From: Chloroflexota bacterium
Lineage (GTDB): Bacteria > Chloroflexota > Dehalococcoidia > Lucifugimonadales > UBA826
Reading direction: 5' to 3'
Assembly (NCBI GenBank): GCA_002717465.1
Contig: PBDQ01000035.1
Location: 1-32,128 of the forward strand
Length of the DNA stretch: 32,128 nucleotides
Part shown: in pieces, positions 1 to 32,128 of the stretch
How the letters are laid out: each line of letters begins with the position of its first letter
Position numbering within the stretch: the stretch's first letter is position 1
Translations under genes and position numbers: made by a program
The notes under the pieces: generated by a model
Told to the model about the DNA's origin: nothing
Database searches by the model: none
What the model saw: the letters and a program-made list of their open reading frames with translations, nothing else

Positions 1-585
1 ACTATGGATCAACGTAATGCTTACGGCGGGCAATCTAAAGGACCAATCCCAGTAGATGATCCTTGGGGAGCTTTTGCAGATGACCAACTAGGACTTATGA
101 GCCATCTGGGAATTGAAAAGTTTGGGTTCATGGGATTCTGCATTGGGGGACCTTTCGCTCTTAAACTTATTGAGCGAGCACCAGAAAGAGTTACCGCGGC
201 GGTACTGTGCCAACCAGTCGGACACAACGCTGAATTCCCTGATTCCATGTATGATTCTGGGAGAGATCTTTGGGCTCCTGAATTACTTAGTCAGCGTTCT
301 GACCTGAATATGGATCAATGTAATGCATACTTAAATAATTTGTATCGCATAGAGCCAAATGCCGACTTTGTATACAGTGTGTCACGAGACTTTGTTAGCA
401 ATTGCGGTACGCCGATTTTAGTAATGCCAGATAACACCCCTTCTCATTCCTATGAAGCTGCAATTGAAGTAGCAGAGCTTGCACCTGGAGCAGAATTAAC
501 AGTTTACCCGTGGAAAGAACAAGAAGACATTAAAGCTGATACTATAAATCAGGTACGTCAATTCTTGTCTACTCACCAATCTTAA
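1..585 (+). CDS. alpha/beta hydrolase, 5'-truncated, Cys nucleophile
   Basis: C-terminal part (about 193 residues visible) of an alpha/beta-hydrolase-fold enzyme; the reading frame is open to base 1, so the ATG at base 4 is probably an internal Met and the cap and oxyanion strands lie upstream. The nucleophile elbow reads G-F-C-I-G-G (Cys 46 counted from that Met), so the nucleophile is Cys rather than Ser, as in dienelactone hydrolases. An Asp in V-M-P-D-N and a following His (P-S-H-S) are candidates for the rest of the triad. The enolase-superfamily gene starts 17 bases downstream on the same strand, so the two are probably co-transcribed. Family assignment is secure. The substrate (ester, lactone or enol-lactone) is unknown. 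Confidence 0.8.
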   Translation, partial: TMDQRNAYGGQSKGPIPVDDPWGAFADDQLGLMSHLGIEKFGFMGFCIGGPFALKLIERAPERVTAAVLCQPVGHNAEFPDSMYDSGRDLWAPELLSQRSDLNMDQCNAYLNNLYRIEPNADFVYSVSRDFVSNCGTPILVMPDNTPSHSYEAAIEVAELAPGAELTVYPWKEQEDIKADTINQVRQFLSTHQS

Positions 586-602
586 AACTAGGTGCATTTA
601 TC

Positions 603-1643
603 ATGAGCTTAATAACTGATATCAAAGTTGAAATACCAGACTATAACCATATGAGCCAAGTTATGGTTTATGTAACATCTGAGTCTGGGCACGTAGGCGT
701 AGGTGAAGCCTGGTGGGGCATACCAAGCGCTGATAACCCTGGTTCAACTTCAATACCAATAGCTAACGTGATAGAGCACCTGCTAGCCCCTAGGTTAATC
801 GGCAAATCATCGCGAACTATCGAAAAACATTGGTTCGACTTATGGGACTATGGCTATAGATATGCAGACGAAGGAATATTCTTGATGGGACTATCTGGAA
901 TAGATATAGCCTTGTGGGATCTACTTGGCAAAGAGTTAAACACATCCGTCTGCCAACTCTTGGGAGGACCTGTCCATGAAAAAATCCCTGGATATGCTAG
1001 TCTCCCAGCCTTACGAGACCCAGAAGTTGTACTCAGTGAAGTCAAGAGAGCTATGGATGCTGGTTTTTTCGCGGTCAAACTGCACGAGTTAGATCCAATA
1101 CATGTACATAACATCCGCAGAGAGTTTGGAAATGACCTACACATTATGGTAGATGTGAACGGTCACTTCAACAAAATAGAAGCAATCGAAGTAGGGAAAG
1201 AACTAGCCAAAGGTAATGTAACTTGGTACGAAGAACCTGTCCGTCCTATGAGAGATCATGCCGCTATCAAAGAAGTGGGAGACCGAGCAAATGTGCCGAT
1301 AGCTGCAGGAGAGAATGAATATACATTAAAGAACTTTGAACAGATTCTACAGTCCAAAGCTCTCACTTATTTACAACCTGAAATAACCAAAATCGGAGGA
1401 ATAACTGCAGCAAAACGCATCACAGGCCTTACGGAACTTTATAACACAGCTTTGTCCCCTCACAATATGAGAATTGGTCCTGCATTGAGCGCTTCCATAC
1501 AATGGGGATTTAACTCACCTATGACTGCTTGGCAAGAAGTACCATGGGTTAGATACGAATTTGCCGCACAATACAAATTGCCGGCTGTAGAAGATGGATA
1601 CGTATTGCCTCCAACGGAACCAGGAATAGGTTTAATAAAGTAA
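603..1643 (+). CDS. enolase-superfamily (mandelate racemase/muconate lactonizing) enzyme
   Basis: 346 residues, normal length for the mandelate racemase/muconate lactonizing enzyme group: N-terminal capping domain (about 1-115), then a Mg-dependent TIM barrel that abstracts the alpha-proton of a carboxylate substrate. Visible metal ligands are D184 (V-D-V-N-G), E210 or E211 (Y-E-E-P) and E237 (A-G-E-N). The second-strand catalytic motif is K159-L-H161 instead of the usual K-x-K. The strand-6 Asp of the His-Asp dyad reads Q-P-E260, followed by K263-I-G-G, and the strand-7 base is H287 (S-P-H-N). It follows the alpha/beta hydrolase by 17 bases and ends 3 bases before a convergent gene. It could be a racemase or an acid-sugar dehydratase; the altered motif means the reaction cannot be named. 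Confidence 0.88.
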   Translation: MSLITDIKVEIPDYNHMSQVMVYVTSESGHVGVGEAWWGIPSADNPGSTSIPIANVIEHLLAPRLIGKSSRTIEKHWFDLWDYGYRYADEGIFLMGLSGIDIALWDLLGKELNTSVCQLLGGPVHEKIPGYASLPALRDPEVVLSEVKRAMDAGFFAVKLHELDPIHVHNIRREFGNDLHIMVDVNGHFNKIEAIEVGKELAKGNVTWYEEPVRPMRDHAAIKEVGDRANVPIAAGENEYTLKNFEQILQSKALTYLQPEITKIGGITAAKRITGLTELYNTALSPHNMRIGPALSASIQWGFNSPMTAWQEVPWVRYEFAAQYKLPAVEDGYVLPPTEPGIGLIK

Positions 1644-1646
1644 AAT

Positions 1647-1943
1647 TTATCCTGTCTGCATAATTTCAGATATAACAAAAGTTCCATCTGTCCACGTAGG
1701 TTCTTCCTTAATGTGCTCCATTAATTGTGTGAATTGAGCACCTTGTTCAGGATCATTAGCATTCGATAAATGGGCTTCTTTACTTTCAAAGATTGCCACA
1801 CCAATCCAATCTTTATCTTCATCAGGATCCATTAGAAACCAAGCAACCATACCTTTTGGCACACGTTCTGATTGCTTGAACAGATCTAATAATAACTGTT
1901 CATGACCTTCTTTAACCTTAATGTTGAAAATAGTACCGTACAT
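1647..1943 (-). CDS. small dimeric alpha/beta-barrel (ABM-like) protein
   Basis: 98 residues beginning M-Y-G-T-I-F-N-I-K-V, with the beta-alpha-beta-beta-alpha-beta pattern and length of the ferredoxin-like dimeric alpha/beta-barrel superfamily (antibiotic-biosynthesis-monooxygenase-like or EthD-like). The ATG start is supported by a GAGGAG ribosome site a few bases upstream (1948-1953 on the plus strand, read in reverse). It is convergent with the enolase-superfamily gene and separated from the threonine synthase by about 110 bases. No catalytic residue can be recognised. Members of this superfamily are cofactor-free monooxygenases, haem-degrading enzymes, isomerases or stress proteins, so function is left open. 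Confidence 0.65.
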   Translation of the reverse strand: MYGTIFNIKVKEGHEQLLLDLFKQSERVPKGMVAWFLMDPDEDKDWIGVAIFESKEAHLSNANDPEQGAQFTQLMEHIKEEPTWTDGTFVISEIMQTG

Positions 1944-2052
1944 ATAAACTCCTCAAAACGTTTTAATTTATACTCGTGTATATATTAATACAGTAAATAT
2001 TACTGTTAATCTAACAATCTCTCAAAATTATATCTATGTGTTAATTAATAAC

Positions 2053-3174
2053 CTATATGTAAAGATTATCTTTCAAACCAAAACCAGTCACAGCTACTAG
2101 CACGCTTTCTTTTTTTGCAATAATTCCATCCCGAATCAAATATTCCAACCCTGCAAATGCAGATGAAGATGTTGGCTCACAATATATTCCATTCTCTTGA
2201 GCCAAAATCTTCTGCCATTCTAAAATAACTTCGTCATCAACTGCGGCGGCATGCCCTCCTGTCTCCAGTAGAATTTCTCCGATTAATTTTGACCGAGGAG
2301 GATTACTAACTGATATACCTCCAGCGACAGTGATTCCAATAGGTTCTTCCTTGCGATTACCTGAAAACAGGTTAACCAACGGCTTAACAGCAGAAGCTTG
2401 CACCACATGCATCTTAGGCATTTTTGATATAACACCTTTAAAAATAAGTTCTTTGAACCCTAACCAGGCACCAATATATAAGCTTCCATTACCTACCGGC
2501 ATAATTATATGTTCTGGCATTTCTCCCAAATTATGTCTTGCAATTTCATAAGCAAATGCTTTAGTGCCTTCTAAAAAATATGGGCTCAATTTATGGGCCC
2601 CGTACACGTATCCCTTTTCGTCTACAAAATCAGAGGCAGCGTCTGTAACCATTTCCCTCGTTCCTTCAATCTTGTGTGCAATTGCTCCATATACTGATAT
2701 CTGATCTAATTTTGGTTGGGGCGCAGAGCGGGGTACAAAAATATGGGCTGTGATACCTGCTTTACCACAATAAGCAGCAACCGATGATCCTGCATTCCCA
2801 GAAGAATCCTCTACCAAGTTAGCAATATTAAATCCTTTAGCTACAGAAATCATCATTGCAGTTCCTCGATCTTTAAAGGATCCTGTGGGATTCATGAATT
2901 CTAATTTGGCAAATATATTTTCGCAGGGTAACCGTGACCCCAATTTATCCATTTTTATTACTGGAGTGTTTCCTTCACCTAAACTAACAAGTGCGTTACA
3001 GGAATAAACAGGAATTTCCATGTGGGGGTTTGATGAAATTTCTCCGTATTTAACCAATAACGGTTCCCCACATACAGTGCATGCTAACAATCGCATATCA
3101 GGCGGAAAGGATGCTCCGCAACTTGAACAATAGAGCGATATATCTTTACGAATTGATGTTGAGACTTCTGACAT
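2053..3174 (-). CDS. thrC: threonine synthase-like PLP enzyme with N-terminal Zn ribbon
   Basis: 373 residues, fold type II PLP enzyme. An N-terminal zinc ribbon (C16-x2-C19 and C32-x2-C35) precedes the catalytic part, as in many bacterial threonine synthases. The PLP lysine is K101 in N-P-T-G-S-F-K-D-R-G. S-S-G-N-A-G (124-129) binds the substrate carboxylate, and a glycine loop V-G-N-G-S holds the PLP phosphate. The family reaction is O-phosphohomoserine to threonine plus phosphate (EC 4.2.3.1). The ATG start lacks a clear Shine-Dalgarno, but starting later would cut into the Zn ribbon. It is divergent from a Zn-ribbon gene and stands apart from other threonine-pathway genes, so a related lyase or deaminase role cannot be excluded. 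Confidence 0.85.
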   Translation of the reverse strand: MSEVSTSIRKDISLYCSSCGASFPPDMRLLACTVCGEPLLVKYGEISSNPHMEIPVYSCNALVSLGEGNTPVIKMDKLGSRLPCENIFAKLEFMNPTGSFKDRGTAMMISVAKGFNIANLVEDSSGNAGSSVAAYCGKAGITAHIFVPRSAPQPKLDQISVYGAIAHKIEGTREMVTDAASDFVDEKGYVYGAHKLSPYFLEGTKAFAYEIARHNLGEMPEHIIMPVGNGSLYIGAWLGFKELIFKGVISKMPKMHVVQASAVKPLVNLFSGNRKEEPIGITVAGGISVSNPPRSKLIGEILLETGGHAAAVDDEVILEWQKILAQENGIYCEPTSSSAFAGLEYLIRDGIIAKKESVLVAVTGFGLKDNLYI

Positions 3175-3230
3175 TCAAAATTAAATCATGTTTTTTTTGC
3201 GTTGTTTTTTTATGTTATGTACCCGACCTT

Positions 3231-3272
3231 TATCATTATAATAGGTTTTAGATTCTAAGTGGTATATATAAT
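3231..3272. promoter_or_regulatory. candidate divergent promoter (-10 elements)
   Basis: Between the divergent threonine synthase and Zn-ribbon genes there is a TATAAT on the minus strand (3235-3240) and TATAAT on the plus strand at 3267-3272, the latter ending 18 bases before the ATG at 3291. No convincing -35 hexamer accompanies either box. AT-rich DNA gives such boxes by chance, so this is a weak call. Confidence 0.3.
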
Positions 3273-3290
3273 CCCACAAGGTTAATTGCC

Positions 3291-3506
3291 ATGAAACATA
3301 CAGTGTCATATGCCTGTGACAAATGTAGAAATCCTTCTTACGAAGAAGGCGACATGAGAGTCACAGGCGGATTCTTAACTAAAATTCTTAACATTCAAAA
3401 TCGTAGGTTCACCTTTGTATCCTGCACAGAATGTGGCTACACAGAATTCTACAAACGTCAAAACTCTGGTGTTATTGCTAACGTCATAGACCTGTTTACT
3501 AATTAA
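3291..3506 (+). CDS. DUF2082-type Zn-ribbon protein
   Basis: 71 residues with two Cys pairs, C-D-K-C near residue 9 and C-T-E-C near residue 45, separated by a segment containing V-T-G-G-F-L-T-K-I-L-N-I-Q-N. This layout, and the following G-Y-T-E-F-Y-K, matches the small predicted nucleic-acid-binding Zn-ribbon family (DUF2082, YpzJ-like). Full length for the family. An AAGG stands about 8 bases before the ATG. It is a single gene, convergent with the ThDP enzyme gene 7 bases away. The biochemical role of the family is not established. Confidence 0.75.
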   Translation: MKHTVSYACDKCRNPSYEEGDMRVTGGFLTKILNIQNRRFTFVSCTECGYTEFYKRQNSGVIANVIDLFTN

Positions 3507-3513
3507 GGTCTAT

Positions 3514-5181
3514 TTATAATGAACCGTCTATAACAATATCTAATAGTACAGGCTTATCCAATTTAGACGCCCGAACCACTGCATCTTTAATATCTTCTGG
3601 ATCTGTAATTCTTTCAGATTCCATACCCATACTTTTAGCTATAGCCGCCATATCAAATGGACTAGGAAAATCCGAATAAGGTAAACTACCACCTGCAGGT
3701 TCGACATTCAATATGTCCTGTTGATAGATATTAAAATTCACTTTTAATACCCTATACATACCATTATTGAGAATTACAAACACGCAAGGTATATTGTCAT
3801 TTACCGCAGTCCAGAGACCTTGAACGGTCATCATCGCTGAACCATCCCCTATTAGCCCAAATACTTTCCTGTCTGGATACCCACATTGGGCACCCATTGT
3901 GACACCTATCCCTCCGCCAATCGATTGTCCTCTGTATCCTACAATGTCGCCTCGTTCTATACCTTCTAGATACTCTCTTACAATTGCCCTATTACTAATG
4001 GAATCATCAACAACGACCGCATTTTCAGGTAACCCCGCTACAAATTCATGCATCATGCGAGCCACTGACATTGGTTTATCATTCCATTTGTTTTTCGTGC
4101 TCTCAACAAAAGAATCTTGTTTGTACTTTTTTTCATCCAATGTTCGTTGCAATCTTTTCTCAATAATAGAAGAATCAATAGTCCTCATTTTGTCAGAAAC
4201 ATTATGATTCAGTTCCTGTAGACCCATTTTACAATGGGAAATAATTCCTATATTCGTAGGTTCTGATTTCCCTATGTTAACTGCGGAGGAATCTATATGT
4301 ATCAATGTAGATTCTTCGTTTAGAATCACATCCCCCCAATAAAACAGTTCTTCAAATGCATTCATACCTACAGCAATCACTGTGTCACAGGCTTTTAAAG
4401 ATTCTCTGTTTGCAGAATTACGCAAATTCAATATTCCTAGATATTGTTTATGGGTCGTTGGGAATGAGACTTCTGCTCCTCTAAACTGATACGCGGGCAA
4501 GCCGAGCATTTCAGCCAATCTCACCGCCTCACCAACCGCATCATCATCAGAGACACGATCTCCTACTATTAGAACAGGATTCTCTGCTTTAATTAATGAA
4601 TCGGCTGCCTGTTCTATGCTATCTAGATCAGGTCGTATTTTATCTGATGTGTATCTCGAAGGTATGATATTCATCTCTGCAGAATCCTCTAAAGCATTCG
4701 CTGTCAATCCAATATACACCGGCCCTTTAGGATGGGTATTTGCCTCATTAAAAGCTCTCCTGATTGCCCCAGGTATTTGATCTGGATGAGTTAGCTGAAT
4801 TGACCATTTTGTTACAGGCTTTACCAGCTCTGCTAGGTCTGTAGTACCTTCAACTACTTTACGGATGTCGTAGTTGGCAGAAGTGACAACCATTGGAGTC
4901 CCTGAATTTAAAGCGTCGAGCATCAAAGCTATTCCATTGGCAAGGCCACTGTCTACGTGCAAGCTTACCAAAGAAGGTTTTTGAGTTGCACGCGCGTAAG
5001 CTTCACCCATTCCAACCGCAACGCTTTCCTGAAGAGCCATTATATAAGTGAATTCAGGATAGTCAGGCAGCATATCAATTATAGGGGCTTCACTAGTCCC
5101 TGGATTCCCAAATATATGAGTTACTCCCTCTGCTTTAAGCATTTCTAACAAAGCCATTTTGCCTGTCATAATTTCTGCCAT
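3514..5181 (-). CDS. ThDP-dependent enzyme, benzoylformate decarboxylase-like
   Basis: 555 residues, three-domain thiamine-diphosphate enzyme of the acetolactate synthase/pyruvate decarboxylase family. The N-terminus resembles benzoylformate decarboxylase: I-F-G-N-P-G-T (23-29), the ThDP-activating Glu E52 in A-L-Q-E, and H75 in S-L-H matching that enzyme's His70. The cofactor motif is G-D-G-S (445-448) to N-N (472-473). The position of the decarboxylase's active-site Ser26 is Thr29, and no His is visible near 276-284 where its His281 would fall, so the substrate probably differs. The start is backed by a GGAGGA ribosome site just upstream. It lies about 50 bases behind the NylB-like gene, as the last gene of the minus operon. 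An acetolactate-synthase-type ligase or another 2-oxoacid decarboxylase is possible. Confidence 0.85.
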   Translation of the reverse strand: MAEIMTGKMALLEMLKAEGVTHIFGNPGTSEAPIIDMLPDYPEFTYIMALQESVAVGMGEAYARATQKPSLVSLHVDSGLANGIALMLDALNSGTPMVVTSANYDIRKVVEGTTDLAELVKPVTKWSIQLTHPDQIPGAIRRAFNEANTHPKGPVYIGLTANALEDSAEMNIIPSRYTSDKIRPDLDSIEQAADSLIKAENPVLIVGDRVSDDDAVGEAVRLAEMLGLPAYQFRGAEVSFPTTHKQYLGILNLRNSANRESLKACDTVIAVGMNAFEELFYWGDVILNEESTLIHIDSSAVNIGKSEPTNIGIISHCKMGLQELNHNVSDKMRTIDSSIIEKRLQRTLDEKKYKQDSFVESTKNKWNDKPMSVARMMHEFVAGLPENAVVVDDSISNRAIVREYLEGIERGDIVGYRGQSIGGGIGVTMGAQCGYPDRKVFGLIGDGSAMMTVQGLWTAVNDNIPCVFVILNNGMYRVLKVNFNIYQQDILNVEPAGGSLPYSDFPSPFDMAAIAKSMGMESERITDPEDIKDAVVRASKLDKPVLLDIVIDGSL

Positions 5182-5232
5182 GGTTCCTCCTATTTACAAT
5201 GCCCAGAATACCTCTGGTTTATATAATATTAT

Positions 5233-6414
5233 TTATGTGATTGCCTCAATGATACTAAGACATGCATTGGACATAACTTTTTTCTGGTCAGGATCCAACG
5301 GATATTCTTGAGATGAAAATTTAGCTATAACTATTTTGTTATTAACATCAACAAACATATATTGCCCGTAAATACCTACACAGAACACTATTGGATTTGT
5401 TTGATGCAACGTATACCACTGGTTCCTATAAGTAATTGGCATGCCATTGAAATATTCGGCGAAGTTTCCTGACTCCCAAGCTCTCTTATCTCCGTCAAAT
5501 AATTGACCTAACCATTTGTTTGAAATTATTTGTTCTTTATCTCTATATCCCCCATTAGCTACCAAATTGCCTAGCAATGCCAAATCTCTCAATGACATAT
5601 TTATGCCGCCTGCTGTTCTAGGTGAACCAGATGAATCGATGGTTACAAAGGCAGAATCATTTGCGCCTATAGGTTTCCATAACACTTCTGACATCACCTC
5701 TTGAAATGTCTTGCCAGTAGAACGCTCTATCACCCATCCCAACAGATCACTGTTAGGAGAAGTATATTTAAAGATCTGCCCATGTGGGTCAGGTCTTCGA
5801 CCCATACCTGCCAAAAATAACTTTAAATCCTGTTGACCGTTAATATCATTCTCTGGCGGATCCCAATTAGTTGACCTTCTATAGGCTATCATTGGTCCAG
5901 AGGTCGCATAGTAATCTTCGTCAAAATCCACCGCCGCAGTCATATCCAAAAGATTCTGAACTGTGCAATCGGAATACCCTGAATCCTTTAATTCGGGCAA
6001 ACACTCTCCTATAAGAATATTGGCATCTATTTCTTTTCTATCAATTAATATGCCTGTTACTAATCCCAATACTGATTTTGAAACAGACATCAATATATGC
6101 TTCGAATTTTTATTCATCCCATTCAGATATCTTTCATAAACAATTTCTTGATCTTTAATTACAATGAAACCATCAGTGAAACTTTGATTAAGAAATTGAT
6201 CAAAACTGATTTCTGAACCATCATTGCCTTGAACTACAATATGTTCTATAGGTTGTAAGTTTTCAGGAAGACTCCATGTGTTCGAGGGATCATTTTCAAT
6301 ATCTACTGATTCCACCAATTCAGAAACATGCTGAAATGCCCATCTGTTATATGGAGGAAACCTCCAGTTAGACAAATCTACTTTAGACTTAATATCATCT
6401 TTATTATCGTTCAA
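5233..6414 (-). CDS. serine hydrolase of the beta-lactamase/NylB type
   Basis: 393 residues, beta-lactamase-like serine hydrolase (COG1680 family). The S-x-x-K motif is S110-V-S-K113 and the Tyr of the second motif is Y217 (K-Y-T-S), very close to the Ser112/Lys115/Tyr215 spacing of 6-aminohexanoate-dimer hydrolase NylB and family VIII esterases. The pair Y168/Y169 sits where NylB has Tyr170. No signal peptide is seen, so a cytoplasmic location is expected. The start is TTG (6412-6414), directly abutting the RraA-type stop codon, with a G7 run a few bases upstream serving as ribosome site; the next Met (about residue 100) would remove the front of the domain. Translational coupling with the upstream gene is likely. 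Likely substrates are amides, lactams or esters; the specific one is unknown. Confidence 0.85.
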   Translation of the reverse strand: MNDNKDDIKSKVDLSNWRFPPYNRWAFQHVSELVESVDIENDPSNTWSLPENLQPIEHIVVQGNDGSEISFDQFLNQSFTDGFIVIKDQEIVYERYLNGMNKNSKHILMSVSKSVLGLVTGILIDRKEIDANILIGECLPELKDSGYSDCTVQNLLDMTAAVDFDEDYYATSGPMIAYRRSTNWDPPENDINGQQDLKLFLAGMGRRPDPHGQIFKYTSPNSDLLGWVIERSTGKTFQEVMSEVLWKPIGANDSAFVTIDSSGSPRTAGGINMSLRDLALLGNLVANGGYRDKEQIISNKWLGQLFDGDKRAWESGNFAEYFNGMPITYRNQWYTLHQTNPIVFCVGIYGQYMFVDVNNKIVIAKFSSQEYPLDPDQKKVMSNACLSIIEAIT

Positions 6415-7128
6415 TTACACCCCCCCTGATTTCAGCCATTTATCAAATTCCAATTTCGTATTAGGATCCGTAGGAGGATAAAGCCCAAATATAGGATGAT
6501 TGTTCTTTACACGTTCCTCAACAAAATTCTCAAAAATCGTCATCTCATATGCTTCAAATGCAACTTCATTACATAGCTCCTGAGGTATTACTATCACACC
6601 ATCTCCGTCTCCCACTACTATGTCACCTGGATAGACAGCGACTCCGCCACATCCGATAGGTACATTTAGGTCAACGGCATGGTGCTTAGTCAAATTAGTA
6701 GGAGCAGAAGCGCTAGATTGGTATGCATGAAAATTCAATTTAGCAATATCGGCAGAGTCTCTGAAACCACCGTCTGTAACTATTCCTGCCGCACCTCTTA
6801 CCATTAACCGAGTAACCAATATATTCCCTGCTGATGCAGCACTGGCATCACCCCTACTATCAATAACCATAACATGGCCAACAGGGCATTCTTCTACTCC
6901 CTTCCTCTGAGGATGTTTCGTATCCTCAAATACACTCAAAACATCTAAGTCTTCTCGAGCAGGGATATAGCGTAAAGTATAGGCTTCTCCTACCATAGAA
7001 CAGGAAGCCTCGTTCATAAGTTTGGGGCCCATCATAAACGCATTCCGTAACCCTCGCTTAAACAACACTGTCGAAAGAGTAGCAGTACTAACACTCTTTA
7101 GTTTTTCTCTATTATCGTTTGTAAGCAT
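6415..7128 (-). CDS. RraA-family aldolase-like protein
   Basis: 237 residues of the RraA/HMG-aldolase family (4-hydroxy-4-methyl-2-oxoglutarate or 4-carboxy-4-hydroxy-2-oxoadipate aldolase type). Family landmarks are G-N-I-L-V-T-R-L (about 101-108), the divalent-metal and substrate pair R123-D124 in D-G-G-F-R-D-S, and the C-terminal strand pair G-D-I-V-V-G-D-G-D-G-V. These enzymes cleave 2-oxo-4-hydroxy acids to pyruvate or decarboxylate oxaloacetate, and R123/D124 are the residues expected of the catalytic branch rather than the RNase E inhibitor branch. It sits between the amidohydrolase (17-base gap) and the NylB-like gene (no gap), which supports a catabolic role. No clear ribosome site precedes the ATG. 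Confidence 0.85.
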   Translation of the reverse strand: MLTNDNREKLKSVSTATLSTVLFKRGLRNAFMMGPKLMNEASCSMVGEAYTLRYIPAREDLDVLSVFEDTKHPQRKGVEECPVGHVMVIDSRGDASAASAGNILVTRLMVRGAAGIVTDGGFRDSADIAKLNFHAYQSSASAPTNLTKHHAVDLNVPIGCGGVAVYPGDIVVGDGDGVIVIPQELCNEVAFEAYEMTIFENFVEERVKNNHPIFGLYPPTDPNTKLEFDKWLKSGGV

Positions 7129-7145
7129 ATCTATCTAAACCATAG

Positions 7146-8162
7146 TCATTCATTGATGTTATAAACTTTCACCGCTGTGTCATGAAACATGGCAGCTCTT
7201 TCAGATTTCGAGTAGCTTTTAGACAATATCTTAAATGCGTTATATAGAACATTGAAGGAATAAGAAACTTTATCAGGAGGGAAATTACATTCAAACATGC
7301 ACCTTTCAGGACCAAATTTTTCAATGCAATACTCGAGAAGTGGCGCTAAATCTTCAGCTAGACTTATCGAATCAATAGGCTGTTCTCTGGTATACCAGTC
7401 AAAACCATACCTAGGTTGTCCTAACCCCCCTAATTTCATATATACATTAGGACATTCTGCCAATGTATCTATATTTCTTTTCCACTCAGGAATAACTTCA
7501 TCATCCCGATGACCGTAAGGGCCAACTCTTAAAAGTCCCCCTATGTGGTTAGACACAATTGTCAAATCTGGAACTGCATTTGCAAAAGCAGCTAACTCTG
7601 GAAGTTGAGGAAAATAAACGGTGTTATCCAAAGTGAGCCCTTTTTTTGCAAGTATCTTAGCGCCTTGTTGAAATTTGGGATCAAGTAATTGTTCTTTCTT
7701 AGCTCGATTTTCTACTTCTGGATGGCTGTCCCAACCACATGCATACCTAATGCCTCTAAATCTGTTTGGGCTGGCTGCTTGTAAAGCATCCAAAACTACT
7801 TCAACTTTATCTCCCAAGTTCAAATCAGCCTTTCCAACTATTGCAGCAGCAGCTTTATAATCTCCATATAAACCGCTAGCACTCGCAGCAGCCAATCCCT
7901 GTACAAATTCAACTTCTCCAACAGAACGCAATTCCACCGGACCATCCAATTTATACATAGCTGTTGTCTCTATGAATACCGTAGACTTAACGTTATGTCC
8001 ACTGCTTATATCTGCGATTAATTCATGCAGAAGATATCTTTGATATGGAATTCTGATCGATCTGTAATCCCAAAAATGATGATGAGGGTCACAAATAGGT
8101 AAATCAGGTTCAATCGTTTCTTCCTGTGTTAAAGCTAGCCACTCTAAATCCCCATACGGCAT
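7146..8162 (-). CDS. Amidohydro_2-family metal-dependent hydrolase
   Basis: 338 residues from the start chosen here. It is an amidohydrolase-superfamily TIM barrel of the Amidohydro_2/COG3618 type: the strand-1 metal motif is D-P-H-H-H-F-W-D near the N-terminus, N-H-I-G on a later strand and F-E-C-N-F-P-P-D near the C-terminus in place of the common S-N-F-P. Family members hydrolyse lactones (fuconolactonase, PDC lactonase) or decarboxylate aromatic acids. The start at 8162 (M-P-Y-G-D) is preferred because GGAGG lies 5 bases upstream; the open frame extends to ATG codons at 8174 and 8183, which have no such site. It is the first gene of the minus operon, divergent from the FMN oxidase gene. 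Lactone hydrolysis is the most likely role. Confidence 0.85.
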   Translation of the reverse strand: MPYGDLEWLALTQEETIEPDLPICDPHHHFWDYRSIRIPYQRYLLHELIADISSGHNVKSTVFIETTAMYKLDGPVELRSVGEVEFVQGLAAASASGLYGDYKAAAAIVGKADLNLGDKVEVVLDALQAASPNRFRGIRYACGWDSHPEVENRAKKEQLLDPKFQQGAKILAKKGLTLDNTVYFPQLPELAAFANAVPDLTIVSNHIGGLLRVGPYGHRDDEVIPEWKRNIDTLAECPNVYMKLGGLGQPRYGFDWYTREQPIDSISLAEDLAPLLEYCIEKFGPERCMFECNFPPDKVSYSFNVLYNAFKILSKSYSKSERAAMFHDTAVKVYNINE

Positions 8163-8226
8163 AATTCCCTCCATCAACGTCATTTATACAACTAGCTAAA
8201 TATTACCATTTATGTAAAATTAAGCA

Positions 8227-8244
8227 TAACTAAAATCATAGTTA
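8227..8244. promoter_or_regulatory. palindrome in divergent catabolic promoter
   Basis: TAACTA, six bases, then TAGTTA: a perfect 6-6-6 inverted repeat in the 119-base gap between the divergent amidohydrolase and FMN oxidase operons. Size and placement suit a regulator controlling both operons, for example of LysR or GntR type. No regulator gene is adjacent, and short palindromes are common in AT-rich DNA. Confidence 0.3.
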
Positions 8245-8281
8245 ACAACGAAATCATTATATTGAAGGGAGTAACCAGTTA

Positions 8282-9355
8282 ATGGAGCAATTTGTTACCA
8301 ATGAAGAAATCATCCAAAGAGCCCGACAGAATCTAGCAGACGGACCATGGAATTACCTAGTCGGCGCGACAGAATCAGAAACTACCATGAGGCGAAACCG
8401 TCTAGCTTTTGATCGGATAGCATTTCAACCTAGAGTACTAGTAGATGTTTCAACAGTTGATCTCACAACTTCCATACTAGGTTACAAAATTGATCTACCG
8501 ATAATGATGGCTCCCATTGGGTCACTACAGGTATTTCATCCGGAAGCCGCTACAGCAGTATCAAAAGCAGCGGAAGAGATGTCTACAATTCATGTTGTAA
8601 GTTCCGTTACACAACCTTCATTAGAAGAAACCGCGTCCTGTGCAGATAATACCAAGTTCTATCAACTCTATATCCACGGGGATTGGGAATGGACCAAAAA
8701 TATGATAGATCGCATTACAGAAGCAGGATATAAAGCTCTCTGTATTACTGTAGATTCCGCAAGTTACAGTATTAGGGAAAGACCTATGCTAAGCCGGTGG
8801 GTGCCTATGTCGAGAAGAAATCCTCCTGAACCTCATTGGCAAGCTTCGGTCACATGGGAAACTTTAGATATGATAAAGAATTATTGCAAGCTTCCTTTAA
8901 TAGTTAAAGGTATAGCTACGCCGAACGATGCCACACTGGCGGTAGAACATGGTGTGGACGTAGTGTGGATATCTAACCATGGAGGCAGACAGTTAGATCA
9001 TGGATTAGGAACTCTAGACATGTTACCTGCTATCAATGATGCCATAAAAGGTAAAACACAAATCGTGTTAGATGGAGGAATTCAACGAGGTAGCGATGTA
9101 GTCAAAGCAATAGCTCTTGGCGCAGATGCCGTTGCCATAGGTAAAATGCAAGGCTGGGGAATCGCAGCTAATGGTACTCAGGGATTGGTCAGATTGTTGA
9201 GTGTTCTTAGGCAAGAAATAGAAATCACCATGAAACTCCTGGGAGTTACTAATCTTTCATCCATCACAGACCAATATGTTTGCGAGGCCATGCCTACTAC
9301 AGAACCACACGAAATGAGTTCATGGGTTAACATGCCTAAGAATCGGATACAATAA
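8282..9355 (+). CDS. FMN-dependent alpha-hydroxyacid oxidase/dehydrogenase
   Basis: 357 residues, FMN TIM-barrel family of glycolate oxidase, lactate oxidase and mandelate dehydrogenase. Active-site landmarks are present: Y25 (W-N-Y-L), Y130 (Y-Q-L-Y), R166 (I-R-E-R), K209 (I-V-K-G), and H233 with R236 in S-N-H-G-G-R-Q-L-D. The FMN phosphate loop follows (L-D-G-G-I-Q-R-G, then A-I-G-K). It oxidises an (S)-2-hydroxy acid to the 2-oxo acid, passing electrons to oxygen or a quinone. A GAAGGGAG ribosome site lies 10 bases before the ATG. It is the first gene of the plus operon, with two DAO-family genes behind. The substrate cannot be read from sequence; its 2-oxoacid product would suit the ThDP decarboxylase of the divergent operon. 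Confidence 0.9.
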   Translation: MEQFVTNEEIIQRARQNLADGPWNYLVGATESETTMRRNRLAFDRIAFQPRVLVDVSTVDLTTSILGYKIDLPIMMAPIGSLQVFHPEAATAVSKAAEEMSTIHVVSSVTQPSLEETASCADNTKFYQLYIHGDWEWTKNMIDRITEAGYKALCITVDSASYSIRERPMLSRWVPMSRRNPPEPHWQASVTWETLDMIKNYCKLPLIVKGIATPNDATLAVEHGVDVVWISNHGGRQLDHGLGTLDMLPAINDAIKGKTQIVLDGGIQRGSDVVKAIALGADAVAIGKMQGWGIAANGTQGLVRLLSVLRQEIEITMKLLGVTNLSSITDQYVCEAMPTTEPHEMSSWVNMPKNRIQ

Positions 9356-9396
9356 TTCAAAAATACATAATTTATAGACCTTAGGAGTTATTACAT

Positions 9397-10545
9397 ATGG
9401 AAAACAAAACAGTCGTCATCATCGGTGGTGGCATAATCGGCAGTGCCATCGGCTTCCAATTGTCATCTCTAGGTAACAAAGTTGTGATAGTAGACAAAGG
9501 CCCTTTTCAGGAATCATGTTCGGCACATTCTTTCGCATGGGTGAATGCCTCCTCAAAAAGTCCGATCGGATATCACAGTTTATGCAGAACTTCTGTGAAC
9601 AAATGGCCTACATTCGCCAAACAGCTGGGTACAGAAGTAGGTCTAAACCTGAACGGCACTATCAAATGGGAAAACAGTGAAGAAGGCGCAGACTTAGCTA
9701 GGCAACGTGTAGAAACTCTACAATCCTGGAATTACCCTGTTCAAATAGTTGACGAAGATTTTATAAAGGCTAAAGATCCTTCAATAAACATTAAAAATAT
9801 GACCTTTGGGCAATATATACCAAATGAAGGTCATGTGGAACCTAAACGAGTTATAGACGCATGTCAATTCAAAATCAAAGAAAATGGTGGCGAAATCATA
9901 AACAGCTGTGCTGTCACAGGATTTCAAAAAGATGCTGGTAGCCAAAGGATAACGGGGGTAATTTCCTCAACCGGAACCATATCTTGCGATACTGTAGTGA
10001 TCGCAGCAGGTACAGGAACACAGCAGCTTGCTGATTTACTTGATATATACATCCCATTACTAGAAAGTCCCGGCGTAGTAGCATGGACAGATCCCCAACC
10101 TAAAACATTGCATGGGATTATTATGAGCCCGGCTATCAACGACGGAACGTACCCAGGGAATGATGAACAATCTGAGGTTCACATTCGCCAAAGAGTAGAC
10201 GGTTCATATCAAATGGTCAATGAACGAGGTGGAATCGGGAATCATCATGAACAAAATGATGATTCTCAGGAAAAGGCGGAGAACTTATTACTCCACTTAA
10301 CTGAATATTTCCCACAATTGAAGACAGCTACGGCAATAGCCGAACCAGTTGGATATCGTCCAATGCCTGAAGACAAGTTCCCAGTCTTGGGATACGACGA
10401 GAGTTGGGGGAATGTATACATTTCAGTAATGCATAGCGGGGTAACTTTAGCCGCATTAGTCGGTGAATACGTAGCCACAGAAATCAACTATGACGTTCAA
10501 ATTCCGGAACTCGAGGAATATAGGCCTGCAAGGTTCAAAAAATAA
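9397..10545 (+). CDS. DAO-family FAD-dependent oxidoreductase (copy 1)
   Basis: 382 residues, D-amino-acid oxidase/glycine oxidase (DAO) family. The FAD Rossmann motif I-I-G-G-G-I-I-G-S is at the N-terminus, with D-K at the end of the second strand binding the ribose, and the C-terminal FAD-binding strand reads M-H-S-G-V-T-L-A. AGGAG about 10 bases upstream supports the ATG. It lies 41 bases after the FMN oxidase gene and 23 bases before its own paralogue. Members oxidise amino acids, N-methyl amino acids (sarcosine-type) or hydroxy acids. The unusual S-F-A-W-V-N-A segment shared with copy 2 replaces the common residues after the second FAD strand. Substrate unknown. Confidence 0.85.
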   Translation: MENKTVVIIGGGIIGSAIGFQLSSLGNKVVIVDKGPFQESCSAHSFAWVNASSKSPIGYHSLCRTSVNKWPTFAKQLGTEVGLNLNGTIKWENSEEGADLARQRVETLQSWNYPVQIVDEDFIKAKDPSINIKNMTFGQYIPNEGHVEPKRVIDACQFKIKENGGEIINSCAVTGFQKDAGSQRITGVISSTGTISCDTVVIAAGTGTQQLADLLDIYIPLLESPGVVAWTDPQPKTLHGIIMSPAINDGTYPGNDEQSEVHIRQRVDGSYQMVNERGGIGNHHEQNDDSQEKAENLLLHLTEYFPQLKTATAIAEPVGYRPMPEDKFPVLGYDESWGNVYISVMHSGVTLAALVGEYVATEINYDVQIPELEEYRPARFKK

Positions 10546-10568
10546 AATCATCTGGAGAATTGTTAGAT

Positions 10569-11750
10569 ATGACACAACCCAATAATATAGTTGTAATTGG
10601 TGCTGGAATAGTTGGCACATCTATAGCAGTTAATCTATTGCAATATGGATCTAAAATAACGCTCATCGATAAAGACACTCAGACTAATGGAGCATCCCGA
10701 CTTTCTTTCGCATGGATCAATGCTGCAGGGAAAACGCCATTTGATTATCATGATTTAAATAGGCGATCTATGGAAATGTGGCCAAGGTACGGTCAGTCTT
10801 TAGGAACTAACGTAGGACTAAAATTGGGGGGTACAGTCACATGGGAAACTTCAGATGATAGGGCAACAGCATTAATTCAGAAAGTTGAACGCGCTCAGTC
10901 ATATGGATATCCTATCAGGCTTGCCAGTCAATCCGAACTGCAAATTCACGAACCTAATTTAGTGATTGAAAATGTCAAAGCTGCTTCAATATGTGAAATA
11001 GAAGGGCAAGTAGAGCCACCAAGAGTCATCCAAGCAGCCATAGATAAGATAATCGAATCTGGCGGAGAAGTATCATTGGGCGAATCATTTGAAAGCTTCG
11101 AATTTGACGATACGAATCACCAAATTGTGGGAGTAAAAACAAATAACCGCACCCTGCCTTGTGACGTGGTAGTGATAGCAGCAGGCATAGACACGACTGA
11201 GATAGGATATAAAGCCAACACATTCCTGCCTCAGTCAACTAGCCCTGGGGTAGTAGTCAAAACCAGTCCAATGCCACCGCTGCTAAACGGAATAGTATAT
11301 GCTCCATCATTAGAAGAATATGGTAGAGAAGTGCATATGAAACAACTTATTGACGGTACATTCGTAATAGGAGAAGGTGAACAAAGTAGCAAAAATACAG
11401 ATGATTCAATCGACAACGCTAGAAGACTTGTAGAATTTGCCACCCAATACCTTCCTCAATTAGGTGACGCCGAGCCTAGGATTGAACCCATTGGATATAG
11501 GCCAATGCCATTAGATGGGTTTCCTGCAGTTGGGTTTGTCAAAGAAACTCCCAACGCATATATGGCTGTTACTCATAGCGGGGTAACTCTAGCTCCTTTG
11601 ATTGGAGAATTGGCATCAATTGAAATAACTCATGGGGTGTCGACTCCACAATTAGATGCATTCAGACCCAATCGCTTTAACCAAGATGGAACAGGTGGAA
11701 GAAAAGATTCTCCTAGTCACACTGATGATAATGGCCAAGGGATTCATTAA
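10569..11750 (+). CDS. DAO-family FAD-dependent oxidoreductase (copy 2)
   Basis: 393 residues from the ATG at 10569. It is a tandem paralogue of the gene before it, with the same domain order: V-I-G-A-G-I-V-G at the N-terminus, S-F-A-W-I-N-A-A after the second FAD strand, S-P-G-V-V in the middle, E-P-I-G-Y-R-P-M-P and T-H-S-G-V-T-L-A at the C-terminal FAD strand. An in-frame TTG at 10560 is only 2 bases from the GGAG and is rejected as start; the ATG lies 11 bases from it. The last 20 or so residues are polar and look disordered. Its stop overlaps by 4 bases the stop of the convergent membrane-protein gene. Similarity to copy 1 is roughly half the residues by eye, so the duplication is old and the substrates have probably diverged. 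Confidence 0.85.
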   Translation: MTQPNNIVVIGAGIVGTSIAVNLLQYGSKITLIDKDTQTNGASRLSFAWINAAGKTPFDYHDLNRRSMEMWPRYGQSLGTNVGLKLGGTVTWETSDDRATALIQKVERAQSYGYPIRLASQSELQIHEPNLVIENVKAASICEIEGQVEPPRVIQAAIDKIIESGGEVSLGESFESFEFDDTNHQIVGVKTNNRTLPCDVVVIAAGIDTTEIGYKANTFLPQSTSPGVVVKTSPMPPLLNGIVYAPSLEEYGREVHMKQLIDGTFVIGEGEQSSKNTDDSIDNARRLVEFATQYLPQLGDAEPRIEPIGYRPMPLDGFPAVGFVKETPNAYMAVTHSGVTLAPLIGELASIEITHGVSTPQLDAFRPNRFNQDGTGGRKDSPSHTDDNGQGIH

Positions 11751-12781
11751 TCACGATTAACAGCTACCAATTTACGTAATGACAAATTATTTGACCAAAG
11801 TAACAACTGGCCCAATATAGTCACAGGTATGATTAAAATACCATGAACAAGTAGTGCGAATGCTGAACCAACGGACCTATCGATAGACCCCCCAGTGTTA
11901 AAAACTACCACTTCACGAGCTGTTAACTCAAATATTCCAACTCCTCCAGGAGCAGACGGGATAGAACTTACCAAATTTGCTAGTGATGTAACTAGAGTCA
12001 TACTGGAGAACAGCTCTACATAATTGAAGTCATGGAATTGCATAAATCCCATAGCGTATCCAATAATGCAAAAAACTGTTATCTCAGATATCCAAACTGG
12101 TAAAGATGCCAAGAATAATAACAGTAAACTTTTAGGGCTCTTAACTGCTGTCAGTCCTGATTCCACCAAATCACTAAAATCAATTAACTTATCGTTTAAC
12201 TTAGCAGGAGCTAGGATAGTTAAAACGGTGGTAGTTTTTTTAATTAAAACTGGATTGTGAGCAGAATACACCATTAATACAAACATGATCAGGAATACAC
12301 CAATGAGTATAGAAAATCCTAAAGTCAAATATTGCTGAGTGAGTCCTGTCAGTAAAGTCTGCGCATTCAACGAGATTATAACTAATAAAAATCCAATCAA
12401 TACTACTGCATCAAGTATCCTTTCAACAAAAACAGTAACCAATACCGTGGTCTTACTAATATTATGTTTTGTCCCCAAGAAATAAGCTCGCACAAATTCA
12501 CCTATGCGCATCGGTAATATATTGTTCACCATATATCCAATGCACACTGCCTGAAACAAGTTATAAGGTGAAATACCTTGGAAGTTACTTAACAACATTT
12601 TCCATCTAAGCGTTCGAAACAGTAACGACAAGAAGTATATACCTATAGCTGGCATTAAAAAGCTTACACGCAAAGACGTAAAGGAACTAAGCATCCTATC
12701 GAATTCCGCGGTAGCCACGAAAAATATGAGGATCACCAAAGTGATTACTGACAATACTAGGTATTTCACATTTCTATCCAC
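11747..12781 (-). CDS. lysyl-PG synthase TM-like / flippase-like membrane protein
   Basis: 344 residues, predominantly hydrophobic with about 8 transmembrane helices. Family signatures of the UPF0104/COG0392 group (membrane domain of lysylphosphatidylglycerol synthase; AglD-like) are visible: F-R-T-L-R-W in the second helix, N-N-I-L-P-M-R-I-G-E-F-V-R-A, and S-I-P-S-A-P-G-G-V-G-I-F-E near residues 265-277. These proteins are thought to move lipid-linked substrates across the membrane; the synthetase domain is absent. The start is a GTG at 12779-12781 without a good ribosome site. It follows, on the same strand, a 236-base gap that contains the inverted-repeat element. Function is inferred from family only. 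Confidence 0.75.
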   Translation of the reverse strand: MDRNVKYLVLSVITLVILIFFVATAEFDRMLSSFTSLRVSFLMPAIGIYFLSLLFRTLRWKMLLSNFQGISPYNLFQAVCIGYMVNNILPMRIGEFVRAYFLGTKHNISKTTVLVTVFVERILDAVVLIGFLLVIISLNAQTLLTGLTQQYLTLGFSILIGVFLIMFVLMVYSAHNPVLIKKTTTVLTILAPAKLNDKLIDFSDLVESGLTAVKSPKSLLLLFLASLPVWISEITVFCIIGYAMGFMQFHDFNYVELFSSMTLVTSLANLVSSIPSAPGGVGIFELTAREVVVFNTGGSIDRSVGSAFALLVHGILIIPVTILGQLLLWSNNLSLRKLVAVNRD

Positions 12782-12817
12782 TCAAAAGTATTTCCCATGG
12801 TACCAAACTTGACTAAG

Positions 12818-12925
12818 TGGTGTCCGAGTCAAGGAGGTCCAAGAATGGTGCAAAAGAGTTGCCGTTTCCGGCGATGGTAAGAGTGATTAGATAATGGCTG
12901 ATTAGAACAGAACACTCGGACACCA
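12818..12925. ncRNA. 108-nt inverted-repeat element, candidate structured RNA or MITE
   Basis: A perfect 12-bp inverted repeat, T-G-G-T-G-T-C-C-G-A-G-T (12818-12829) against 12914-12925, encloses a GC-richer segment than its flanks. Inside is a 6-bp hairpin (12859-12864 with 12869-12874, TTTC loop, one G-T pair) and a weaker one at about 12882-12899. The left arm can alternatively pair with an upstream CTTGACT (12808-12814 with 12827-12833), giving two mutually exclusive folds. It lies between two minus-strand genes, so it could be a leader of the membrane-protein gene, an independent RNA of either strand, or a small transposon-like element. No known RNA family is recognised. Confidence 0.35.
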
Positions 12926-13017
12926 AAATCAATATATCAAACAAACCTGATTCTTAAAATCAAAAATACCGCCCATTTGAACAAATAATCAGATAATTCG
13001 ATAAAAAACGATGATTA

Positions 13018-14190
13018 TCAAGAATCTAGATGTTTTTTTAACATTTGAGATAGCGAAGCAATACCAGTAGTGATTTCTTCTGGAGTGTTATGGCTATAAG
13101 TCAGCCTGAAAAACTGATTTTGGTCTCTCTGTACTCTGAAAACTCCACCTGGATTGTATTTGACATCATTCTCAACGGCTTCATCTAGTAATGCCCAGGA
13201 ATTGATTTTCTCAGGCATTTTGATCCACATCATCATCCCTCCATGTGGCAATGTAAAATCAGCTTCAGGTAAATAATTAGCTAAAGCGTCGGCCATGCTA
13301 TCTCTTCTAGCTTTCAACATCTCCGCCACCCTCGTAACATGAGATTTGTAATGCTCACTCAAATATTCATAAACAGTTACTACTGCCAAATGGCTGGGCC
13401 TCCTAACTTCTAACAGTTCCAATACCTGTTTGGGAGCAATCATAAACCCTACTCTTAAAGAACATCCTAATAGTTTTGTAAAGGAAGAAACATAAATTAC
13501 CAAATCGTCAGTATCTAATGATTTTATTGAATGAGGCAATTCAGGACCATCTATTCTAAAATCAGCATAGGATTCATTTTCAATAATTGGGATGTCATAT
13601 TTGATGGCTATATCTAATATTTGTTGTCTTCTATCTGACGACAAGGTGATACCTGTAGGATTTTGATAAACAGGAATCGTGAGGATGAACTTGGGTTTTT
13701 TATTCCGGCTCACTAAATCACTAATTACGTTATCTAAAGATTCCGGAATAAGGCCATCAGCATCAATATCCGAATGAATCACTTCAGCACCTTTTTCCAT
13801 CAGCATCCTGAGAGTTCCTAAATAAGTATATTGCTCTGCTACTACCACATCGCCTGGGCCTATAAAGGCATTTACTAGCATTTTAAGAGCTCCACCCGCT
13901 CCATCAGTTATTAAGATATCATCTGGCTCACAATGAATGGCTCGTCTTTTTGAAACTGAAGACTTAAGTAAGTCTCTTAGTGGCTCATGCCCCAAAGCCG
14001 GTGGATATGGGCCAAAACTAACACTGTTATTATGGATTGCTTTTGTGGCAGCTTTACTGTATTCAACTGGGTCAATACATTCTGGAACTGTATTGGTAAC
14101 AGAAAAGATATATTTAACATCCGCCTTTAATCCGGGGTGCGTGAGAACATCTATAGGTCCATTACTAGATAAATTTGTTGAATAATCCAT
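13018..14190 (-). CDS. PLP-dependent aminotransferase (class I/II, LysN/MocR-like)
   Basis: 390 residues, fold type I aminotransferase resembling the catalytic part of MocR regulators and 2-aminoadipate/aromatic aminotransferases, but without the GntR DNA-binding domain. Landmarks are T-D-G-A-G-G (95-100, PLP phosphate), Y-Q-N-P-T-G (175-180), E-S-Y near 206, the Schiff-base lysine K229 in S-F-T-K, and R236 in S-L-R-V-G-F. Near the C-terminus, F-R-L-T-Y-S-H supplies the substrate-carboxylate Arg. The ATG is preceded by GAGAG. It is divergent from transketolase, with a 124-base intergenic region. The amino-acid substrate is not deducible. Confidence 0.85.
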   Translation of the reverse strand: MDYSTNLSSNGPIDVLTHPGLKADVKYIFSVTNTVPECIDPVEYSKAATKAIHNNSVSFGPYPPALGHEPLRDLLKSSVSKRRAIHCEPDDILITDGAGGALKMLVNAFIGPGDVVVAEQYTYLGTLRMLMEKGAEVIHSDIDADGLIPESLDNVISDLVSRNKKPKFILTIPVYQNPTGITLSSDRRQQILDIAIKYDIPIIENESYADFRIDGPELPHSIKSLDTDDLVIYVSSFTKLLGCSLRVGFMIAPKQVLELLEVRRPSHLAVVTVYEYLSEHYKSHVTRVAEMLKARRDSMADALANYLPEADFTLPHGGMMMWIKMPEKINSWALLDEAVENDVKYNPGGVFRVQRDQNQFFRLTYSHNTPEEITTGIASLSQMLKKHLDS

Positions 14191-14314
14191 TCAATACACT
14201 CTCTGTATTTAGTATTAGATAATCATACTTGAACAGACTTGTTTTGAAAACGATATACGTTGATAATTAGCAGGGTGTTCCAAAAGGCTTAACACTAATG
14301 GTAGGGGATATATA

Positions 14315-16324
14315 ATGACTGAACAAAATTTAGATATGCTAAGCATAAACACTATCAAACTGCTATCAGTTGATTCTGTCGAAAAAGCTAAATCAGGCCA
14401 CCCTGGCGCTCCCATGGGGGCTGCTCCTATGGCCTATGTTCTCTGGAAAGATTTCCTAAAACATAACCCTGAAAATCCCCAATGGATTAATCGAGACAGA
14501 TTTATTTTATCTCCTGGCCATGCTTCAGCTCTCCTATACAGCTTGCTCCATCTAACCGGCTACAAAGTTAGCCTGAAAGACTTAATGGCATTCAGACAAT
14601 TGGGAAGTAAAACCCCGGGGCATCCAGAATACGGGGTCACTCCTGGAGTGGAAGTAACCACTGGGCCTTTAGGACAAGGGTTCGCAAATGGCGTCGGTAT
14701 GGCGATAGCAGAAACCAACCTTGCGAAAGAATTTAACACTACGGAACACCAAATCATTGACCATTTCACCTATGGTATTGTATCTGACGGAGATCTTCAA
14801 GAAGGAGTCGCATCAGAAGCTGCATCAATAGCCGGAACGCTTAAGCTACATAAACTGATCTACTTGTATGACAGCAATAATATATCTATAGAAGGTGATA
14901 CAGATTTATCATTCACCGAAAATGTATCTGATAGATTTAAAGCTTATGGTTGGCAAGTCATAGGCCCGATAGATGGATCTGACCTTACCGAAATACATGA
15001 TGCAATAAAACTCGCTCAAAATGAAACATCCAAGCCAAGTCTAGTAATTTGTAAAACAGTAATAGGAAATGGTAGCCCTAACAAATCAGGAACCGCATCA
15101 GCCCACGGGGAACCTCTTGGTACTGATGAAGTGATACTGACTAAACAGTCATTAGACTGGAAACTCGAAGCCCCATTTTCTGTACCAGATTTAGTCAAGG
15201 AACACCTTTCCCAAATCGGTGTTCAAGGCGCCAACGATGAAATGGATTGGAATAATAAAACTCAATCATATATGCAACAACATCCGGACAAATATACAAA
15301 GCTAATTAGTCAAACTGATGGAGATATCCCCGCCGACTGGGATGCAGAATTATCAAATTTATTTAACAGTGAATCTGCAAACATGGCTACCCGAGAAGCA
15401 TCTGGCATTGTGATCAACAAGATCGCAAAGAGTATCCCAGGACTTTTAGGAGGATCAGCGGATCTAGCTCCCTCCACAAAAACCAATTTAAATGAATTCG
15501 AAGATTATAGTTCAGAAAATCGATCCGGCAGAAACTTCCATTTTGGAGTCCGTGAACATGCTATGGGTTCAATTGCTAACGGTATGGCTTTACATGGAGG
15601 GCTCATTCCCTTCACTGCAACATTCTTAGTGTTCTCTGATTACATGAAACCAAGTATTCGCTTGGCAGCATTGATGAATCAACGAGTAGTTTTCGTATTC
15701 ACTCACGATTCTATAGGAGTGGGAGAAGATGGTCCCACGCACCAGCCAATTGAACACTTAGCATCACTGAGATCAATACCAAATTTGACAGTAATTCGTC
15801 CCGCAGACCCCATAGAAACGGTAGCCGCATGGAGGTCAGCCATTTTAAATACTGATGGTCCCACTGCACTAATCTTGAGTAGGCAATCTCTTCCAAATCT
15901 CTGTACAGGTGATAGCATCGACTTACAGCCCCCTTCCAAAGGAGGATACATATTAAAGTCAAGCAACAATGAACCCACTGTCACTATAATTGCTACCGGA
16001 TCTGAAGTACATCTGGGCGTACAAGTAAGTGAGTTACTAGAAAACAATAATATTTCGTCTAATGTCGTATCTATGCCTTCATGGGAATTATTCGATCAGC
16101 AATCTGATGAATATAAAAGCACCGTTATACCTAAATCTAGTATTAAAGTCTCTATAGAGGCTGCCAGTACTTTCGGATGGGCAAAATATGTAGGTAAAAA
16201 TGGGATCAGTGTTGGAATAGATACCTTCGGGGCATCTGCACCTGGCCAAGCTCTATTCTCTCATTTTGGCTTCGAAGCAAAAAACATATGTGAAACCATT
16301 ATGTCCAAACTCGGACCGAAATAA
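14315..16324 (+). CDS. tkt: transketolase
   Basis: 669 residues, full length for bacterial transketolase (EC 2.2.1.1), which transfers two-carbon units between pentose-phosphate-pathway sugars using thiamine diphosphate. N-terminal K-S-G-H-P-G-A-P-M-G, substrate and cofactor segment G-P-L-G-Q-G, and ThDP motif G-D-G-D-L-Q-E-G to S-N-N are all intact. In the middle domain are the catalytic Glu segment G-V-R-E-H-A-M and F-T-H-D-S-I-G-V-G-E-D-G-P-T-H-Q-P. GGGGA lies 6 bases before the ATG. It heads a four-gene plus-strand operon with a 6-phosphogluconate dehydrogenase 22 bases behind, so both pentose phosphate enzymes are likely co-expressed. Confidence 0.97.
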   Translation: MTEQNLDMLSINTIKLLSVDSVEKAKSGHPGAPMGAAPMAYVLWKDFLKHNPENPQWINRDRFILSPGHASALLYSLLHLTGYKVSLKDLMAFRQLGSKTPGHPEYGVTPGVEVTTGPLGQGFANGVGMAIAETNLAKEFNTTEHQIIDHFTYGIVSDGDLQEGVASEAASIAGTLKLHKLIYLYDSNNISIEGDTDLSFTENVSDRFKAYGWQVIGPIDGSDLTEIHDAIKLAQNETSKPSLVICKTVIGNGSPNKSGTASAHGEPLGTDEVILTKQSLDWKLEAPFSVPDLVKEHLSQIGVQGANDEMDWNNKTQSYMQQHPDKYTKLISQTDGDIPADWDAELSNLFNSESANMATREASGIVINKIAKSIPGLLGGSADLAPSTKTNLNEFEDYSSENRSGRNFHFGVREHAMGSIANGMALHGGLIPFTATFLVFSDYMKPSIRLAALMNQRVVFVFTHDSIGVGEDGPTHQPIEHLASLRSIPNLTVIRPADPIETVAAWRSAILNTDGPTALILSRQSLPNLCTGDSIDLQPPSKGGYILKSSNNEPTVTIIATGSEVHLGVQVSELLENNNISSNVVSMPSWELFDQQSDEYKSTVIPKSSIKVSIEAASTFGWAKYVGKNGISVGIDTFGASAPGQALFSHFGFEAKNICETIMSKLGPK

Positions 16325-16346
16325 ATCTTTACTCAAGGAATCTGCA

Positions 16347-17252
16347 ATGGAAATAGCAATGGTAGGCTTAGGCCGAATGGGGGGAAACATGGTAACAAGA
16401 CTACTGCGTGGTGGGCATTCAGTGTTTTGTTATGACACAAACCAAGACGTTATGAACCAATATGTTAGTGATGGAGCGATATCTAGTTCATCATTAGAGG
16501 ATCTGGTCTTAAAACTATCTACTCCACGAAAAATCTGGGTGATGGTCCCTCACGGAGAAGCCACCCAGACTACAATCACAAAACTATCGAATTTACTCGA
16601 TCCGGAAGATATCATCATTGATGGAGGGAATAATCACTATCCCGATACAATTAAACTAGGAAAGCATTTGCATGATAAACAATTACGTTTTCTAGATGTC
16701 GGCACAAGCGGTGGAATATGGGGGCTACAACAAGGATATAGTCTGATGATTGGAGGTGAAAAAACAGCATTTGAGCACATGACTCCAATATTTGAGTCCT
16801 TGGCCGCCAATGGAAAATCTGGATATGCTTACGTAGGGAAAACAGGAGCAGGACACTATCTAAAAATGGTCCATAATGGTGTTGAATATGCATTAATGGA
16901 ATCGTACGCGGAAGGATTCGAATTATTAGATTCCTCCGATGAATATGATTTTAACCTAGAAGAAGTATCTGAAATTTGGTCAAACGGAAGTGTAATTAGA
17001 TCGTGGTTATTAGATCTAATCCACCAAGCATTAAAAGATGACAACAAATTAACTGACATTAAACCGTACGTAGAAGATTCTGGAGAAGGTAGATGGACGG
17101 TGACCGAATCAATACGTTTAGGTATACCACTACCCGTTATAACTGCATCACTGCAACAGCGATTCCGCTCCAGGCAATCTGAACCTTTTGGAGCGAAGTT
17201 ATTAGCTGTGATGCGAAATTATTTCGGCGGTCACGCTATACATAAAAACTAA
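16347..17252 (+). CDS. gnd: 6-phosphogluconate dehydrogenase, short decarboxylating form
   Basis: 301 residues from the ATG at 16347, which has AAGGA 7 bases upstream; an open frame running back to 16266 overlaps the transketolase end and is not used. This is the short (about 300-residue) class of 6-phosphogluconate dehydrogenase: G-L-G-R-M-G-G nucleotide loop, V-P-H-G-E, D-G-G-N-N-H-Y substrate loop, D-V-G-T-S-G-G-I-W-G, and catalytic K in G-A-G-H-Y-L-K-M-V-H-N-G. It converts 6-phosphogluconate to ribulose 5-phosphate plus CO2. The second Rossmann strand ends in an acidic residue (C-Y-D30-T-N), which favours NAD over NADP; this is inference. The VOC-fold gene follows by 12 bases. Confidence 0.93.
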   Translation: MEIAMVGLGRMGGNMVTRLLRGGHSVFCYDTNQDVMNQYVSDGAISSSSLEDLVLKLSTPRKIWVMVPHGEATQTTITKLSNLLDPEDIIIDGGNNHYPDTIKLGKHLHDKQLRFLDVGTSGGIWGLQQGYSLMIGGEKTAFEHMTPIFESLAANGKSGYAYVGKTGAGHYLKMVHNGVEYALMESYAEGFELLDSSDEYDFNLEEVSEIWSNGSVIRSWLLDLIHQALKDDNKLTDIKPYVEDSGEGRWTVTESIRLGIPLPVITASLQQRFRSRQSEPFGAKLLAVMRNYFGGHAIHKN

Positions 17253-17264
17253 AAGAGGGGGATT

Positions 17265-17717
17265 ATGACAGTAACACACGTAGCACACATAGCAATTTGC
17301 GTGAACAATTTAGAAAAATCTTTAGATTTTTATAGAGATTTACTCGGGTTCTATGTAAAGATGCAACAAACTCAAGAAATGCTAAATAGACCTGGCTCCC
17401 AATCAGACCACATGTATCAGTCTACCCACAACCACAGAACAGTCGCTAATATCTATATAAATGAGTCTGACACTGTACCTTTCCTCGTATTAACTTCCCA
17501 TCCTGATGACAAAATTGAGCAAAACCCCATCAAACTTGATCAAGTGGGCATAACCCATCTTTCATTTAAGGTCAAAGATTTAGATACAACTATCACAAAA
17601 TTACTTTCTAGTGGAGTGAAACTCGCTGGAGACGAATCAGATTTTAGAGATGAGAACGGTAATATGCGCACGTTCTTTGTTTATGATCCAGATGGTATAT
17701 TAGTACAATTCGAGTAA
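17265..17717 (+). CDS. VOC-superfamily (glyoxalase/dioxygenase fold) protein
   Basis: 150 residues, two beta-alpha-beta-beta-beta modules of the vicinal oxygen chelate fold. Module starts are V-A-H8-I-A-I and I-T-H98-L-S-F, and the chain ends at D-G-I-L-V-Q-F-E150; H8, H98 and E150 are at the usual metal-ligand positions. A fourth ligand would lie near residues 73-80 (L-V-L-T-S-H). AGAGGGGG stands just before the ATG. It is third in the transketolase operon, 8 bases before the halogenase-like gene. The fold serves lactoylglutathione lyases, epimerases, extradiol dioxygenases and resistance proteins. No specific reaction can be claimed. Confidence 0.82.
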   Translation: MTVTHVAHIAICVNNLEKSLDFYRDLLGFYVKMQQTQEMLNRPGSQSDHMYQSTHNHRTVANIYINESDTVPFLVLTSHPDDKIEQNPIKLDQVGITHLSFKVKDLDTTITKLLSSGVKLAGDESDFRDENGNMRTFFVYDPDGILVQFE

Positions 17718-17725
17718 TCTAAAAA

Positions 17726-19426
17726 ATGAGTAATAAAATAACCATTATTGGAGGCGGACCTGCTGGTTCAACCGCCGCTACAATGTTAGCCAAGCAAGGA
17801 TACTCTGTAGATCTATTTGAACGTGAAAAATTTCCTCGAGAACACATTGGGGAATCCTTATTACCTGCCAGTTTACCTATCCTAGAAGAATTGGGTGTTT
17901 CCAAACAAATAGAATATGCAGGATTCCTAAAAAAATATGGCGCGACCATGGTCTGGGGTTCAGACAGAGAGCCCTGGAGCTGGTACTTCGCTGAAACCAA
18001 CAAAACATATCCGCACTCTTATCAAGTATCTCGGCCAATATTCGATAAGATATTACTAGATAATGCCAAACTCCACGGAGTCAACGTGTATGAAGGAACA
18101 AATGTAAATCTTGTTAGTTTTACTAATGGTTCCGTCTTGAACATTGAAATAGAGAAAGATTCACAAAAGAAATCTATTGATGTCGAGTACTTGATAGATG
18201 CTAGTGGGCAACACTGCCTGTTAGGTCAAGACCTCCAAACTCGCGAATGGGATACGTCGTTCCAAAATTTATCTGTATATGCTTATTATTCAGGCGTTCA
18301 ATATTTACCGGAACCAGATACCAACAATATATTTATAGAGTCCTATGAAGGAGGCTGGATATGGGTGATTCCTTTATCAGATGATCTAGCTAGTGTGGGA
18401 ATAGTAGTAGATAGTCATACCATCCAACATAAATTGGCGGATATAGGTGTGACCCAATTTTACTTATCTGAGCTGGACAAATCAGATAAAGTTAAACAAA
18501 TGCTATCTGGTTCCCAGATCACAGCCACGCCTAAAGTTACCAAGGATTGGTCATACAAATGTTCTAAACTTTATGGGCCTAATTACGTTCAAGTAGGTGA
18601 CGCCGCATGTTTTATCGATCCTCTGTTTTCATCTGGAGTCCACATGGCAATGATGGGAGCGGTATTAGCATCCTCCTACGTTAAGACAATAACAGATAAT
18701 CCTATTGATTTTGAACAAGTAGGCAGTAGTTACCAGCAACTCTATTTCAAAGAATACAATCATTTTAGAGAAATGGCGAAGCTATTTTATTCAAGTAATC
18801 TAATTAGCGATTCTTATTTTTGGGAAGCCAGGAAAATCCTACCTGAGTTCAATAATTACACGTCTCGCCATGCTTTTATAAGAGCCGTAGCAGGACAACC
18901 CCCTCATGGTTATGAGAGAGCTGTTTTAACCAAAGGACTGATGCCTCAGAGCTTCAATGACAGCGTGCAGTCAGTAGAGAAGTCCAGGATAGACCGGAGA
19001 TCATTTTTGTCCAAACTCGACCCTAGCAAACCAGAAACCTTGAAAGAATTTTGGGGGTTAATTCCTAAACTAAGTCCTTCAGTCAAAGTCACTAATCAAT
19101 ATATTCTGGGCCAAGGAGAATTCATAAAAGCCGATACGCTTATAACCAATAGCAATCCCGAAGGAATACCTTGTAGCCAACTGGTAAAAGAAATAATAAG
19201 TCACATGAATGGTGTAAATAGCATACGTGCAATAGCAAATTATGTGCTAAACGATTATCCGTTAGACCGTCATAGCCAAATTTTGAAAAACGCCTATGAT
19301 ACTATACATATCTTGTATGCAGATGAAGTCATATCTGAATTTAAGAATTCACAACAACCCAAGAAACGAGTCTTCCTCGACAACATGACAAATGATGGTA
19401 TGGACCATCTAATCCATAGAAGCTGA
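17726..19426 (+). CDS. flavin-dependent halogenase-like FAD monooxygenase
   Basis: 566 residues, single-component FAD Rossmann fold (G-G-G-P-A-G at 9-14) of the flavin-dependent halogenase group. Diagnostic features are visible: G42-E-S-L-L-P, a Lys at 69/70 in F-L-K-K-Y-G-A where the halogenase lysine is expected, W211-I-W-V-I-P216 matching the W-x-W-x-I-P signature, and G291-D-A-A-C-F-I-D-P-L-F-S-S-G-V-H, a segment typical of pyrrole/phenol halogenases. The C-terminal part (about 460-566) is an additional helical region not assigned. The ATG lies 8 bases after the VOC gene with only a weak ribosome site. These enzymes need FADH2 from a separate reductase and install chloride or bromide on activated carbons; several relatives with the fold are plain hydroxylases or reductases. 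Last gene of the operon. Confidence 0.8.
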   Translation: MSNKITIIGGGPAGSTAATMLAKQGYSVDLFEREKFPREHIGESLLPASLPILEELGVSKQIEYAGFLKKYGATMVWGSDREPWSWYFAETNKTYPHSYQVSRPIFDKILLDNAKLHGVNVYEGTNVNLVSFTNGSVLNIEIEKDSQKKSIDVEYLIDASGQHCLLGQDLQTREWDTSFQNLSVYAYYSGVQYLPEPDTNNIFIESYEGGWIWVIPLSDDLASVGIVVDSHTIQHKLADIGVTQFYLSELDKSDKVKQMLSGSQITATPKVTKDWSYKCSKLYGPNYVQVGDAACFIDPLFSSGVHMAMMGAVLASSYVKTITDNPIDFEQVGSSYQQLYFKEYNHFREMAKLFYSSNLISDSYFWEARKILPEFNNYTSRHAFIRAVAGQPPHGYERAVLTKGLMPQSFNDSVQSVEKSRIDRRSFLSKLDPSKPETLKEFWGLIPKLSPSVKVTNQYILGQGEFIKADTLITNSNPEGIPCSQLVKEIISHMNGVNSIRAIANYVLNDYPLDRHSQILKNAYDTIHILYADEVISEFKNSQQPKKRVFLDNMTNDGMDHLIHRS

Positions 19427-19482
19427 ACATATAAATGCGCAGAGCCTTACCAATTCAGATTAGACCCTGCACATGAACTAGT

Positions 19483-21798
19483 TTATTTTTCTAGAATGGA
19501 AGTCAAGACCACATTAGGATTCATAGGTAATTGATTAGGTCTAATGTCAACAGCGTCTGCAATGGCATTAGCAACGGCAGCCATTGGAGGCACCAAGCTA
19601 ACTTCTCCAACACCTCTTACACCCATTGGATGACCGGGATTTTCTACCTCTACTATAACCGTATCAATCATTGGCAAATCTAAACTGGTAGGCATCCTAT
19701 AATCCAAGAAGCTAGAGTTTAGCATCTGACCTTCTTCTCCATAAAAGTATTCCTCATTCAAAGCCCATCCGATCCCTTGAACCGAGGCACCTTGAATCTG
19801 GCCTTCCACGTAACTAGGATGTATAGCCTTACCAACGTCTTGAATGGCCGTAAACCTCAAAATATCAGTCTTGCCTGTATCTGGATCTACTTCTACGTCA
19901 ACAATATTTACGCAGAAAGCATTTCCAACTTGACCAGGATTAGCTGTACCTCTTCCTACTATAGGTCCACCCGTACCGTTTAGTCGCCGAGCTAATTCAG
20001 TGAACGTCATTTTTAGTTCAGGATCAGATTTATGATGCAATTCAGATTTAACGTACTCAACATCCTCTACTTCTACTTCCCATATCTTAGCTGCTCGTTC
20101 AATCAATTGTTGCTTAACATCTTCTGCTGCCAAATAACAAGCTGTACCCATTTTAAATGTTACTCCACTACCACCGGCACCAGAGCTGTAACCAATCGAA
20201 TCTGTGTCAGCTACGCTTGGTTTAACGTCCTCTGCAGGTAAGCCTAGCACTTCAGCGACATGCATAGCCATCGCTGTGCGGCTACCTCCAATATCAGGCG
20301 CTCCTTCAACCAAACCTATAGTTCCATCAGGATTAACGCTCGCTACCGCACTAGCCGGTCCTGAGTTATTGAACCACGCCCCGACAGCAACTCCTCTTCC
20401 TTGGTTTGGACCAGTTAGTGGGGCATTCCAATGATCATGTTGTTGGGCAGCATTTAAACATTCAATTAATCCTATCTTTCTATATACTGGGCCTGTTGGC
20501 TGCCTGGAACCTTCTTTCGCAGCATTTTTCAATCTAAATTCTAACGCATCCATACCTATTTCTTTAGCCAACATATCTATCACTTGCTCAGCAGCAAAAG
20601 AGGCTGCAGGGGAGCCAGGAGCTCGGTAAGCCGCAGATTTTTGTACATTGATTACAACATCCATTCCTTCAATGTAAGCGTTCGGTATTTGATAAGGAGC
20701 AAACATTGTTCGGCAACCAGATGGAACAGGTGACCCAGGGAAAGCACCTGCCTCATAAATCAAGTGAGCTTGAGCTGCCAACATTTCTCCGGATTTAGTA
20801 GCACCCATTTTTACTTTAATGATAGTTCCAGACGTTGGTCCGGTTCCTTCAAATACTTCTTTACGAGTCATAGATATTTTCACTGGAGATCCTGCTTTCC
20901 GTGACAAAGCCACTACAACAGGTTCCAAATACATACCACTTTGACCTTTGCCTCCAAATCCTCCACCAATTTCCATAGGTATAATTTTAATTTTGGATAC
21001 TGGAACGCCTAAAACCCTAGAGGTGTGGTCTCTTAAAGAAAAGTGACCCTGACTACTACACCAAACAGTGACTGTACCATCCACATTCCATTGTGCTGTA
21101 GCCGAATGTGGTTCAATATAACCTTGATGAACTTGTTTAGTTCTGTATTCTTGTTCTACAACAAAGTCTGATGCTTCAAATCCAGATTCTACATCACCCA
21201 TAGTAAATTCAAATCTGTTAGATATGTTCGTTCCATCACCAGCATCATCTGAAGCATATCCACCTGCTCTTTGCGCCGGACTACTCAAAGTAACCAATCT
21301 CTCATGGAGAACTGGTGCCCCTGTTTCCATAGCTGCCTCAGCAGTAAATACTGGTTCCAAGACTTCATAATCTACTTCTATGAGTTCTAATGCTTGATCT
21401 GCCACTTCTGCATTAACAGCAGCCACCGCCGCAATCGCATGTCCTTTGTACAACGCCTTCTCTCTAGCAATCGTATTTCTACTATAGAATCCATAATTTA
21501 CTGTAGAACCTTCAGATTGATCGGATACAGCTGCAGATACATCAGGAAAATCATCAGCAGTAACAACCGCTTTTACGCCTTCCAAAGCTAATGCTTTCGA
21601 AGCATCTATACCTTTGATTCTAGCGTGGCCATGAGGACTCCTAAGTACTTTACCCACCAGCGTACCAGGAAGATGTATATCTGCGGCATATCTTGCTCTT
21701 CCCATCACTTTATCGGGACCATCATGCCTGACAGGTCTCGTACCAACCACGTCAAATTCAACATTAGATAACACTATATTAGGTTTATAACCGACCAT
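19483..21798 (-). CDS. molybdenum hydroxylase large subunit (xanthine dehydrogenase family)
   Basis: 771 residues, the molybdopterin-binding large subunit of the xanthine dehydrogenase/CO dehydrogenase family. An a/b-hammerhead domain at about 25-145 is followed by the cofactor-binding domains. G-G-G-F-G-G-K (278-284), A-Y-R-A-P-G-S, and the catalytic Glu E732 in G-V-G-E-V near the C-terminus are intact. It hydroxylates carbon next to nitrogen in heterocycles (purines, nicotinate) or oxidises aldehydes. The GAGGAGAGGA ribosome site makes the ATG firm. Neither the FAD-binding medium subunit nor the 2Fe-2S small subunit is adjacent, so partners must be elsewhere or the protein is divergent. It is divergent from GMP reductase, consistent with a purine substrate; this is inference. 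Confidence 0.9.
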   Translation of the reverse strand: MVGYKPNIVLSNVEFDVVGTRPVRHDGPDKVMGRARYAADIHLPGTLVGKVLRSPHGHARIKGIDASKALALEGVKAVVTADDFPDVSAAVSDQSEGSTVNYGFYSRNTIAREKALYKGHAIAAVAAVNAEVADQALELIEVDYEVLEPVFTAEAAMETGAPVLHERLVTLSSPAQRAGGYASDDAGDGTNISNRFEFTMGDVESGFEASDFVVEQEYRTKQVHQGYIEPHSATAQWNVDGTVTVWCSSQGHFSLRDHTSRVLGVPVSKIKIIPMEIGGGFGGKGQSGMYLEPVVVALSRKAGSPVKISMTRKEVFEGTGPTSGTIIKVKMGATKSGEMLAAQAHLIYEAGAFPGSPVPSGCRTMFAPYQIPNAYIEGMDVVINVQKSAAYRAPGSPAASFAAEQVIDMLAKEIGMDALEFRLKNAAKEGSRQPTGPVYRKIGLIECLNAAQQHDHWNAPLTGPNQGRGVAVGAWFNNSGPASAVASVNPDGTIGLVEGAPDIGGSRTAMAMHVAEVLGLPAEDVKPSVADTDSIGYSSGAGGSGVTFKMGTACYLAAEDVKQQLIERAAKIWEVEVEDVEYVKSELHHKSDPELKMTFTELARRLNGTGGPIVGRGTANPGQVGNAFCVNIVDVEVDPDTGKTDILRFTAIQDVGKAIHPSYVEGQIQGASVQGIGWALNEEYFYGEEGQMLNSSFLDYRMPTSLDLPMIDTVIVEVENPGHPMGVRGVGEVSLVPPMAAVANAIADAVDIRPNQLPMNPNVVLTSILEK

Positions 21799-21937
21799 AA
21801 CATCCTCTCCTCAAGCAAATCTGCTTCATATAGTTCCTATTAAACCTTAATTAAACATTCTATTCAACTCCTATTTGTTGAAATGGTGAGATTTAATAGA
21901 GTAAAATCCTATCGTTTGAGAGGTGAATTCATTCATT

Positions 21938-22966
21938 ATGACTCGGGAACAAAATAAATTTATATCAAATGAACGTAAACTAGCATTTAGTGACGTATAT
22001 CTAGTACCACAGTTCTCATCAATTAATTCTAGAAGATCTGTTAATGTAACGGAGGAATTCACCTTTAAAAATGGTCACAGTTGGGAAGGGACTCCAATCA
22101 TTGCTTCTAATATGGATTACATAGGGACTCTTGAAATGGCTTCCAGCTTGCAAAATTTTAAGATATGTACTGCCGTGAGTAAGTTCGTTTCCCCTGAAGA
22201 CTGGATAAGCCACATAGAATCAGGTCTAGATATGGAATATGCCTTCCCTACATTTGGATTAGACAATAAAAACTATATTACTGATTACCTAAACCATATA
22301 TCCGATAGTACAGGACACACCGCAAAAATTATTGTTCTAGACGTTCCAAATGGATACATAGATAGTTTCGCTTCTTTAATATCTGAGCTCAAAGCATTAA
22401 TGCCAGGTATAACCATATTTGCAGGGAACGTAGTTACTCCAGAAGGTGTGGAACTCTTAGCTAATGCGGGTGTAGATGGCGTCAAACTGGGGATAGGGTC
22501 TGGATCTGTTTGCACTACTTCAATAGAAACTGGAGTAGGTTATCCTCAGTTGTCAGCAATATTAGACTGCGCTGACACAGCCAAAAATAATAACGTAGTA
22601 CTGATTTCTGACGGAGGAATCAGCGAATCCGGCGATCTGGGAAAAGCATTCGTAGCGGGAACAGATTTTATTATGATTGGAGGTATTCTAGCTGGGCATA
22701 CAGAGGGAGGAGCGCCTACTATTACAGAAAATGACACGGAATATAGATTGTATTATGGTATGAGTTCTGAAGAAGCAATGAATACACACTACGACGGCAT
22801 AGCGGAATACAGAACCGCAGAAGGTATATCTAAACTCGTAAAAGACAAAGGTCCGGTTGCAAACACCATAAAACAATTACTTGGCGGGCTTAGGTCCTCT
22901 TGTACATACCTTAATTGTCAGAATATTGCTGAATTAACATCAAAGGGACAATTCATAAAAATTTAA
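21938..22966 (+). CDS. guaC: GMP reductase
   Basis: 342 residues from the ATG at 21938; a GTG at 21923 is in frame but abuts the GAGAG and is less likely. Similarity to E. coli GuaC is visible throughout: L-A-F-S-D-V-Y, F-T-F-K-N-G, I-I-A-S-N-M-D, A-G-N-V-V-T, the catalytic Cys in G-S-V-C-T-T, G-V-G-Y-P-Q-L-S-A, I-S-D-G-G, and L-Y-Y-G-M-S-S-E-E-A-M. The CBS domains of IMP dehydrogenase are absent, as expected for GMP reductase (GMP to IMP, EC 1.7.1.7). The catalytic loop reads G-I-G-S-G-S-V-C-T-T-S, with Ser where relatives have Pro and Arg. It is convergent with the phosphoribosyltransferase gene, one base apart. Confidence 0.92.
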   Translation: MTREQNKFISNERKLAFSDVYLVPQFSSINSRRSVNVTEEFTFKNGHSWEGTPIIASNMDYIGTLEMASSLQNFKICTAVSKFVSPEDWISHIESGLDMEYAFPTFGLDNKNYITDYLNHISDSTGHTAKIIVLDVPNGYIDSFASLISELKALMPGITIFAGNVVTPEGVELLANAGVDGVKLGIGSGSVCTTSIETGVGYPQLSAILDCADTAKNNNVVLISDGGISESGDLGKAFVAGTDFIMIGGILAGHTEGGAPTITENDTEYRLYYGMSSEEAMNTHYDGIAEYRTAEGISKLVKDKGPVANTIKQLLGGLRSSCTYLNCQNIAELTSKGQFIKI

Positions 22967-22967
22967 T

Positions 22968-23522
22968 TTAACTCTGGACATAACCTACGAAATTTAATCC
23001 TCTAAATAGACCTTTATCATCCATCCCATAACCTACCAACCACAAGTCTTCATCTAGGCTGAACCCATAATAATCAGGGCCTATCAATACTTTTCGATTG
23101 ACAGTTTTATCTACTAACACAGCTATACTGGAAATTTGTCCTGTTAGACCTTCTAACAATTCTTTAATGCGGTATAGAGTTAATCCTGAGTCAAGAATAT
23201 CATCGATTACTAAGCAAGGAGATTCCATATCTAATCGTTTTTCGAAATCTCTAACCATTATGATATCTGGTTCTGTAGATTCGTAGGTATTGAAGTAAGA
23301 ACTAGACATTATCGGAATTACTTTCCATTTGCCTGGTGACAATATTTCCAGTTCTATGACTAATTTAGCACCGAACAAAAGAGCTCCAGTCAAAATAGGA
23401 ATAAGATTGACTACTTGTTGACTGGAATAAGCATCATCGATTTCCTCAGCAATACGTTTTATTGCTTGGTCTATATCTTTCTCTGACCATAATTCGGTTA
23501 TAGGACTTTGAACATCTGTCAT
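22968..23522 (-). CDS. hpt: hypoxanthine-type phosphoribosyltransferase
   Basis: 184 residues, purine phosphoribosyltransferase family. The PRPP-binding motif L-V-I-D107-D108-I-L-D-S-G-L-T-L (104-116) is intact, the loop with L-T-G-A-L-L-F near 44-50 binds pyrophosphate, and V-D-K-T-V-N supplies the base-contacting Lys. It makes IMP or GMP from hypoxanthine or guanine and PRPP. GAGAGGA stands upstream of the ATG. It is the last gene of the nucleoside ABC-transporter operon, 4 bases behind the second permease, so uptake and salvage are likely co-expressed. Base preference (hypoxanthine, guanine, xanthine) is not determinable by eye. Confidence 0.88.
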   Translation of the reverse strand: MTDVQSPITELWSEKDIDQAIKRIAEEIDDAYSSQQVVNLIPILTGALLFGAKLVIELEILSPGKWKVIPIMSSSYFNTYESTEPDIIMVRDFEKRLDMESPCLVIDDILDSGLTLYRIKELLEGLTGQISSIAVLVDKTVNRKVLIGPDYYGFSLDEDLWLVGYGMDDKGLFRGLNFVGYVQS

Positions 23523-23526
23523 AAAC

Positions 23527-24477
23527 TTATCCTCTCTTGAACGTGTCTCCTAAATGTTCAGGTTGATTACCAAACAAAATACTTCTAACTCTATTAGGGA
23601 TAAATTGTTTGTCTTGACTATATTGTATCAATATAAGTGACATTATCATCAGTGGAAAAGGAATTAAAGGCAAAACTTGAGACAATCCAAAAAGTACTCC
23701 TTGTAACTTTAGGGCCATGATTTGCAATCCGCCAAAAGCATATGCTCCTATGGCTCCGCGGACAGGATTCCAACCGCCAAATATCACAATAGCTAAACAA
23801 ATCCATCCATAATTTAAAGTATGTCCGTTTGACCATCCATATATTGAATGTAGCGAGAATGAAGCTCCCGCCATCCCAACTATTGCACCTCCAAGAGTAC
23901 CGTAGAAATATTTAATAAATTTGACATTAATACCTCTAGCATCCGCTGAATATGGGTTTTCTCCTACCGCGTTCAATACAAGACCCGACTTAGTTTTATA
24001 TAAAAACCACCATGCAATAATAATTGATGCAATAGACAACCATACCACCACATTTTGGTCTATCACTGCCTTTCCTATAATCGGAATTTCTTTCAACCAC
24101 GGAACTTCAATTTGCGGAACATAAGGACCCGGAATCCTAACAAAGGGCTGTCCCAAATATGAACTTAATTTGCCGAGTAAGATAGTCAAAGTAAAACCTA
24201 CAGCAATCATATTTATGTATAAAGTGATATTAGCAAAACAAATCAGTAATGCTATTATTCCCCCTAACAACGCTGCTGCGATGAATCCTAATAACACACT
24301 ACCGGTTATCGATGCTACAGCGAAACCTATCATTGCAGTAATCAACAAGGATCCCTCTAAAGACAAATTCACAATTCCAACTCGTTCAGATATTGTCTCC
24401 CCTACTACCGCTAACACTAGTGGAGCGCTCATTGAAATGATGGCTGCTAGTATTATTTCAAATTCAACTATGGCCAT
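23527..24477 (-). CDS. nucleoside-type ABC transporter permease (second)
   Basis: 316 residues, about 8-9 transmembrane helices, of the branched-chain/sugar/nucleoside ABC permease family (COG1079, YufQ type). Features seen are the N-terminal A-P-L-V-L-A-V-V-G-E-T-I-S-E-R-V-G-I-V, then N-L-S-L-E-G, both typical of this permease, and G-E-N-P-Y-S-A-D-A-R-G-I in the cytoplasmic ATPase-coupling loop near residue 180. Its start overlaps the preceding permease by 14 bases. It forms a heterodimeric channel with that permease. Confidence 0.9.
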   Translation of the reverse strand: MAIVEFEIILAAIISMSAPLVLAVVGETISERVGIVNLSLEGSLLITAMIGFAVASITGSVLLGFIAAALLGGIIALLICFANITLYINMIAVGFTLTILLGKLSSYLGQPFVRIPGPYVPQIEVPWLKEIPIIGKAVIDQNVVVWLSIASIIIAWWFLYKTKSGLVLNAVGENPYSADARGINVKFIKYFYGTLGGAIVGMAGASFSLHSIYGWSNGHTLNYGWICLAIVIFGGWNPVRGAIGAYAFGGLQIMALKLQGVLFGLSQVLPLIPFPLMIMSLILIQYSQDKQFIPNRVRSILFGNQPEHLGDTFKRG

Positions 24478-25528
24478 ACGATTTACTCACAGCATTTATT
24501 AATTTGATATGAACAGAAGATGCCTTAATCATTAGCCAGAACAGCACTATAGAAGCCTGGATGATTCCGGGCAAACTTGCATGAAGACCCAATTTAATTT
24601 GTAAGGTAGAACCTCCAACAACAAGGCATGCGAAAAAGGCACTAACGACTATAGCTATAGACAATTTTCTACCTGACACTAGTGCGATTAATATACCTAA
24701 AAAGCCATATCCTCCAGAAATATATGGGACAAGCTTATGATATATAGACCCCACTTGGATCGCTCCAGCTAGGCCTACAACCGCACCAGCTATCAAGAAA
24801 CCAAAAAGTATGTACATGTCTGGACTTAGTCCTAGCCTAGAGAAAGCATTTGTATTGCTACCAACACTTTTTAGTTTCAATCCTAAAGAAGTCTTTGCAT
24901 AAATAAATCTCAAAATCAAATACATTGATCCAAATAACAGGATCGGAATGATAGGAAATTTAAAGTCAAACAAATGTGGGAACCAACTCATCTCGGGAAT
25001 AATATCCGTGCCACTTGTAGAAGCAATGCCTTCCTTCTTCCAAGGTCCTATTACTAAATATACTATCAATCCTGCGGCAACAAAGTCTAAGCCCAATCCC
25101 GCAAATATTTCATGTACTGATCCTTTAGTCTTCAATAATCCACATATCAGTCCGAATATACCACCAAAACACATAGCCGCGATGATCATAAAAGGAATCG
25201 ATAATAAAGTATCACCTATGAAACTGCGAGCCACAAAAACAGCCCCGATAGCACCCAACATCATTTGGCCTTCTACGCCTATATTCCACATATTACATGA
25301 GAAGGTCACAATCAGTGCAAAAGCAGACAAAGACATTATGCTGGTAATCACAAATACTCTACTTAATGAATCCAATCCTAATACAGACCCTTCTAATATA
25401 GCTATAAACGTGCTCCATGGAGAAACGCCTAGCAATACTAGCAGTATAGAAGTACAAAACAAGGCTAATCCAAAAGCCATCAAATTTTCTAACGAATCTT
25501 TTGAATAAAACCTATTCATCCCTGCCAA
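24464..25528 (-). CDS. nucleoside-type ABC transporter permease (first)
   Basis: 354 residues, COG4603 (YufP) type permease with about 9-10 transmembrane helices. N-I-G-V-E-G-Q-M-M-L-G-A-I-G is the family signature, and K-S-V-G-S-N-T-N-A-F lies in the ATPase-coupling loop. The start is uncertain: TTG at 25528 has AGGGA 7 bases upstream, whereas the ATG at 25519 (third codon on) lacks a properly spaced site. Either start overlaps the end of the ATPase gene, so translation is probably coupled. Pairs with the second permease. Confidence 0.9.
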   Translation of the reverse strand: MAGMNRFYSKDSLENLMAFGLALFCTSILLVLLGVSPWSTFIAILEGSVLGLDSLSRVFVITSIMSLSAFALIVTFSCNMWNIGVEGQMMLGAIGAVFVARSFIGDTLLSIPFMIIAAMCFGGIFGLICGLLKTKGSVHEIFAGLGLDFVAAGLIVYLVIGPWKKEGIASTSGTDIIPEMSWFPHLFDFKFPIIPILLFGSMYLILRFIYAKTSLGLKLKSVGSNTNAFSRLGLSPDMYILFGFLIAGAVVGLAGAIQVGSIYHKLVPYISGGYGFLGILIALVSGRKLSIAIVVSAFFACLVVGGSTLQIKLGLHASLPGIIQASIVLFWLMIKASSVHIKLINAVSKSYGHS

Positions 25529-26942
25529 TCACATTCCCTGCTATATTATTAATAATGTCGGTCTTAGATATTGAATTAATCGAGCAAGAGGCAACTATAT
25601 CTTCTCCATGAAAACAAAGAACATAATCTGAATAATTCCATATCTCATCGACATCATATGAAGAAAAAAGAGTTACTGTACGACTCAACTTATCATTGAG
25701 TAACTTATCCCAAATGTAATCAGCTGATTGAATATCTAATCCCCTGGTAGGATGCTCCAACATAGCAACATTTATATCGCTCCTCATCATTGATAACATC
25801 AGCCTCTGCTGATTCCCTCCGGACAATTCATGTGCTTTGGTCTCAGGAGTTCCAATGATGCCATATTCTCTGATTAAATCCTCACACATAGATCTAATTT
25901 GTGTCCAATCAATCACATTATGGCCTAAGGTCGATGATAACGCATGATGGTCAAGTATACTCAGCTCAGGAAATAAACCTCGCTCTAATCTATCAGCTGG
26001 CACATACCCAAAACTAGACTTATCTATAGGACCTTCGGCATCAGTGAGTAAGAAACTCTTGTCATAGAACATGTTTCTCAAAAATGTATCTACTCCAGAA
26101 CCTTGGAGACCTATCGCTCCAACCATCATTCCTTTACTAAGATTCAAATCAATCGTTTGTCCAGACTGTCGGACTTTTGCTATAAGGTTTTTGGTGTCTG
26201 TCACGCTTTCAGTTTGTAACACACTTTCTTCTTGATGACCTCCAAACATCAAATCCACCAAATGTCCGGGGCTTTGCGGAAGATCTAATGTATCGACTAA
26301 TGTACCCTTCCTCATGATACTTACAGAAGATGCGTACTCTAATACGTCTTCAAGTTTGTGAGAGACTAAAATTACAGTGCAACCTTCCTCTGTTAATCCA
26401 TCCAAAGCATCAAATACTTTAGATTTTTGCTCAAGAGAAAACCCACTATTAGGTTCGTCAAGTATAATCACTTTAGCACCATTGGAAAGTAATCTCATGA
26501 GTTCTACTTGTTGTCGTTCTCCAATAGACAGTTGATAGATTTTTTTCTTAGGATCTATATTAAAATCATACACTGAATTCAATCTCTCAAATTCCTGGCG
26601 TAACAATCCATTCCTCATCATTGAAGTATTCAATCGATGTCCTACCGTGAAACTTTGCATTACAGTTAGATTTTTGAAATCCATGGGATCTTGTCCTAGC
26701 AATCCAATACCTAATTCAATCGCACTGTGCGTAGAAAATCCTTTAATGACTTTGTCATCTATTGCTATTGACCCCGAATCTGGAGTGACTTGTCCCGACA
26801 ACATTTTCACAAGCGTTGATTTACCTGCCCCATTTTCGCCTATGATCGCATGAATTGTTCCTGACTCAATACTAACTGTAACCGCGTCATTAGCTATTAG
26901 TTCTCCGTAGCGTTTAGTTATAGAATCAAATGTTATTTTCAT
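25512..26942 (-). CDS. nucleoside-type ABC transporter ATPase, two ATP-binding domains
   Basis: 476 residues from ATG 26942. There are two fused ATPase domains, as in sugar and nucleoside importers (YufO type). Domain 1 is canonical: Walker A G35-E-N-G-A-G-K-S, signature L-S-I-G-E (138-142), Walker B V-I-I-L-D-E-P (158-164), switch His in S-H-K. Domain 2 has a degenerate Walker A (G-L-Q-G-S-G-V-D, no Lys) but intact L-S-G-G-N-Q-Q (373-379), the usual asymmetry of this class. The open frame extends to a TTG at 26951, which lies in the terminator's U-tract and is rejected. No ribosome site can fit between the upstream hairpin and this ATG. Confidence 0.92.
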   Translation of the reverse strand: MKITFDSITKRYGELIANDAVTVSIESGTIHAIIGENGAGKSTLVKMLSGQVTPDSGSIAIDDKVIKGFSTHSAIELGIGLLGQDPMDFKNLTVMQSFTVGHRLNTSMMRNGLLRQEFERLNSVYDFNIDPKKKIYQLSIGERQQVELMRLLSNGAKVIILDEPNSGFSLEQKSKVFDALDGLTEEGCTVILVSHKLEDVLEYASSVSIMRKGTLVDTLDLPQSPGHLVDLMFGGHQEESVLQTESVTDTKNLIAKVRQSGQTIDLNLSKGMMVGAIGLQGSGVDTFLRNMFYDKSFLLTDAEGPIDKSSFGYVPADRLERGLFPELSILDHHALSSTLGHNVIDWTQIRSMCEDLIREYGIIGTPETKAHELSGGNQQRLMLSMMRSDINVAMLEHPTRGLDIQSADYIWDKLLNDKLSRTVTLFSSYDVDEIWNYSDYVLCFHGEDIVASCSINSISKTDIINNIAGNVIGRDE

Positions 26943-26989
26943 TACAAACAAAAAAATAGGCGACCGTATTAAATACAGATCGCCTATTT
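26943..26989 (-). terminator. intrinsic terminator or attenuator after the binding-protein gene
   Basis: On the minus strand a 10-bp perfect stem (26980-26989 with 26954-26963), extended inside by G-T-A-T/A-T-A-C, is followed at once by TTTTTTTGTTTG. It begins 20 bases after the binding-protein stop and ends at the ATPase ATG. Partial read-through would give more binding protein than membrane complex, the usual ratio for ABC importers. Confidence 0.8.
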
Positions 26990-27009
26990 ACTATAGTATT
27001 ACCCTTAAA

Positions 27010-28254
27010 TTAGTCTCCTGCATCACCTATAATTCCTTCCAATAGGTCGGCAGTGTACCAAATCTGCTTATCTGATGCTTCCTCACCAGCTGCGACGAAG
27101 GTGGACCCATCCTGATATTGCAATGGGCCTTTAAATAAATTGATGTCTCCATTTGCTAAACCTTTAATAAATTTATTATTTAAGGTATCCCAGTTGTCAT
27201 CGCCCAGAGCATCTCCCTTTGCGAATCCTATCATAGAAGTGTCTTCGTTATTAATATTCGACCAATCAGGTCCAAGCCATTTCCAAGTAGCTGAGAAATT
27301 ATCATTTGCAACTGCATTGATTGTATTGAGATAAGAAGGCCCCCAATTGAAATAAGGAACTCCCAAACATGCTCCAGGTGCTTCAGCACACGCTCCATGA
27401 TAATCATAAGGAACCGCCCAAACCTGTTCCCCAGAGCTATTTCTCTTACCTGCTTCTACGATAACCTGCGTTGTATCTATACCGGATATAACCACATCGG
27501 CCCCAGAGTCATAAAAATCGTTCGTAACTACAGTAGGATCCAATGTAACACCAGGTATATGGAACCAGAAACCAATCCACTTAATTTCAAAGTTTAAGTC
27601 TGCTATGTTTTTACCTCTAGATTCTTCCCAACAATATTTAGCACCTAGATAGGCGGAGTTAGCCAATCTCTTTGTCTCTGCATTAATGAGCGGCCCTACA
27701 AAACCTATATTCCCAGTCTCGGTTTTCAATGCTGCTGCACATCCGGCCATCATCTTACCGTACTCCATTTTTCCCATGATATTACCCAAATTGGCCAATT
27801 CAGGGTGGTAGGCATCACCATCCGCCCATGCACTATCTCCACTAGACCAAATCATTGGCACATCTGGATGAGACGCTGCAGCTTCAAGGATACCGTCTTT
27901 CATATCTTCAGACGTCGCGAAAATTAATTCAGCTCCTTGTTCAACCATTTGATCTACCACTTGGGCAACAGTTATATCTGGAGAGTCTGCTGGATTAATG
28001 AAATCCATAACAATCATCTCAGACCCAGTTTTTTGTGCTGCGTAAGCACCACCGTCATGATGAGCTTGAGACCATCCTCTATCATTTCTCGGTCCGACTA
28101 ATATCATCCCAAACTTAATGGGTTCTGATGCCATCGGTTCAGCAGCTGGGGCATCAGCCTCACCGCCAATATTGCATGCCAGCATAGCAGCTAGCAACAA
28201 AGACATCGTTGCGCTAATCGCTATTAGCTTCATTTTTTTCAAGGAACTCACCAT
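27010..28254 (-). CDS. BMP-family nucleoside-binding lipoprotein
   Basis: 414 residues from ATG 28254, supported by GGAG 7 bases upstream; a TTG at 28269 is in frame but not preferred. It has a lipoprotein signal: basic start, hydrophobic stretch and lipobox L-A-A-M-L-A-C27, then an Ala/Glu/Pro-rich linker. The mature part is a BmpA/PnrA-type periplasmic-binding protein (I-K-F-G-M-I-L-V-G-P at its start, D-R-G-W-S-Q-A-H near 65, F-V-G-P in the hinge region). Known relatives bind purine or pyrimidine nucleosides. First gene of the operon ATPase-permease-permease-phosphoribosyltransferase. The ligand could be a nucleoside or free base. Confidence 0.88.
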   Translation of the reverse strand: MVSSLKKMKLIAISATMSLLLAAMLACNIGGEADAPAAEPMASEPIKFGMILVGPRNDRGWSQAHHDGGAYAAQKTGSEMIVMDFINPADSPDITVAQVVDQMVEQGAELIFATSEDMKDGILEAAASHPDVPMIWSSGDSAWADGDAYHPELANLGNIMGKMEYGKMMAGCAAALKTETGNIGFVGPLINAETKRLANSAYLGAKYCWEESRGKNIADLNFEIKWIGFWFHIPGVTLDPTVVTNDFYDSGADVVISGIDTTQVIVEAGKRNSSGEQVWAVPYDYHGACAEAPGACLGVPYFNWGPSYLNTINAVANDNFSATWKWLGPDWSNINNEDTSMIGFAKGDALGDDNWDTLNNKFIKGLANGDINLFKGPLQYQDGSTFVAAGEEASDKQIWYTADLLEGIIGDAGD

Positions 28255-28279
28255 CACAAATCTCCACAATAATATTCCA

Positions 28280-28300
28280 ATTGATGATCAATCGGGTCAA
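28280..28300 (-). promoter_or_regulatory. candidate promoter/operator of the nucleoside uptake operon
   Basis: A perfect 6-1-6 palindrome ATTGATGATCAAT (28280-28292) lies directly downstream of a minus-strand TTGACC (28295-28300), 26 bases ahead of the binding-protein ATG. A -10 candidate (AATATT, 28271-28276, spacer 18) is poor. The geometry fits repression of the uptake operon, but support is weak. Confidence 0.3.
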
Positions 28301-28371
28301 AATATTGTCACATAAATTTGTTAATTTTGTATTCCGATGTGTCAGTAATTTATTACAATGTTGAAGGTGAT

Positions 28372-29622
28372 CTATTTTCGATTTTTATTGGGATTACCCG
28401 ATACAATCAATAATATGACACTGACGAAAGACCCTGCCATAAATACCCAAAAAGCTCCTTGATATGCATTCGTTAAATCATATATAAATCCAGATATAAC
28501 TGGCCCGACAGCTAAACCCATTACTAGAGTAACTCTACTTAGACCATTAATCGTGCCTAATATCTCTCGACCAAACACATTGTTCCACAGAACCGGAATT
28601 AATGGATGTACTGTAATTAACGAAAAGCCCCAAACAGAAACAAATATAAATGTCTCTAACATCGAATCTGCCCTAATTAATATGACTAGGCTTAAAGTCG
28701 CAACACTACAACCAATTATCATCAAGTATTTAATATTGAAACGGTCTGCTAATAGACCTGCTATAGTAATACCAATCGCTCCAGAAATTGCAAACACGGA
28801 AACTGTAGAACCGATTATTACAGGAGACACACCTTGTTGAGATAAGTGTGCTGCAAAGTGCAAGGTGATTCCCGGCCCTGCTGCACCAACCATAAATAAT
28901 GACACAAATACACACCAGAAAAATCGTGTTCTTACTGCTTCTTTTACGGTCCATTCACGAACATAAGTCGTACTTTGTTGTAAATTTGAACCGGAAGAGA
29001 TTCCATCAACAGCTAATCCCATTGCTTCAGGATTTTTCCGTATTAATAAAAATGCTGGTAATATGCCAAAAATCACGGGGAACAATGCTAAGGTTATCCA
29101 AGCTATTCTCCAACCTAATTCTCCTATGATTAATTGATACAACGGCCCACTTATAGCCGCTGCTATAGCTCCTGTGAGCATGATCAATGAAGTTGCTCTA
29201 CCCTTATACTTGGCAAACCATTTGCCTACTGTGGGATATGTAGCACTATTAATCACACCTTGGTCAATGGTCCGGATTATCGTATATGTTATAAAAAAGG
29301 CCAGAATGGTCTGTAGCATAGACATATACAAACAGCTTAATGCAAGCACTACTGCTGCCAGAGGCAATATGTATCGCGCCCCATACACATCCACTAATTT
29401 ACCTACAAATGGACTTAATGCCGCACCAAACACACTCCCTAAGCTAGCAGGAACAGATATTACAGTTCTAGACCATCCAAACTCCTGCACCATAGGCATC
29501 ACGAATAAGCTTAATAAAGTAATTGAGGCACAGTGATTCCCAAGTTCACTACAGCAAGCAGCAAATGAGACATACCAACCATGATAAAGTTTTTTGGGAT
29601 TGAATGAGCGTAACTTGAACAT
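28372..29622 (-). CDS. MFS transporter (monocarboxylate/OFA-like)
   Basis: 416 residues, about 12 transmembrane helices, major facilitator superfamily. The first loop Y-H-G-W-Y-V-S and F-G-W-S-R-T near residue 50 are typical of the monocarboxylate/oxalate-formate-antiporter-like branch. G-K-L-V-D-V-Y-G-A-R at about 75-84 is the helix 2-3 loop signature, repeated weakly as A-D-R-F-N-I-K in the second half. The substrate is probably an organic anion. It is divergent from the ACR3 gene (122-base gap) and 117 bases upstream of the nucleoside operon on the same strand, which appears to have its own promoter. Confidence 0.85.
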   Translation of the reverse strand: MFKLRSFNPKKLYHGWYVSFAACCSELGNHCASITLLSLFVMPMVQEFGWSRTVISVPASLGSVFGAALSPFVGKLVDVYGARYILPLAAVVLALSCLYMSMLQTILAFFITYTIIRTIDQGVINSATYPTVGKWFAKYKGRATSLIMLTGAIAAAISGPLYQLIIGELGWRIAWITLALFPVIFGILPAFLLIRKNPEAMGLAVDGISSGSNLQQSTTYVREWTVKEAVRTRFFWCVFVSLFMVGAAGPGITLHFAAHLSQQGVSPVIIGSTVSVFAISGAIGITIAGLLADRFNIKYLMIIGCSVATLSLVILIRADSMLETFIFVSVWGFSLITVHPLIPVLWNNVFGREILGTINGLSRVTLVMGLAVGPVISGFIYDLTNAYQGAFWVFMAGSFVSVILLIVSGNPNKNRK

Positions 29623-29744
29623 ACAGTTACTTAGCCTAACACGGTTAAGTCCAAATTACTGTAAAAAAGGCAACCAAATTCGCGAGAGGTTCATCTTAAA
29701 TATATAGAAAACCATACAAAATATAAATATAGTATAGGCGATAA

Positions 29745-30761
29745 ATGGGAATATTTGAAAAATATCTGACTATATGGATAGCATCCAGCATATTAATTGG
29801 GTGGTTACTAGGACTAGTGATACCATCCCTTTTCACGACAATCTCTGAACTAACTATATTTAACACCAATGTTATCATCGCCATATTGATATGGTTGATG
29901 ATTTACCCAATGATGTGCCAAGTAGAAGTAACTGGGCTTACAAAAGTCTTTGTTAAACCCAAAGGCCTTATCCTAACATTAATAATCAATTGGGCAATCA
30001 AACCATTTAGCATGGCTCTCTTAGCATGGTTATTTTTGAAAATTATCTTTGGGAGCATCCTAGAGCCTAGTCTGGCAAATGAATATATAGCAGGAATGAT
30101 ATTGCTTGGAGTAGCTCCATGTACCGCAATGGTATTTATATGGAGCTCCCTCACCAAAGGAGACCCTAATTACACTCTTGTGCAGGTGTCTATCAACGAT
30201 CTTATAATGATTGTTGCTTTTGCACCAATCGCAGGGCTGTTACTCGAAATCAGTAATATAGAAGTGCCTTGGAATATTCTTATAACCTCTGTCGTACTGT
30301 ACATACTTATCCCCTTAATAGCAGGGGTAGTAACAAGAAAGATCCTCATTGCCACTGACGATCGCAGACTCAGTAAATTAATCCAGTTGGCTAAGCCTTT
30401 ATCTATTATAGGCTTACTCCTGACAGTAATTATTTTATTTGGACTACAGTCTGATACGATCAGTACTCAATTGAGAGATATAGTTTTAATTTCCATACCA
30501 CTTACTATACAAACCTTATCTATATTTATACTTGGTTACGTTATAGCGTATTTAATAAAACTACCGCACAATATTGCAGGGCCGGCATGCTTGATAGGAA
30601 CATCTAATTTCTTCGAACTAGCTGTCGCTGTAGCAATAACCTTGTTTGGTATAAATTCAGGCGCTTCTCTAGCTACTGTAGTCGGAGTGCTGATAGAAGT
30701 ACCGGTGATGTTGATGTTGGTGTGGGTGGTTAATCGTACAGCAAAGTGGTTCCCTGGTTAA
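29745..30761 (+). CDS. acr3: ACR3-family arsenite efflux transporter
   Basis: 338 residues, 10 predicted transmembrane helices, ACR3 branch of the bile/arsenite/riboflavin transporter superfamily. The essential helix-4 cysteine is C126 in G-V-A-P-C-T-A-M-V-F, followed by the family segment S-S-L-T-K-G-D-P-N-Y-T-L-V-Q-V. The conserved helix-9 Glu is E291 in G-T-S-N-F-F-E-L-A-V. It exports arsenite from the cytoplasm. No ArsR, ArsC or ArsM gene is adjacent, so control by a distant regulator or constitutive expression is likely. Only a weak AGGCG ribosome site precedes the ATG. Family assignment is strong; antimonite may also be a substrate. Confidence 0.92.
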   Translation: MGIFEKYLTIWIASSILIGWLLGLVIPSLFTTISELTIFNTNVIIAILIWLMIYPMMCQVEVTGLTKVFVKPKGLILTLIINWAIKPFSMALLAWLFLKIIFGSILEPSLANEYIAGMILLGVAPCTAMVFIWSSLTKGDPNYTLVQVSINDLIMIVAFAPIAGLLLEISNIEVPWNILITSVVLYILIPLIAGVVTRKILIATDDRRLSKLIQLAKPLSIIGLLLTVIILFGLQSDTISTQLRDIVLISIPLTIQTLSIFILGYVIAYLIKLPHNIAGPACLIGTSNFFELAVAVAITLFGINSGASLATVVGVLIEVPVMLMLVWVVNRTAKWFPG

Positions 30762-30805
30762 TCTTGTAAACTAGCCTGAAAGCAACCTTGCCTTCCTGCC
30801 TAGAG

Positions 30806-30898
30806 TCAACATAATCCTTTAACAGGAATGTCCAATCCACATCCTGCTATACCGACAAATAACATCCAGAACCAATATTGGATTTTGTTGAAGAGCAT
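30806..30898 (-). CDS. candidate 30-residue hydrophobic small protein
   Basis: An ATG two bases after the Fur-family stop codon opens 30 codons: a short aromatic hydrophobic segment (Y-W-F-W-M-L-F-V-G-I-A-G-C), then G-L-D-I-P-V-K-G-L-C and TGA. The V-G-I-A-G-C part looks like a minimal lipobox or single membrane span. No ribosome site is evident, so translation would rely on coupling to the upstream gene. Could be chance. Confidence 0.25.
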   Translation of the reverse strand: MLFNKIQYWFWMLFVGIAGCGLDIPVKGLC

Positions 30899-30900
30899 TA

Positions 30901-31347
30901 TTAATCTAAATTACACGCACAATGAACATTTCCAGAACATTTTCCATACAATTCAAACGAATGATCTACTATCGTAATATTGTATTTCTTGCTTAATTGG
31001 TCCCGCAGGTCGCTTATAGAAGCCTCAAATTCCTCATCCATTTCTATATCAATCACTGTCTCGCAAGATTCACAATACAAATGATGATGATGCCCGTCTT
31101 CTGCTTTAATTTCAATCCATATATTCTGGTCTGGGGAGGTAAAAGTTTCTATGATATCAGCCGTGGCTAGATCATTAACAACTCTGTACAATGTGGACAA
31201 GGCAAATTTTTCACTGTTACTTTGGTAAAGTTGTTGCACCGAAATGGGAGCGTTTATTCCCCACAGAATTTCCAACAGCAACACTCTAGGCTTAGTAGCT
31301 GCTATCCCTTTCGATTTAAGTGACATTCTAACTTGTGAACGGTCCAC
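30901..31347 (-). CDS. Fur-family metalloregulator, probably Zur
   Basis: 148 residues, Fur superfamily. A winged helix (about 1-78) has the recognition helix A-L-S-T-L-Y-R-V-V-N-D-L near 49-60, then the dimerisation domain with H86-H-H-H-L-Y-C92-E-S-C95 and a Cys-rich end G-K-C137-S-G-N-V-H-C143-A-C145. The first C-x2-C belongs to the structural zinc site; the second is usually also C-x2-C, so C-x5-C-x-C is a variant. The start is GTG at 31347, backed by AAGGAAGGGA 7 bases upstream. The divergent neighbour is a zinc-binding lipoprotein, so zinc-responsive repression (Zur) is the best reading, though iron or manganese sensing is not excluded. Confidence 0.88.
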   Translation of the reverse strand: MDRSQVRMSLKSKGIAATKPRVLLLEILWGINAPISVQQLYQSNSEKFALSTLYRVVNDLATADIIETFTSPDQNIWIEIKAEDGHHHHLYCESCETVIDIEMDEEFEASISDLRDQLSKKYNITIVDHSFELYGKCSGNVHCACNLD

Positions 31348-31445
31348 GATACGTTCCCTTCCTTAAGACAAATCCTTATTAGTTAAGTGAGTTTCCTCTA
31401 TTTTATCACGTTGGAATTATATTTATTATTTTTACCAGAAAATAT

Positions 31446-31475
31446 TTGACAATGAGACTCATTCTCATTTATACT
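31446..31475 (+). promoter_or_regulatory. znuA promoter with Fur/Zur-type operator in the spacer
   Basis: TTGACA (31446-31451), an 18-base spacer and TATACT (31470-31475) form a good sigma-70-type promoter about 37 bases before the lipoprotein ATG. The palindrome AATGAGA-5-TCTCATT (31451-31469) fills the spacer, so a bound repressor would block RNA polymerase. The nearby gene for a Fur-family protein makes autoregulation and zinc control of both genes likely. Confidence 0.65.
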
Positions 31476-31511
31476 ATCCTCGCATTCACCATTGGAGCAA
31501 TTTAACTAAAA

Positions 31512-32128
31512 ATGACTCACATTACAAGAACATTGAAATACTTCTCTCTCGTAGTCCTTCTAGCTGGTCTGGCAATAGCGTGTCAGCAATCAACACCAGC
31601 GGCATCTGAGGCGCAAACAGGCGAACAGACCACTGCAGTAAGTGAACCTGCCACTGAGACACAAAAAATAAACGTAAGCGCTACAATTTACCCTGTATAC
31701 GATATAGCAGCGCAGATAGCCGGCGATAAAGCCAATGTCACACTTGTGATGGATCCAGGAGACTCGCCGCATACCTATGAAGCAAGTCCATCAGACATTA
31801 TAAAAGTGTCAGAAGCAGATCTGATTCTTGCCATCGGCAATGAACTAGACCATTGGATAGAAAACATGGTTGAAGACTCTTCTGCAGAAATAGTCACAGT
31901 AGATGCAAACATAGCATTAAGGCCATACGAAGACGAGCACGATGACCATGACAAACATGACGACCATGACAAACACGATGACCATGACAAACATGACGAC
32001 CATGACGACCATGACAAACATGACGACCATGACAAACATGACAAACACGATGACCATGACAAACATGACGACCATGACAAACATGACGACCATGACAAAC
32101 ATGACGACCATGATGACCATGACAAACA
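31512..32128 (+). CDS. znuA: ZnuA-type zinc-binding lipoprotein, 3'-truncated by window
   Basis: 205 codons visible, open at the window end. Signal and lipobox L-A-G-L-A-I-A-C24, then an Ala/Thr/Glu-rich linker and a cluster 9 metal-binding fold: I-N-V-S-A-T-I-Y-P-V-Y-D near 53-64, the first zinc ligand H87 in G-D-S-P-H-T-Y-E-A-S-P, and L-I-L-A-I-G-N-E-L-D-H-W. From residue 143 the chain is only His, Asp and Lys; this is the position of the flexible His-rich loop of ZnuA proteins. It should deliver zinc to a ZnuBC permease encoded beyond the window. Manganese-type relatives lack such a loop. GGAG lies 14 bases before the ATG, somewhat far. Confidence 0.88.
   Translation, partial: MTHITRTLKYFSLVVLLAGLAIACQQSTPAASEAQTGEQTTAVSEPATETQKINVSATIYPVYDIAAQIAGDKANVTLVMDPGDSPHTYEASPSDIIKVSEADLILAIGNELDHWIENMVEDSSAEIVTVDANIALRPYEDEHDDHDKHDDHDKHDDHDKHDDHDDHDKHDDHDKHDKHDDHDKHDDHDKHDDHDKHDDHDDHDK
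31938..32126 (+). repeat. in-frame tandem repeat encoding (His-Asp-Asp-His-Asp-Lys)n
   Basis: 63 consecutive codons encode only His, Asp and Lys, mostly 18-base units for H-D-D-H-D-K with shorter 9-, 12- and 15-base variants. Codon choice is almost invariant (GAC for Asp, AAA for Lys; GAT is mainly confined to units starting with CAC), which points to recent expansion by slippage or unequal crossing over. The repeat continues past the window end. Confidence 0.97.

Follow-up and report, generated by a model that had tools for sequence, protein, structure and literature searches.

Three enzyme types that make up the mandelate pathway of Pseudomonas, an enolase-superfamily enzyme, an FMN-dependent 2-hydroxy-acid oxidase and a benzoylformate-decarboxylase-like enzyme, lie close together on a contig from a marine Dehalococcoidia bacterium, raising the question of whether they act as a mandelate-like pathway or serve other chemistry. 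An earlier note on this 32,128-nucleotide stretch (the window, here always the whole stretch) had read the trio as the former, with a substrate that is probably not mandelate but another 2-hydroxy acid, released from an amide, ester or lactone.

Gene layout and source of the contig

Searches with Pfam and NCBIfam profiles placed all eight enzymes named beforehand as intact open reading frames within positions 603–11750 (Table 1), including a full-length NylB-like hydrolase, in agreement with the families and places that had been claimed; the span of "about 9 kb" corresponds to 8.75 kb from the start of ENO to the end of FMN. Gene order was read directly from the sequence: a minus-strand arm (AMID-RraA-BLAC-ThDP, with successive gaps of 17, 0 and 51 bp) and a plus-strand arm (FMN-DAO1-DAO2) diverge, 98 bp apart. 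The start codon of BLAC is TTG, immediately 3' of the RraA stop. No confident consensus promoter was found in the divergent intergenic region, where promoter/terminator scan sites were no more numerous than in shuffled sequence. Because PALP sits on the minus strand between ENO and ThDP, the three enzymes do not form a single transcription unit. What holds together is instead the divergent seven-gene set at 3514–11750, and ENO lies outside it, past PALP. PALP itself, 339 bp downstream of ThDP and in the same order in loci L161 and L182, is an uncertain member of the cluster.

Table 1. Genes and intergenic region of the locus, in window coordinates.
Feature	Position	Strand	Basis and remarks
ABH, alpha/beta hydrolase, 3' part	4..585	+	PF00561; 17 bp upstream of ENO; truncated at window edge; complete ORF at L126:2854-3603
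ENO, enolase-superfamily (MR/MLE) enzyme	603..1643	+	PF13378/PF02746 (MR_MLE N and C)
PALP, threonine-synthase-like PLP enzyme	2053..3174	-	PF00291; NCBIfam threonine synthase matches under cut-off
ThDP, benzoylformate-decarboxylase-like 2-oxo-acid decarboxylase	3514..5181	-	Pfam TPP N/M/C; NCBIfam BFD top model
BLAC, NylB-like serine amide/ester hydrolase (predicted)	5233..6414	-	beta-lactamase family; PDB match to NylB
RraA-type aldolase/decarboxylase (PRK08245 subfamily)	6415..7128	-	NCBIfam NF006093
AMID, Amidohydro_2 / COG3618-type TIM-barrel enzyme, first gene of minus-strand arm	7146..8183	-	PF04909
Divergent intergenic region, 98 bp	8184..8281		gene coordinates
FMN, 2-hydroxy-acid oxidase/dehydrogenase	8282..9355	+	PF01070
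DAO1, FAD-dependent glycine/D-amino-acid-oxidase-family enzyme	9397..10545	+	PF01266
DAO2, tandem paralog of DAO1	10560..11750	+	PF01266

A 331-kb contig from a metagenome-assembled genome (MAG) in another family matches the window at 98–99% identity. When the cluster arrangement was sought in the bin's own family, the ThDP orthologs there had different neighbours, which pointed to mis-binning; the contig has probably been assigned to the wrong bin. The case carries a caution: a gene neighbourhood from one MAG contig can belong to an organism other than its bin.

The enolase, FMN and ThDP enzymes

Mandelate racemase is marked by a K-x-K motif on beta-2 and a His-Asp dyad. At these sites ENO has K-L-H rather than K-x-K, and Q-P-E, with Glu replacing the dyad Asp. 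Its best NCBIfam model is galactonate dehydratase, top of all models at 154 bits and below the cut-off of 311, and its nearest PDB entry is 5olc. Seven genomes carry an ENO ortholog, and neither the listed positions nor the five neighbourhoods inspected place one close to FMN or ThDP; the ortholog in family f33 adjoins CoA-transferases, MmgE/PrpD and M20, and no sugar genes. Family scores, motifs and unlinked orthologs together suggest that ENO is probably a peripheral enzyme of dehydratase type and not a mandelate racemase.

FMN matches PF01070 at 353 bits (cut-off 24.9) and, in alignment, retains seven of seven catalytic residues of spinach GOX (Y24, Y129, D157, R164, K230, H254, R257). P. 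putida MdlB carries a long membrane-anchoring insert in its loop-4 region. This insert is absent from FMN, whose residues 174 to 188 align with GOX 174 to 210; its loop-4 region is ~22 residues shorter than that of glycolate oxidase and has no membrane segment. In the pocket, GOX A79 is replaced by Gly and W108 by Val, small residues of the mandelate-dehydrogenase type, mandelate dehydrogenases having been reported with "smaller residues" at these positions (PMC10153336).

ThDP has three TPP domains, and its best NCBIfam model is benzoylformate decarboxylase (BFD), at 322 bits (321.9), below the equivalog cut-off of 493. BFD is also first in a PDB sequence search and the nearest fold to a structure model (TM ~0.77–0.82). 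The equivalents of BFD E47 (the activating Glu), E28 and H70 are retained, while the pocket is altered at three positions across 34 aligned sequences: firstly, S26 is Thr in all 34; secondly, H281 is Leu in 31 and Phe in three; thirdly, F464, a substrate contact in BFD (PMC6028569), is Asn in all 34, in a column that maps to a loop modelled with low confidence. S26T and H281L need not end decarboxylation, because BFD stays active with S26L or H281F, losing ~2.5- and 5-fold respectively (PMC6028569). In one family, ~30 of 50 genomes have an ortholog, at 61–67% identity and with the pocket changes invariant, and across the order the neighbours of these orthologs vary (gamma-glutamyltranspeptidase, CoA-transferases, MFS); ThDP may therefore have a role outside this cluster. 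CoA-transferase genes adjoin it in genome G159, and we considered a CoA-dependent 2-hydroxyacyl-CoA lyase, a candidate disfavoured because PDB, fold and NCBIfam all put BFD first.

As claimed earlier, then, the active sites of ENO and ThDP are unlike those of the mandelate enzymes, and a substrate other than mandelate is supported. The mandelate analogy holds for the FMN and ThDP steps only: conversion of a 2-hydroxy acid to a 2-oxo acid and then an aldehyde is the most natural reading of this pair, whereas the three-step version is not supported by ENO, with its separate position, unlinked orthologs and acid-sugar dehydratase-like scores. The note had also reported no aldehyde dehydrogenase. 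Indeed, the Pfam matches of the window include no NAD(P) type, but at 19483–21798 lies a gene for a xanthine-dehydrogenase/aldehyde-oxidase-family large subunit, beside IMPDH-family, HGPRT-like and BMP-ABC genes. This molybdenum hydroxylase is disfavoured as the missing aldehyde oxidiser, as its neighbours read as purine salvage.

Hydrolases, accessory enzymes and conservation

BLAC matches the 6-aminohexanoate-dimer hydrolase NylB in the PDB over its full length (E 2e-57, residues 13–387), bearing out its earlier label. It keeps Ser-x-x-Lys and the equivalents of Tyr170, a functional residue of NylB, and Tyr215 (S110, K113, Y217 and the EDY tyrosine aligned). The NylB triad is Ser-Lys-Tyr (PMC10858056), and BLAC is predicted to be a NylB-like amide/ester hydrolase. 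In three of the four plasmids inspected, relatives at 38–40% identity have genes for an amidohydrolase and a carbon-nitrogen hydrolase as neighbours; this context favours the proposal that a hydrolase releases the substrate.

The nearest solved structures to AMID, by sequence and by fold, are 4dlf/4do7 (COG3618 amidohydrolase), for a model with a mean pLDDT of only 65.5 that is weak in its N-terminal part; its sole NCBIfam match is the L-fuconolactonase model. AMID keeps D-x-H-x-H and the beta-6 His. The beta-8 Asp, present in 4dlf, is Asn300 in AMID and Asn in 34 of 34 aligned sequences, which sets this subfamily apart from COG3618 lactonases (L-fuconolactonase/LigI) and leaves its hydrolase activity not assured. 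RraA scores 315 bits against NF006093 (cut-off 208) and has the G-x-R-D active-site motif, GGFRDS aligning with AGVRDT of 3noj. Its relatives at 58–63% adjoin either a TRAP transporter and an IlvD/EDD dehydratase or gluconokinase-6PGDH and a chondroitinase-B-family lyase, sugar-acid contexts that fit a pathway other than the one we favour below. DAO1 and DAO2 are 40% identical, and 7fgp, a glycine/D-amino acid oxidase, is the nearest solved structure for both; in other lineages, relatives of DAO1 do not exceed 43%.

Another species of the genus has the order FMN-AMID-RraA-BLAC-ThDP-PALP-ENO-ABH as well, with 86–95% amino acid identity, on a contig that begins inside FMN, so that the comparison covers FMN onward without the DAO genes. 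The conserved arrangement is confined to this one genus (two species). FMN and ThDP orthologs are linked in none of the 14 other genomes having both. AMID (70%) adjoins ThDP (67%) in G159, ~130 bp apart, and adjoins FMN on the same strand in G091 and G102, at 79–91 bp; other genomes therefore pair genes of both arms. At the thresholds used, RraA was absent from 48 other family members searched and BLAC present in one of the 48, as a 27% match. A scan of a named genome collection found RraA only in the genus's two species and in three more distant relatives in other contexts, single-protein pattern scans catching close relatives only and possibly missing distant copies. Scatter in related genomes had been set as the refutation of co-occurrence: the order holds in two species, but outside the genus the genes are largely scattered. 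A trio this close, picked post hoc, is expected in 0.5–1.5% of random layouts (1.7-Mb genome, ~6 enolases, 14 ThDP genes, 1–3 FMN genes) and in ~8% in enolase-rich relatives; conservation in the second species is better evidence than this figure.

Candidate functions and significance

Our best explanation, held tentatively and at rather less than even confidence, is that 3514–11750 is a genus-specific peripheral catabolic island of marine Dehalococcoidia in which 2-oxo acids go to decarboxylation or aldol cleavage. On this view the chemistry is ordinary catabolism in an uncharacterised form. The sequence itself shows the gene families, their order, conservation across two species, the catalytic residues of FMN and BLAC and the ThDP cofactor-site residues; from these we infer the substrates, step order and joint action of the genes as follows. 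BLAC and/or AMID would cut an amide, ester or lactone to small acids; FMN would oxidise an L-2-hydroxy acid whose side chain exceeds that of lactate, and DAO1/DAO2 an amino acid, N-substituted or not, to 2-oxo acids; ThDP would decarboxylate a 2-oxo acid to an aldehyde, and RraA would split one where a 4-hydroxyl is present. ENO would be a neighbouring dehydratase-type enzyme. This explanation rests on the tight same-strand packing in both arms, the order kept in the second species and AMID's pairing with either arm's genes elsewhere, the complete FMN catalytic set with its small pocket, the E47, H70 and E28 equivalents of ThDP, the amide/nitrogen contexts of NylB-like relatives, and the Salipiger abyssi relative of FMN, 44% identical, that precedes ALDH-ThDP-ALDH genes. 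It is weakened by the unlinked FMN and ThDP orthologs, the varied ThDP neighbours, the sugar-acid operons of RraA relatives and the missing beta-8 Asp of AMID.

A non-phosphorylative sugar-acid pathway is possible, though on the unlikely side: AMID would open an aldonolactone, ENO would turn this by dehydration into a 2-keto-3-deoxy acid from the aldonate, RraA would split that acid into pyruvate and an aldehyde, and FMN would oxidise a derived 2-hydroxy acid of glycolate/lactate type, leaving ThDP and BLAC to side reactions. The galactonate dehydratase score of ENO, the COG3618 membership and L-fuconolactonase match of AMID, the RraA contexts and the COG4948 and COG3618 pathways proposed for cultured SAR202 (PMC10444878) point this way. 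However, ENO is in a separate transcription unit, unlinked to AMID, RraA or FMN elsewhere and without sugar genes in f33, the cluster has no sugar dehydrogenase, AMID lacks its beta-8 Asp, and the NylB-like hydrolase, two DAOs and BFD-like enzyme are not needed. Next, and unlikely, is that these are mostly unrelated genes in one small genome, with AMID-RraA-BLAC-ThDP the sole operon and the rest chance neighbours: the scatter in relatives and the non-negligible chance of co-location accord with this, but FMN-DAO1-DAO2 packing, the shared divergent region, second-species conservation and the AMID pairs argue against it. We think it improbable that the locus encodes a pathway not described before, where a NylB-like amidase, together with an Asn-variant COG3618-type enzyme, would act on a marine-DOM amide to free an amino acid and a bulky 2-hydroxy acid, both then becoming 2-oxo acids decarboxylated by a distinct order-wide BFD-fold family with an altered pocket. 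A pathway truly for mandelate or a substituted mandelate, with racemase, dehydrogenase and decarboxylase, is very improbable, despite the same three superfamilies, the Gly/Val FMN pocket and the BFD-like fold, given the K-x-H and Glu of ENO, the Asn at BFD F464, the sub-cut-off ThDP score and a window with neither an aldehyde dehydrogenase nor an aromatic-ring cleavage gene.

Compared with known systems, the locus resembles P. putida mdlABC in its closely placed FMN 2-hydroxy-acid dehydrogenase-family and BFD-fold enzymes, nearby enolase and small FMN pocket residues; it differs in its separate, dehydratase-like enolase, changed ThDP pocket, short loop 4, lack of aldehyde dehydrogenases and extra hydrolase, COG3618, RraA and DAO enzymes. 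Cultured SAR202 respond to fucose and rhamnose as well as to the corresponding lactones and acids, and COG3618 and COG4948 non-phosphorylative sugar-acid pathways were proposed for these bacteria (Lim 2023, PMC10444878). Such proteins in related marine Chloroflexota recall our locus, but here a single enolase gene and a single COG3618 gene accompany FMN, ThDP, DAO and NylB-like genes, and the cluster lacks the NAD(P)-dehydrogenase and the COG3836 aldolase of those pathways, in a source genome with only ~6 enolase paralogs. The likewise marine HAO-ALDH-ThDP-ALDH locus of S. abyssi plasmid pPABY1 (L187) places its FMN oxidase near a ThDP enzyme, which is only 26% identical to ours; it has two aldehyde dehydrogenases and, among its listed neighbours, no RraA, NylB or COG3618 gene. 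Rhizobial operons (Shinella, Roseateles plasmids) share a NylB-like hydrolase, 37–40% identical, adjoining an amidohydrolase gene, but that amidohydrolase is longer (~556 aa), with ABC transporter and carbon-nitrogen hydrolase genes and no FMN/ThDP partners.

SAR202-type bacteria are considered oxidisers of recalcitrant dissolved organic matter, but to our knowledge only a few of their substrates other than sugars and sugar acids are known. Should the cluster work in the way proposed, it would supply a set of enzymes to test on amides of hydroxy and amino acids. The ThDP family and the Asn-variant COG3618 enzymes are the more general assay targets.

Gene layout and probable origin of the window

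The eight enzymes named in the earlier note are all intact in the window (32,128 bp; GC 39.8%; no tRNA in its length), with their coordinates unchanged, and the gene identities are secure, with very little room for doubt. Both arms of the seven-gene cluster at 3514-11750 diverge from a 98-bp region between the amidohydrolase AMID and the 2-hydroxy-acid oxidase/dehydrogenase-family enzyme FMN: AMID, RraA, BLAC and ThDP follow one another at 17, 0 and 51 bp, and FMN, DAO1 and DAO2 at 41 and 14 bp. The enolase-superfamily gene ENO and the PLP-enzyme gene PALP are convergent. Judged from strand and spacing, ENO, FMN and ThDP would be spread over at least three transcription units.

Coordinates of genes and matching regions (window positions unless a contig is named)
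Feature	Location	Strand	Remark
ENO, enolase superfamily	603-1643	plus	17 bp past truncated alpha/beta hydrolase gene
PALP, threonine-synthase-like PLP enzyme	2053-3174	minus	339 bp past ThDP
ThDP, benzoylformate-decarboxylase-like	3514-5181	minus	
BLAC, NylB-like hydrolase	5233-6414	minus	
RraA, RraA-type aldolase	6415-7128	minus	
AMID, Amidohydro_2/COG3618 type	7146-8183	minus	
FMN, 2-hydroxy-acid oxidase/dehydrogenase family	8282-9355	plus	
DAO1, FAD-dependent DAO family	9397-10545	plus	
DAO2, FAD-dependent DAO family	10560-11750	plus	
LPG-synthase-like membrane protein (PF03706)	11747-12781		stop overlaps DAO2 end by 4 bp, opposite strand
Halogenase-like gene	17726-19426		
Putative purine gene group	19483-28269		
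ACR3-family transporter with FUR-family regulator gene	29745-31347		regulator gene nearby, convergent
Whole window	1-32128		matches G000:C33:1-30215 and G129:C17:298981-331048

The bin holding the window (G000, family f1; contamination 8.35%) carries this region twice, on C33 and on the window itself (C35), at 99.2% identity, and has an FMN ortholog of its own at C19:52918-53979 (65% identity). The two halves of the window match a 331-kb contig of a MAG from another family (G129, 'Chloroflexi bacterium isolate SP188', PBNM01000008.1; family f41, genus g74) at 99.4% and 98.4%. GC content does not discriminate on the question of binning. Most simply, the window is probably a contig of a g74 bacterium wrongly binned into an f1 genome; record names and enolase-rich relatives suggest a placement near SAR202.

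Elsewhere in the window, a flavin-dependent halogenase-like protein (CmlS/QhpG-type matches below cut-off) adjoins glyoxalase, 6-phosphogluconate dehydrogenase and transketolase genes. A xanthine-dehydrogenase-like large subunit without adjoining small subunits neighbours IMPDH-family, HGPRT-like and BMP-type ABC transporter genes, a group that reads as purine uptake and salvage. The ACR3-family arsenite efflux transporter scores above cut-off.

Conservation inside and outside the genus

A second g74 species, Dehalococcoidia bacterium UBA2588, shows the gene order of the window on a 130-kb contig; FMN-AMID-RraA-BLAC-ThDP-PALP-ENO-ABH (ABH, alpha/beta hydrolase) is common to both species at 86-95% amino acid identity, the second contig starting within FMN, such that the comparison there runs from FMN to ABH and stops short of DAO1 and DAO2. 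The co-occurrence in related genomes that the earlier note had proposed to check is therefore retained within g74, but the cluster breaks up outside it. In family f41, ~30 of 50 genomes have a full-length ThDP ortholog (61-67%), RraA above E 1e-40 is confined to g74, and BLAC occurs in g74 plus one 27% match. Outside g74, the only RraA relatives among 250 genomes of the order are at 35-39%, in three genomes. DAO1 has no relative above 43% outside g74. FMN orthologs (55-66%) were found in ~49 further genomes of 147 sampled; in none of the 14 genomes with both did FMN (>=55%) lie near ThDP (>=58%), and in two (G018, G113) they share one long contig but at least 174 kb apart. Seven genomes, from families f9, f18 and f33, carry an ENO ortholog (55-65%), none of these orthologs beside FMN, ThDP, AMID or RraA by listed position and in five neighbourhoods read.

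How much weight proximity can bear was estimated from random layouts (1.7 Mb with ~6 enolase genes, 14 ThDP candidates and 1-3 FMN genes). In 0.5-1.5% of trials, or ~8% for an enolase-rich relative, one gene of each kind came out as near to the others as in the window, so the closeness of the trio alone is weak evidence; more weight falls on the packed arms and on the second g74 species. A functional connection is best supported by pairs that join genes of both arms in other lineages: ThDP-AMID in G159 (67% and 70%; ~130 bp gap, same strand) and AMID-FMN in G102 and G091 (79-91 bp gap, same strand), each recurring pair probably a single event. The G159 ThDP relative also adjoins CoA-transferases and a MaoC-type dehydratase, a ThDP paralog in G065 lies close to AMID and adjoins an M20 peptidase, and relatives in f1 adjoin a gamma-glutamyltranspeptidase. 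Seen case by case, the presence of peptide- or amide-bond hydrolases close to genes of this ThDP family in several contexts is suggestive.

At L162:6369-13102, a ThDP-AMID pair has two family III CoA-transferases and a MaoC-type dehydratase upstream. At the f1 loci L041-L047 the ThDP ortholog adjoins a gamma-glutamyltranspeptidase-type gene (Pfam-tested in one); most of these loci also have a second ThDP gene that diverges from the ortholog and has a different enolase after it.

Enzyme properties

FMN is nearest in the PDB to lactate and glycolate oxidases. Aligned to spinach glycolate oxidase, it retains Tyr24, Tyr129, Asp157, Arg164, Lys230, His254 and Arg257; its loop-4 region is ~22 residues shorter and lacks a membrane insert. 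In the pocket, Ala79 is replaced by Gly (33/34 aligned sequences) and Trp108 by Val (29/34), and FMN should therefore accept a side chain larger than that of lactate.

ThDP is nearest benzoylformate decarboxylase (BFD) by sequence and by predicted fold (mean pLDDT 79.9), and scores 322 bits against the BFD model, below its 493-bit cut-off. Equivalents of BFD Glu47, His70 and Glu28 are retained. Ser26 is replaced by Thr in all 34 aligned sequences, His281 by Leu or Phe, and Ala460 by Val or Ile; Phe464, whose column falls in a low-confidence loop of the model, aligns to Asn in all 34. Since the changes Ser26Leu and His281Phe bring small losses in BFD (Yep et al., 2008, quoted in PMC6028569), ThDP is still likely to be a decarboxylase; an aromatic substrate is less likely.

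BLAC is related to NylB over its full length, with the Ser-Lys-Tyr triad and Tyr170 present. Its relatives on rhizobial-type plasmids (37-40% identity) lie, in three of four read, in operons that also encode an ABC transporter and an amidohydrolase, with carbon-nitrogen hydrolase genes near. Sequence and fold both place AMID among COG3618 proteins; because Asn stands at the position of the catalytic beta-8 Asp in 34/34 aligned sequences, a lactonase label is not justified. Genomes of f41 carry as many as six copies of this subfamily, in which the beta-8 Asn is invariant across AMID and 33 aligned relatives. The paralogs DAO1 and DAO2 lie in tandem, and their nearest structure is a glycine/D-amino acid oxidase.

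A candidate pathway

We consider it probable that all seven cluster genes serve one pathway. The best single reading, held tentatively, is that hydrolysis would be followed by oxidation by the FMN and DAO enzymes to 2-oxo acids, and these in turn by ThDP decarboxylation or RraA cleavage. It ranks ahead of a sugar-acid pathway, which we think rather unlikely. RraA is a clear PRK08245 subfamily member, and its nearest relatives found lie in sugar-acid gene settings. ENO scores highest against a galactonate dehydratase model, below that model's cut-off, with a K-x-H beta-2 motif and Glu at the dyad position. SAR202 group I genomes have expanded enolase-superfamily paralogs, mostly annotated or proposed as sugar-acid dehydratases (Saw et al., 2020, PMC6946804; Lim et al., 2023, PMC10444878); the probable source genome of the window is not enolase-rich. 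A neighbourhood assembled by chance, with the dispersal outside g74 on its side and the recurring pairs against it, is likewise unlikely and ranks next. A true mandelate pathway, to which the earlier note had likened the trio, is very improbable. On the preferred reading of hydrolysis, oxidation and decarboxylation, the cluster would be a lineage-specific variant of already known catabolic chemistry.
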